64,000 bases of DNA from NCBI GenBank assembly GCA_949316235.1, contig OX438755.1:20297151-20361150 (forward strand), given 5' to 3'. This DNA comes from Oegoconia quadripuncta. Taxonomy: Eukaryota; Arthropoda; Insecta; Lepidoptera; Autostichidae. The notes beneath the pieces are model-generated. The model did no database searches, had not been told where the DNA came from, and saw only the letters and a program-made list of their open reading frames with translations. A program made the translations under genes and the position numbers. Shown in pieces: positions 1 to 64,000 of this stretch (position 1 is the stretch's first letter; every line of letters starts with the position of its first letter).

Positions 1-305
1 TTGAGAAATCTCCTTATTGTTTAATGGATATAAAAATATTAGCATTGGTACATTTATAGGCCAATCTACATTATTATCATAAAGAGGAAAGATTTGTAAG
101 TATGTATATGTGTAATGAATAAACTCAAAAACTTAGTAAAGTGTAAAGATTTTGATTTGAAATTTTTCAATAAAAAGACGTATCAAGAATTTTTACACTT
201 TTTTGAGTACCTAAACAAATGGACAATAGGAAATGATAACTTTGAAAAGGCGAATTACTCGAATTATAAATATAAAATGAAACAAAAATGCAATGGATAT
301 AATTT
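1..305. other. AT-rich sequence, no gene recognised
   Basis: This is the 3' flank of the transposase gene that follows. The short open frames here have no recognisable motifs. I could not identify a terminal inverted repeat marking the end of the transposon. Confidence 0.5.
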
Positions 306-1997
306 TTATTCGTCGTCGTCAGACATAATATTATCACTATCGTCGCTGTCAGTGACACTTATTATAAAACGGTCCGTAACATTGTCCATCATATGGTCGA
401 GATTACACATGTCATTTTATTTTCTGCGTTTATTATGTGACCCACACAGCTGCTCCATCTTTCGGCAGTCACGGTTTTGAGTCCTTCTTCGAACAATTTT
501 TTGACTTCTGTCATTTTAAACGTTTTATTATTTCTCGCTACGTATCCTTTTGCCTGCGCCCAAATCAGCTCGATAGGATTAAGCTCGCAATGGTAAGGGG
601 GCAGGCGTAAGACAGTGACTCCATGCTCTGCTGCCATCTCGTCCACAGCATACTTGTCGGGATGCGAGTGTTTATTTTGCCGTACGATATCTATAAGAGT
701 GGCCTTTGTCATTTTCTCTTCAAAGGGAATATTTTTGCTTGCCAGCCACTCACGTATTCTTTGTTTAAGCCACGACATCGTAGGTAGTGATTCTATCTTC
801 CGGGAATGGTAGGGGGCATTATCCATGACCACTACAGAGTTAGGTTTTAGTTTAGGTAAAACCCCCCTAAACCATTCCTCGAAACACTCAGCATTCATTT
901 CCTTATGGTAATCTTCTGTACCCTTTTTGGCCTCGAACATTAGCAGACTTTCATCGACAAATCCCTCTTCTCCGCCAATATGGCCGATGATTAGACGTCT
1001 CCCTTTTCCCGAAGGGGCTTTCAAACCAGTGGTCAAGCCATCTAAAAATGCTTGCCGAGATGATTGAATTTTTGTATCAACCCACTCCTTCTTTGGTGTA
1101 TGTCCTGGAAAAGAACCAAAATATTAAATAAAATAAATATTATCATGGCCATAATGTGGGCGGAAGTCGAGACTTTACGACCTGACTTTGTGTTTTTGGG
1201 CGTTTTCTTTAAAAAAAACATGTATAATAATGAAAAATACAATAGAAATTACCTTCATTGACCCAGGTTTCATCTTGATAATAAATGTACCTTCCTTCCC
1301 TTCGGTAGTCTTTAATTTTTTGGAGATATCGCTGGCGCCATAATATGATGTCTTGTCTATCAATTAGAATACTTTTTCTTGATTTCGTTGCATATTTGAA
1401 ATTTAAATGTTTCAATATTTTTCTCATAGTACTCCATGAGAAGTTGGGCAAGTCCGAGTCATCATTGACAGCCTTAAGTACCTACAAAGAATTAAAAAAT
1501 GTATTACATATATATAGTATAGTGAGAAGCGCTACTTTTTTTGTACAATTACTTATTAACGATAAATAAGTTTAGATTAAAATCAAACAAAAAAAGGCTA
1601 AAATTACCTTTGTAATGGTGGGAGCTTCATTTGCATAAAAAAATTGGTGAACTTTTCGTCTAATTGCTGCAAACGTAAAATCATCCAATTTGTCTTTGAA
1701 ATCATGTTTCGGTCCAGTTTTTTGAGGAGATTTAAAACCTTCATTCTCTTTGTGTTCTTTTAGAACGCTGTATACAGTGGCTGAGCTGATACCTAATATG
1801 TCAGCCGTTTTAGACACACATTCCGATTTTTTCGGAGATTCATACTCTGTTTGTGACACTGCAGATTTCTCCTCAAAAACGTATTTGTAGACATTGCATA
1901 TCATTACTTTTTCGGTGCCACTAAGAGCAACCTTTGTTCTCTTTTTCTTTGGAGAAAGAAAGTCTTGTTGGCGTGATGTTCCTGGTTGAGGATCCAT
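306..1997 (-). CDS. Three-exon DDE transposase, IS630-Tc1-mariner type, with shifted C-terminal tail
   Basis: A transposase cuts and moves its own DNA element. Exons read on the minus strand are 1997-1608, 1481-1253 and 1104-389. The joins are GT/AG and in phase (0, then 1), giving 444 residues before a stop at 389. The start is the ATG at 1997 (MDPQPGTSRQ). The N-terminal part looks like a helix-turn-helix region. The catalytic acidic residues lie in QDETW (exon 2), VVMDNAPYH and LNPIELIW (exon 3). About 83 residues separate the second D from the E, far longer than in classical Tc1 or mariner and close to what I recall for the DD82E/Sailor group. After residue 440 a second frame continues to a stop at 306 and encodes an acidic, Asp/Ser-rich tail (DSDDSDN, MSDDDE), as relatives often have. 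A 1-bp indel near 410-425 therefore probably separates the tail. Otherwise the gene looks intact. It could be a transposon or a tamed copy. Confidence 0.75.
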
Positions 1998-4829
1998 ATC
2001 TTTCGTATTGATAACGAAACAGTACAACGACAGGTTAACAAAACACAAAACAAAACTTAACAATAACAATAAACACAACGTAGAAAAACTTAACGATGAA
2101 CAGCGCGTGAGCAAAAGAAACCACAAAGAAACATTCGTGCACTCAGACCCAGAGGTTAGAAGCCGAATGAATGACATGACAGACAAAACAAAATGGCCGC
2201 GCGTGTGTCGTGCGTCACTTAGAGTTGCGTTCCAGTTTAATAATGGAACGTAGGTACTTTTTTTTTGCAAAGCTGGGCAACAAATTTGAGATTGGAACGA
2301 TAACATTTTTAAAACCTATAAAAAAGAAGTATTCGTTCGAATTTCAAATCTTGTTTTGTTCAGCTTTCAGTAATCCTACCGATTCGTAAAATAATCAAGC
2401 GAGGGTTTATTTTAAATTTTAGTCGGTTCGATTCCCGGGTGAATCAAGTGAATTTTGGAAAATCTTTGAGTGCAGTTAGGTTTCTTTTTAAAAATAAAGG
2501 AATGTTTCCTTTCAGTAAAATGAGCAAACTAAAGGATTTAAAGTAGTTTCCCTCCGGGGCCCATAACTTCTTTCCACCCTGTATATTGTGTACATCGTCT
2601 CTGATAGAATTCATGTAGGTACCTGCCTATTTATTATTTTAGTACCTTTTTTTAGCCAATTAGGTAATTAAAGTACATTTTTATAATAAACGTTCCTACT
2701 GACTTTGTGTGAGTGATCTGAATGAACGAAACGCATCACTAGTGCAACAAATGTGGCAACATAATTTTACAATTTGACATTAGCAGCTGTCAGTTTACTC
2801 CAGTGAATTAAAAATTCTACTTTAAGTACTTCGCCACAACACACAAACACGTGCCGCGGTATGTTTGAAGACGCCGCCGCCGCGACGCGCTGTGATTGGT
2901 TGCGCCCTGTGCCCCGCCACCCCCTTTGGCGTCTTCCATATGAACGTTCCCTTTTTTTCTCATTGATAAAATAAGGTACAATCGAAATGAAGTAAGTCTG
3001 TTGTATTTTCATTTGCACTTACATTGAATTTTTTTTCTCGGAAACAAAATTTTTAAGGCTTGTTGTTTTAATGAATATTTTATTTTATTGTCATGTACGT
3101 GCAATTGCCAAAGTTTGTCGGGTTAATTTTGTTAGACCCTATAATGTACTTATAACTCGTACCTACATGCCCATATAAAACGTGTCAGCCTTGCCTGTAA
3201 CTGTAGACTGTAGAAAAATTTTTATCGTGTATTTTTTTATAAGCAGTCCTTTGCAGTCCAAGGAGAATATAATCCATCACTACGTCTCTCCGTGGTCTGT
3301 TACAGATCGTCCGTCATCATGACATGGTGACAAATCATTGTTATTCAAATCTTCAAATATTGGAAGTAATTAGAAGTTCAACTAAATCTTATTCTTTCAT
3401 AAATATGAAATTCCAGATCCTGATAGTAAACATTTATTACTAGGTAGGCAGTATAGGCTTTCAGTTGGGGCATCGAATGTGTGTGTGAAGCCTTTGACCC
3501 AAACTAAAACTAAAGAAAGGTATTCATACCTACTTCGGCGCGAACTACAGTCCGGTAAATTTTCGTTTTTCTAAAGAGAATGTGGAGTCCTCTATCGTTT
3601 TTATGTCTAAGGTTCAATATCAAACCCAAAGAAGACTTATTTAGGTTGAAGCTGTAATTAGTATTAAATTTTTCGAAAAACAGAGTTTGAAATACTGTGA
3701 TTTTTGGTTTTTAAGTACGACTTTACTCGCTTGATTATGGAGGGAAATAACGAAGTATTTGGCAGTAGAGAGGCACCGGTCATGGAAACAAAACAGCTCT
3801 GTTTTAGGACGTCGCTGAAACAATGTTGTCTTTCCATTTGGAGTCAAAATCTCCACATTTTCGTATTGTTCAATTTCTCGCAACATGTAATGTTTTCTTT
3901 CGCGAATTGTAGATGAAATTACTAAAACTGAGCTTCTAAGAGAACTGCAATCTTTGAATTGGAACCAGAGATTTGTGGAGATGATAACATGATCGCCCTT
4001 TCCTGCTCCTGTCAGATTGTGGCATCAATTTCCAATCATGTTGTAAGATACTTGATCGATTACATAAGCGTTCGTAGCCCAGGTTTCAGACGACCAACTA
4101 ACTCTGTCAAATTCAAATCACTCAACCGTCCAGCCCGCGCGGCCAAATTCCTGTCTACTGTCGCACTTGTGTGCTGCGCGCACGGTGCCGTTATTAATAA
4201 AAACCTTCATAGGCAAACAACAACAGCTATAGCGACAAAAAAATACGTAAGAATAGGTGAAGGATTGCAGATTAAAACAATATGTAAACAATTACAGAAA
4301 ATATTATTCTAGAGTATAAAAAAACTGCGTATAACATAAGATATCGGTAAAAAGTCCATTGATATTGAAACATACTCGAAATATCGCTACAAACTGTATA
4401 ATTATGCATAATCGTAAAGTACTAATCCTCACGATCATTTTGATATATAATAAGCCCAGAAATATGTAAAAACATTACAATTACTTACTACATATAAATG
4501 TTGAAACACTGTTCCCTACAGTTAACTGACTGAACGAACAACTTTGAAATTTTTTTGTCTATGAGAACAACCGAATACTGCCCTCTATTAACATTATGCC
4601 GTAAAATAATTTATTAGTGGTCACAATGAATTTTTTTCACCAAACCGTTTCAATTACAGATAATAGGAGGAATTGTTTAGAACCGCATCAAGGTAGCGCG
4701 CATTGGTTACTGTTGTAACCACGGACAGTAGACTGGTCTTTTTTTTTGGTTACAGGTGTAACTGCGGGCGGCTGAGTGGGTAGGATAAAATTATCACTTG
4801 AAAAGGTCACATTATTTTACTTAATATTA
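1998..4829. other. Intergenic AT-rich sequence
   Basis: No gene could be supported. At 2425-2440 there is a tRNA-like B-box motif (GGTTCGATTCCCGG) that may be the remnant of a SINE. The open frames at 3641-4312 are short and without motifs. Confidence 0.4.
2830..2945. promoter_or_regulatory. GC-rich block with E-box, CCAAT and GC-box motifs
   Basis: In an AT-rich setting this block carries CACGTG (2848-2853), a run of GCCGCC, an inverted CCAAT motif (GATTGG near 2893) and CCCCGCC. This resembles a housekeeping promoter, but no first exon could be tied to it. It may equally be the end of a transposon. Confidence 0.25.
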
Positions 4830-4915
4830 AAATTACTAATTCACAAAGCTGACTCACCAGAGAAGATCAAGCAAGAAACTCAAGGGTTGCTCTTTTTAAG
4901 TAGGTTTTGGGTTAC
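4830..4915 (-). repeat. LINE 3' tail fragment (jockey-like family A)
   Basis: The minus strand matches the 3' untranslated tail of the LINE at 39870-40685 (motif GAACAAGCAAGAAACTC in plus-strand reading). It is a 5'-truncated or decayed copy. Confidence 0.5.
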
Positions 4916-4956
4916 AAATGTGTAATATTAACCCAATTCCAACCCAACTATAATAT

Positions 4957-5306
4957 ATATATTATGTAGGTATGTTTGTTACCTCTTCACGCCTAAACGG
5001 CTGGACAGATTTGGTTGAAATTTGGTTTGTAGATAACTTGGGACCTGGATTACCATATAGGCTACATCCCGGATAAGTGTCTAGTTCCTGTAGGATTACT
5101 TTTGAGTCATAGAGTGACGCATTTTGTAGTACAACGCATTCAGCGCAGACGAAGTCGCGGTTGACAGCTAGTATTGTATAATTAATTAGACTGAATATCG
5201 CAAAGCGGTCTATGTCCATGTTTGTATCATCCAGATAGTCAGAAATTTTATAAAAGCCTTGATTACCCCCTAAATGACTTAGTGACTTTGTGTAAACGAC
5301 TAACAT
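4957..5306 (-). repeat. Dispersed repeat plus decayed LINE family A fragment
   Basis: 4970-5080 resembles the block at 42580-42665 (shared CTCTTCACG...CGGCTGGAC motifs). 5190-5262 read on the minus strand resembles the end of the LINE family A reading frame (ISDYLDD). There is no intact gene. Confidence 0.4.
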
Positions 5307-5434
5307 GCAATAATTAAGTCGAATTGTTGCCGCGTTATATGGTTTTTAGCCCAATCAAGAAAGATTTTCTTTGTATGTCGACCGTGACATTGATGCCTGC
5401 GTCAGTAAAACTTTACAGAGCTGTGAAGGGATTT

Positions 5435-5605
5435 ATACCGGTGAGTTTTTTTTTATCGTAACGAAAAAAATTGGGCATATTAGGTAAGTGAAATAGAAGG
5501 TGGCACAGGTAGTTTATTTATTTTTTCAACATCGCGTTGTCTTTTGGTGGGCGCGTTTGTAGCTTATTCAATATAATTACATCATTAAATAAATAAAAAA
5601 AAACT
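5435..5605 (+). repeat. Dispersed repeat, copy 1 of 3
   Basis: The stretch holding ATTAGGTAAGTGAAATAGAAGG and the following poly-A/T-rich segment recurs at 22316-22500 (plus) and 23150-23260 (minus). Confidence 0.5.
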
Positions 5606-5924
5606 GGAGAAAATGTTAGTTCCATGGGCGTAGCCAGCCATAGGCTCAGGTTGGGGCAGCAGTCTAAAATAATTTGTAACTAGCAAACTATACCCGTGGT
5701 CTTACCTTTATTTTTTTTTAATGCACTACGGTAACCCGTACTTGACCTCAATCGAACCTCCTTAGCACTTCGGCTGCCAATTTATCGCTTTCCCGCTCAA
5801 CTCAACCACTCACTCACACACACAAACGTAAAACAAAATGACGTGCGTCAATCGCGCGCGCGCTTTTTATTTTGATCGCATTTTTTTGTGTCGATGGGCG
5901 AGTCTGAGAGCGAGGTTCGTTTCG

Positions 5925-6510
5925 GCGTTAAAATATCTTTATCCATGGAATAAAGACGTTGAACTGCAGCGCTTGAGTTTATAGCAGTATTTTATAAATA
6001 TCTGTTCCTCGAAGAATGCCGCATCGTTGAACGAGTCTTTTGATATCATAGCTAGCCACATTCTGACGAAACTTTGAGCTTTACTCTTTAAAGATTTATG
6101 GCTCTTAGGTTTTTCTTTAGACTGAGTAACAGAATTGAAAAAATCTTCCTCGTCATCGTCGTTGTTATTATATTTTTGGCAAATAGTAGGTACTAGATTA
6201 ACGCTTAACGGACTTGGGGGAATTTAACGGAAGTTAACGAATCCGTTTGAAAGAAAGAAAGAAAAAATTGTTTAATACCCATCTCATGACACAAACAATC
6301 AGATACAAATATTACACAGTCGAGACATGCAAAAAATAACATTGTGTCTAATTGTCGGTGTCGCAAGGTGGAGTCAAAAAGATCTTCAACTCACTTTACA
6401 TTTTTACATTTTTTTATTTAACTTAAAGGTTAATCCGTTAAGCATTTTGTTAACTTCGTTAATTAACGATTAACGAATTAACGAGTTAATGCCCACCTAT
6501 GGGTACATCT
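5925..6510 (-). mobile_element. Decayed hAT-like transposon remnant
   Basis: The minus-strand translation near 6170-5940 gives an acidic run followed by FFEEQIFIKYCYKLKRCSS and a LF-H motif. This resembles the C-terminal hAT dimerisation region (…FIKYNT.LPSSA.VERLFS). The end near 6505 (GGTGGGCATTAACTCGTTAA on the minus strand) resembles a hAT terminal repeat. It is interrupted and not functional. A second dispersed repeat, also seen at 24470-24585, occupies about 6250-6370. Confidence 0.35.
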
Positions 6511-6824
6511 TAACCCTTTGTACAATTGCCGGACTGCATGTGTACCTACTATAATATGGATTTCTAGTGCGTATAGTTACAGGATCTGGATTTCGTAAAT
6601 GTGTCAGTAATTTGGTCTAATCGATTTGTCATTCTCATTACACGATGTAGATTTTATGTGATAAAACAAAAACAGATGTGTACAAAATAAAAGCAATAAT
6701 TTTGAAAAGGAAAAATATATGTTTGAGAACCATTGGCCATATTGAATAATGTGATAAAACGTGGAGTCCGATTTGTATACATACGATTACGACTCACAAG
6801 ATTACAAACGTACCAAGAACAACA

Positions 6825-6832
6825 TATAAATA
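6825..6832 (+). promoter_or_regulatory. Candidate TATA box of the lipase gene
   Basis: TATAAATA lies 52 bases before the lipase start codon. A start of transcription near 6855 would leave a 5' leader of about 30 bases. In AT-rich DNA this motif alone is weak evidence. Confidence 0.4.
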
Positions 6833-6883
6833 AATATGTGCAGTGAAACAATATTGTTGCAATATTAACATTAGTCACACACT

Positions 6884-8056
6884 ATGTATCCTGAAATGTT
6901 TACCTTCATATTCGCTCTCCATCTAGTTTTAGTACAAAGTACGCTAAACATGGATGATGCAAATTTGAATTTCACAGAAATCGCAAGAAAATACGGAAGA
7001 GAAGTGGAAGAGCATGACGTCGTCACGGAGGACGGGTACATCCTAAAGGTATTCCATGTTGTAGGTAACAGAAAAAATCCGGTATTACTAATGCACGGAT
7101 TAATAGATTCAGCCGATACATTCATCATTAGAGGTCGCAGATCTCTAGTGCTATTCCTAGCAGAGAACAACTATGATGTCTGGGTCGGCAATGCAAGAGG
7201 GAATAAGTATTCAAGAAGACACAAAACTTTGGATCCCGACGATAAGAAATTTTGGGATTTCGGTATGCACGAAATTGGTGTATACGACGTTCCGGCAAGT
7301 ATAGACTATGTTTTGAATGCATCTGGGCAAAGTAAGTTAAGTGCTGTTGGACATTCCCAAGGGACAACAGTGTTTTATATAATGGGCTCAATGCGACCAG
7401 ATTATAATGATAAAATTAACGTGCTGGTCGCGTTGGCCCCTATATCTTTCCTTGATCATTTGAAACCACCTTTGCCGTTTCTAGTGAAAATAAGCGGCTT
7501 ATTGAACGACTTTCTAAGCATTATGAATATAGAGGAAGTATTAAGTGAAAAGGGTATAATCAACAATATAATACGGGTCTCGTGTTCGGGAGAAGAACAG
7601 TACGATATATGTGTCAAATGTGTATTCTTCCTCCTTGCTGGCGATGATTCCGATGAGTTCGAACCTGAATTCCTGCCAGTTGTCATAGGGCACTATCCAA
7701 CATCTACATCAAGGAAAAACGTGGAACATCTAAGCCAAGTAGCGCGTGCGCATCGGTTCGCTCAATACGACTACGGTGCCAGAAACATCGACATTTATAA
7801 TTCTACAACGAATCCAGAATATGATTTGAGTAAGTTGACAATGAAGGTAGCGTTATATGTCGGTGTTAACGATAAGCTGTCGACGGTGGAAGACGTGGCG
7901 TTCCTCAGAAGAAGGCTGCCCAACGTAGTGCAGTACCATGAAATGGAAAATAAGATGTTTAATCACATTGACTTCGTTTGGGGACGGAACATGACACAAT
8001 ATCTATTTCCTACTCTACACCAGGATCTGCAGAAATATAAATATGTTATAGTTTGA
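6884..8056 (+). CDS. Acid lipase (lysosomal acid/gastric lipase family)
   Basis: This is an intact single-exon gene of 390 residues, a normal length for insect acid lipases of the alpha/beta-hydrolase fold. They hydrolyse ester bonds in neutral lipids and are usually secreted or lysosomal. The first 19 residues (MYPEMFTFIFALHLVLVQS) form a signal peptide. The lipase entry motif EDGYIL is at 50-54. The oxyanion motif LLMHGL is at 68-73, and the nucleophile elbow GHSQG is at 156-160 with Ser158. Asp330 (GVND) and His361 (FNHIDF) complete the triad. Potential N-glycosylation sites occur at N29, N145 and N306. The start chosen is the first ATG, directly ahead of the signal peptide. Upstream is a TATA-like motif; downstream, 63 bases past the stop, lies an AATAAA inside an inserted SINE. 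It lies upstream of the transporter gene on the same strand. The physiological substrate cannot be read from sequence. Confidence 0.9.
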   Translation: MYPEMFTFIFALHLVLVQSTLNMDDANLNFTEIARKYGREVEEHDVVTEDGYILKVFHVVGNRKNPVLLMHGLIDSADTFIIRGRRSLVLFLAENNYDVWVGNARGNKYSRRHKTLDPDDKKFWDFGMHEIGVYDVPASIDYVLNASGQSKLSAVGHSQGTTVFYIMGSMRPDYNDKINVLVALAPISFLDHLKPPLPFLVKISGLLNDFLSIMNIEEVLSEKGIINNIIRVSCSGEEQYDICVKCVFFLLAGDDSDEFEPEFLPVVIGHYPTSTSRKNVEHLSQVARAHRFAQYDYGARNIDIYNSTTNPEYDLSKLTMKVALYVGVNDKLSTVEDVAFLRRRLPNVVQYHEMENKMFNHIDFVWGRNMTQYLFPTLHQDLQKYKYVIV

Positions 8057-8082
8057 TTTGAATTTTAGTTTTAAATGAACGA

Positions 8083-8322
8083 CAGGTTTGTACTTGACCT
8101 CAATCACACCTGATGTTAAATAAAGATGAAGTCGAAGGTGGAAGCGTAGTGACCCGGAAACCCCAACACATTTGGGGGACTGGCTATCTTATCACTGAAA
8201 TTCGGAACACAACAATGCTATTAAGATTGCTGCTTGGCGGCAGATTTAGATAAGATGGTGGTAGCTAGCCAGGCGGACATTTTTTTAAATGCCCTACCAC
8301 CAACCAAACCAAACCAAACCAA
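8083..8322 (-). repeat. tRNA-derived SINE, head missing (family S1)
   Basis: This is the reverse complement of the SINE body seen in full at 11944-12275. The tRNA-like head is missing, and the insertion lies 26 bases after the lipase stop. It contains AATAAA at 8119-8124 that other copies lack. Confidence 0.75.
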
Positions 8323-11100
8323 TGGTTTGTTTTTGTTCACTAGTCAGGAATGAAGAAATCCATCCAGAAGAACGAGAGTCACTAAGTCCAGCGGATTAGT
8401 GAGTGGCAGTGGACAGGAAACGTTTCTGATAGAACCGTTCGGGCATTCAAAAAAATATCCAAAATCGTTTATTTCCTTTACTACATATTGGCAATACAAG
8501 TTGTAGGATCCTCCTTTTAAGCTTATAAAAGCCTGTAGTAGGAGGAACCACTCTTCCATGTCATGGGTTAGCAAAGGTTTTTTTTTTACAAAACAAAATG
8601 TCTTATAATAACATTTTTAACCTAAGATTACGTTTTACATAATCGTGTATATGTGTTTGTGTGTGTGATGATGTATGTGTGTATAGTGTGTATCAGTGGT
8701 GTGTATATATATTCAGTATCCTGATAGTTTAGAGTTTTTCTCCAAGTAACTAGTGTTTTTTTACATTCATGGAGAGATTTATTATAAATACTTAATTCTT
8801 TGTTTATTATAATTTTAAAGGTAGCCTGACCGATTTTGGACTGAATTCTTGCAAATTCCGTCCTAATTAGTGGTACGTAAGCAACTTTATCTTTTAGGCC
8901 TTAAAGAGTTCGAGTGGAAACCACGCAAGGTCGCGGGAAGTTGCTGGAGCGATGCCAACCTGTCGCTTTGGACTATTTAACAATATGAACTTTTTCGGAA
9001 GAAATTCTGTAAATGATAGTGAAAGGCGAATTAAAATCCCCTGCGTGGTTTAAAAGAACTGGGTAAGCGCACAAACAGACAGACGTGGATAACGACTTTG
9101 TTTTAAAACGCAAAGCTGACGCAAGTGCGTCACTTAACGCCCAAAACCATTTCACGTGACACCGACAGTTGGTTTATTGAGCTGATATCGAGAGGGATTA
9201 GCTAACTAAAAAGGCGTGCGCTTTTATGGAATTTTCGATCGATACTCAGATAACTTTGGTACTTCGCGAGATAATATTATGAGTGTTTTAATTATGCCTG
9301 CATGCGGTTCTTAAAATAAACTATAGGTATGCTAGCAGAATGAGCGTGACGCTAGAAAGCACAAAGTGGAATTCAGCTATTTTGACAATGTCAAAAAATT
9401 GTGTTTAAATAGTGCCACCAAAATATACAAGTCCTCTAAATAGATCTTCAAAAACAATGAATTTATTTAGATGGCTTTGTGAAAAGGGGCAGCGAAGACG
9501 TCGGGCTTTTTGTCGGTCGCCCTATTTTATTCTCCGTGTATTATTGCATAGAATACCATATGTCGCGGCAACCGCCATTCAATTAATTTGAGGGTGATTA
9601 GGCTTTAGCTGAATCTTAAGGGCATGTCGCGATATTATTTATAATGAGGGTATACAGCGGGCAAGTTATTATATATATTGTGACTCATACCTTACATTGT
9701 TACATGGACTCTGCTCTCGTCCAGCATCTGTATCCAGCACCAGGGTGCTATCCGGTTGCTTCCCTTTGTCTGTGCCTTCATCATGGTTGCTACCTGTTGA
9801 GTTAAATAGAATATGACTCCTGTGAGCCCCAAGTGTCTTAGATTTACCTATTTTACTTTAATGCATATTTACACATATTATTCTGACCTAGACTTTTCGT
9901 TGGCGTTTATTTCTTGGCCTAGGTGTTCACGGTAATGTCGTGACGCCACCCTACGTTGAGCCGGCCACGCCGTAACCCCCGGGGAATCCATGCCTATAGC
10001 TTGGATATACTTTGAAACTGGCAGCCCTAATCTTTAAGGCTCGACTGTGCCAGACGGTTCGGTACTCTCTGCCCGGTCCCACCACGGAGACCAGACCACC
10101 GACAAGGGTTCTCGTAACGGACCGCATCCGGAACCCACATTGCTAGGTCACTAAGTCTCAACGAGACACACTCATTCATCATGATCTGAAAAGGTACGTA
10201 TAAGAACGATTTGCAATTAATATTATGCTGAGTAAACCTAAGGCAGCTTTGCTTTGTTACAGGGTCGCTCGTCCCACGGCGATGTGATCTTAATTCAATG
10301 ATTGCACTACTTTAACTGTATGAAAATGATTAACCGCCAATAAAGTTACAACGCGCGCGGCCATTACTTTTAAACTATGCGAGCAGTCAATAAAGCACCA
10401 TTATAGTCTATGCGTTGAAGCTACTCACCAAGTAGTTTCAGTGTTGCTATGTACAATATTTGGATTTTTATGTCCGGCCTAGCATAAAGCATGGTGACAG
10501 CAGGCTTCTATCTGGTATCATTGTAAAGAGACTAGGCGTCATGCTAGCGCAGCAGATGCTTACTTTATTATACGAAAACTTATGAAAACTAAAAATGCTC
10601 ATCTTTTCATGGTTACGGGTGCTCCATGTCCTAATCATAGTACTCTTACTATATTAATTCTGTGTCTCTACATACATATACTATATTCTAAATCACATCT
10701 GTCAACGGCTTTTTGGCGGGAGCTAAGCGAGTGATATTGCATTTTTCTTTTTATTTCTTGAAACTTGTACATTCTGAGGTTTAAACTCTAACGGCATAAT
10801 ATTATACGGCAAAAGTCAGTGATGGTGTAAATGTTAGGGGAGTTATAAAGTGCGTAACCACAGAATAGATAACGAAACTTTCGGGTTTACACCAGAAGCC
10901 ACCAAAAATTTCCGTTAAGCATTTCGCCGCTTTAACACAAAGTAAGTTTCTATTTTGTGATTTTACTGAAGAATTATTTGACTGTGACTAGACTAAATGA
11001 CTTGCATAACTGTTGAACGATACGAACATCGATCGAGACTGACTTGAAACTGAAGAAATAAGACATGGCTGCATAGGCTTAACTCCCTTTCCCTTCTACG
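8323..11100. other. Intergenic sequence with unassigned repeats
   Basis: No coding gene could be supported. 9895-10190 is richer in G+C than its surroundings and looks like part of an unidentified repeat. The rest is AT-rich with short open frames lacking motifs. Confidence 0.4.
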
Positions 11101-11498
11101 AAAGGAATAAATTAAAAAAAAATAAGGGTCAACTGTCAGTGTCAAGCGGTGTCAATGTCCCTGTGTCACACACATATAGACTTAGTATATACTGGCGGCG
11201 TCACATATTCACTGCACGCAACACATGTGTTTTTTTCTGTCGAACGAACCGAACATTATGAAACAGTGTGTGTGACCGACAGACGTTTGAGTGAGACGTG
11301 GATACATTTTGAAATGTATTATTTATTTTTCCCTAAATAAAAAGTGAAAGTGAAATATATTTAATTCCTATCAAACAGAATTATTTTTAAGTGACCTATA
11401 ATTCTCATTAACCTTGTATTTATTGTCCAAATTATTATTTTACCGGTAAAGTGCTATTACCGTAATAGGTTAAGTGCGTAAAGGTGTCGATTACCAAA

Positions 11499-11592
11499 AT
11501 GACTTTTCCTACTGAAAATTCCTTTTATTCACAAGAGAATCGTCGTGGCAAAGTAGAAAAGCAGTACACCGTGCAGCAGGCTTACGATGATG
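11499..11592 (+). CDS. CAT transporter, candidate coding exon 1
   Basis: It begins with ATG in the context CAAAATGAC and ends at a strong donor (GATG|GTGAGT) in phase 1, which fits exon 2. It encodes a polar N-terminal tail without membrane segments. An alternative first exon elsewhere cannot be excluded. The 400 bases before it, from about 11100, would hold the 5' UTR; I could not assign a TATA box. Confidence 0.5.
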
Positions 11593-14500
11593 GTGAGTTC
11601 TTATTCAAATATTCCATTTAAATTGAACTTTTCCATTATGTGCAAATAATTTCCTAGCTTACGTTTTATAGGCTTTGTGAAAAGTTTTACATCAAGTAAA
11701 GACTAGGCTAGCATTCTTAGCTAGTTTTATAGGTAGTTTCATTCAAAAGAAGCAAAAATAAATATAAATTAGGTATGATAAATAGCCGGCCAGGTTCCAA
11801 ATGATGTAATGAAGCAACAACATTGCATAAGTTCAAGGTAACCAGGTAGGTACCTACCTAACTGTTACATAGCTGTTCCAAGAAAGTAAGCTTGCCTTTC
11901 TTGACTGATTAATTAAACCTATCGTTATTTTTATTTTAATTTAACCGCCTCCGTGGCTCAATATAAACAACATTGGGTTTACGATTCGGAGGTCGCGGGT
12001 TCGATCCCCAGCGGGGTACATGTTTAAGTACTCGGTTTGGTTGGTGGTAGGGCATTTTAAATGTCCGCCTGGCTAGCTACCACCATCTTATCTAAATCTG
12101 CCGCCAAGCAGCAATGTTAATAGCATTGTTGTGTTCCGGTTGTCAGAGATAAGATAGCCAGTCCCCCAAATGTGTTGGGGTTTCCGGGTCAGTACGCTTC
12201 CACCTTCGACCTCATCTTCACCTAACATCAGGTGTGATTGGGGTCAAGTACCAACCCGTTATGCATAAAAAAAAAATCGTTATTTAAATGACTTAGTTAT
12301 CTTAACTTTGGAGAACATTGCATGCATTCAGCATGCATTAGTAAACATAACCTCTCTTCTTTCAGTGAGGATACAAAAAATGTTACATATTTTAGGATAA
12401 TATACAGTGAGGTGGTTGCTGTTTTAAAAAATTTTAAGTGAAATGTGGTGGAAGTGTCTCTCTCAAAACTCAATTATGATGGCATCTAACTAAGATTTTT
12501 GTTTTAGCGCAAATTTTCTCTGTCTTATTTTGACTCAGTGCCCCACAATACCTGAGCCAAGGGTCGATAATTAAAATAAACTTAGAAATTTTACAGTCCT
12601 TTTACAGGAAGATCTAAAATATGGTTGTCCAATTTAGTATTGTTCCATATAGGATAATGGTTCGAAGTTGGCAACACCCAACTTACCTTTAAAATAGGGT
12701 AAAATATAAAAAAGAGCTTTTTGAATCGCGAAAGTGAATCGGCGGGTTTTCACCACAGCGGTCACACAGCTTGTCGTTTTTCGTAGAAGTTCCTTCTAAA
12801 AAGTATATTTGTCGTTACCACCTTTCGCCACGAATTGCTGCTGAAGGCTGCTCAACCCTCGCTTCGAACCCATACAATCTCCCAGGAGAAAGGTAACATA
12901 GGCGATCTCGAGGTAAGTCCAGCTGGCCTTCAAAGAGAGAGCTGAAGGTACCTTCCACCTCTGTGGAGATCTTCGTTGGAGGGATCAAGCTCCCTGGTGA
13001 GTCGCCTTTCTCCAAGCAATTCGTTTTATTAAATTAAAACTCCGCCCTTTTCGCTTATTGTTCGAACATACAGTCCACTAAATCATCAACAATGGTAGAG
13101 CTGTTTTAAGTGTTTTTTCTAACCAAATATCTACCCTACTACCAACCAAATATTACTTCCTGTATACTGTATTCCTGTATACTGAACATGTGCAAACCTC
13201 GCAGGGAATAAAACTCCATCCTGTAACATGTGCGGGTGCTGTTCGGTTGCTGGTTGTCTGGTTGTTTTCCTATATAGGTATAATTAAAAAAAAACTGTAT
13301 TAGAACTTGATTGCTAAGGTATTGTTTAAAGTTAGCAATCAATTAGTATAGTTAGTTTCATGTGATTGACTTGATAAACTCTCAGTATTTTGCCGATGGA
13401 TTGGTGTAGGTAGTGGCGAGCGGTGACCATGCAACTAGGGTTGCCATTTCAAAATTTTAAAAGTTCTGGATTTATGCTATGTGAAGCATATAAATAAAAG
13501 GTATTTTTTCACCCTAAAGCTACTTTTGCAAGTAATTAAAGAAAGTAAGTTGATATGAAACTGTGATGAAAAGGTAGGGACTCAGAAGATTTGCTGAATT
13601 CTAGTCTCCGCCCCGGTAGAGTAGTTGCTGTCAACAAGAATGGGCGACTTTCAAATCAAATTCAAAAAGTTTTATTTTATAAGTTATTTTATATTAAAAA
13701 AACGTACAATTTTCGCTCATTCACAAGGCTGACTCCCCAGAGAAGAACAAGCAAGAAACTCAGAGTTGCTCTTTTTGAATAAGTATTTTACAAAAAGTAA
13801 ATAATAGACTGGATATCGCCAAGCAGTTCACATCCATGCATTTTTGTCATCTAGCTAGATATTCAGAAATTATATATTCAGAAACAGCTTTTGCCACATT
13901 AAATTTATTTAAAGGCAAATTTTGAATGTGTACTGGTACCATATTATAAAATAACTATTAAACACCAATAAACCCGACAGCATATTTTGATATTTCGCAG
14001 GTGCCATGTTGAACTTTTTACCATAAAATGTATTCTATGACACTCTAGAGATCAAGACAAATTGAACGACATCGAAATCGGTCGAGCCGTTTAGGCTACA
14101 GAAGGTAACATAGAAATCTACATACATACACTCGTAAAACATTACCCTGCTGCTCAATTTAACCGATACACTTCTCGCCGAAAATTAAATTTCCATCCAT
14201 ATCACCTGGATGAGTGGAAGTCTACCACTGTACGTTTCTGAAGAAACTTCTTACCACGTACGACCACCCTGTGGAACGGACTTCCGGCAGCGGTATTCCT
14301 GAACGAGTACGACATTGGAACCTTCAAGAAACGAGTCTACACCTTCCTCAAAGGCCGGCAACGCATCTGTGACCCTTTTGGTGTTGCGGGTGATTGCTTT
14401 CCATCAGGTGACCCGCATGCTCGCTTGCCGCTCATATTAAAAAAAAAAAACACTCCTTTTTGGACCTTTCAAATCATCCATTTGGATAACAATTGGCAGG

Positions 14501-17500
14501 ATTAATTAGGCTCCATTTGAACTAGCAGTTGATTGTTTTAAGTTACGATGAGATTAATTAAATTTGTTGTTTTAATATAGGTTGAAGACTGATTTCATAC
14601 TTATGTTTTATTTGAACTAATTTTATGTCAAAATTAATTAAAAAATGTGTACAGATTAAAAAGCTGAACCAAGTTCAAGGAGTGACGCACCCTGTTACAG
14701 ATTCAGTGAAGAATGTAATTAGTAGATATTTGAACTTTGATGATGGTATCATCCAAAAGTATGCGACTTAGTACATGCTATGGAGGGATCTATGTGTCCG
14801 ACACGCACTTTGCCGGTTTTTGTTAATCTGGCGTTGTGAATAGCCAACATTAAGAATTTTTCTGAAATTTCTCAAATAACTTTGTCCACTGTATGTACAT
14901 TACCTAGTCTCTTCAGCAAATAAATTTTTGTTTTGAATATTTGGAAGTAATTATCATGCTGGTTAGCATAATATGAATGAAGACAGTCAATGTAAGAATG
15001 ACTGACGCAATGGCCCAATAACCTTGCGCGAGTTTTATATTACCATTGATTTAACAGACTTATCTCTTCTGAGAAAGTGTTTGGAACTTATTGATTCGAT
15101 ATTATTAGCTTTAAATATAACGGGTGTGGCAATCTTGAACTTGGCTAGTTTTATCAAGTCTTATTATTATTAATCATGACGACTGTGGCGTCGTTAAAGT
15201 TAGCAATTATTTAGTTATGGTGTAAGAGGCGTGTTATCATTTATCTCAGGAATGGCTGGGCCGATTTGGAAGCTATATTTTTCAGTGCTCAGCTATGTTC
15301 TTGGATAGGTTAATTGCCATTATAGTCTGCTAGACGGCACTACAGTATATGAGGGGGTGCGTTGATGTGTGTATGTCGCGCGCCGCGTGTGGCGTGCAAC
15401 ACCCCAAATTAGTTCATTCAAATGAATTACGAGATGCTTGTAAAATCAGACTTTTATTACTGAGAACATTTAAACTTATATGTATACTAAAGGTGGTTTC
15501 AGGACGGTTTACTTTGTATGGATAACCGAAATTTTTTTGATCGAATTCGACTATGGTTCCTAATGGAAAGTTGTTCGTAATCAGGAATGGAGGCACCAGT
15601 AAACGGGATATTTGGAGCACCCAAACACTATTGTTTGGGATATCTCTGACCACCCCATTTGGGATAAAGATCGTGACATTATGTATGTATGTTTAATGCC
15701 AACTATAGTAATACTGATTTGATTAACTGTATAAATTAGGTATGTTTCTGAGGTTAATGATGGATGTTAACACTTTTAATTAATTGGATGACATACATAA
15801 TTAACACCAACCTCTCGTTACAGTGAACTGCTTAGCAGCTTGGCTATAATTTATTTTAGTCACTTTAGTCGATTGAAATTGCAGGGCTAAGTAGTTCACA
15901 CAGACATATACATACAACCTATAAAGATAACGTATAAGCATTCATGACTCGGGAATACATGTTCGTATTCAAATATTTACCCCTCGCGGGATTCGAACCC
16001 GCAACCGTTGGTTTCACTGACAGAGATTAAATTTCACCCTGTATATTAATAAAAAAAACAATAACAATTATAAGTATCTTCCTCAGAATTTTAGTAGACA
16101 ACAATCTGTGGTCATTGCAGATATGTTCATGGCATTGAACATTAAATCTTGGTTTTCCTGTCCTTGGTGCGCCATGGTGCAGAGCTCGCGCCTGTATCGT
16201 GAACGTCAGTCATTTTTACGAAGCTACCTACAGGACAAGCACGGTTAATTAAAATTTAATGAAGTTATGATCCTAGAAACGACAATAGCCCAGGGAAAAT
16301 ACGGTAAAAAAATAGCTTAGCTAGACATAATTCAGAACCGACTTATATAATTGCTATCTTATATAGGTATATTAGAGATGTAATTTTGCATAATTAAGCC
16401 TAAAAAAACGAGCGATTAGTCTCGATTTTTTTAGAAACCCCCTATTTTTAATTTGTATGTTAATAACAATAAATACTAACTGATATTTAATTAGGTAGAC
16501 TTTTGTTAAACACAGTTAACTTATTGATGGTTAAAAACTAAGCGTGTTATAGTTAGGCATGCATGTGTTTTAGCTGAAAATGTCGTCGAACTGCATTGCT
16601 TAAGAAATAAAAATGAGAACGAATATTTTGTAACGATAATTCCCCTAAATGTTTTGAATTCAAAGAAATACCCCACAATTGAGCATTTTTTTTAAGCAAA
16701 CACATTTTTCAAATTTAGCTTATTTAGTTACTTACTTAGTATTCTTTCTTACAAATGCTTAATTGTTACTACATTTACAACACTTTATTCAATGTTTCAA
16801 GAAAATCGCGGTTATACGATTTTCCGAGGTCAAACCGTATTTTCCCTGGGCTACAATATTGGGGTGTGTGACAAGCAAACATTGGGCATAAAATGAGGAT
16901 TCCAGCAACTCGTGATGCTAGAAAGCTCATTTAAAATAATAGCCGTAGATTGTGTATCATCAGCTTCTTCAATCGCCTTTAATTCGTCATTGTCGACCAA
17001 AGTCTTCGGACGACCGCGAGGTTCATTTTTCAGGTCGAAATTCCCAGAACGGAAGCGAGCAAACCAATAACAGGTGGTGCGTTGGTTTGTAGTGTTAGCT
17101 CCGTAAACGTCGTTGATGTTGCGTGCCGCTTGTGCCGCGTTGCTGCCACGACGGTACTCATATTCCATAATTACTCGAATTTTTAACGTATCTATCCATG
17201 ATGACGAAAAAGATTGAAATGCGATGAAAACAATAAACAAATGACTACTTTGGGAAAAAGAATTCCATGTTTTTAAAATAAAATTAATTTGAAATTAGAA
17301 TTCTTAGCCAAACAAAAATTATTTTGATTTGAAATGGCCAGTACTGCAGAACGGCAATGTCATAGGTAAAGACCTATTATTAAATATCATTTAAACTACA
17401 GTGGCACAATTTCTTTCTTTGGACACTATTTGGAACTACTTCTCCACAGTTTTTTGTCATTGTCAAAGTAGAATTCCACTTTGTGTATTCAAGTTTCACG

Positions 17501-20500
17501 CGCGTATTTTTATGGTATGAAATAAAATCTTGTGACTATTGACTACAATGAAAATGTGTACCGTAGCACATTCCTTCCTTGTATGTGACGTCTGTAATTA
17601 TTTCACACACAGCGTTTGTGTGAAAGAAGCATTTTTCTTTTATGTATACTTATACAGGGTAGAAAAAATAAATCTTACGCGATTATTCTTTAGCTTTACA
17701 AGGTATCGTTAAACTTCTTTCTGGTATTCAAAATGCGTTAAAAGCTAAATAAAATGATACTAATAACTATCTCAAAATAATTCTGTGCGAGGCATCAGAT
17801 ATGCGGACATATGATACGCATTACGTCAGAATACGCAACTCGTCAGATGCGTAGAAACTATCAATACATAACGTCACGACCTTTATCCCAAATGGAGTGG
17901 TCAGAGATATCCCAAACAATAGTGTTTGGGTGCTCCATACCTTAAAAGTATAATGATTGAAACAACATCCACGGTTCACCTTAGGTATATGAATACAGAA
18001 GTGCACACGTGAAAGGAGGTGAGCTCATCGCTGGTGAAACGTTCAAATCTATAGATGTTGTTAGTGGAATGTCCCTTAGCCGCCTTTTTCGACACCTACG
18101 TGTAGACTAGGGCTTGGTATTCGAATATTCGAATATTCGTATTATTCGAATATTCGCCCCATTTACTATTCGAATATTACTTGAGAGTAGTATTCGAATT
18201 TTTCGAACTTTTCGAATATTAACTAAACTTTAATAATAAAATAAATATAACCGTGAATTGAACAAAATAACGCCAAATTAAATTCTCGCTTTTTTTTAAA
18301 TATGAGAGGGCGGCAAACGAGCATGCGGGTCACCTGATGGTAAGCAATCACCGCCGCCCATGGACAACACCAAAAGGGTCACAGATGCGTTGCCGGCCTT
18401 TGAGGAAGGTGTAGGCTCGTTTCTTGAAGGTTCCAATGTCGTACTCGTTCGGGAATACCGCTGCCGGAAGTCCGTTCCACAGGGTGGTCGTACGTGGTAA
18501 GAAGTTTCTTGAGAAACGTGCAGTGGTAGACTTCCACTCATCCAGGTGATGTGGATGGAAATTTAATTTTCGGCGAGAAGTGTATCGGTTAAATTAAGCA
18601 GCGGGTATTAGCTCGAACAGTTCTTCAGAACACCCCCCATGAAATATGCGATAGAGAATGCAGAGGGACGCGACGTCTCTTCGCAACGCCAGGGGATCCA
18701 GTCGGTCAGTGAGACTCTCTTGGCCGACAATTCGGACTGCGCGACGTTGAACGCGGTCAAAAGGAAGAAGCTGGTACTGAGGTGCACCAGCCCATAGGTG
18801 AGAACAATACTCCACGTGAGGCCGAACTTGCGCCTTATAAAGTTGGAGGCGGTGAGCCGGCGTGAAGTAACGAGCCGCCCTACTGAGGACACCAAACTTT
18901 TTGGAGGCCAACTTGGCCTTATCCTCCAGATGACCGCGGAATTGAACGTTACTAGAGATGTTCACTCCGAGAATCCCAATACTCAGCTTAACGTTAAGGG
19001 GAGTGCTCTGAAATTGAAGAGACAGGAGAAATGGAATCTTCTTTGCGGTGAATGCGCAAACTTGTGTCTTTTTAGGGTTAAACTTAACTAGGTTGAGAAT
19101 GCCCCAATTAGAGACTTGCTCTAGTGAGGTCTCGATTTCAGACACAAGCTTGTCCCGACTCTCATACACGTGCGCCCGAGAAAGATTAGCACGGCCGGCA
19201 TATAAGGCATCACCCGTACTGTCATCCGCATAACAATGGAAGTCACTGGTTTGTAACATATCATTGATATGCAGAAGAAACAGGGTGGGGGATAGTACGC
19301 AGCCTTGCGGGACTTCAGCGTTCACGGGTTTTAGATCAGAGCAAGAACCGTCGACAACGACTTTAATGCTACGATCCGTGAGAAAGCTGACAACCTATTT
19401 GCAAAAATTATCGGGCAGCCCAAAGGAAGGAAGCTTCGAGAGAAGCGCTTTGTGCCACACCCGATCAAAGGCTTTCACTATGTCCAAACTGACAGCCAAC
19501 GCCTCGCCGTTGATCTCTACCGCCTCCGCCCATCTATGCGTCAAGTAGACAAGAAGATCACCAGCCGATCGACCCCTACGGAATCCGTACTGACGATCAT
19601 TGAGCAGCTGGTGCTCATCCAAGTACTGCAAGAGCTGGCGGTTTATAATGCTTTCCATTATTTTGGAGAGCAGGGACGTAATGGCTATAGGTCTGTAGTT
19701 TCCTGGATCTGAGCGGTCGCCTTTTTTAGGGATCGGGTGCACTAAGGCCGTCTTCCAGGAATTTGGTAATACCCCTGTGGAGTACGAGTGTCGAAATAAA
19801 CGCGCCAAGACCGGAGCCAACTCTGGAGCACAATTTTTCAGCACAATGGGAGGGATACCGTCAGGCCCACAAGACTTATGAATATCAAAGGAGAAAAGTG
19901 CTTTACGCACAGATTTTTTAAGTGAACGGGATTTCCAGCATAGAACTTCCACATTGTGGAATGGTTGGAGGTGGCTTCTCCCTGTCATCCAAAGCCGAGT
20001 TGGACGCAAAAAGAGATCCCAGAAGCTCAGCTTTCTCCTTTGCGTCATACGTCACCCTCCCTGCGCAGTGGTGGAAAAGAAGGCACACCGAAATTCCCCT
20101 GGACAGCTTTGGCAAGAGACCAATATGCACGTGTCCCCGAAGGTAGACGGGCCAGCCCCTCACCAATTCTGCCGACGTGCTCTGACTTAGTTTTGAGGGA
20201 TCTGGAGGCAAAGTTATACTCTTTTTTAAGGTCTTTCGCTTTAGGATCTTTGGCTGCCATTGCAATGGCCCAGGCTTGGAATTTCTCCTGCTTTCGACGC
20301 GACGCCATTTTGCAGGGCAAAGCGAACCAGGGCTGGGACTTTCCACCAACGGGTACCACAGAACATGGAACAAAAAGTTCCATGCCCTGGAGCACTACGT
20401 CGGCGACAGAATCGGCAATGGCGTTGGAATCGCTACTGGCAATTTACATTATATTATTTATTACTAAAATATTATGTGTTTTCCTGGTCAAAAATAGTCT

Positions 20501-23500
20501 GATTATTTATGAAAGTTAATAATCATTTTAGAAAAACCTCGTTTTTTCTTTACAAATCAGTCGATGTTACTTTGATGTCTGTGAACTTTATAAAATCTAC
20601 GAATTATGTGCTATATTTACTTATTTTGTTTTTTAGATGAAAATATTCGAAAACTTCGTCATATTCGAATAATTCGAATAGTAGCGATTGAACTATTCGT
20701 AATATTCGAATAGTAAAATTGGGCGAATATTACAAGCCCTAGTGTAGACACGGCTTGGTTCTATTCTATTTGAGTGCCGAAACCACAGCACAACTATCAA
20801 TTTCCCACTGTTTTATATCACGTCAGAAATACCGCTTAGTACAAGTTTAATTTTCTGTAATATAGTTTACCAATCGAGATTTTGTTGTCTGTTTTCACGT
20901 GATTTTTTTTAGTAATAATGTACAGTCGCGGAATGAAAAGGTTCGTCAGTTTTCAAATACTTTAATTTAAAACTTAGCAAGCACATATTACCTTTCCGAA
21001 CTAAGGCCCGTATTAATAAACCATTATTGTGACTGATCTCAAGTAAACGTGTTGATTAATAAACCTAACTTGAGACCTGACAAGCACGTACAGGTTTAGT
21101 ACTCGGTTTGGTTGGTGGTAGGGCATTTTAAATGTCCGCCTGGCTAAATACCACCATCATATCTAAATCTGCCGCCAAACAGCAATGTTAACAGAATTGC
21201 TGTGTTCCGATTGTCAGCGATAAGATAGCCAGTTCCCCGAATATTTGGGTTTCCGGGTCAGTACGCTTCCACCTTTGGCCTCATCTTCACTTAACATCAG
21301 GTACGATTGAGATCAAGTGCATAAAAAAAAAGACATGCCATTGGAGTAGGAGAAACCTGAACTTAGGACATAGACTCAAATATTTATTCATCATATCAGC
21401 CACAGGACGCCTTCCCCACAGATTCCTTGAGCGACCGCTGTTGGTCGGCAACCAGCGACTGTTATTAGGCCGCCATTTTATAATTTCTTGTCCTACAACC
21501 ATCAGTTTTTCGAGCTATGTGCCCTGCCCACTGCCAATTCAACTTGCTAATCCGTTGGGCTATGTCGGTGAATTTCGTTCTTCTGCAGATTTTCCCATTC
21601 TGATTCGGTCTCTTATAGAAACACCGAGCGTTTCTTTTGAGGTCCTTAGAGACCGTATAAAACCCCCGGAAGTCAAAATACTCACCAATTAAGTCAAATC
21701 AAATCATGCTTTATTTTGTAGGTACACAGGGTACACTTAAAATAGTCAGATTTTACATTTTTAAAGCTGCTGCTTGTTCAAAAGGCAATTTTCCCCTGAG
21801 AAGAACAAGCAAGAAACTGGAGAGGTTGCTCTTTAAAAAAAATGGTTTTAAAAGTTAAATGCTAAATAATTCGAAATGGCTTAATCGATTTTCATCAACC
21901 ATAGTTGAGAACCTTTCCCCTAATTTAATCTAAGCGTACTCAAATCTAACCACACATTAGTGAGATACATCCAGACAAAAGGACATACATACAAAGCCGC
22001 GAAACACAATACTCGTCGTTTTTCGTCGAGGGTTAAAATCTATAGCGTAATTGGAAGAAAATAATTTTGTTTAACGGTTACCTGAGTCGGCCTTGAAAAA
22101 CACGTAAAACTTGCTCGCATTGTCAGTACAATATGGTTTTGATCTCTTTGTTGAATATTCATTACTGTGGGGTTGCCTTGTTACACTGGTTATACATCAA
22201 TCTATCTATGGCTGTGTTACCATTTCAGTACAGTGCCTCTTCAACTTCCTCAGAGTGGACACGTGTAAAAAAAATTACTTATTAAAAAGAAAGATATCAG
22301 CAACCTGCTCTCATTATACCGGATGAGTTTTTTTACCGTAAGGAAAAATACCGTAAATATTAGGTAAGTGAAATAGAAGGTATTGGCATAGGTAGTTTTT
22401 TTTTAACTATCATAGAATAAAGCGTTAATTCTGTCATATGTAGCCTATTCCACATAATTACATCATTAAATTAAATAAATAAAGAAAAGTTGGAGTTCCT
22501 AATATGATAAACAATAATGGACATAACCAGCCCGTTCGCATAACCAGGCTATTTCACAATTAATAATGAAATATTATAATATAAAATAATAATTTTGTAA
22601 TATAAAAACCTTTTTTTAAAAGAGCGAAATCGAGTTTCTTGCTTGTTCTTCTCAGGGGAAAATTGCCTTTTGAACAAGCAGTAGCTTTAAAAATGTAAAT
22701 TCTGACTATTTTAAATGTACCCTGTGTACCTACAAAATAAAGCATTTTTTGATTTTGATTTTGAAATAAATTTCGCATGATAGGAACTCTAAGGCCCGTA
22801 TTAATAAATCAAGATTGAGAACAGTTTTGTGATCGGTCTCAAGAAAACGTGTTGATTAATGAAAACTTGAGATCTAAAAAGCACGTGCATACTCAAGCAG
22901 TAGGTACTCACTTGAGATGTGCGCCGAGTTTACGTATTAATAAACGAAACTGAAGACTAGCATTCATTCGCCGCTGAGGCGAATACTTGAATAGACCACA
23001 AGATTGATTTATAAATTAGCACGGAGCAGGAACAGCGTCAACTGCTTAAGACGCATCTCGGTTGATACAACCTCAAGACTTGTATTGAGATTAGTTTATT
23101 AATACGGGCCTAAGAATCCCACCAGTCGCATATCAAGGAAGGAGCGGCGGGTGTTTTTTTAAAAAAAAATTAACTACCTATGCCAATAACTTCTATTTCA
23201 CTTACCTACTTAATATGCCCTATTTTTTTCCTTACGGTAAAATTCATCCGGTATATTTTTATTTATAGACATTTTTTTTTTTTTTTTTTGCACGACGGGT
23301 TCGTACTTGACCTCAATCACACCTGATGTTAAGTGAACATTGCACTGACAAGAACCCTTTTCCGTTAAAAAAAAATATTTAATATCTTTAAGTTTGCTAA
23401 ATATTGTTGTCGAATGTATAAAGTTTCTGTTGCCTCTAGACAAATACGTAATATAGGTCTACGCGACTCATAACTGTTTCAATTGGGTCGCGATTGGTAA

Positions 23501-26500
23501 TCAGTGCAATTCATTGGCCGGTCTGTGACTGGGTGTTCAGTGTCATTTGAAGCTTTGGGGGTGCACTGCGGGATACCATGTCGTTGGTGCTGCTATGTAA
23601 GTTGCAAAATAATCAATCAATCATTGTGATACACAGGTGTACAGGTTATTATGATACATTAACTTATAAATATGATCTCTGTGATCAGCCAAATTGGCAT
23701 ACAAATATGGTAGTCATGTTAAAATAGTCGTGAAATTTAATAAACAGCAGAACAAATTATATCCGCTAAACAATAACAGTAACGTAGAATGAATTAATAT
23801 TAAACAATTAAAGAAAGAAAGAAAGTATTTCTTTGGATTTCTGTTATAAAGATGTATACATACGTAAGTTTACAATACCTAAATCCAAAAAGGTCTCCAC
23901 TCAGCATGTGTCGGGTTGGAGCAACCACGATGGAGGATATTAAATAGCCTCCATTATATTATGTAGCAATTTAAAATTTAAAATTATGTATTATTTTTAT
24001 GATAATGGCTGCATGTATATTAACAACAAAACAAATATAAAAAATCTTTAATTTCAATCTTGCTATAAAAATGTCATAGTTAATTAAGTAGTTTGCTATA
24101 ATGTCAATTTATAATTATATTATCTAAATATGAATGTAGGCATATAATAACACTATATTAAATATAACATTTTCTTTTCACCTCATCACTTTGGAATGTG
24201 AAAAGAGTGAGCGAAACGATTCACTCACTTTTTTGCTGTTAGTGGGACAAAGTGATTTGAATTTCAAACTCTATGAAACGGGCGTCTCCCGGTGCAAAAA
24301 AAAAATAGGCTTCTTAATTTTGCAATATTTTATTTGTCTCCAAAACCCTATTGAATTGAAGTGTCATATATACGTTCATACAAAAACTATCGTTAATTGC
24401 ATATCGATCTTAGAAGCCATCAGTTGCTGAGGGTCAAAATCAGCACTCGTGACAAAAACGATCTTTGCTCTCTCGGTGAACAAATGTTATTTTTTGCATG
24501 TGTCTCGACTGTGTAATATTTGTACCTGATTGTTTGTGTCATGAGATGGGTTTAAATAAATTTTTCTTTCCTTCTTTCCTTCAAAAAAACTATAAATACG
24601 TAAGTAAGGTAAGTACTTACTTACTTTTTTAAACGGCGTAGGGGTATTATGATTTTGGTCTGTTTATTTCCTTTTTCGAACAACGGCGGAGGTGAAATAT
24701 ATGAATATTTCAGATACATAAACCAATTATTTAATAGCCAAAGCTAGGCTAACACGCGCTATAGTTTAAAACGTGTTTAACACATGTAATATATTTAATA
24801 AGTAATTGTGTTTATGTGACAGGTTCTTGGTCATGTTTGATCAAAAACGGTTAAGCTGTTTCGAAGATATTTAGCTTTCAACACAGTTGATTTCGTTTAT
24901 CTGGATGATGATTTTATTTTTAAAGTTTTCTGCATGATGTGTTCACGTATAAAATTTTGTACATTTAAATTCAATACCGTTAGATGAACTATGTATTGAT
25001 GTAACAATTGTTGGTGATCCTAAATAAATGAAATAAAATAAAAGAAATATTTAAAGGTTTTGTAACCTTTCAAGTTATTTTAGTTATGTGCAAGCCCCTT
25101 CATCAAGTAACTTCAAAACTTACAAAATGCTACAAAAAGTGAAATATAACACCAACCGTAAATTCTACTTGCATTGTTTGGCACATTGAACTCGATACAA
25201 ATCACTAACCGGGCTGCAATCACTCTCGTCTTACATAACCGGTGTTTTATCGTTATTTGTCAAGCAGAGACTCGTAGGTACTTCGCGCAAAAATGTTAAG
25301 TGATTTCCGCTTGCAATTAACTGAGTGGAGGTCTTCATGGATGTTAACAATTAGCATACCACGAACAATATCAAAAATGACAACGATGGTTTGTTTAGCG
25401 ACAGACATCTCTAAGCAGGGTTTCAAGCTCCCGATTCTCGCGCACTTGACATTTCAACGTCTATAAAACATTTTATGTTCATCAATGTCACACTTCACAC
25501 ACAAAATTGACGAGCATAGACATGGCGATTGCAAAACCAGGGCAAGAGCCCGTTTTTCCGGCAATTCCTATTTCAATGTATTAGGTCCTTACCTATGAAA
25601 TTGGCGTTTTGTATGAAGAATTTAATTAAGACTGTTTTTCCATACAAACATTTTTGTTTTTTTTTGGGAACGGCAAATCCAAATTTAGCTAAACTTTGTG
25701 TGTATTATCGGATAACATTAAGTTAAGTATAGGCAGCGTTAATTTTTAAAAGTAACCGCTTTTTAAAATTTTCAGCGAATCTAAGAAATGATTATGGGAA
25801 GCACATGAAAATAGCTCTGTTCAAATTTTTTTTATTATGTGATTTAGCCCAGAAATTAAAAAATATTTCATGTGAAACCTTGAAATAATATTCCATTTTC
25901 CAAATAAAAAACAAAGGAGAAGGGGCGAAATGTATAGGACCAGTCCCCACCAAGACCAATAACGACGAGACATAGCTCATTGGAAAGCTCTTTTCATTGC
26001 CTTCATTTGTTACTATGGCGGCCAGTCTCAAAGCTGTGTGTGAAAAAAGTTATAGCTAAAATAAGAACAACTTAATTGTAGTTAAGAAATGTATTGAATC
26101 AGACCCCCACTAAAACCAATAACGACAAGACATACGTCATTAGAAAGCTCTTTTCATTGCCGTCATTTGTTACTATGGCGGCCAGTCTCAAAGCTGTGTG
26201 TGAAAAAAGTTATAGCTAAAATAAGAACAACTTAATTGTAGTTAAGAAATGCATGGGATCAGACCCCACCGAAATCAATAGCGACGAGACATAGGTCACA
26301 TTATTATGAAAGCTCTTTTCATCGCTGTAGCTACTTACTATGGCAGTCAGTAATAAGTCCCTTAGTGACTATTACATCAAGCACGGGAAAAATTTCTTTT
26401 TACGTGCCTTAAACCACACCGCACACTTATAAAATATTTTAAGAGAGATTTATATTGAGAGAGTTTTTACAATAGTATAGTAGTAGTCAAATAAACCCTC

Positions 26501-29500
26501 GTTATTATATTTTACAAAATAGAAGAAATAAACATGTAGTTTGAATATAGAACATAGACTAATATACTTGACGTAATTTGTAATTTTAAATTATATTACT
26601 CATTAATAAAAATCGCGTATAGTAGTATTGGAGATTTTATTATGGAGCGACCTAACAACAATTGCGTTATGTGCCGACGAGGACTGCATAATAGAAGATA
26701 CCAAAGACACCTTTTGACCGAGACTATCCCACACCATCAACCTGCCTTTGCATCTTATGTGCAAGAAAATGCACTATTGGAGGTTTGCTTTAGCTTATAC
26801 TCTTTGGCTTCTTTATTTGAACTAGAAACATAACTTTTGTTATGTGACTGCATTTTTCAATAAAAAGCAATTTTATCTTATTTCTGTCAGGTCACATTCA
26901 ATAACACCCGTTACCTCTGTCACCGTTGCTGGCAAAGTGTTGAAATTGCAGTTCGATTGCCGCCGGTGCAACCACCAGAGGAGAACGCGGTGCAACCTCC
27001 AGACGAAATCGCTGTGTAACCCCCCGAAGAATACATTGTTCATGAAGAAAATACAGCATTTCTTCAAGTGCCAAATTATATACGGGCACCGAACATACAT
27101 CTCGTGAACACATTTTTTTTTTTATTAAAAACTGGTTTCGCGTTGGCTACAATCTCACCTGATGGAAAGTGACGACGTAGCCGAAGATGTATCACGCGCA
27201 CCCAGTAAATGCCTATTCACTCTAGACTGTACCTATTCTCTGTTGTCGTGACTGGATGCGTCCTCTTAACAACCAACTATTTTGAGGTAAATTGTATAGA
27301 TGCATGTTACCGCGTCCAACATCTCTAAATACTTCTATTATATAAACTCCATTTTGCAAATGTTCACCGCAGTACGATTTTGAAAGTTTTACTTGATAGG
27401 AGCCCAACGCAAACATTATAACATCGTTTTCTGTAAGTGATGGAAAGTCATGCAAGTCAAGTTCGTTAGCATCTATTCTCGTGAATGGAACCCTTTGTCT
27501 GTTAAGATTGTTGTCATTGACATAATCATATAAACGATTAGGCATATTAATTTTTTGGTTAATAGTGTTTACTATAACTTCGGCGTTAATATTGTCTACA
27601 ATTGGTTCACGAAAAGCATTTATTAGGGCACCCGCTATTTTAAAGTCTGTAAATAAGTTGTGTAATGTAGTGTTGAAGTAATCTTGGCGCAATAACTTGA
27701 AATCGCGTTTGAATCTCCCGTTGATTACTTCAACTACCCAGCGACATATAGTTACTAGTCTCGATTTATTGGATTGATCAGTAGTCAACTGTGTTTCAAA
27801 CCTATCCTTTGTGGGTGGTAAATGTACTTCATATCCACATGTTTCTAGACTCGCAACAGAATCACGAAAACCTCTGTCAAGAATAAATACATCGTTTTCT
27901 TGCAAAAACCAATTAATCGCGCCGTTTTCATTATTAACCAAATCTGACATAATCGTTGCATCTGACTTTGTAGCAGCAAAAGGGCCTAATATGTCGATAA
28001 TATATCCATCGGAACATACAATGAGAAATGGTTTTAATAGGTTAAGATACTTATGTAAGCTATACGACAAACGTTGGAAAGAAAAATTGGAACTACTTTG
28101 AATGTACGCATAAGTCCCATCGCAAATAACGATAGCCTTTGAGTTTTCGTCATTGCCAAATAGAGCTTTAGGTATCGACAAGTTTCTATCTAGAACATTA
28201 TCCCTAGTTAAATGATTAAAACCCATGTGACGAGAAACGAACTCTGTTATTAAACAATTTCTCACTATTTTTAATATTCTTTCAATACTTCGGCGGGACA
28301 TCTTAAATAAGCTAGCTAGTCTGAGATTTGTCTCTCCGGTTCGCAGTTTTGTTAAATAAATTCCTAATGCCAACCGTGGTTTACGGTGGCTTTCGATCAA
28401 CGAAGGAGTTTCATGAACTATTGTGTTAAACTGTAAGTTATTAAAACCGGTCCAAAAATGCATGTCTACATCTGTTACAGCACCTATTGTTTCAAAGTCT
28501 AAATGTCTACTGTATTGAACAGCTTTCGTCAAGATTTCACAAATGTCCGCAAATTGATCACTGTTAAAGTCATGTGTCACAGAACAAAATCTTACTAACT
28601 CATTCCATGCATTTCCTTCAAGGTGTTCTATACATGTGCGAGCATTTTGGGGAACATATAATTTATGTTCCGTTAGTAAATACACCTTTATAGTCTCAGG
28701 TATACGTCTATTCGGATTATTCTGACAGTTTTGAAAGATGCAGTGTCTAGACGTGTTCGGTGCCCGTATATAATTTGGCACTTGAAGAAATGCTGTATTT
28801 TCTTCATGAACAATGTATTCTTCGGGGGGTTGCACAGCGATTTCGTCTGGAGGTTGCACCGCGTTCTCCTCTGGTGGTTGCACCGGCGGCAATCGAACTG
28901 CAATTTCAACACTTTGCCAGCAACGGTGACAGAGGTAACGGGTGTTATTGAATGCGACCTGACAGAAATAAGATAAAATTGCTTTTTATTGAAAAATGCA
29001 GTCACATAACAAAAGTTATGTTTCTAGTTCAAATAAACAAGCCAAAGAGTATAAGCTAAAGCAAACCTCCAATAGTGCATTTTCTTGCACATAAGATGCA
29101 AAGGCAGGTTGATGGTGTGGGATAGTCTCGGTCAAAAGGTGTCTTTGGTATCTTCTATTATGCAGTCCTCGTCGGCACATAACGCAATTGTTGTTAGGTC
29201 GCTCCATAATAAAATCTCCAATACTACTATACGCGATTTTTATTAATGAGTAATATAATTTAAAATGACAAATTACGTCAAGTATATTAGTCTATGTTCT
29301 ATATTCAAACTACATGTTTATTTCTTCTATTTTGTAAAATATAATAACGAGGGTTTATTTGACTACTACTATACTATTGTAAAAACTCTCTCAATATAAA
29401 TCTCTCTTAAAATATTTTATAAGTGTGCGGTGTGGTTTAAGGCACGTAAAAAGAAATTTTTCCCGTGCTTGATGTAATAGTCACTAAGGGACTTATTACT

Positions 29501-32500
29501 GACTGCCATAGTAAGTAGCTACAGCGATGAAAAGAGCTTTCATAATAATGTGACCTATGTCTCGTCGCTATTGATTTCGGTGGGGTCTGATCCCATGCAT
29601 TTCTTAACTACAATTAAGTTGTTCTTATTTTAGCTATAACTTTTTTCACACACAGCTTTGAGACTGGCCGCCATAGTAACAAATGACGGCAATGAAAAGA
29701 GCTTTCTAATGACGTATGTCTTGTCGTTATTGGTTTTAGTGGGGGTCTGATTCAATACATTTCTTAACTACAATTAAGTTGTTCTTATTTTAGCTATAAC
29801 TTTTTTCACACACAGCTTTGAGACTGGCCGCCATAGTAACAAATGACGGCAATGAAAAGAGCTTTCTAATGACGTATGTCTTGTCGTTATTGGTTTTAGT
29901 GGGGGTCTGATTCAATACATTTCTTAACTACAATTAAGTTGTTCTTATTTTAGCTATAACTTTTTTCACACACAGCTTTGAGACTGGCCGCCATAGTAAC
30001 AAATGACGGCAATGAAAAGAGCTTTCTAATGACGTATGTCTTGTCGTTATTGGTTTTAGTGGGGGTCTGATTTAATACATTTCTTAACTACAATTAAGTT
30101 GTTCTTATTTTAGCTATAACTTTTTTCACACACAGCTTTGAGACTGGCCGCCATAGTAACAAATGACGGCAATGAAAAGAGCTTTCTAATGACGTATGTC
30201 TTGTCGTTATTGGTTTTAGTGGGGGTCTGATTCAATACATTTCTTAACTACAATTAAGTTGTTCTTATTTTAGCTATAACTTTTTTCACACACAGCTTTG
30301 AGACTGGCCGCCATAGTAACAAATGACGGCAATGAAAAGAGCTTTCTAATGACGTATGTCTTGTCGTTATTGGTTTTAGTGGGGGTCTGATTCAATACAT
30401 TTCTTAACTACAATTAAGTTGTTCTTATTTTAGCTATAACTTTTTTCACACACAGCTTTGAGACTGGCCGCCATAGTAACAAATGACGGCAATGAAAAGA
30501 GCTTTCTAATGAGCTATGTCGCGTCGTTATTGGTCTGGTGGGGACGACTTGTCGCAACCTCCTTTGGATATAGCTTTGAAAATCGCAGGAACTCCAATTT
30601 CATGGATAAAGACCCAATATATGATATTGGTATGTCTATCACTTTCACACTCATATACGACATCAAAAGTGACAACGATGCTTCGTCTATTGACATTGAA
30701 ATCTCGCAAGCCAGCAGGGCTAGCACAACTTATGTAAGGTGACATAGATTGCGACTGGACATAGTTTCTCATGTCTCCAATCTTGTATTTCGTAGTACAA
30801 GTTGACAGATAGGTAAATTAGCGTCACATGATTGGTCACATGGATGTCGACTGCGATATACTTATTCTTTTATATCATTGTATATGCGACGCTCTCTTCT
30901 ACTAACTAAGTTGTGCTAGCCGTGCAGTGTTCCAAGGTCCCAATTCTCGCGAAGTTGTCATTTCAATGTCCATATATATATATTGGTATGTTTATCACTG
31001 GCAACCCTATATTATTTATATGCGGTTAAAAACCATTCCCCTTGCCCCTTGTTGCGATGTTCCAAGGTCCCGATTCTCGCGAAGTTGACATTTCAATGTC
31101 CATATATATATATTGGTATGTTTATCACTGGCAACCCTATATTATTTATATGCGGTTAAAAACCATTCCCCTTGCCCCTTGTTGCGATGTTCCAAGGTCC
31201 CGATTCTCGCGAAGTTGTCATTTCAATGTCCATATATATATATTGGTATGTTTATCACTGGCAACCCTATATTATTTATATGCGGTTAAAAACCATTCCC
31301 CTTGCCCCTTGTTGCGATGTTCCAAGGTCCCGATTCTCGCGAAGTTGACATTTCAATGTCCAAAAATATTGATATGTCTATCACCGTCAACCCTATGTTA
31401 TTTATACGAGGTTAAACATTCCCCTCGCCCCTTATTGCGATGTCCATACTGAATAACGATCTCTTTATCAGAAAGTAGGTATAAATAAAGACTCCATTCT
31501 GCTTCAATTGATTTAAATGGGTCCCACTTTAGACGTTTTATCGTCGGTTCAATGATTAATTAATTTTGGGGCTCTACAATACAATATTCATTTTTAACCA
31601 ACGTCCAATAATAAGGATTGTATTCGACTTTTTTTTTTGTATTATCTGTGATATCTCCACTATTTGTGAAGTGATCTGAATAATTCTTGTTTTGTTTGAA
31701 GGGTTTAATTTAAAGATACTATAAAAATATATAAGTATATTATAAAGTATCAGACTATTGAGATGATGATCATCCCTGGACACAACCAGCTCGTTCGCAT
31801 GCCAGGCTATTTTACAATTAATAATGAAATATAAAAACCTTTTTTTAATATATATACATACATACATAATGTCACGCCTGTTTCCCGTAGGGGTAGGCAG
31901 AGACCACAGACTTCCACTTGCTACGATCCTGACACACCTTCTGCTTCCTTCACTCTCATAAGGTTGTTCATGCATGCTCGTCGGTTTAGGGTACTCTTGA
32001 GTTGGCCTTTCTTTAAGACGTCCCCGATTTGATCATGGTACGTTCGTCGTGGTCTTCCCCTACCAACACAAAAAAACATGTTTTTAGAATATTAACCCCC
32101 TCGAGTTTCTTGCTTGTTCTTCTTAAGGGAAAATTGCCTTTTGAACAACTAGTAGATTTTGGTGATGACGACAATGAATTGCTCGGCCAAACAGAATCAA
32201 GTGATATCTACTCATCATTATCTATACATTGACCAACGAACTTGACTTAAGTTCTTTGCAAACAAGTAACTATTTTTATTCTCTATTTGTGCCCTAATGG
32301 AACCAACTCAAATAGCCTAACCTAAGAGCTTTGCTGGCGTTGCCTTAGGTAAACGTGGATTCTATTTATGTGGAACGTTTTAACCGCCTCGGTGGCTCAA
32401 TGTAAACAACATTGGGTTTACGATTCGGAGGTCGCTGGTTCGATCCCCAGCGGGGTACATGTTTAAGTACTCGGTTTGGTTGGTGGTAGGGCATTTTAAA

Positions 32501-34143
32501 CAATGCTATTAACATTGCTGTTTAGCGGCAGATTTAGATAAGATGGTGGTAGCTAGCCAAGCGGACATTTAATATGCCCTACCACCAACCAAACCGAATA
32601 CTAAATATGTACCCCGCTGGGGATCGAACTCGCGACCTCCGAAACGTAAACCCAACGTTGTTTACATTGAGCCACGGAGGCGGTTATAATTAGTGACATA
32701 TTAAAACCATTATTTCATTTTCAGGTGGCCTCAAAGCTGGGGCAGTGCGCGCTGCCCGTCTGGCCTTCCGCGTGCTCTCTCGTCGTAAAGCGGCGGAGGA
32801 AGGTGCAGCCAGGCTAGCACGGGTCCTGTCTGCCCTCGACTTGACGGCGCTAGGAGTTGGCAGCACCTTGGGTGTGGGGGTGTACGTGCTGGCCGGTGAC
32901 GTGGCGAAGAACTACGCGGGCCCTGCCGTGGTGCTGTCGTTCTTATTGGCTGCTGTAGCTAGTGTGTTTGCTGGTAAGGAAATTTATTTATAATGGCATA
33001 ACTTTATCCGTTGTTAGAACACAAGGTACACAATACTGACGACCTGTTTGGTGTAGTGGATACAAACTCTTGACTGCTATACCAAATGGTCGCGGGTTCG
33101 ATCCCCAGCGGGGTACATGTTTAAGTACTCGGTTTGGTTGGTGGTAAATGTTAAATGTCCACCTGGCTAACTACCACCATCTTATCTAAATCTGCCGCCA
33201 AACAGCAATGTTAATAGCATTGTTGTGTTCCGGTTGTCAGAGATAAGATAGCCAGTCCCCCAAATGTGTTGGATTTTCTGGATCAGTATGCTTCCACCTT
33301 CGACCTCATCTTCACTTAACATCAGGTGTGATTGAGGTCAAGTACAATCCCTCGTGCATAAAAAAAAAAGAATCCCGCTGGGGGCATTTTTTTTCTTTTT
33401 TATATGTGAGGGCGGCAAACGAGCATGCGGGTCACCTGATGGAAAGCAATCACCGCCGCCCATGGACACCCGCAACACCAAAAGGGTCACAGATGCGTTG
33501 CCGGCCTTTGAGGAAGGTGTAGGCTCGTTTCTTGAAGGTTCCAATATCGTACTCGTTCGGGAATACCGCTGCCGGAAGTCCGTTCCACAGGGACAGAGAG
33601 GGAAAGGGTCACAGAGACCGACGTCTGAGTAGTGGCATTTTGCCACTGCGCTTCGTCCGGTGAGCGAGGGCGCCGGAGGCCCACCTTCCAGTCTCTCTCC
33701 AGAATGGTAGCGGTATTTAAGCTGCTGGAGAATCCCTCATCGCTCAGGTTGCCCTACTTATTCTGGGGTGGACACCTTCCTCAAAGGCCGGCAACGCATC
33801 TGTGACCCTTTTGGTGTTGCGGGTGTCCATGGGCGGCGGTGATTGCTTTCCATCAGGTGACCCGCATGCTCGTTTGCCGCCCTCTCATATATAAAAAAAA
33901 AAAAAAAGGGTGGTCGTACGTGGTAAGAAGTTTCTTGAGAAACGTACAGTGGTAGACTTCCACTCATCCAGGTGATGTGGATGGAAATTAAATTTTCGGC
34001 GAGAAGTTTGTATTTGTATGATGAATACAGATATGTATTCCAAAGTTATGGATGTTTCTCATTTATATATAATTTTTTTACGCACAACGTGGACATAGGC
34101 CTCCTCCATAGTGAAAGGGAATGAAACGATTGCTCAGAAATGA

Positions 34144-34179
<36 letters not shown>

Positions 34180-37100
34180 AGAATGGGATCGCTCTTGACC
34201 TTAATCTGGACTAATGTCGAGATAAGGTCTACGATGGAACGAGCTTTCCCAGAAGATGCCTATTTAACCTGACTTTAAAGAGCTGCGGGTTATATGCGAT
34301 TGGAAACACAGACGGAGGCAATGCGTTCCACTCCTTAGCCGTGCGTATGAGAAACGAAGACCTAAAACGCTTGGTCCTTATAAATGGCACGTCAACTAAG
34401 TGTGGGTGATATCCTGCGGTACGTCTTGAATTTCGATGTAAGAACGGGGATGGCGGGATCAACTCATGCAGTACTTCAGCACACTCTCCGAAATATATCC
34501 GATAGAAGATTGAAAGGCATGCGACTTTCCGTCGGTGTTCAAGGCTGTGTAGATGGGATTCTACCAACTCTTTGTTGCCTATCAATCGCTTGGCTCTGCG
34601 TTCCACCGAATCTAAAGCGGCAAGCTGGTACTTAGCAGATCCATCCCACAGGTGGCAGCAATACTCCATACCGGATCGGACTTGCGCTTTGTATAAGGTA
34701 AGAAGCTGTCCAGGTGTGAAGTATCGCTTGACCTTGTTGAGAATGCCTAGCTTTTTGGCCGCAGTTTGGGCTGTAGATTCAATGGATGTGCCGAAGTTTA
34801 GGGTGGATGACAATTTCATGCCAAGTAGCTCCAAGTGATCGGAGACAGGAACGGTTATATTTCGGAAAGTCGGAGTCAAGTTGGGTGGACTCCGTTTGGT
34901 GGAGAAGAGACATGCCTGTGTTTTGGAAGCGTTGAATCCGACCAGATTGTCATCTCCCCACTTAGAGACAAGACTTAAGGTCAGGTTCGTCCGCTCCAAC
35001 ATGGCCTCTCTCAAGGAACTGATTGTCCCGTCGGTTCCTTGGCTAGATATATATCTCTCTGTGACAGTACTGTCATCTGCATAACCAACGATACCGGGCC
35101 GAAGCAGGTCGTTAATGTGGAGCAGGAAAAGGGTCGCAGAGAGAACAGATCCCTGAGGAACTCCGGCATTAATAGCCATGAGGTCAGAGGAGCAGCCGTC
35201 AATGACTACCCTGATTGACCGTCCGCTCAGGAAATCGGATATCCAGTTGCAGAACCGAACGGGGATGCCATATGCTGAAAGCTTGTTGAGCAAGCTTGCA
35301 TGCCAGACCCTGTCAAAAGCCTTTGAGATGTCCAAAGAGACAGCAAATGCTTCTCCACACTTCTCAATGGCCTCGCCCCAGCAATGTGTCAGATACACTA
35401 GGAGGTCGCCAGTCGATCGCCTTTGGCGAAAGCCAAATTGTAGATCGCTCAGCAGATCGTTGCTCTCTAGGTACCTCAACAACTTGCTGTTAAGCACTTT
35501 CTCCATGACCTTGCAAAGGATGGAGGTGATGGCGATAGGTCTGTAGTTCACTGGGTCGGCACGACTCCCTTTCTTAGGGATAGGCTGCACATTTGCAAGC
35601 TTCCAGATTGATGGCACAGTTCCTTGAGAAAGAGAGAGGCGAAATAGGCGAGTCAGCACAGGAGACAACTCCTTAGCCTTATTCACGTCTAGACTGCAGA
35701 GCGCTCTTTGTACCTCTTTACAGTGGATTGTGATCTCCGACATCGAAGAGTCACATCGAGGTAATGATGGTGGTTGATTAGAGCCTGTATCTAGACGGGA
35801 ATTGCTCGCAAAGAGAGAGGCAAATACGTTTGCCTTCTCTACTGCGGAGAAAGCCAATGAACCATCCGGTTTCTGGAGAGGAGGTAGCGAAGAGCGGCAG
35901 AAGTTAGTTTCGACCGATTTCGACAAGGACCAAAACTGCTTACTACCAGGAGGGTAGGATGCTAATTTGGCCCCAATGCGGCCGACATGGTCGAAACGTG
36001 CCTTGCGTAGAACCCGCTTGCAGATTTTGGCGGCAGAGTTAAAGGCTCTCTTCTTCGCCCGTACTTTCCGTGGTCTGTCTTTGCGGTCACGAGATTTAAC
36101 CCAAGCTTGGCATACATCGAACGAATTTCAACTATCCTATATATTGAAAAGATTATAGTATGCACTGTCCTCCTGAAGGTTCCTCACTCTTACAATAGAT
36201 ATCCAGAGTGACTGGTTGGAAGCGGCCTGCATCCAGAGACTTCCCGCAATCCCGGCTTTGTGTCCACCAATTTAGTTAAAGATTTCCGCAAAATAACATC
36301 TAATTTGGCCAGTCATCCCAATCTCAACTAAAAAAAAATACAAAAATATTTCTTTTTTTAAATAATAAATAAATATTTCGGACAGTTACACCAATCATCT
36401 AGTCACCAAACTAAGCAAAGCTTGTGCTATGGAAACTAGATAATGGATAAACATACATAAACATCCATGACTCGGGAATAAATGTTTGTATTCATCATAT
36501 AGGATACAAAAATATCACTTATTGAAAGTGAACATGTTATTTTTTAAAACTACATCGCGTTACAAGGTGCTATGGTTAGGGAGAAGAAGCGACAAGAAAC
36601 TTCGTAACAGTACATCTTTTAAATTGGTTTCCATCTTTACAATAATATTACATATTACAAAACAAAAGCAATTAACATGAGCGTAGTTAACGACCAGCTA
36701 ACACCAGACCTCCTTATAAATAAACATCTATCCTGGACCATTTTTACACAGAGTTTCTTTAATGTGACGTTTAAATTTCTGCTCTGTTAAACTCAATACA
36801 TGTTCTGGTATTTTATTGTAAAATAAAAATTTTACGCTATAAAGAATATTTCTATTGCAATACAATAGAAAATCTGATCTGGAGCGGGCAGTCCCATATA
36901 TCCCCGCCGCTGATCCCCGTCGGTGGCGGGTTGAACACGTAAATGTGTTTTCCCTGTAAAAAAAAGACAGTTATGTTCCTTTGTCTATCCCATCTTCCAC
37001 GAATATAGCCATTGCTGCAAAATGTAATTTATTTATTCCTTTGACAGGTCTTTGTTACGCGGAGTTCGGCGCAAGAGTGCCGAAGGCGGGGTCCGCTTAC

Positions 37101-40100
37101 GTGTACAGCTATGTGTGCGTCGGCGAGTTCATCGCCTTTATCATCGGATGGAATCTCATACTCGAGTATATTATAGGTACTTATGTAAAGTAATTATATA
37201 AATAAATCCTACCCTACCACCGTGGCTCAATATTAATAACATAGGACTTACAAATCGGAGGTAGCGGGTTAGATTCCCAGAGAGGTTTACTCGGTTTGAT
37301 TGGTGGTAGGGCATTTTTAAATGTCCGCCTGGCAAGTTAGCTAAACCTGCCACCAAGTAACAATGTTGTTTGTTTTTAAACGCTTTATTATACAAAAGAA
37401 ATCAAATTCAAAACTTTACTTAAAACTAAGCACTCACCACATTCTGTGGGAATGCAGTAAATAGAGTCGGGAACGCAAACTCATGCTTCACGATCTAAGG
37501 CCCGTATTTCAGAATCTTGCTCAAGCGTAGATCTGCGCTTGAGCATAGTTAGAAAGAGATGCCGATTTATAAGTTACATAAAGCTGTCTCTTTTTAATTG
37601 TCCTCAAGCGGAGATCTCCGCTTGAGTTACATTCTGTAATTCGGATATCCGGCCGGCATATTACAGCGACCTGGTACTAAGCCGCCATACCATTTCAACC
37701 GCCTCCGTGGCTCAATGTAAACAACATAGGGTTTACGATTTGGAGGACGCGGGTTCGATTACCAGCGGGGTACATGTTTAAATACTCGTTTTGCTTGATG
37801 GTAGGGCATTTTAAATGTCCGCCTGGCTAGCTACCACCATCTTATCTAAATCTACCGCCAAGCAGAAATGTTAATAGCATTGTTGTGTTCCGGTTGTCAG
37901 AGATAGGATAGCCAGTCCCCCAAATGTGTTGGGGTTTCCGGGTCAGTACGCGACCACCTTCGGCCTCATCTTCACTTAACATCGGGTGTGATTGAGGGCA
38001 AGTGCTAACCCGTTGTGCTAAAAAAGACTTCCGAGTGTTCAAGCGCTTCTGTCGTACCTACTATTGGCACTTTTACCTACGGTAGCCTTCTACTACCCTA
38101 CCATCAACGGTCACTGCGATCTGGCGCTGTCCAAGTCTGTTGGGACGAGCAGCTGACATAGAACATATTTTTGTTGCAAAAGAGATCAATACGAGCACTT
38201 TATAATCTGCGTCGACGTGACTCTCTCCGGGACAGGTTTAAGAAAATTAATATTTTAACTGTTCCTTCACTGTTTATTTACGAAAATATTATGTACGTTC
38301 GATAATTAAAATTTGAGATATAAGAATAAATTGGCTACCTCTATGTTCAGACTAAGCAAACGCTTTTATAATCTTATATCATTAATTTAACTGAGAAAAA
38401 ATTTAAAGATCATGTCAAAATAACATCTGAATGACAAACACGGTTGTAGTGGTAGAGCCACGCTGTAAGCTATTAGCTTGCAGCATGAATGGGCCGGCTC
38501 GACCGGGGAAGTACCACCCTCTCGCAGAAGACCGACGTCTGAGTAGTGGCATTTTGCCACTGCGCTTCGTCCGGCCGGAGGCCCACCTTCCAGTCTCTCT
38601 CCAGAATGGTAGCGGTATTTAAAGAGTTAGTACCCCAGGAGGGTACCAGCACTGCTGGAGAATCCCTCATCGCTCAGGCTGCCCTACTTATTCTGGGGTG
38701 GACACCTTCCTCAAAGGCCGGCAACGCATCTGTGACCCTTTTGGTGTTGCGGGTGTCCATTGGCGGCGGTGATTGCTTTCCATCAGGTGACCCGCATGCT
38801 CGTTTGCCGCCCTCTCATATAAAAAAAAAAAAAAAAAAAAAAAAACACGCTTGGTGTACTTCTACCAGCTCTTTTTTTAAAAAAAGGACAACAATGATCC
38901 TGTGGGTTTCTTGCGCCGCTTCTTTTCCCACAGATGATTTCCCTTTCCGAAGCGGTGGTAGTTTGGACATACCGACTGATGGATAAATGCAATAAACTCA
39001 TATATATAACTCATATATCATGTATCTTACGTTGAAATAAATGGTGAAAGTCTGAAGTTGTTTGTTCCAAATTCATATAATATGGTAAAATGGAATTTTA
39101 CACTTCAGAGTATTCTTGATTTCAAATTAAAAATCACTCTATTTCCTGGAGACTTCAAATTAGATCTTCATTGCGGATGTAGTGGCAACATTTCATAGCA
39201 TTTTCGATAAAAATAAATAATTATGAATTTCCGTCGTCAGGTGCCGCGTCTGTGGTGAAAGCCTTGAGTGAGTACCTGGACTCACTGTTGGACAAGGCGA
39301 TCTCATCTCACCTCCAAGCCGTGATGCCCATGGACAGTCCACACCTCGCCAAGTATCCCGACCTCTTCGCGTTCTCCGTCATCATGGCGTTCTCGGGTAT
39401 GATCACTTAAGGATCCATTTAGCTGAGTTGGTAACATTGCATTTTTAACCGACTTCAAAAAGGAGCGGGTTACCAATTCGGTTGTGTTTTTTTTTAACTT
39501 GCAACGATCCTGACATACTACTGCTTCTTCCACTCTCATTAAATGCTTTATACACGCTCGTCGGCTAGTGGTTGACCGCACCTGACCTTTTGTGAGTACG
39601 TCAGTCACTTGATTGACGTACGTCCCTCTTGGTCGACCTTTACCAACATTTATGGGAATATTTCATCCCCAGTGGCGCTCGCATTTGGAGTGAAAGAGTC
39701 GACGAAATTCAACAACTTCTGTACCGGAGTGAACCTTTGTGTCGTCGCGTTTGTCATCATCTCCGGGTCGTTCAAAGGTGATTAATTCTATCAATCAAAT
39801 ACTCTTTGTTGCACAATTATAAAAACTACACAAAATTTACAGCGCACATCATTATATAAAATCATATCAATCATATACATAAATTGGCGAAAAGGCTCAG
39901 CTCTGCAGCGTACGCAGTCAAAAAAATTCGACAAATGTCAGACGTAAATACTGCTAGATTAGTATATTTTAGTTATTTCCACAGCTTGATGTCTTACGGT
40001 ATCTTACTGTGGGGAAATGCCGCGGATATAAATACAATCTTTGTTTTACAAAAACGAGCCGTTCGCGCAATTTATCAATTGAAACCTGCAGTGTCACTTA

Positions 40101-43100
40101 GAGATAGGTTTAAAGTGTATAACATTCTAACCTTTTCGTCACAGTACATTTTTGAAAATCTAATGTATGTCAAAAAAAATATAGCATTATTTAGGAAAAA
40201 TAGTGATAAACATGATGTCAATACAAGAAATAAAGATAAACTTGCAGGTCACATAAGTCGCCTCCGCAAAGTCAGTAATTCATTCAAAGGGTTATGTATA
40301 CGCTTTTTCAATAAGGTCCCAGTTGATATACAAAATCTTCCTCTCGATAAATTTAAAGATACTATAAAACAGAAACTAATTAACAAAGCATATTATAAAA
40401 TATCAGACTATTTAGATGATAATCATCCCTGGACATAATGAGATTGTTCGCATGCCAGGCTATTTCACGATTAATAATGAAATATAAAAACCTTTTTGTA
40501 ATATAAAAACCTTTATGTAAAATCAAAACCTGACTTTAAAAGAGCAACCCTTCGAGTTTCTTGCTTGTTCTTCTCAGGGGAAAATTGCATTTTGAACAAG
40601 CGGTAGCTTAAAAAATGTAAAATTGACTATTTTAAGTGTACTCTGTGTACCTACAAAATAAAGCATTTTTGACTTTGACATTAGTCGCACAAAAAGGCGG
40701 CCTTATCCCTTCCACGCAAACCACCCTACCAGTAGAGGAGGTTTGCACTAATTATAGTTAATTCTATCTGGTATAATTTATTAGCATTACATGCCTGGGA
40801 AAAAAAAAATAAGGTATGTGAAGTCCCCAACCCGCACTGGGCAGTTCGCAATGCTCCTTCCGTAGATGCTGGGTGAGAAAATAAACATTCATTCACAGCT
40901 AAAGAAATCTAACAATATTGTATATTGCTAACTTATACTTTGGACCACCTTCGTGGCTCAATGTAAACAAAATAGGGCTTACGAATCGGAGGGCGCCGGT
41001 TCGATCCCCAGCGGGGTCCAGACTGAAACATATAAACCTATACAGCCCGCCCCTTTTTTTTTTTGACGGGGGGAAAACACATTTACGCGTTCGACCCGCC
41101 GCTGACGGGGGTCAGCGGCGAGGATATGTGGGACTCCCCGCTCCAGACGGGAGCGGTCCTACCCACTAAAAGCCCCCCGGTGGTCCTCCGCCCGCAGCTG
41201 TGCGGCGTGGCCACGGGGACCCCTCGCTAACCGCCCGCAGCTGTGCGGCGTGGCCACGGGGACCCCTCGCTAACCGCCCGCAGCTGTGCGGCGTGGCCAC
41301 GGGGACCCCTCGCTAACCGCCCGCAGCTGTGCGGCGTGGCCACGGGGACCCCTCGGTAACCGCCCGCAGCTGTGCGGCGTGGCCACGGGGACCCCTCGCT
41401 AACCGCCCGCAGCCACGCCAGCGCGGCGCGGGCCCTCCTGTAGGCTGCAGCAGGGAGGACTCTCCTGGTCCAGCCACCTCAAGAAGGCGCGTGGGAGCCC
41501 ACAGACAGACAGACAGACAAGACAGCCCGCCCCTGGTTTAATACAATCTAAATACATTATGGAATGCAGTAAATTGAATTGAATTAAATTTTCTCAGGAA
41601 ATAATGAATATTATTGCAAGTATTTAAAAAAATATCCAAAAACGTCGATGATTTCCTGTGAAAACTTAATTTGTATTGTGTAGGCCTGCATTGGTTACTC
41701 TCTATTTCAGACTGTACACGTTTAATACTCCACCAGTTAATGAAAATAACTCAAATTCACACTGTATGGAATACCTGATTATACAGATTGCCGATAACAT
41801 ATATATTAGGTCCTTACCTATGAAATTGTCGTTTTGTATGAAGAATTTCATTAAAACCTTGTTTTTACTGTTCCCTGATTAAGACTGTTTTCTCCATACA
41901 AACTTTTTTATTGTTTTTTTTTTGGGAACGGCAAATCCAAATTTAGCTAAACTTTGTGCGTGTTATCGGATAACATTAAGTTTTTTTAAAGTAACCGCTT
42001 TATAAAAGTTTCAGCGAATCTAAGATACGATTATGGGAAGCACATGAAAAGAGCTCTGTTAATTTTTTTTTAATTGTGTGATTTAGCCCAGAAATTAAAT
42101 ATTTCATGTGAAACCTTGAAATAATATTCAATTTTCCAAATAAAAAACAAATTTGGATATAGCTTTGAAAATCGCAGGAATTGGGTACATATGATTAACG
42201 AAGAAAAAAAGACTCCAATTTCATAGGTAAAGACCCAATATTAATAAAAAAAATGTATATTTGTGGTATATCAACCATCTGGCACCTATAAAACAAGCCC
42301 AGTTGCTTAGTGTGGAACTAGATGGCGCTGTTTATGATGTAAAACTAATAGTGTATCCCATGTTAGCGGACACGAAGAACTGGCGCATCCCCGCGGCGGA
42401 GGTCCCCCACAGCGATAAGAAACACTTCGGCAGCGGCGGGTTCGCGCCGTACGGGCTGGCCGGCATCATCAAGGGGGCCGCCGTCTGCTTCTACGGGTTC
42501 ATCGGTGAGTCATTCCTCATCGGCAGCACTGGGACACATGTGGCTCATGGACGTCCTGTGGCTGATATGATCCCAAATGTTTGTGTGTGTGTATTTGTGT
42601 ATCCTCTTCACGGCTGGACGGATTTTAATGAAATTTGGTTTAGTTATAAAGACTCGGATTAACATATAGACAATTTGTTAAATACAATAAGATATGTTAT
42701 AAAAGAAATGCCAATTTTTAACAATAATTTTAAATAAATAAAATAACCCTCTTAATATTTATATTTAAATTACTGCTCATTCATAAAGCGGACTCGTCAG
42801 AGTAGAACGAGCAAGAAACAGCTGTCAGAATTCCCCGGAATTAATCCAGCATCTCGTAGCTATCCCTCTGATCTTTAATATCCTCTCGTTATCCCCAGGG
42901 TTCGACTGCGTCGCGACGGCAGGCGAGGAGGCCCGCCGGCCGCAGAAATCAATCCCCTTCGCAGTGGTGGCCTCCCTGCTGGTCGTGTTCCTGGCGTACT
43001 GCGGCGTCTCCTCCGTCCTGACCCTCATGCTGCCTTACTACATGCAGGTAAATAACCCCTCGGCTGCTCTTAGCATGTGCAATGTTATACCAGGAGCGCA

Positions 43101-46100
43101 ATTGAAACACTATGACTCATGCTACGCGTATAAACCCCTACATAGGTGGTGCAATCACTTGTAAATATGCAGGATGATAAAATTTGAATTTGAGTTCCAA
43201 TTGTTGAAGATCCGGTTTGATTCCCAAGCAGGCCATGTACCAATGAGTTTTAAATTTAATTACTTATGTGCATTTATCCGACTGCTCTTAAAGGGTGAAG
43301 GAAAATATCATGAGGAAATCTGAATGCCTGAGAAATAAAAATCCAAAGGCATGTGAAGTCCCCAACCCGCATTGGGCCAGCGTGGTGGACTATATCCCTG
43401 CAGTGGGATGTTTACGGGCTGTGTTGAGGAGCAAAATGATCAACCATGTTTTTGATGGGAAAATTATTTGTTCTTATCTGAGTATTGTAAATTTGATAAA
43501 TATTTGTGTGGGTAGTAGTGTAAAGCCAGTCTTACGATGTATAGCATCAACATCGAGCCGACCGCTAATTCCTTTTATGGCCACCAGAGGCGCCCTTTTT
43601 AATAAAAATGACAAATTGGTGGGTACCTGCATTTAATTCGCCGCGGGTTCTGATTGGTTAAAATTAATTAATTCCGGCATTGTCATTGGTTGACCGATCT
43701 GCAGGCGTACCACGTAAGAAATGTTTAAGGTTCAACCTTAAAGTTTAAGGTTTAGCTCGCTTGCGGTCGACCGCAAATTTGGTACCACGTAAGCTCCTAG
43801 AAGTAAATTAAGGTTTATCGAGTTACCATTCGAAAAAAATACGAACCAACTTCTAAATGACGCATCAATAAAGTGCATAAATTCGTAAACATGTGTGTAA
43901 TAATCCAGAAATATATACTTCTTTCCAAAATTATTAAGATAACATTTAAAAAACACGAAAAACTTAAAACACGTGTAGTTTAAAAAAAAAAACTATAACT
44001 AGCAACACCCACATTCAATGACTGACATTTTGTTCCTTTCGACACAGTAATATTACGGATAGTAATATATATTTTATTTATAAATTGATTTTAAAAAAAC
44101 CAAATTTGTTAATTAGCTATCGACATTGCTAATGTTGAAAATGAAAATGTCTTATTAATGATAACTTGATAAGTCAAACATTAGATTTTCATTTGACAGT
44201 GTTTTATTTACGTACACGGAACGGAACGGATATTGCTAGTACCGGCTGACGGATTGTTGTGTTTTCGCGCCTAATATTTTTGGAGACCTTGCTTTGCTAG
44301 AGTTACATCTTGGTTTGGACTATCTAAAGGAAAGAAGTGGTCTAAATATCTATATACGATTCAAACGTTCTTTTTCTTCATTTTGCGTGTGCAATGGGTA
44401 AGTTAGTGTGTTTATAGAATCATCGAAACAAACCAAACAACAACATTCTAAATTACTATAATTTTTAGCTACGCCCCCTGTACCTCGTCTCCCTCGAGGA
44501 CCTAGAGCACGAGTGTCTGCTGCTCAGAGGGAGACCTTACGGGACTTTTTATCTCATCACCCGGAATTGGCCAAGGGATTCTCACGGACTTCCGAGGGTC
44601 GACGGCGATCCCAACTACTATGGGAAGATTTAGCAAATACATTGAATGCCCATGGTGACGGGACGGCGAAAACGGGAAAGGAGTGGTCTAAAGTAAGTAC
44701 AATGTATAGGTACACAAGTAAAAGTTTCGTGCGTGTGGTTTCCGGCGCTTTATAGGAATTGACTTAAACACTCCCTTCCCACGGATCATATAGGATGACA
44801 CTTAACACCAAAAACTTTTAAAGACTGTAACCACAAACTCAGAATACTAGAAGCTGACCGAACATAAGGATTTTAATCCTATTTATAGCATGACCAATTT
44901 TCATACAAAATAATAAACTACATTTAGATTTAACCTACATCCAGAAATAGGTAATATTGTCTGGTTTATTAGATCTAATACCATGTGACTATATTATTTG
45001 AATACAAGCAATATGCATATTAATGTTATGCTATGTCTGCTATTATGTATTATATGTCTGTGACCATAAAAGGTTTTGTTGTTAGACCCAGAGCAAAAAA
45101 GTGAATTTACTAACAGTGGCACTATACTATAATATTATACTAACCCTTATGTTTATAATACACTAATCCTTATGTTTAGGGATTACCTCATTTGGGATAA
45201 AGATCTCGAAGCTATGTATGTATGAGAAAGTATTTGGGGTGACTAAAGACTGGATTGGAAAGGGCTTTGACTTCTTCTCTATAATGGTACCATTCCTCCC
45301 ACCCCACTCAATACTTAACTTCTGCATCCCTAATTGTAAATATTTTATTGTCTAATGGAACACTCTGTTTAATGACGGGACACTGGCAGTAATGTTTAAA
45401 CAATTGCCATAAAGAAAAGAAAAAAACATATTTTATTGACGACCGATTGGTGTAGTGGATAATCGCCATAACCAACGGTTGTGGGTTCGATTCCCGTGAG
45501 GGGTATATGTTTGTGTGATGAATACGAACATTTATTCCCGAGTCATTGACGTCTATATAAATATTTGTGTGTTTATTTAGTATCCATAGTACAAGCTTTA
45601 CTTTTTTTGGAACTAGATGATTGGTGTAAGTGTTCAGTATGTTTTTTTTTTCAAATATATATCTTTTCAGTATTACAATGATTTGAAATCCAGGCTGAAG
45701 ATAAAATCTTCAGCTGTAAAGCGACACCAGGGTGGGACTGGGGGTGGACCACCTTTAAAACAATCATTTGATGATGTAGAGGAGGGGTTACTCGACATCC
45801 TTGGGGATGGCTTTGGTGAGGGAACCCCAGGAGTACAAATTGACCCCTTTTCTCAGGTTGCCAGTTCTTCAACTTTGTAGTTCAGAATGCTACAGTATAT
45901 AGTTAAACAACTTAAAGAATTTCTGTAGATACTGCTTGAACTTATGTGGGTGATGGTTTTATTGTTAGTAGGTAGTTAATATAGTATTTAAGGTTCATAT
46001 TAATAAAGCGATTTTGATTGAGGTTGAACTTGAGTCAATACATTTTTTAGGTACTCTTTTAATGTCAATATCTCAGATTTAACTCAAGTGTGATCTCAAT

Positions 46101-49100
46101 TGTGTGATGGCTTTATTTATATTATCCTTAGTAGTTGTTATAGTGAGGAATTTTGTGAAGTGGATGTGATCTAAACCACTTTTTAACCGACTTAATTATT
46201 TATTTATTCTTATTTTATTTTTAAGGAAAACCGACAGCCGTGCTATGTCACAAATAACAATTGAAAATTATTCGTGACGGCTAATAACAGGTTCTCACAT
46301 ATAGAAATATTGTAGAAAATATTGTAGTCTATAAAGCTAGCAGAATCAAGTCACATCAGAATCAACACCAATATGTAGGGGTACACATTAAGTTATTTGT
46401 GTTTTTACAGACTTTATTGCCAGATAATAATGATGAGGAAATTGAGGATCATCACATGCCATCACATGGAACCGAAGAAAATGGATGTATGGATATTTTA
46501 TATATTACAGTATTAAATAAAATTGTATAGTTGCAAAACAAATACCAATATACTACGTTAATCTACTAGATACTATCTATAACTTGCCAATATGGTTCAA
46601 CAGGCGATATCGTCAATTTGGGTGCCTCAGGTTCGGGTACACAACCCGAACCATTGTCGCCGCCGCCGCCACGAAATGTAGCAGCTGCACCGGCACCTAC
46701 ACCACCATCGCCACGGCTGACTGCACCATATCCATGCAGACGTGCGCAGTCTGGTGTGTTTTGTAGGGGGCCACGCTCTAGAGTGCCACACTCTAGATCT
46801 GGCAGAGCTACACCAGTTATCCGTCCCACATCTACCAGTGGTATGTATATCCAGTATACAATGAATTTTCATTTGGAACCGACAATCTGTCGTTAGACTT
46901 TTAATTGGATGTAGCTTGTGTTACCACAATATCGAATGTTTGATGAAGTATTTATGAAATAATGAATATTTAGAGATTTTGAAAATTTTACATATTTGCA
47001 GGGACATATTTGACTCAAATCGAAGAGTCACGACGGATTCTCTCCCGTATTGAGACCAACAGGGTGACAGCCGAACAGGCTCATGCCGAAGCATTGGCAG
47101 GCATACGGGAAGAATTGGCGACGGCATTGCCACGGTTGGCGGCGGCAGCTGAACGACAAGCAGCTGCAGCCGAACGCAGAGCGGCAGCAGCTGAACGTCG
47201 AGCTCTTATCGAGGAGCGAAGATATGAGAATGAAGTGCGTGGCATTGAGAATTTCGAGTGAGTTTTGTAGTATTCATTACCTCATAAAATATCTCAATCT
47301 AACATTTTAAATTAAACTAAGTCTTATTGGAGAGGCGTTAAAAAGTTAAGAAGTAATTAACCAATTTGAAATTATTTGTTTTTTTTTTTAGCCCCAACAA
47401 TTATCCAGTTTTACAATAGCAGCTCTGCAGCCAGGCTTGGATGTTGTATGGGACAGGATGGCTGCTACCTTCGCCTTGCAAAAGCTAAGTATTTTGTTTC
47501 AACACATTATTCTTTCTTAGTTAGCTACTTTACTAATCATCTATTTTTGATTTCAGGAACACCATGTGGCACAGGCACTGTCGGAGGTGGCTAACTACCG
47601 TCACCTATGGATAATCCAATCACATCACATCCAATTTTGTTTAAACCCATTTGTTGTTCACATTACTAATCGTCTATTTTTGATTTTCAGGGGCAGTGCT
47701 GACGAAAACATTATTTACTTTTCTTTATTAGTTTTAAGATATTTGTATTAGTGATAATTATTATTAAACTTTATGATAGATTTAATATAGGTATTTGTTA
47801 ATTTGAAAATATACTGATAAATAAATTGTATTTTTTTAATTTGTAAGCATACATTTAATTTTGTTACTGTAAAAGTTTTACTTATTTTTATTTCTTTATT
47901 AGTTTGTATTAGTTATTTTTTAAGTTTTATGATTGATTTAATTTCTAAATATCTTGATAACATTTGCATTTTCTTTATTTGTTAGCATGATAATGACCAA
48001 TTTACATTTTATTTTGTTACTGTATAAGTTTTACTAATTTTTATTTTTTTATTGGTTTGTATTAGTCATTCATTAAGTTTTATAATTGATTTAATTTCTA
48101 AATATCCTGGTAATATTTGTATTTTCTTAATTTACATTGATCAATTTACATTTTACTTTGTTATTGTATTAGTTTAAGCTGTGCATTTGTTTTTTTTGTT
48201 ATTGATAAAGGTCGGGTTTTCTTATGGTGCTTCTTTTTCCCGACCTCGTGATCTTTGAAGCACCATTATTTCAGATGAGACAAGTACTCAATGTCAGTAC
48301 TTAAGTTCAACACTCTCATGGTGTAGAATACACCGAGTACTTCTTCACCTGAAATAAGCTAGGATGGATCTAAGATAATTAAAATTTGGCCTACTTACTT
48401 ACTTACTTTACATTTGTGTTTTCAATGATCTAAATACCACGACGTACATGTACAGGGTGGGTATAACAATCCGTAAGGTGAATAAATAACATTTGTAAAA
48501 TTGTTTTCTACTTAAAAAAGTTACACCTTGTACATCGTACTTACTCCCCGTAAAAAATCCATTACCTACCCTTGCTAACTAAATTAACTAACAATTGTGA
48601 GAAGTAACCTATGTACAGTCGGGTAAAAATTGCAGTGGTAGTCCTAGATCAAATGATTAAATTGCTAAAGAAAAAGACGTGTATTAAGTAATTCCTGTGT
48701 AGTAGAATGCACAAGAATGGTACGCGAAACACTTAAATACAAATGTTTTCAAAAAAAAATCGTTGGAAGTAGTCAGTTCAAAAGTGTAGTCACGACTACA
48801 CTTTTGAACTGACTGTAATGTGCACAAAGAAGCTTGAAGAAGCGCTTTAGATGAAAGCGGTACTAATTCTTCACCACTTCTCTGACAAAGCTGTGGTGGA
48901 GATAAGAAATATTCCCTGAGTATGGTCTGAAAGTTAAGTTCTTTTTAGATATACTGTGGCGGGGACCGACGATGGGAAAAATCCCAGTGTCCCCATTTTT
49001 TTTAACGTTTTCACCGCAGACATTAGACCGAACATAAGGGTAATATGGTGCAGTTTCTATTCAACAAATATTAGCCATGTGTGAGGAAATGTCTAGAAAA

Positions 49101-52100
49101 TGGGTTAAACTGCTGCCCATATATTATATATAAAATGAGGTAATAGTTTGTGTGGCTTATCAATTATGATTTAAATAATACCTTATCTAATAGGTACGTA
49201 GTGTTTGGTTAGGAAAAAGGCAACATTTAAAAAATCTGTCTAGCATGATCAATCACTAGTGGTATTTTAATAAGAGTGTTTCGATGCTTCAGAGGGCGGT
49301 TTAAATAGTCAGCCTCGGTTGTTTTCAATTAAATGCATAAAGACAAGTCGGCGGCTTAGAAAAACTATCACGTGACCACTAGTCAGACACAAAATCATTA
49401 ATCCCTACTAGACCCGATGATGGATTATGGCCCATACCCTCCCTCAGTGAGAAGAGGCTGTGCCTCAACAGTGGGAACGTATAAGGCTTTGTTAGTTGAA
49501 ATGTTTAGTGGGGGCAGACAGCTACTTAGTCCTTACGTCTATTACCACTGGAGGATGCTACTAATTGAATATATAATACTACAAATAGTTGCATCTGCCA
49601 CTACTCGTGACAAGCTGGTGGGGGCAGATGGGATAAAATGAGGCCCACGATGAAGTAGAGACAAATGACATAAACGGAATTTATGAAGGCTAAGACGTAA
49701 CCACATTCACCTATCTGCCGCCTCATTAACATTATTAATGGGAAGAAAAATTCCCAGCGTCCCCACTAGAGGGGACGATGGGAATATTTCGGAGATTAGG
49801 GCGAGAAGATTATTGAAATTCTCTGGCAAAGCTAAGTCGGTCGCTGCCTAAATTTGCATTCTCCGACAAAGTCAACTTATGTGCCTTACAGCTGTTACGT
49901 ATTTTTATAATAGGGCTTAACTTACACCATACAAGGATTATTGAAAAAAATATGCTTTTATACCAGAATAAAATACTTTTTATTATTCAGATCCATCCTA
50001 AACTTATTTCAGGTGAGGAAGTAGCTCAAATTAAAAAGATGAAACTAACCAAATGACTTAGACATTCAACTGCTTGTCTCATCTGAAATAATGGTGCTTC
50101 GAAGATCACGAGATCGGGAAAAAGAAGCACCATAAGAAAACCCGACCTTTATCAATAACGTAAATCAAATACACAGCTTAACTAATACAGTAACAAAGTA
50201 AAATGAAAATTTATCATTAACATTCTTACAAATTAAGAAAATGATATTATCTGGATATTTGAATATAAATCAATCATAAAACTTAATAAAGTAACCAATG
50301 CAAACTAATAAAAAAACCGAACTTTATCAATAACATTAAATCAATTACACAGCTTAAATAAATACAGTAACAAAATAAAATGTAATACATTAAATTACAC
50401 AACTTAAGCTAATACAGCAGCAAAGTTAAATGTTTTATCAGTATCATACTTACAAATTAACAAATACCAATTACATTAATAACCAATACAAATAGCTTAA
50501 ACTATTATAAAATATAAGTTGCTTCTCTGCCAGAGCGCTGCCCCTGAAAATCAAAATTAGGTGATTAATAATGTGAACAACAAACAAAAGAAACGAAATA
50601 CTCAGCTTTTCACAGGTAAAGGTAGTTCTAGGACAGCATAACTTTTTTTGTGTATTTTGATGTCATAGTTCAGTATTAATTAGTATGGCTTACCTGCTGC
50701 TTAATTTCTCTCTTGCCATATTCTGTTCACCAAGAAGTCTCTCATAGCTCTTCCTTGAGCTAACTGACGATTTCTGGTGTGGTCTGCTCGTATCCCTGCT
50801 TCATAATCATTATATGTTCTGAGGATCTGCAATTCATCATCCTCACGCTGTTCCTCTTCATATAATTCTGGAACAGGTAATCGAGCAGCATGGGCAATAT
50901 TGTGCAATATCACACAAGCATTGGTGATCATGCCAGCAGTGGCAGGATCATAGTGGAGCACACGATGATGCAATAAGCACCGCCAGCGTGCTTTGAGAAC
51001 GCCAATAGTTCTCTCCACTGTGTTACGAGCCCTAATTTGGCACTGAGTATAGAATTCGTCAGGAGAATTAGGTGCAGCATTCAATATTGGCGTCATCATC
51101 CACTTTCGTTGGGAGTAGCCTGAGTCACCTGAAAAGAATATAAAACATAAATATTACAATTGTTTTAAATTTCTAAAATATATTTAAGTATTGCCTATAT
51201 ATATTTCACTCACCTAAAAACCAGACAGACTCGGACGACTGCAACTGTTCCATGTGTTGTCTAAGTGGATGATGTTCCCAAATATAAGAATCATGACTAG
51301 CTCCTCCATGACTGGCGTCCACACTGAGAATATTTAAGTCACTGTCGCATATCTAAAATATAAGTAAAAATTACAGATCAAATTGCAATAATAATCTTTG
51401 TAATTACTCTAGAATGGGAGCTACTTACTATTTGAGTATTCAACGAGTGGTAATGTTTGCGGTTATAGTAGCGTTCCTCATTGTCAACAGGTCTAACAAT
51501 TGCAATGTGAGCACCATCAACACAGCCAAGAACTCCTGGCAAGTGGAATTTGTCATAAAAGCTGAAAAAAATAATGAATGTCAAGGCAACTAAGTAATGA
51601 GAAATCCTTATTGATAATAAACAGTACAAACAAACCCTTTCTTTATGGTATTTCTTTCTTCTAGTGTTTGTGGGAACCTAATATATTTGTTCCGCATGTA
51701 ATTACAATTAAATGCTTGGGTGACTTGATGCACACACTTTGACACAGTCTGCTGTGCAATGGTGTGTTGCGTGCATTGGCCAACCACTCGTTGGTAAGAC
51801 CCAGTGGCATAAAATTCAATGGCCGTGAGAATCTGTAACAATTTTCATAAATACAATCTCACATGAAAGACGAAAATGTGTATTGGTTGTGTAAATACTT
51901 TTTTATCTTACTTTGCAAACATTGGACCAGGGACTGAATGCGGTTACGGTATAAGGTTAAGGTACTTTAAAATCATAACGATACCCTTGTTTTATAAAGG
52001 TAGGGCCATACCGTTATTTAACCTTTTCGCGATTTCGGTACCGAAATATGGAGAAACGCGGGTGGGTTCGGGGCGGGGGTATGCGCGCGAGGCCCGCGGA

Positions 52101-55100
52101 GAGGCGCGCGGGCGCGGGGCGGGGCGCGGCCGCAGCGCAGAGACACGTACAAAGTTTAGAAATTAATTTTCTATTTTCTGATATGTAATATTATTTTGTT
52201 TTTTCTTTTGTGCTCTAAAGTTAAATGAACTAAAGTACCTAGCTTATTAGTACAGGTACTTTTATGAAAACAAGGTCAGATAAGTTGTATAATATATGCA
52301 TATAATAAGTTTTCATTTCACTGAGGATTTGAAGTGAATTCTTACAAAATAGCACAGCTGTTCCCGTGGGAATTACGGAAAAAAGTATCCTTGAAATAAG
52401 TCCAGAAGTTTTATATTATAATTTTCATTCAGATTGTAATTGTTTAAATTGATATAATCCTAACCTTAATCATCTCCGAAAATGATTATAATATATTCAG
52501 CGGTTTTTGCGAGATTGAGTTACAAAATACAGATGTACACTCTCATATTTTATAATAATACATAGTATTGTATTAAATTGGATAGGTATACTCACTCATT
52601 ATCTCTTGTTTTGCCAAAATATGACTTACGATACACGCTCGCTCGACACGTGCAAACACGAAAATAATAAATAAAACTAGAAAATCACCGTGTGGGTCAG
52701 AATGTACCTACAATGTACTAGTATGTACCTTTAATGAAGGTAATGTACCTCAATGAAACGGGAGCAATTATAATAATAAAGTGAGCCGCGGTCCTGACGG
52801 TCAGAATCGCGGGTGTATGTTGAACATGAATGTAATAAAATAGCCATGGGTATGTACTATTTACCAAACGAATGTACCTTCAATGTACCTCACGAAAATA
52901 ATCTAAATCAAATTGAATGAGTAATTAATGAGGAAATCAAGAAAACAAACTTTTGACGCCTACAATTTTTTTATAGCAATATGAATAGAGTTCTATTTTG
53001 CTCGTATTAAGAATGTAAAGCCAGTCATAAGAGAAATATTTATGGGTTTGTATATATGCTTCGATAAAGTAAAGAAACATGGATAAGACATAATCATTTA
53101 CTCATCGTTTATCAAAAGTTACAAAGAAAAAACAAAAAGCGTGATTACTTTTGTCCATATAATATACAATGCACAATTATGTTTTTACGGCTTCTTGTAG
53201 TTCGATTACATAGGTCATCATAACACACCCACTTATTTTGTCTGTAGCAATGGGCCTTGCAATGACCGATTTTGTCAAAAGTATTTGATATCGGCGGTAA
53301 GAATTCAATAATCCCTATGATCGTGTATGTTTTTGATTCTAGATTAATTTCCAGTGGCACTTCATCTATGCACACCAAGTCACTTTGACTTATCTCAAAA
53401 TTTATAACATTTTGCAAGACATATGTAAATGTTCGTATTCCATTGCAGTTATTACGACGACACAATACTACGTTATCGCTTACCAGCATAGATGCTGCGA
53501 AATCATTTAATTCTGAAACTTCCTTTTTGTTCATATCAATTAGCAGAAAAACAATCTTTCTGGTTACATTATTGAAAACACAAGATTCGTTTGTACAATT
53601 TTCTTTAATATCAGCGCTATAAATTGCATCAATCAAGAATTCATCAAATATTTTTGTCACGCTACATTCACAGTGTATTTCGGTGATTCCTTTTGAAAAA
53701 TTCGTTTTAAAATATTGTTCTGCAATTTGAGCACGAATTCTGTACAAGTCTTGTTTTGTTTTTTAAACATACAAAAATTATTGCCAGTGTTAGTTAATAG
53801 TTGTAGTCACGGCAAAACCATCAAGCACAAGCCGCTGCAATTACTTGAGCCGCAGCATCAAATGCGCATGTGTTCTTTAGTACCACCTTTTTTTTTTTTT
53901 TTTTTTTTTTTATTAAAAACTGGATTCGCGTTTGGCCACAATCTCACCTGATGGAAAGTGACGATGTAGCCGAAGATGTATCACGCGCACCCAGTAAATG
54001 CCTATTCACTCTAGACTTGAAGATCCCAAGGTTGTAAGTGTCGGGAAAAACCGACGCGGGCAGTGAGTTCCATACCTTAGCAGTCCGCATTATAAATGAC
54101 GAAGCAAAGAGCTTAGTGCGGATGTTCGGTATGTTGACAACATATGGATGGAAACCCCCCCCGCGCCTGGTTGTCCGAAGATGGAAAGGGGACGGTGGAA
54201 TAAGATCATGCAATTCCATCGCACACTCCCCGAAATGTATCCTGTAAAACACTGAAAGGCAAGCGACCCTACGGCGGTGTTCAAGGCTTTGCAATTTGCC
54301 GGTGACCGTTGAGTCATCGCCTATGAGTCTTATGGCGCGTCGTTCCACAGAATCGAGTGCAGCCAGTTGGTACTTGGCTGATCCGTCCCAGAGGTGACAG
54401 CAGTATTCCATGCACGCATTTTCCACACCAGATCTAGTTTTGAGACCGTTTAATAGAAGAGGAACGTCCCTAATAGGTCTTTTCTTTTTAGGCAATTCCT
54501 TGCTTCCGAGGCCTCTCCAATTTTCTATTAGCGTAGGGTTTTCTGCGAAAATCGAGTCATCTAAATATATTTCTTTTCTTTTTCTTGTGTTTACAGATTG
54601 TTACACACACTACTTCATCTTTATAATAAAAGTTTCCTACGGAACCCTCAAATTATTATTTTATTTAAAAAGGGTCTCACCACGGTATTGCGGTACGCTA
54701 ATTTGTCCGGTTGCGATGACGTCGTTAAGACGATTTCTAATTAGAGTGGGGGAACCCGAATCGTCCTCTGTTTGACCGCGACCTTGCTACCGGGAGAACA
54801 CTGCTTCGGTTGCCACCTGAACCCTCTTAAGTAAACTACGGAAGATCCCTCTAGGCTGAGTTTCCATAATAGTCTGGCTATTTTTAATGTAAGTTGTTTC
54901 TGATTTTGTGTCTGTCAACTGCGTGGTGTTCGTTATGGTTGCTGAGCCGTGAATACCAGCAGTGGACGAGGATATATGTGGGCACTAACTAATGCCTGCC
55001 TGTGCTCTTCAGGATCAAGGTTCGAAGTGACTAATTGTCGGCGTCGACATCCAGGTCTGCACCTGGGAGACCTTCGGGGTTGATCTACCCTCCCCCAAAA

Positions 55101-58100
55101 ACCGCTCATCCAGCATCCACCTCGTCGTCATCTACGAGAGGACTCGAAGGCTACGTCCACTGCAGCTCCAAGACCTTCAGGCCAGTGACCGTACGGGGAG
55201 ATTTGCCGAGGGGTGCAGGGGAATGAGCTGAATGTACAATAAACCCACTAAATCCAAATGAAATTGGTATTCTTTTCTTCTATACCTACCTGCTGGCGGC
55301 TAAACGGGCGCTAAACGTCCTAAGACAACCCCTAACCGCCGCACGAACATTTACATATGTCTTGCAAAATGTTATAAATTTTGAGATAAGTCAAAGTGAC
55401 TTGGTGTGCGTGCATAGATGAAGTGCCACTGAAATAAATCTAGAATCAAAAACATACGAGATCATAGGGATTATTGAATTCTTACCGCCGATATCAAATA
55501 CTTTTGACAAAATCGGTCATTACAAGGCCCATTGCTACAGACAGAATAAGTGGGTGTGTTATGATAACCTATGTAATCGAACTACATGAAGACGTAAAAA
55601 CATAATTGCACATTGTATATTATATGGACAAAAGTAATCACGCTTTTTGTTTTTTCTTTGTAACTTTTGATAAACGATGAGTAAATGATTATGTCTTATC
55701 CATGTTTCTTTACTTTATCGAAGCACATATACAAACCCATAAATATTTCTCTTATGACTGGCTTTACATTCTTAATACGAGCAAAATAGAACTCTATTCA
55801 TATTGCTATAAAAAAATTGTAGGCGTCAAAAGTTTGTTTTCTTGATTTCCTCATTAATTACTCATTCAATTTGATTTAGATTATATTTTCGTGAGGTACA
55901 TTGAAGGTACATTCGTTTGGTAAATAGTACATACCCATAGCTATTCTATTACATTCATTTTCAACATACACCCGCGATTCTGACCGTCAGGACCGCGGCT
56001 CACTTTATTATTATAATTGCTCCCGTTTCATTGAGGTACATTGACCTTCATTAAAGGTACATACTAGTACATTGTAGGTACTTTTCTGTCGTATATAACA
56101 TAATCATTTCTGAAACAATACACCCGCCATTCTGACCCGTACAAATCACCGACAAGGACGCACGGCGCGCTGCGGCGGCGATTCATCAAAGGAACCGTTT
56201 TCATAAAGGTTTAGGTACCAGAAAATTTCGGTACCGTTATTTCGTTTCGGTATCGTTTTTTATCGATATGGAAATATTCCAATAGCCGAATTTTACGGTA
56301 TGACGTCATACCGTTAACCTTTATTACCTTTACTTTTCGGTTATTCAGTCCCTGCATTGGACACGCTAGTTGACCGAACACGAGGAGGTAAATGGGGTTG
56401 AAGCTCATGTATGATATTGCTTGCAATGGTCTTGTTCAGCCTGTAGGTGTCGAAGAATTGCTTGTCAGAGAGGTAGGAGAACGCATCAAAAAGAGGACTC
56501 GTTCTAAGGTGTCTCCGGAGTTCCTGGCGTTGAAGATCATCATGGGCTTCTGCCAATTCTAACTCACCCAGAAAGAGTCCTAGACGTGCCATTTCCTACA
56601 ACTTAAGAAAATATACACTTTTCACTCAGATTTTCACTTTTCATGCAAATAATTATATTGGATCACGTTATTATACCTTCTGTGGAAGTAATAAACACTA
56701 AATTTCGAGTTTTTCGCCTTGTTATTAACAAACTTCGTATGAAATTCGATCGGCCAAAATTTCGCGGTTCGAGATGTCAATGTCAAAATTTTTAGGTTAG
56801 AAGATAAACTGCAAACCGAGTTCAACCTCAAAAAATTTGCAGTTTATGTCACGTGACCGTAGTTGAACGTCAAAACTTTGCGGTTGAACCTTAAACGCTT
56901 CTTACGTGGTACGCCTGCAGAGCCCGACGGATTTTTTGAGATATAAGCCTGGTACCCACGGACATAGAAAGTAGTACAGAGCACAACGTCAAACAATGCG
57001 GTCGGTTCAGCAGTAATAGTGAAAAGTTAGTGTATGTGATGTGAACAACTGTGAACGAAGAACACGAAATTATACGAAGCATTTTCAACAATCTCCAGAG
57101 TTTTTGTGTTGTGATTTCCCTACGCTCACTCCCCGTGTGATCCTCCCTCGGCACGGCTAAAACCTTACCAGAGCGACCCCAGTGTGGCGCTCTATGTAAT
57201 ATCGTCTACAAATTGGTCCTTCGAGCCGGATAGGTAATAGTCGTGCGTGAGGTCGAGTGAGCGTAGATGAGAAGATAATGTCGCGTCGAGTTGAAGATTG
57301 TGAGAAAAGGACAATGGGGCTGCGAGAAGAGTGTGCCCGCGACGGTGGCGCCGCCGGTGCGCGTGAAGATCGGCTCACCGTCGACGGATTTAGTGCCCCG
57401 TTTCCTCCGTGTGTTGGAAGCTTCAAGAGCGATTCGTGTTCGACGTCGGACTGTGTACTAGAAGATCGACGGGTCTTCCAGTGTGGAGCGTGTAGTACGC
57501 AGTCTGAACCCGCCTTCGTCGAAGTGTCGACGATGACAAGAAGGCAACGGTTGGAGTTAGTGGCGCGTCAGAAAGAAGCCGAGTATGAAGCCATGGTGAA
57601 ATGGGCTCGTGTACAAGAGGCAGCGATAGAGAGAAAGCTAGCCGAGAAAAAGGCTGCCATCATAGCCAAGTTTATGGCCTCCGAGAATGAAGAGGCAGAA
57701 GTGTGTTCGCAGTTGGAAGACAGGGCCTTGTGTCGTCGTGTGGAGGAGCGCCTTACAACCGCCCCCCCAAGCCCCTCTTCCCCTCGTTCGTCTGCTGCGA
57801 CAAACACCAAAATGTTACCTACACAGACGTCGTGTAGTGTTATGGTTACCGCCTCGTCGCCGTTACAGTTTGCGGTGAAACCACCTCGTGAATCGGACAT
57901 TCGTGACAATGACTTTGTTTGTGTGGTGTGCAACGACAATCACGATTTGCCCTCATGTGTTGAGTTCGAAGCGTTTGATGTGGACTCTCGTTGGGACTTT
58001 GTTGAAGAAAATAGACTGTGCTACAAGTGTTTCCAGCAAGGACACTCGTCGGAATTTTGTTGTGCGCGTAATTGTGAAACTTGTAGCGCCCCACATCACG

Positions 58101-61100
58101 TGTTACTACACTACATCGATTTAGAACCAACAGTGGACTCGAACATTTTTGAATATAATGAGTGTAGTGACCTTGCTCCTTTAGTAAAGGATGCCCCGGA
58201 AGTGAAAGTGACTTTGCAAGAGCGGTGCGATGTAGACGATGATTCATCCGGGATTCTCCCATGTCTACCAAATGTTAACGGGACTTTGTTATGTCACAGT
58301 AATAACAGTGAACTAAAATTGATAGTGAATAGTGCGCGTTCACCCCGAACATTGGACTTCAGTGACACGTTATTGGACTGCAGTCTCTTGAATCATAGTG
58401 AGAGGATTGATTCGAAACCCGCACTGTTCCCGTGTCAGGATAATCCACAGCTCGAAGTTGACCGGGAAATACGAGAGGGTAAGTCCAGCCTACCTATCGC
58501 TTCTCTCACTGAATCAGATTGTTGTGCCCAGGGTCCTATTGTAGATAGTTCTTTTGTATGTGTCCGTGTTCCCAATTGTATTGGCCCTTCTGTTGTGTGT
58601 GAGCCGACTATTGTCAATGTTGTGTCCGAGCTGGCCGATCAGAATGTTGGCCTGTGTAACCGCCGTATAGAGAGCGGTCAGGAGGTTAGCCAGCTTAGGA
58701 GACGGAACACATCTGTGCCGTGTGTTAATCGAGCTCACAATTTTGTTAACTCCTTGTTGTCAGGCTCGGAATTCAACCCGCTCACTCGAGAGTGGGAGAC
58801 AACCTTTGCTCCCACGTCGCGACTTGAGCCCTGCCCGTTAATGCCGTCTGTAATTAAAATTAGTTTTGATCGCGATAAGATGTTAGATTTATGGTTTTCT
58901 AATTCGTCGACAGACGTCTCCTTGTGTACTTTGCTGCCTTATTTTGTGTCGGGTGAGTTCGACGTTCTCACCGGCAGCCTAGATTGTGTATTTTATAATA
59001 GCGCTAAGCGCGTGAGCACCCATGTGTGGGGGCGGTTATAAAACTGTTTCTTGCTGCGTATGTCTGAGCCCGCTGTACCTGCGTACCTACAGCTAGGACG
59101 TAAGGACATGCGGCTCGTGTAAATAATTGTATAATTTGAATTAGTTGTTGAGATAATTCTCCTTGTTGTTTTGCCACTATTATTTTTGTTATGCAAAGTC
59201 TGTGACCTTTGCTAATGTGGCCCTGTTGTATTGTTTCGTTCCCTTGTAGGAACAGTAACTAGAACGGTAAGTGAGTACCCCTGTGTTGCAATTCGGTACC
59301 ACTACGTTTTGAGCCCAGACTGCTTTGTTTACCTACATAGGTTAATGTGTAGGCCATGTAAAATATGTCAATTTGAGACTTTCGACGTCTCCCTGTGTTT
59401 GCCGCCCGTAGGAGTGTTTTGGGCAAAGTTTGCCCAGCGGCCTTGTTTCCCTGTGTTTGCCGCCCGTAGGAGTGTTTTGGGCAAAGTTCGCCCAGCGGCC
59501 TTGTTTCCTTGTGTCATGTCGCCCGTAGGAGTGTGTTGGGTATGGCTAGTGCCTACCCAAGCGACTTTGTATCAAACTGTGTTTGCCGCCCGTAGAAGTG
59601 TTTTGGGAAAAGTTTTCCCAAGCGGCCTTGTTTCCGTGTGTCATGTTGCCCGTAGGTGTGAGTTGGGCAAAGTTGATGTTCTTTGCCCAAGCAACCCGTG
59701 TCCATATGTTACGTCGCCCGTAGGAGTGTTTTGGTTGAGGCTAGGCCTATCCAAGCGACCTTGTAACAAATTGTATTGCTGACTAGAGTAACAATGTTTT
59801 GTAGATCGTCTGTGTATACAGATTTGAGTATTGTCTGCCCAAGCGGCCCCGTGGTGAATGTTCTACCGTTCGTGGAAGTTTGCCTGCCCAACGGCGTCGT
59901 GTTTATTTTGTCGTGTTGTCGGACACCAGTGGAAGTGTTTTGGATGTGTGCAGTGCTGCCCGTCCAATGGCCCTGTAGATTATGTTTTGTCGCCATGTAT
60001 GCTTTCCCGGTTTAAGTAAAGTTGTTTTTGCCCATCAAGCGGCCTCGTGATTATTTTTTGTTAATGTTTTGCCTGTAGCATACATTACTTTGTGGAGACC
60101 CACATATCAGGGGCGGTTTGTCAACCCCCTCAGTTATTTGGTCTCATCAGACTTGTGAGTTAGCCGTAACTCTTGTAAATATATGAATGTAGTAGGAATA
60201 AGTAGATTTGTAAGCTCATGTTGTATATATAGTGTGTAGATATGTAGTTAATTATTGTACATTTGTCAGAGGTGTCGATGGAAACCTCCTCGTTTGTGTT
60301 GCTGCCTGGAGAAGTGTGTTGGGCAAAGCTGATGAGCTCTGCCCAAGCAGCCTAGTTTCGCCGAGTCGAACGGCCTCGTTTGTCGTATGTTTGTACTAGG
60401 GGGTGGCGCAGAATGCGCATCCCAATTTTAGTGTTTGTCGAAGTGTTTATTTTGAACAAAGTGAGAGTAGCGATTGGCGCTGGCAATCCTCTGCCGGTGA
60501 CTCAGTTGACAGAGCTGCAGGAATATACTGCCTCTGGGAAAGAAGTATTGTGGTTTTGCATCTGTCCTCTACCTCTGATCCACAGCCTGTAGTCACTGCC
60601 AGCACCATCGCTTATTAAGCTCGCGGCTATACATTGCCCAGCGATGCTACACGTGCGCCCTGTCTGCGCGCCTTGAACACGCGCCCTGAATACTTACGCG
60701 CTCTGTATGCGCGCCTGTCTGCGCGCCTTGTCTGTGCGCCCTGATAGCGCGTCTGTCTGCGCGCGCTGAATACGCGCCCTGTGCGCCCTGAATGCGCCTC
60801 CCGTATGCGCGCTTTGTCTGCGCGCCCCGTGTGCCCTGATTGCGCGCCCTACATCGCCTGAGCGCCTGTCTGCGCGCCCCGTATGTGCCCTACCTGTGCA
60901 CTTCTTCCTGTGTGCTCAGCTACGGCCGCCTAACCGTGGTGGATGTACTTCGTGCCACCGCGCCCGTCTACGTGCCGCCATTGCACCCTAAATGGGATGG
61001 CCTTGTGCGCTACAGTGCGCAACGAGACTGTCTCAATATTAACACGACAGTCTCAGAACATGACGTGCTCTGAAATGGAATACCCCTGTACTAATTATGC

Positions 61101-63272
61101 CTGCCGGGTTCTGCCGTCATCTGACGTCAATCATAGAAGGTTGACCCTGCGAGCGCTTTATAATATGCGCTCCCCGTACTTCGTGATCATCGCGTCGACG
61201 CTGCGACCGGACGAGTATGCTACCTAGCATTGTCTGGCCTTATCGGTGTGCTTCCCTTCGCGTCAGCGCCGAACGAAGTTAGAGTGATGGACTAAGTTGA
61301 GATGTGAAGTGCGTTTCGCTTTATGGCAATAATAAGCGTGTAGTGAAAGTGAAGAAAAAATGTGGAAGCGAACTTTTACGGACTGTATAGCCTATTGTAT
61401 AGCGTAAATTGTAGATAGTTTTATTTCGTGTGACGCTGCGACGTCATGATACGCTGACCATTGTGCTCCTTCATGATTTAGTAGTAATCGGATGTAGTGA
61501 AATCCACATCCTCATACTAGGGGGTGGAATGTTGAGGAGCAAAATGATCAACCATGTTTTTGATGGGAAAATTATTTGTTCTTATCTGAGTATTGTAAAT
61601 TTGATAAATATTTGTGTGGGTAGTAGTGTAAAGCCAGTCTTACGATGTATAGCATCAACATCGAGCCGACCGCTAATTCCTTTTATGGCCACCAGAGGCG
61701 CCCTTTTTAATAAAAATGACAAATTGGTGGGTACCTGCATTTAATTCGCCGCGGGTTCTGATTGGTTAAAATTAATTAATTCCGGCATTGTCATTGGTTG
61801 ACCGATCAGAGCCCGACGGATTTTTTGAGATATAAGCCTGGTACCCACGGACATAGAAAGTAGTACAGAGCACAACGTCAAACAATGCGGTCGGTTCAGC
61901 AGTAATAGTGAAAAGTTAGTGTATGTGATGTGAACAACTGTGAACGAAGAACACGAAATTATACGAAGCATTTTCAACAATCTCCAGAGTTTTTGTGTTG
62001 TGATTTCCCTACGCTCACTCCCCGTGTGATCCTCCCTCGGCACGGCTAAAACCTTACCAGAGCGACCCCAGTGTGGCGCTCTATGTAATATCGTCTACAG
62101 GCTGATAAAGAGCGAAATTCAACTACAAAATGCAGACGATTAATGATAACCTACTCTTATAACTGTTTAGAATATTTATATATCGATAATTATTTCTTTA
62201 ATTGGTAGTATCGTGCACCCTACCTGTTTTTCTACCTACAAATGTCCCATAGCAGTGGGTAGTCTGGAAGTTTTTAGTGATAAGACCGCCTAATTGTGTT
62301 CTATTGTTATCAACAAAAATTATTGTAAATTATTTTGCGCAATAAAGAGTTTTTGTATTGTATTGTATGACAATGCATTTCGAGGAAACCTTACAATTTG
62401 CTAGGGTAGTCTCTGACCTTCTGCGTGTATGTTGGGCACGCCATTGAGTACTTAGTTACATAAAGCGGAGGTGCGTCATATGTTGTGTTTGTTGGAAGAT
62501 AGTATCTCTTTTATAGAATGGCGATGGGGAATGTGCCACGAGTGTCTTTATTGGTAACTTATATCTAGTGAAGGACATAGAGATAAAATAAATTTAAACA
62601 TCGTTGTGCTTGTGTGTACTTAGGTGTATTTATCTATATAGAAGTACTGACTATATCTATTTGTTTCAGGATGAGAAGGCGCCGTTCCCGTTCGTGTACG
62701 ATCAGCTGGGCTGGCCGTGGGCCAAGTACGCCGTCAGCGTCGGCGCCATATGTGCACTCTGCTCCAGGTATACTTTTGTCCGCCTGGCTAGCTACCACCA
62801 TCTTATCTAAATCTGCCGCCAAATAGCATTGTTGTGTTCCGGTTGTCAGAGATAAGATTGCCAGTTCCCCAAATATTTACGGTTCCGGGTTAGAACGCTT
62901 CCACCTTCGGCCTCATCTTCACTTAACATCAGATGTGATTGAGGTCAAGTGCTAACCCGTTGTGCATAAAAAAAATACCCGGACTCCTGAGGGAGAGCCT
63001 GGATTATGTGGGATTTTCACCCACTAAAACCCCTGTCTGTCTTTATTTTGATTGAGCTGTTTACTGTGTGAGGTTGGAGACTTGTTCAATATCGTCCAAT
63101 TCAATTATAAATTCATCATTATTTGGTGTCAGTTTGCTTGGCGCGGTGTTCCCACTCCCACGCATCATCTACGCGATGTCCAACGATGGCCTCCTGTTCC
63201 GCTGCCTCGGCCGCGTCAGCGAACGCTTCCAGACCCCACTAGTGGGGACCATGCTCGCTGGACTGTTCACTG
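11499..63272 (+). CDS. Cationic amino-acid transporter (CAT/SLC7 type), nine exons seen, 3' end outside window
   Basis: Proteins of this family carry arginine, lysine and ornithine across the plasma membrane. Coding exons: 11499-11592, 32725-32973, 37048-37176, 39241-39396, 39673-39777, 42367-42504, 42899-43047, 62670-62767, 63133-63272. Every join is GT/AG and the phases agree, giving about 418 residues; relatives have roughly 600-700, so the last third is beyond 64000. Family motifs in order: [13 protein letters not shown] (TM1), [10 protein letters not shown] (after TM2), [11 protein letters not shown] (TM3), [24 protein letters not shown] and RRPQKSIP (the CAT signature after TM6), [17 protein letters not shown] (TM8 and the following loop). 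No frameshift or stop was found, so the gene looks functional. Introns 1 and 7 are 21.1 and 19.6 kb and full of transposons. Exon 1 is the least certain because it is joined by phase and donor quality only. Confidence 0.85.
11944..12275 (+). repeat. tRNA-derived SINE family S1, full length
   Basis: The head (CCGCCTCCGTGGCTCAATAT, then the B box GGTTCGATCCC) looks like a tRNA pol III promoter. A shared body follows (TGGTTGGTGGTAGGGCATTT, CTGCCGCCAAGCAGCAATGT) and the copy ends in poly-A at 12268. It is the reference copy for the other S1 entries. Confidence 0.85.
12280..13640. other. Intron 1 sequence, no gene recognised
   Basis: 12730-13030 has higher G+C and an open minus frame, but no recognised motif and may be part of a repeat. 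The rest is AT-rich. Confidence 0.35.
13655..13930 (-). repeat. LINE family A 3' tail fragment
   Basis: The minus strand matches the LINE family A tail (motif AGAAGAACAAGCAAGAAACTC region), followed by a decayed stretch like the end of its reading frame. Confidence 0.55.
14150..14452 (+). repeat. LINE family B 3' end, 5'-truncated
   Basis: It matches the 3' end of the LINE at 18288-20445 (CACCTGGATGAGTGGAAGTC, then TCCGGCAGCGGTATTCCTGA) and ends in poly-A at 14442. It encodes only the last residues of the reverse-transcriptase protein. Confidence 0.75.
14453..15229. other. Intron 1 sequence, nothing recognised
   Basis: AT-rich sequence without coding motifs or clear repeats. Confidence 0.35.
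15230..15690. repeat. Dispersed repeat block
   Basis: 15600-15685 (holding CCAAACACTATTGTTTGGGA) recurs inverted at 17875-17945, and a short piece recurs at 45185-45225. The first half resembles common lepidopteran inserts that begin near GGCTGGGCCGATTTGG. The family is unknown to me. Confidence 0.4.
15890..16032 (-). repeat. tRNA-derived SINE family S2
   Basis: The minus strand has a tRNA-like B box (GGGTTCGAATCCCGCGAGGGG) followed by a tail with ATTCCCGAGTCATGAATG. Copies also lie at 36355-36500 (minus) and 45438-45640 (plus). Confidence 0.6.
16286..16853. mobile_element. 568-bp MITE with perfect 20-bp terminal inverted repeats
   Basis: The left end TAGCCCAGGGAAAATACGGT (16286-16305) is repeated exactly as its reverse complement at 16834-16853. 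CAA flanks both sides and may be a 3-bp target duplication. There is no coding capacity. The superfamily is not certain. Confidence 0.7.
16854..17330 (-). pseudogene. Mariner transposase fragment
   Basis: The minus strand encodes the mariner N-terminal helix-turn-helix region: [19 protein letters not shown], then [20 protein letters not shown] and [13 protein letters not shown], all strongly mariner-like. The frame then jumps to a short tail and stops at 16851. The catalytic DDD domain is missing, so this is an internally deleted, inactive copy. It directly abuts the MITE. Confidence 0.75.
18108..20741. mobile_element. hAT-type non-autonomous element with perfect 8-bp target duplication
   Basis: The ends are TAGGGCTTGGTATTCGAATA (left) and the inverse of TAGGGCTTGTAATATTCG (right). 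GTGTAGAC flanks both sides (18100-18107 and 20742-20749). An 8-bp duplication is typical of hAT elements. Both subterminal regions are rich in ATTCGAATA palindromes. No hAT transposase is present; the interior is filled by the LINE at 18288-20445. Confidence 0.8.
18288..20445 (-). pseudogene. LINE family B (jockey/CR1-like) reverse-transcriptase copy, 5'-truncated and frameshifted
   Basis: The element copies itself through RNA. Minus-strand pieces in order: 20395-20045 (linker), 20048-19395 (reverse transcriptase: [37 protein letters not shown]) and 19325-18594 ([26 protein letters not shown] catalytic box, then the thumb region). The pieces lie in different frames, so the copy is dead. The 3' end is poly-A (poly-T in plus reading) near 18290. 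The endonuclease domain is missing. It sits inside the hAT-type element. Confidence 0.85.
21001..21092 (+). mobile_element. Truncated copy of the GGCCCGTATTAATAAA MITE
   Basis: It begins CTAAGGCCCGTATTAATAAA like the full copy at 22793-23110 and is cut off by the SINE that follows. Confidence 0.6.
21094..21330 (+). repeat. SINE family S1, head missing
   Basis: It matches the body of the 11944-12275 copy from GTACTCGGTTTGGTTGGTGG to the poly-A at 21322. The tRNA-like head is missing. Confidence 0.75.
21705..21860 (-). repeat. LINE family A 3' tail
   Basis: Reverse complement of the tail at 22600-22765 (CTACAAAATAAAGCA end, GAACAAGCAAGAAACT inside). Confidence 0.65.
22316..22505 (+). repeat. 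Dispersed repeat, copy 2 of 3
   Basis: Begins CCGGATGAGTTTTTTTACCG. It faces an inverted copy at 23150-23265, so the two may be ends of one older element about 0.95 kb long that later received a LINE tail and a MITE. Confidence 0.5.
22600..22768 (+). repeat. LINE family A 3' tail
   Basis: Matches the 3' untranslated end of the LINE at 39870-40685 (TTCTTGCTTGTTCTTCTCAG, ending AATAAAGCATTTTTTGATTT). 5'-truncated. Confidence 0.65.
22793..23110. mobile_element. 318-bp MITE with 16-bp TIRs and TAA target duplication
   Basis: The TIR GGCCCGTATTAATAAA is perfect at both ends, and TAA flanks both sides (22790-22792 and 23111-23113). A 3-bp TAA duplication fits PIF/Harbinger-type elements. There is no coding capacity. 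Confidence 0.75.
23150..23345 (-). repeat. Dispersed repeat copy 3 of 3, followed by an S1 SINE tail fragment
   Basis: 23160-23260 is the inverted copy of 22316-22410. 23288-23335 matches the end of SINE S1 (ACTTGACCTCAATCACACCTG) on the minus strand. Confidence 0.5.
23350..25330. other. Intron 1 sequence, no gene recognised
   Basis: AT-rich. 24470-24585 resembles 6250-6370 inverted (shared GTCTCGACTGTGTAATATTTG). Nothing else was recognised. Confidence 0.35.
25935..26300 (+). repeat. 160-bp subterminal tandem array, left arm (about 2 copies)
   Basis: The unit contains GCTCTTTTCATTGCC and ACTATGGCGGCCAGTCTCAA. Successive units start 160 bp apart (for example TCAGACCCC at 26099 and 26259). 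The same unit is present about six times, inverted, at 29575-30530. Confidence 0.8.
26642..27106 (+). pseudogene. Inverted partial copy of the zinc-finger transposase 5' end
   Basis: This is a near-identical, oppositely oriented copy of exon 1 ([14 protein letters not shown]…), the intron and the first part of exon 2 of the transposase at 27222-29207. One in-frame TAA interrupts the proline-rich repeat, and the copy stops after the PNYIRAPN motif where a LINE tail begins. It cannot encode an active protein. Confidence 0.8.
27107..27230 (-). repeat. LINE family C 3' end fragment
   Basis: Poly-T followed by TATTAAAAACTGG and CTCACCTGATGGAAAGTGAC, matching the tail of the LINE fragment at 53885-54490. 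It marks the junction between the inverted gene copy and the transposase gene. Confidence 0.65.
27222..29207 (-). CDS. Two-exon zinc-finger DDE transposase (IS5/ISL2EU-like)
   Basis: A transposase for its surrounding element. Exon 1 is 29207-29067 and exon 2 is 28958-27222, joined in phase 0 with GT and AG ends, giving 625 residues. The N-terminus has a zinc-binding pair split by the intron (CVMC at residues 8-11, later CHRC). A short proline-rich repeat follows (VQPPEE/VQPPDE units). The catalytic core fits DDE_Tnp_4-like enzymes: [20 protein letters not shown] and [14 protein letters not shown] carry the presumed D, D and E. No stop or frameshift was seen, so it may be active. The 3' end of the gene lies next to a LINE tail rather than the element's own 3' end, so the original polyadenylation region may be lost. 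Assignment to ISL2EU is from memory of motifs. Confidence 0.8.
29575..30530 (-). repeat. 160-bp subterminal tandem array, right arm (about 6 copies)
   Basis: Units start at intervals of exactly 160 bp (GGGGGTCTGATT near 29741, 29901, 30061, 30221 and 30381). The copies are almost identical, which suggests recent expansion. The inverted left arm has only about two. Confidence 0.85.
30928..31445 (+). repeat. 130-bp minisatellite, four copies
   Basis: Units begin GTTCCAAGGTCCC(A/G)ATTCTCGCGAAGTTG, recur every 130 bp (about 30930, 31060, 31190 and 31320) and contain TATATATATATTGG. The last unit is diverged. The open frame through it is an accident of the repeat. A single similar unit lies at 25418-25480. 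Confidence 0.8.
31715..31862 (+). repeat. LINE family A 3' fragment
   Basis: Matches 40370-40500 (ATCATCCCTGGACA and GCATGCCAGGCTATTT). Confidence 0.6.
31863..32090. repeat. Dispersed lepidopteran-type repeat (CACGCCTGTTTCCCGTAGGG)
   Basis: The block with TGTCACGCCTGTTTCCCGTA and CTACGATCCTGACACACCTT also appears, diverged, at 39495-39655 in intron 4. It is probably part of a LINE; no reading frame is kept. Confidence 0.5.
32100..32162 (+). repeat. LINE family A 3' tail fragment
   Basis: Contains GAGTTTCTTGCTTGTTCTTC and AAATTGCCTTTTGAACAA as in the other family A tails. Confidence 0.55.
32383..32692. repeat. Inverted pair of SINE S1 copies (palindrome)
   Basis: 32383-32505 reads as the SINE head and body on plus; 32510-32692 reads as a copy on minus. 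Both tRNA-like heads lie at the outside. The inner parts of the bodies are lost. RNA from this region could fold into a long hairpin. It ends 32 bases before CAT exon 2. Confidence 0.8.
32725..32973 (+). CDS. CAT transporter exon 2 (TM1-TM2)
   Basis: Acceptor TTTCATTTTCAG, donor TGCTG|GTAAGG, phases 1 and 1. It encodes [13 protein letters not shown], the most conserved membrane segment of the CAT family, and most of TM2. Confidence 0.9.
33035..33368 (+). repeat. SINE family S1 body with a different tRNA-like head
   Basis: The head GTTTGGTGTAGTGGATACAA differs from the usual S1 head, but the B box GGTTCGATCCCC and the whole body are shared. It ends in poly-A at 33360. Confidence 0.75.
33395..34015. 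repeat. LINE family B 3' end (minus) split by a SINE S3 (plus)
   Basis: 33395-33592 and 33908-34010 together read as one family B 3' end on the minus strand (CCGTTCCACAG joins GGTGGTCGTACGTGG, as at 18480). Between them lies a plus-strand SINE (33596-33907), related to 38425-38845 and ending in poly-A. The SINE's own 3' part equals the LINE 3' end. Confidence 0.7.
34147..36310 (-). mobile_element. LINE family C (jockey/CR1-like), 5'-truncated, with long RT frame
   Basis: The 3' end is poly-A (poly-T in plus reading at 34147-34176) on the minus strand. The body holds the reverse-transcriptase frame at 34229-35926. Upstream remnants to about 36310 are frameshifted. No endonuclease domain was found. 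Confidence 0.8.
34229..35926 (-). CDS. LINE reverse transcriptase, partial, with internal deletion
   Basis: An open frame of 565 residues encodes the RT core: [65 protein letters not shown] and the catalytic GYADDST. The thumb and C-terminal region follow ([34 protein letters not shown]). Compared with the copy at 19.4-20.0 kb it lacks the stretch around SCGPDGIP between LDVNKA and KELSPVL, an in-frame deletion of roughly 20 residues in the finger region. That deletion and the missing endonuclease make it unlikely to be active. Confidence 0.85.
   Translation of the reverse strand: MSKSVETNFCRSSLPPLQKPDGSLAFSAVEKANVFASLFASNSRLDTGSNQPPSLPRCDSSMSEITIHCKEVQRALCSLDVNKAKELSPVLTRLFRLSLSQGTVPSIWKLANVQPIPKKGSRADPVNYRPIAITSILCKVMEKVLNSKLLRYLESNDLLSDLQFGFRQRRSTGDLLVYLTHCWGEAIEKCGEAFAVSLDISKAFDRVWHASLLNKLSAYGIPVRFCNWISDFLSGRSIRVVIDGCSSDLMAINAGVPQGSVLSATLFLLHINDLLRPGIVGYADDSTVTERYISSQGTDGTISSLREAMLERTNLTLSLVSKWGDDNLVGFNASKTQACLFSTKRSPPNLTPTFRNITVPVSDHLELLGMKLSSTLNFGTSIESTAQTAAKKLGILNKVKRYFTPGQLLTLYKAQVRSGMEYCCHLWDGSAKYQLAALDSVERRAKRLIGNKELVESHLHSLEHRRKVACLSIFYRIYFGECAEVLHELIPPSPFLHRNSRRTAGYHPHLVDVPFIRTKRFRSSFLIRTAKEWNALPPSVFPIAYNPQLFKVRLNRHLLGKLVPS
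36355..36500 (-). repeat. SINE family S2 tail
   Basis: The minus strand matches 45500-45630 (ACTCGGGAATAAATG and CAATCATCTAGT motifs). Confidence 0.5.
36870..36970 (-). repeat. Dispersed GC-rich repeat
   Basis: CTGGAGCGGGCAGTCCCATA and GGCGGGTTGAACACGTAAAT are the reverse complement of parts of 41050-41160. Confidence 0.5.
37048..37176 (+). CDS. CAT transporter exon 3 (end of TM2, TM3)
   Basis: Acceptor CTTTGACAG, donor TATAG|GTACTT, phases 1 and 1. It encodes [16 protein letters not shown] and [11 protein letters not shown], both family signatures. Confidence 0.9.
37208..37372 (+). repeat. SINE family S1, 3'-truncated and diverged
   Basis: It has the head ACCACCGTGGCTCAATATTA and a diverged B box, and the body breaks off at 37372. 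It starts about 30 bases after the exon 3 donor. Confidence 0.65.
37496..37660. mobile_element. Palindrome-rich MITE-like element
   Basis: It starts TAAGGCCCGTATTTCAGAAT and contains two near-perfect palindromes (CAAGCGTAGATCTGCGCTTG and CAAGCGGAGATCTCCGCTTG). Its left end resembles the 22793 MITE, while the right end is less clear. Confidence 0.5.
37692..38030 (+). repeat. SINE family S1, full length
   Basis: Head ACCGCCTCCGTGGCTCAATG, B box GGTTCGATTACC (mutated), whole body, short A-rich end at 38020. Confidence 0.8.
38090..38400 (+). pseudogene. Decayed LINE family A reading-frame fragment
   Basis: Frames 38170-38305 give [12 protein letters not shown] and [14 protein letters not shown] peptides matching the C-terminal part of the copy at 39884-40438, with frameshifts. 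Confidence 0.5.
38425..38848 (+). repeat. SINE family S3 with LINE family B 3' end
   Basis: The 5' part (GGTAGAGCCACGCTGTAAGC, GACCGACGTCTGAGTAGTGG) is unrelated to LINE B. The 3' 120 bases (GGCCGGCAACGCATCTGTGA to CCGCCCTCTCATAT) equal the LINE B tail and end in a long poly-A at 38819-38844. Confidence 0.7.
39241..39396 (+). CDS. CAT transporter exon 4
   Basis: Acceptor CGTCGTCAG, donor TCTCGG|GTATGA, phases 1 and 1. It encodes the extracellular loop after TM3 ([13 protein letters not shown]) and the start of TM4 (FAFSVIMAF). Confidence 0.88.
39485..39655. repeat. Dispersed repeat filling intron 4
   Basis: It resembles 31900-32080 (CGATCCTGACA and GCTCGTCGG motifs). It ends close to the acceptor of exon 5. 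Confidence 0.45.
39673..39777 (+). CDS. CAT transporter exon 5
   Basis: Acceptor TTTCATCCCCAG, donor TCAAAG|GTGATT, phases 1 and 1. It encodes [14 protein letters not shown] and TM5 ([12 protein letters not shown]). Confidence 0.9.
39870..40685 (+). mobile_element. LINE family A 3' half (jockey-like), 5'-truncated
   Basis: The frame at 39884-40438 encodes the thumb/C-terminal part of a reverse-transcriptase polyprotein ([38 protein letters not shown]). A 3' tail follows, with TTCTTGCTTGTTCTTCTCAG and AATAAAGCATTTTTGAC. The catalytic domain is absent. It is the source sequence for the many family A tails in this window. Confidence 0.75.
40805..40900 (+). repeat. Dispersed repeat (AAGTCCCCAACCCGCA)
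   Basis: It shares GTGAAGTCCCCAACCCGCA with 43350-43385. Family unknown. Confidence 0.4.
40943..41170 (+). repeat. SINE tRNA-like head joined to GC-rich repeat
   Basis: 40943-41020 is a tRNA-like head (B box GGTTCGATCCCCAGCGGGG). 41055-41170 is the GC-rich segment that recurs inverted at 36870-36970. Confidence 0.55.
41188..41420 (+). repeat. 43-bp GC-rich minisatellite, five copies
   Basis: The unit begins CCGCCCGCAGCTGTGCGGCG and recurs at 41188, 41231, 41274, 41317 and 41360, then breaks off in a partial sixth. The units are almost identical. A short (CAGA)n run follows at 41500-41518. Confidence 0.9.
41806..42238. mobile_element. 433-bp deletion derivative of the 25.6-30.6 kb transposon
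   Basis: The left part of about 345 bases matches 25581-25920 and the right 65 bases match 30555-30617; the whole interior (arrays and gene) is missing. Both ends carry TTAGGTCCTTACC or its counterpart and TA flanks. It is a classic MITE formed by internal deletion. Confidence 0.8.
42367..42504 (+). CDS. CAT transporter exon 6 (loop and TM6)
   Basis: Acceptor CCCATGTTAG, donor CATCG|GTGAGT, phases 1 and 1. It encodes [18 protein letters not shown] and [10 protein letters not shown]; the last begins the CAT signature. Confidence 0.9.
42560..42840. repeat. Intron 6 repeats
   Basis: 42580-42665 resembles 4970-5080 (TCCTCTTCACGGCTGGACGG). 42765-42820 read on minus is a LINE family A tail remnant. 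The intron is 394 bases long. Confidence 0.45.
42899..43047 (+). CDS. CAT transporter exon 7 (signature and TM7)
   Basis: Acceptor TTATCCCCAG, donor ATGCAG|GTAAAT, phase 1 in and 0 out. It encodes [19 protein letters not shown], the most diagnostic CAT motif, then a hydrophobic span and LMLPYYMQ. Confidence 0.92.
43290..43421 (+). repeat. Repeat into which the BEL element inserted
   Basis: It contains AAGTCCCCAACCCGCATTGG as at 40820. The BEL target duplication GGCTG is at 43417-43421 here and 62100-62104 on the far side. Confidence 0.5.
43422..43698 (+). repeat. BEL 5' LTR, left piece
   Basis: Begins TGTTGAGGAGCAAAATGATC. It appears identical to 61530-61806 and is interrupted by the Harbinger element three bases later. 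Confidence 0.9.
44394..47750 (+). pseudogene. Harbinger Myb/SANT-like DNA-binding protein gene, splice donors damaged
   Basis: The second protein of Harbinger elements helps bring the transposase to DNA and the nucleus. Exons read as 44394-44397, 44469-44692, 45671-45856, 46411-46484, 46604-46840, 47002-47258, 47392-47486 and 47558 onward. The N-terminal trihelix-like domain holds [35 protein letters not shown] and, across the exon 2/3 join, [16 protein letters not shown] proline-rich linker and an Ala/Glu/Arg coiled coil ([20 protein letters not shown], then AAAERR repeats) follow. The in-phase donors after exons 4, 6 and 7 do not read GT (GA, TG and CT), although the flanking exons stay in frame. 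The gene is therefore probably not properly spliced. Confidence 0.65.
45438..45640 (+). repeat. tRNA-derived SINE family S2 within the Myb gene intron
   Basis: A-box-like TTGGTGTAGTGGATAATCGC, B box GGTTCGATTCCCG, then the S2 tail with ATTCCCGAGTCATTGACG. It lies between exons 2 and 3. Confidence 0.7.
47650..48390 (+). repeat. Left arm of an imperfect inverted repeat between the Harbinger genes
   Basis: It pairs with 49965-50590. The best-matched part is 48230-48300 (GGTCGGGTTTTCTTATGGTG) against 50090-50150. Both arms contain the 3' splice-like TTTTGATTTTCAG and a run of AT-rich sequence. Confidence 0.65.
48391..49964. other. Spacer between the two Harbinger genes
   Basis: No gene. It holds a perfect palindrome with 21-bp arms (48771-48791 and 48794-48814). 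Two related segments with GGGGACGATGGGAA-like and AATCCCAGTGTCCCC-like inverted motifs lie near 48960-49010 and 49735-49790. Confidence 0.5.
49965..50590 (-). repeat. Right arm of the inverted repeat between the Harbinger genes
   Basis: Reverse complement of parts of 47650-48390, at the 3' end of the transposase gene. Confidence 0.65.
50701..56592 (-). CDS. PIF/Harbinger transposase, exon 1 split by an insertion
   Basis: The DDE nuclease of the element. Exons on minus: 56592-56355 continuing at 51919-51912 beyond the nested element, then 51832-51636, 51561-51429, 51352-51214 and 51128-50701. All joins are GT/AG with matching phases, for 380 residues in total, the usual length for DDE_Tnp_4 Harbinger transposases. 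Exon 1 has [16 protein letters not shown] and [12 protein letters not shown]; exon 2 has [16 protein letters not shown]. The catalytic residues lie in [14 protein letters not shown] (D), [14 protein letters not shown] (D) and [17 protein letters not shown] (E). Apart from the 4.4-kb insertion there is no stop or frameshift, so the gene was probably functional until then. Confidence 0.85.
52686..53437 (-). repeat. Left arm of a 750-bp inverted repeat
   Basis: It is the reverse complement of 55344-56140 with small indels (matching landmarks: GTGAGCCGCGGTCCTGACGG, and GACTGGCTTTACATTCTTAA inverted). It contains the 3' part of the USP-like frame. Confidence 0.8.
53145..53747 (-). CDS. Possible ubiquitin-specific-protease-like domain, C-terminal part
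   Basis: An open frame of 200 residues with no certain relative. Its second half resembles the C-terminal half of USP/UCH deubiquitinases: a Cys pair (C96, C101), [20 protein letters not shown], then [19 protein letters not shown] (His162, Trp173, Asp177-178, the position of the catalytic His box) and [11 protein letters not shown] at the end, as in the LFY…R/K end of USPs. The N-terminal Cys box is not in this frame, so upstream exons or lost sequence would be needed for activity. A diverged second copy of its 3' part, with a frameshift, lies in the opposite arm (55370-55640). Possibly the gene of the transposon that forms the arms; the function is not established. Confidence 0.4.
   Translation of the reverse strand: MYRIRAQIAEQYFKTNFSKGITEIHCECSVTKIFDEFLIDAIYSADIKENCTNESCVFNNVTRKIVFLLIDMNKKEVSELNDFAASMLVSDNVVLCRRNNCNGIRTFTYVLQNVINFEISQSDLVCIDEVPLEINLESKTYTIIGIIEFLPPISNTFDKIGHCKAHCYRQNKWVCYDDLCNRTTRSRKNIIVHCILYGQK
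53885..54495 (-). pseudogene. LINE family C 3' end, 5'-truncated
   Basis: Poly-A at the 3' end (poly-T in plus reading near 53888-53910). The minus frame from about 54415 to 53944 encodes the C-terminal RT region ([46 protein letters not shown]), closely related to 34229-35926. No RT core. Confidence 0.8.
54496..55343. other. Centre of the inverted-arm element, origin unknown
   Basis: 55030-55230 is richer in G+C and has an open plus frame (63 residues, Ser/Pro-rich) without known motifs. It may be a piece of another retroelement. Confidence 0.3.
55344..56140 (+). repeat. Right arm of the 750-bp inverted repeat
   Basis: Inverted copy of 52686-53437. It carries a frameshifted version of the USP-like 3' coding part, including an intact match to [14 protein letters not shown] sequence with one change ([17 protein letters not shown]). 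Confidence 0.8.
56918..57210 (+). repeat. BEL 5' LTR, right piece
   Basis: It matches 61807-62099 apparently without differences and ends CGTCTACA. Confidence 0.9.
57213..57229 (+). other. Candidate primer-binding site of the BEL element
   Basis: TTGGTCCTTCGAGCCGG follows the 5' LTR by two bases. A TGG start is usual for a site pairing with a tRNA 3' CCA end. I did not identify the tRNA. Confidence 0.5.
57278..59041 (+). CDS. BEL/Pao-like Gag protein
   Basis: An intact 587-residue frame starting at the first ATG ([13 protein letters not shown]). Gag forms the particle that packages element RNA. Around residues 90-150 is a charged coiled coil ([40 protein letters not shown]). At about 215-285 lies a cysteine-rich block: [13 protein letters not shown], then the CCHC knuckle [14 protein letters not shown] (C-x2-C-x4-H-x4-C), then [13 protein letters not shown]. 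This order is typical of BEL/Pao Gag just before protease, but no protease or polymerase follows. The remaining 300 residues are acidic and Ser/Val-rich with no family I recognise. The usual DUF1759-type N-terminal region is not evident. Confidence 0.75.
   Translation: MSRRVEDCEKRTMGLREECARDGGAAGAREDRLTVDGFSAPFPPCVGSFKSDSCSTSDCVLEDRRVFQCGACSTQSEPAFVEVSTMTRRQRLELVARQKEAEYEAMVKWARVQEAAIERKLAEKKAAIIAKFMASENEEAEVCSQLEDRALCRRVEERLTTAPPSPSSPRSSAATNTKMLPTQTSCSVMVTASSPLQFAVKPPRESDIRDNDFVCVVCNDNHDLPSCVEFEAFDVDSRWDFVEENRLCYKCFQQGHSSEFCCARNCETCSAPHHVLLHYIDLEPTVDSNIFEYNECSDLAPLVKDAPEVKVTLQERCDVDDDSSGILPCLPNVNGTLLCHSNNSELKLIVNSARSPRTLDFSDTLLDCSLLNHSERIDSKPALFPCQDNPQLEVDREIREGKSSLPIASLTESDCCAQGPIVDSSFVCVRVPNCIGPSVVCEPTIVNVVSELADQNVGLCNRRIESGQEVSQLRRRNTSVPCVNRAHNFVNSLLSGSEFNPLTREWETTFAPTSRLEPCPLMPSVIKISFDRDKMLDLWFSNSSTDVSLCTLLPYFVSGEFDVLTGSLDCVFYNSAKRVSTHVWGRL
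59401..59759 (+). ncRNA. Tandem series of six covarying RNA hairpins
   Basis: Units: 59401-59441, 59459-59499, 59518-59565, 59585-59626, 59645-59695 and 59713-59759. Each has a 5-bp outer stem, a 5'-side bulge close to CCGTAGGAGTGTT, and an inner stem TTGGG…CCCAA. Outer stems read GCCGC/GCGGC (units 1, 2 and 4), GTCGC/GCGAC (3 and 6) and GTTGC/GCAAC (5). Inner stems read TGGGCA/TGCCCA, TTGGGTA/TACCCAA, TTGGGAA/TTCCCAA and TTGGGCAAAG/CTTTGCCCAA. Base changes on one side are matched on the other, so pairing is kept while sequence drifts. Unit 6 has a weaker inner stem. The role is unknown; packaging, dimerisation, export or protein binding are possible. Confidence 0.7.
60301..60351 (+). ncRNA. 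Seventh hairpin unit, separate from the series
   Basis: The outer stem is GCTGC/GCAGC, a fourth compatible combination. The bulge reads CTGGAGAAGTGTG. The inner stem is TTGGGCA/TGCCCAA, extended by AGCT/AGCT. Degenerate units may also exist near 59863-59895 and 59925-59980. Confidence 0.6.
61516..61529 (+). other. Polypurine tract of the BEL element
   Basis: TACTAGGGGGTGGAA directly precedes the TG of the 3' LTR, the place where plus-strand DNA synthesis is primed. Confidence 0.6.
61530..62099 (+). repeat. BEL 3' LTR, intact (570 bp)
   Basis: TGTTGAGGAG… to …CGTCTACA. It shows the uninterrupted sequence ACCGATCAGAGCCCG where the 5' LTR carries the Harbinger insertion. Confidence 0.92.
62670..62767 (+). 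CDS. CAT transporter exon 8
   Basis: Acceptor TTTGTTTCAG, donor TCCAG|GTATAC, phase 0 in and 2 out. It encodes [20 protein letters not shown], a loop and the start of TM8. A SINE starts about nine bases past the donor. Confidence 0.9.
62777..62975 (+). repeat. SINE family S1, 5'-truncated, in intron 8
   Basis: It begins at GTCCGCCTGGCTAGCTACCA in the SINE body and ends in poly-A near 62968. It fills more than half of the 365-base intron. Confidence 0.8.
63133..63272 (+). CDS. CAT transporter exon 9 (last in window)
   Basis: Acceptor TTTGGTGTCAG, donor TCACTG|GTAAGT, phase 2 in and 1 out. It encodes [17 protein letters not shown] and [13 protein letters not shown], typical of CAT and related transporters. 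The gene continues outside the window. Confidence 0.9.
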
Positions 63273-63359
63273 GTAAGTGTCACTGCTGGAATTGAGCCTC
63301 CAAAAATAAGCAGCCAGTGTATATCTTGGCATCTAAGGTAACAAGAACCATCTAGCAAT

Positions 63360-63672
63360 AACCACCTCCGTGGTTCAATGTAAACAACATTGGGTTTACG
63401 TTTCGGAGGTCGCGGGTTCGATCCCCAGCGGGGTACATGTTTAAGTACTCGGTTTGGTTGGTGGTAGGGCTTTTTAAATGTCCGCCTAGCTAGTTACAAC
63501 CATCTTATCATAATAGCATTGTAGTGTTCCGGTTGTCAGAGATAAGATAGCCAGTCCCCCAAATGTGTTGGGGTTTCCGGGTCAGTACGCTTCCACCTTC
63601 GACCTCATCTTCACTTAACATCAGGTGTGATTGAAGTCAAGTTCCAACCCGTTGTGCATTAAAAAAAATAAT
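63360..63672 (+). repeat. SINE family S1, nearly full length
   Basis: Head CACCTCCGTGGTTCAATGTA, B box GGTTCGATCCCC, body with a small internal deletion, poly-A from 63661. Confidence 0.85.
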
Positions 63673-63789
63673 AAGAAACACCAACCTTAATCGCCATTTG
63701 TGATGACTTGAGAATTGCCTCCTTTTTTTATTAAAAATAAAGATTTCGTTATTATTACCAGTTATTCAAACAAATCGTAATGGCTTATT

Positions 63790-63970
63790 CCTTCGGCCTG
63801 AAGCACTCGTGGCGCAGTCGCAATCGCTATACGTTTTTGACTAGCGAAGTTAAGCAATGTCTGGCGGAGCCAGTCCTTGGATGGGTGACGCATTTTTCCT
63901 TAATTCGTAGGGCACGTTAAAAAGTGTGTATGTCGGAAAAGAAGTTTCCCCCTTACACACCCTATTTCTT
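63790..63970 (+). repeat. 5S rRNA-like SINE fragment
   Basis: 63846-63890 closely follows the internal control region and 3' half of 5S rRNA: AGCGAAGTTAAGCAATGTCT, then AGTCCTTGGATGGGTGACG. The 5' half of 5S is missing or replaced, and the tail (AAGTTTCCCCCTTACACACC) is not 5S. This is a 5S-derived SINE or a processed fragment, not a working rRNA gene. Confidence 0.65.
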
Positions 63971-64000
63971 TCTTTAATTAGCAATTGGGGTAGCAATAGG

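Follow-up and report, generated by a model that had tools for sequence, protein, structure and literature searches.

Between the Gag-like open reading frame (ORF) and the 3' LTR of a BEL/Pao-derived retrotransposon, we found seven bulged RNA hairpins (U1 to U7) whose paired bases change together. Covarying paired bases are a sign that a folded shape is kept for a purpose, and we tentatively interpret the hairpins as a structured cis-acting RNA array in the 3' untranslated part of a polymerase-less element, with binding by Gag for packaging as the likeliest role. The array itself is real and is worth following. Support for a structured array comes from shuffled and slid controls, a tree-based null, an unguided fold, the recovery of U7 by a model from which it had been held out, the conservation of the bulge and the steadiness of the linkers. 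The counter-evidence consists of an ordinary folding energy on the sense strand, competition of the outer stems with other pairings in longer folds, and the near-background scores of two candidate diverged units (D1 and D2) with a model that leaves out U7.

The host element

The element that carries the array is judged from its sequence to be BEL/Pao-derived, non-autonomous and polymerase-less. Its parts, numbered within the window (the whole 64,000-nt stretch of DNA that was analysed), are as follows.

56918 to 57210, plus strand: 5' LTR, truncated at its 5' end (293 of about 570 nt), identical at 293 of 293 positions to 61807 to 62099
57213 to 57232, plus strand: primer binding site TTGGTCCTTCGAGCCGGATA, read directly from the sequence
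57278 to 59041, plus strand: Gag-like ORF of 587 aa with a triple Cys-His box, by the motif definition in PMC554778
60395 to 60406, plus strand: internal copy of the polypurine-tract 12-mer ACTAGGGGGTGG, by sequence match
61516 to 61527, plus strand: polypurine tract ACTAGGGGGTGG before the 3' LTR, by sequence match
61530 to 62099, plus strand: 3' LTR, TGTTGAGG...CTACA, its start inferred from the polypurine tract and its end from the 293-nt repeat

The element therefore has LTRs, a primer binding site and a polypurine tract, the 5' LTR being truncated. We take the primer binding site to match the 3' end of tRNA-Tyr. The identity of the two LTR parts suggests a recent insertion of a recently mobile element, so that decayed and intact units alike were probably present while the element was mobile. 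The 12-mer ACTAGGGGGTGG occurs twice, about 1.1 kb apart, where 0.11 occurrences would be expected in the window at up to one mismatch; the internal copy may serve as an additional plus-strand primer or be left over from a composite 3' region. A degenerate, GCGCGCC-rich repeat field with periods of about 22, 38 and 48 lies at 60646-60895, between the hairpins and the 3' LTR.

The box in the ORF reads CX2CX3HX4C, CX2CX4HX4C and CX2CX3HX4H with an HH doublet. According to the Sinbad paper (PMC554778), a triple Cys-His box, defined as CX2CX3-4HX4C, CX2CX2-4HX4-5C and CX2-4CX3HX4H, is the hallmark of Pao/BEL Gag, and the HH doublet of the third finger is a further trait of the group, though Sinbad and Pao themselves are without it. 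By that definition the 57278-59041 ORF has the Gag box of the group, and the element shares LTRs, box and doublet with Pao/BEL members; it differs from them in that protease, reverse transcriptase, RNase H and integrase were not found, as no Pfam domain was present in the ORF or in the longest downstream frame. Overlapping 59042-61532 are 22 stop-to-stop frames of at least 60 aa, and the Pfam scan of these, which covered the longest (188 aa) from its first start codon, returned 0 families. The initial annotation had called the host gag-only and BEL-like, which agrees with the box and with the lack of a pol domain in what was scanned; for the latter reason we describe it as BEL/Pao-derived and non-autonomous and not as a full member.

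The 587-aa ORF, the one long frame of the element, matched no Pfam family. It had no homologue at E <= 0.001 among 7,996 candidates, and its residues 200-285 had none at E <= 1 among 9 candidates, both drawn from collections that may omit the host genome. Viral contigs gave no exact pattern match, and the 3 stretches that fit a peptide pattern encode no relative. A single-sequence AlphaFold prediction of the ORF had a mean pLDDT of 40.8.

Architecture of the hairpin units

The units lie downstream of the ORF, and each is listed with the evidence that places it.

59401 to 59441, plus strand: U1 hairpin, from its own fold, the unit alignment, the structure count and the covariance model
59459 to 59499, plus strand: U2 hairpin, from the same four sources
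59518 to 59565, plus strand: U3 hairpin, from the same four sources
59585 to 59626, plus strand: U4 hairpin, from the same four sources
59645 to 59695, plus strand: U5 hairpin, from the alignment, structure count and model; its own minimum-energy fold is without the outer stem
59713 to 59759, plus strand: U6 hairpin, from the alignment, structure count and model; its inner stem has a U-U mismatch, and folded alone at minimum energy it shows the outer stem only
60301 to 60351, plus strand: U7 hairpin, with outer stem GCTGC/GCAGC, recovered by a model that had not been trained on it (55.3 bits, E 2.4e-12)

The positions of these seven units and their common bulged two-stem plan, as first annotated, were confirmed by their coordinates and by RNAalifold. 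They had been described as seven tandem units. Six are indeed in tandem (U1-U6, 59401-59759), whereas U7 stands apart, about 540 nt downstream and beyond decayed units.

Each unit consists of a 5-bp outer stem, a one-sided 5' bulge of 13 nt, an inner stem and a variable tip. The conserved loop sequence is CCGUAGGAGUGUU, with the consensus CCGTAGGAGTGTT across units. The outer stem is GCCGC/GCGGC in U1, U2 and U4, GTCGC/GCGAC in U3 and U6, GTTGC/GCAAC in U5 only and, among the seven, GCTGC/GCAGC in U7 only; all 35 of its 35 cells are paired, bearing out the earlier statement that four different sequences are always complementary. The sixth inner pair is likewise as reported, C-G in 4 units, U-A in 2 and A-U in 1. 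The common inner stem that had been proposed, TTGGG/CCCAA (UUGGG/CCCAA in RNA), begins the inner arms in most units, but one inner A is missing from U1 and U2, and there are mismatches in U6 (U-U) and U2 (A-C). Unit length ranges from 41 to 51 nt, almost wholly through variation at the tip. The linkers between U1 and U6 are nearly constant (17, 18, 19, 18 and 17 nt), and the periods are 58, 59, 67, 60 and 68. The bulge is kept in sequence, as had been claimed: the mean pairwise difference is 0.17 in the bulge and 0.18-0.21 in the stems, versus 0.32 for the tip and, for the two flanks, 0.38 and 0.52.

Because these periods do not preserve the reading frame, the pattern is not explained by a repeated peptide, and a 183-aa open frame across the array has no Pfam match. 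A protein-coding repeat was ruled out on these grounds, in agreement with the annotation's view that nothing convincing is encoded here.

The bulge together with its preceding base, CCCGTAGGAGT, occurs at 59405-59415 and in other units. We take this string to be part of a common bacterial 16S rRNA probe, most likely by coincidence. A larger hairpin, with outer arms GAGACC/GGTCTC, is present at 60095-60145 within the decayed part of the array.

Covariation among the units

The covariation evidence is variation among seven units inside one element. Without guidance, RNAalifold folded the seven units into exactly the outer stem, bulge and inner stem, with a covariation term of -1 in a total of -14.87 kcal/mol. 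Over the whole structure 80 of 82 cells are paired (97.6%), versus 90.4 +/- 1.6% in shuffles and 30-49% when the structure is displaced by 1-3 columns. Its covariation score of 0.306 compares with 0.155 +/- 0.035 in shuffles, none of 500 of which reached it, and with at most 0.099 for the structure slid by 1-3 columns. Two other counts were not above the null, namely the doubly changed pairs (3, also attained in 169 of 500 shuffles and one slid version) and the further pair types (5, attained in 499 of 500 shuffles).

The relatedness of the units was modelled with a tree made from the unpaired columns, along which the ten outer-stem columns evolved independently from a paired ancestor; the sequences behind the tree are short, and support is weak for some branches (0.49 to 0.96). 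With divergence set close to that observed, all 35 cells were paired in 148 of 20,000 runs and at least 5 doubly changed cells arose in 15 of 20,000. Both features as in the real units appeared together in 0 of 20,000 runs at the calibrated rate, and in 0, 1 and 1 of 20,000 at three other rates. Through the covariation score, RNAalifold and this null, the earlier reading of the paired changes as a mark of selection is supported from the units of one element.

A hand count puts the double changes required by the seven units at five or more: two concern the sixth inner pair, and three the outer stem, since all four combinations of two sites are present there. The initial annotation had named gene conversion among recent duplicates as what could undo its reading. 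When the unit alignment was set against this idea the fit was poor, since conversion redistributes arms that already exist, whereas five or more double changes are called for. CpG occurs on both arms at outer pairs 3 and 4, where its decay could account for part of the changes, and these two pairs are weaker evidence. As a whole explanation CpG decay was ruled out by outer pair 2 and inner pair 6, neither of which is CpG.

Model searches and diverged units

A covariance model trained on U1-U6 found U7 with the score given above in the 64 kb, although the outer stem of U7 was absent from the training set. With the seven-unit model (R1), the next three places were 59918-59978, 58929-58985 and 59169-59228 (13.5, 12.9 and 12.6 bits), all of them on the strand of the units and within their element, with E-values of 0.13 to 0.22 for the window and 0.009 to 0.015 for the 4,322-base internal region. 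The model without U7 (R3) gave these places 12.4, 10.3 and 10.8 bits (E 0.36 to 1.2), and it also scored 31876-31911, outside the element, at 10.0 bits. A sequence-only model detected unit remnants at 59828-59851 (E 0.006), 59926-59946 (E 0.29) and 60016-60048 (E 0.085). It missed both upstream places, D1 and D2, which therefore rest on structure and flanks and could be due to chance. The diverged units are as follows.

58933 to 58978, plus strand: D1, candidate diverged unit at the ORF end, outer GCTGC/GCAGC, inner GGTGAG/CTCACC; R1 12.9 bits, E 0.19 in 64 kb, R3 10.3 bits
59173 to 59221, plus strand: D2, candidate diverged unit, outer GCCAC/GTGGC, inner TTA-GCAAAG/CTTTGC-TAA; R1 12.6 bits, E 0.22 in 64 kb, R3 10.8 bits
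59865 to 59895, plus strand: D4, decayed unit with 4 of 5 pairs in outer ACCGT/ACGGC and without the inner hairpin; from the hand alignment
59922 to 59971, plus strand: D5, decayed unit, inner TTGGATG/CGTCCAA, outer stem partly lost; 13.5 bits, E 0.13, and the sequence-only match at 59926-59946
59989 to 60043, plus strand: D6, decayed unit with a single U-G pair in outer GTCGC/GCGGC; 9.8 bits (64-kb E 1.4), and the sequence-only match at 60016-60048

The outer pairing probability is 0.99-1.0 in D1 and 0.99 in D2. The five diverged units were aligned by hand with the seven, with the stems already known; the inner stem counts 9 of the 12 units (D1, D4 and D6 are without inner arms), and 59828-59851 was left out. 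In this alignment, 8 of 12 pair positions are changed on both sides in at least one unit, and there are 4 mismatches (A-C twice, A-G once, U-U once), 3 wobble pairs and 4 gaps. An exact permutation of the outer arms was confined to distinct pairs, which leaves out D1 (it repeats the arms of U7) and the imperfect D5 and D6. With U1, U3, U5 and U7, only the true pairing reached the observed score (1 of 24), as it did with D2 added (1 of 120) and with D4 as well (1 of 720).

A scan of 57211-61532 for the architecture found 16 places with a 5' bulge, including U1-U7 and D1, and 10 with a 3' bulge. The first 57,210 bases held 57 and 65, or 4.3 and 4.9 per 4,322 bases.

A known RNA family was ruled out, as Rfam gave 0 matches at the gathering score over the window; at E up to 5, the region 58700-60700 had three weak matches, all below the gathering score and none over U1-U7. 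There is no tRNA or tmRNA in the window. A degenerate 19-mer had two exact matches in bacterial MAGs, where we estimate that about 7 would be expected by chance in 257 billion bases.

Folding energy and strand

Compared with 100 dinucleotide shuffles, the energy of the array is not unusual on the sense strand (z -1.46), versus a z of -4.75 on the antisense strand. The corresponding sense and antisense values are -0.13 and -1.95 for 58900-59040, -2.38 and -5.22 for 59130-59260, 0.21 and -1.09 for 59771-60296, and -0.71 and -3.2 for 60280-60370. In minimum-energy folds of single units with short flanks, both stems form in U1-U4 and U7, while the outer stem is lost in U5 and the inner stem in U6.

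The outer stems are sensitive to context. With 10-nt flanks on the sense strand, their probability is 0.76-1.0 for D1, D2, U1-U4 and U6, 0.38 for U5 and 0.32 for U7. With 20-nt flanks it falls to 0.17 (U1), 0.03 (U2), 0.41 (U3), 0.41 (U4), 0.15 (U5) and 0.03 (U7), and stays at 0.98-0.99 for U6, D1 and D2; on the antisense strand U3, U4 and U7 then reach 0.99. When 59380-59780 is folded as sense RNA, outer-stem probabilities for U1-U6 lie between 0 and 0.32, and the inner stems of U3, U4 and U5 are at 0.92-0.96. For 58900-60420, also on the sense strand, the outer stem of U6 has 0.63, and that of no other unit, D2 left aside, exceeds 0.26. Because tandem repeats may also form pairs between units, fold prediction cannot settle this competition.

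Other features in the window

Tandem 160-bp repeats at 25927-26298 and 29551-30534, in opposite orientation by eye, flank a minus-strand ORF (27222-28892) that has a DDE_Tnp_4 match together with a sub-threshold match to HTH_Tnp_4, and 25927-30534 looks like a DNA transposon with repeated inverted ends. An identical 55-nt hairpin sequence occurs at 33772-33826 and 38702-38756, about 4.9 kb apart, on either side of a reverse transcriptase ORF (34229-35926). A two-copy repeat is found at 62822-62975 and 63512-63667, 91-94% alike in gap-free pieces.

Function of the array

In the mechanism that we consider likeliest, the bulge and its two flanking stems would form a protein binding site, repeated for avidity. 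The likeliest partner would be a Gag nucleocapsid, supplied by the element itself (the triple Cys-His protein) or by a complete BEL/Pao helper. Through the array, Gag would accumulate on the element's RNA and aid its entry into particles, from which the polymerase for copying would be borrowed. Particle uptake may be the most economical role for an element that keeps the nucleic-acid-binding domain of Gag without a polymerase, and the RNA would perhaps be packaged by another element's proteins, as the initial annotation had suggested. The bulge has no better complement within the element than 40 shuffled bulges have, so a long-range partner in cis was rejected, and the bulge more likely has its partner in trans. 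A bulge that is conserved, without a cis complement and held between stems fits a protein site read in trans. Since some units between U6 and U7 have decayed, it appears that not every unit is needed. Many retroviral packaging signals are at the 5' end, while the array here is near the 3' end. That the bulged covarying hairpins constitute a new cis-acting RNA module, recruiting the element's own or a helper's Gag for packaging and copying in trans, seems rather doubtful.

RNA export or stability is the main functional rival to packaging. The array would then have another job, in nuclear export of unspliced RNA or in the control of stability or translation, through a host RNA-binding protein that reads the bulge; we regard this as quite unlikely. 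It shares the structural evidence (covariation score, RNAalifold and tree null), and it would suit the location between the ORF and the 3' LTR as well as repeated hairpins with a conserved one-sided loop and a bulge without a cis partner. The constitutive transport elements of simple retroviruses, which act in nuclear export, are repeated bulged RNA structures near the 3' end. The array is like them in its repeated bulges near that end but differs in having no Rfam match at the gathering score in the window, the weak matches missing U1-U7.

Template switching during reverse transcription remains the main non-functional rival, as it offers a neutral route to matched arms. If it kept the arms matched while slippage or unequal exchange spread the units, the array could be a family-specific repeat with no function, an account that we find somewhat unlikely. 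Wobble pairs are rare (1 of 82 cells in the seven units, and 3 in all with the diverged units), as one-step arm copying would give; several units are decayed, the sense folding energy is ordinary, and the repeat may parallel the 3' regions of plant Retand elements. However, arm copying leaves unexplained the greater conservation of the unpaired 13-nt bulge and the near-constant linker length, and the distant U7 retains both stems with an outer stem of its own. It is also conceivable, though very unlikely, that the functional strand is not the sense RNA at all and that an antisense transcript, minus-strand cDNA or palindromic DNA sites are what matter. The antisense strand is far stabler than its shuffles in the array and at 59130-59260, and with 20-nt flanks the outer stems of U3, U4 and U7 form much more readily on it. 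The sense strand is G+T rich, however, and its shuffles may fold well through G-U pairs, so that the contrast may be compositional. The 3 G-U versus 2 A-C pairs on the sense strand favour neither strand, and in the whole-array antisense fold the outer stems of U4 and U5 reach only 0.01 and 0.31. If a dimer recognised palindromic DNA, the sequence of the site would stay fixed and not change in both arms at once.

Relation to known elements

A study of Retand, a plant Ty3/gypsy group (PMC11963269), describes family-specific tandem repeats between pol and the 3' LTR, with some members lacking coding domains, and treats as unknown where the 3' tandem repeats of LTR elements come from and what they do. 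It also describes an antisense ORF with a TRP28 domain beside the repeats in 97% of Retand clusters; antisense frames in the present element reach at most 100 aa. The two cases share the placement of tandem repeats after the coding region and before the 3' LTR, and they differ in superfamily and kingdom. The words 'hairpin' and 'secondary structure' have 0 occurrences in the Retand main text, hairpins being a feature of the array described here, and 'tandem repeat' has 0 occurrences in the main text of the Pao/BEL paper (PMC554778). Among the open-licence matches listed, no title or abstract opening describes a covarying hairpin array in BEL/Pao.

How non-autonomous LTR elements attract helper particles is, to our knowledge, poorly understood. 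An array with covarying stems provides a defined RNA motif with which to approach both this question and that of the 3' repeats, and the bulge sequence with its flanking stems is a searchable signature.
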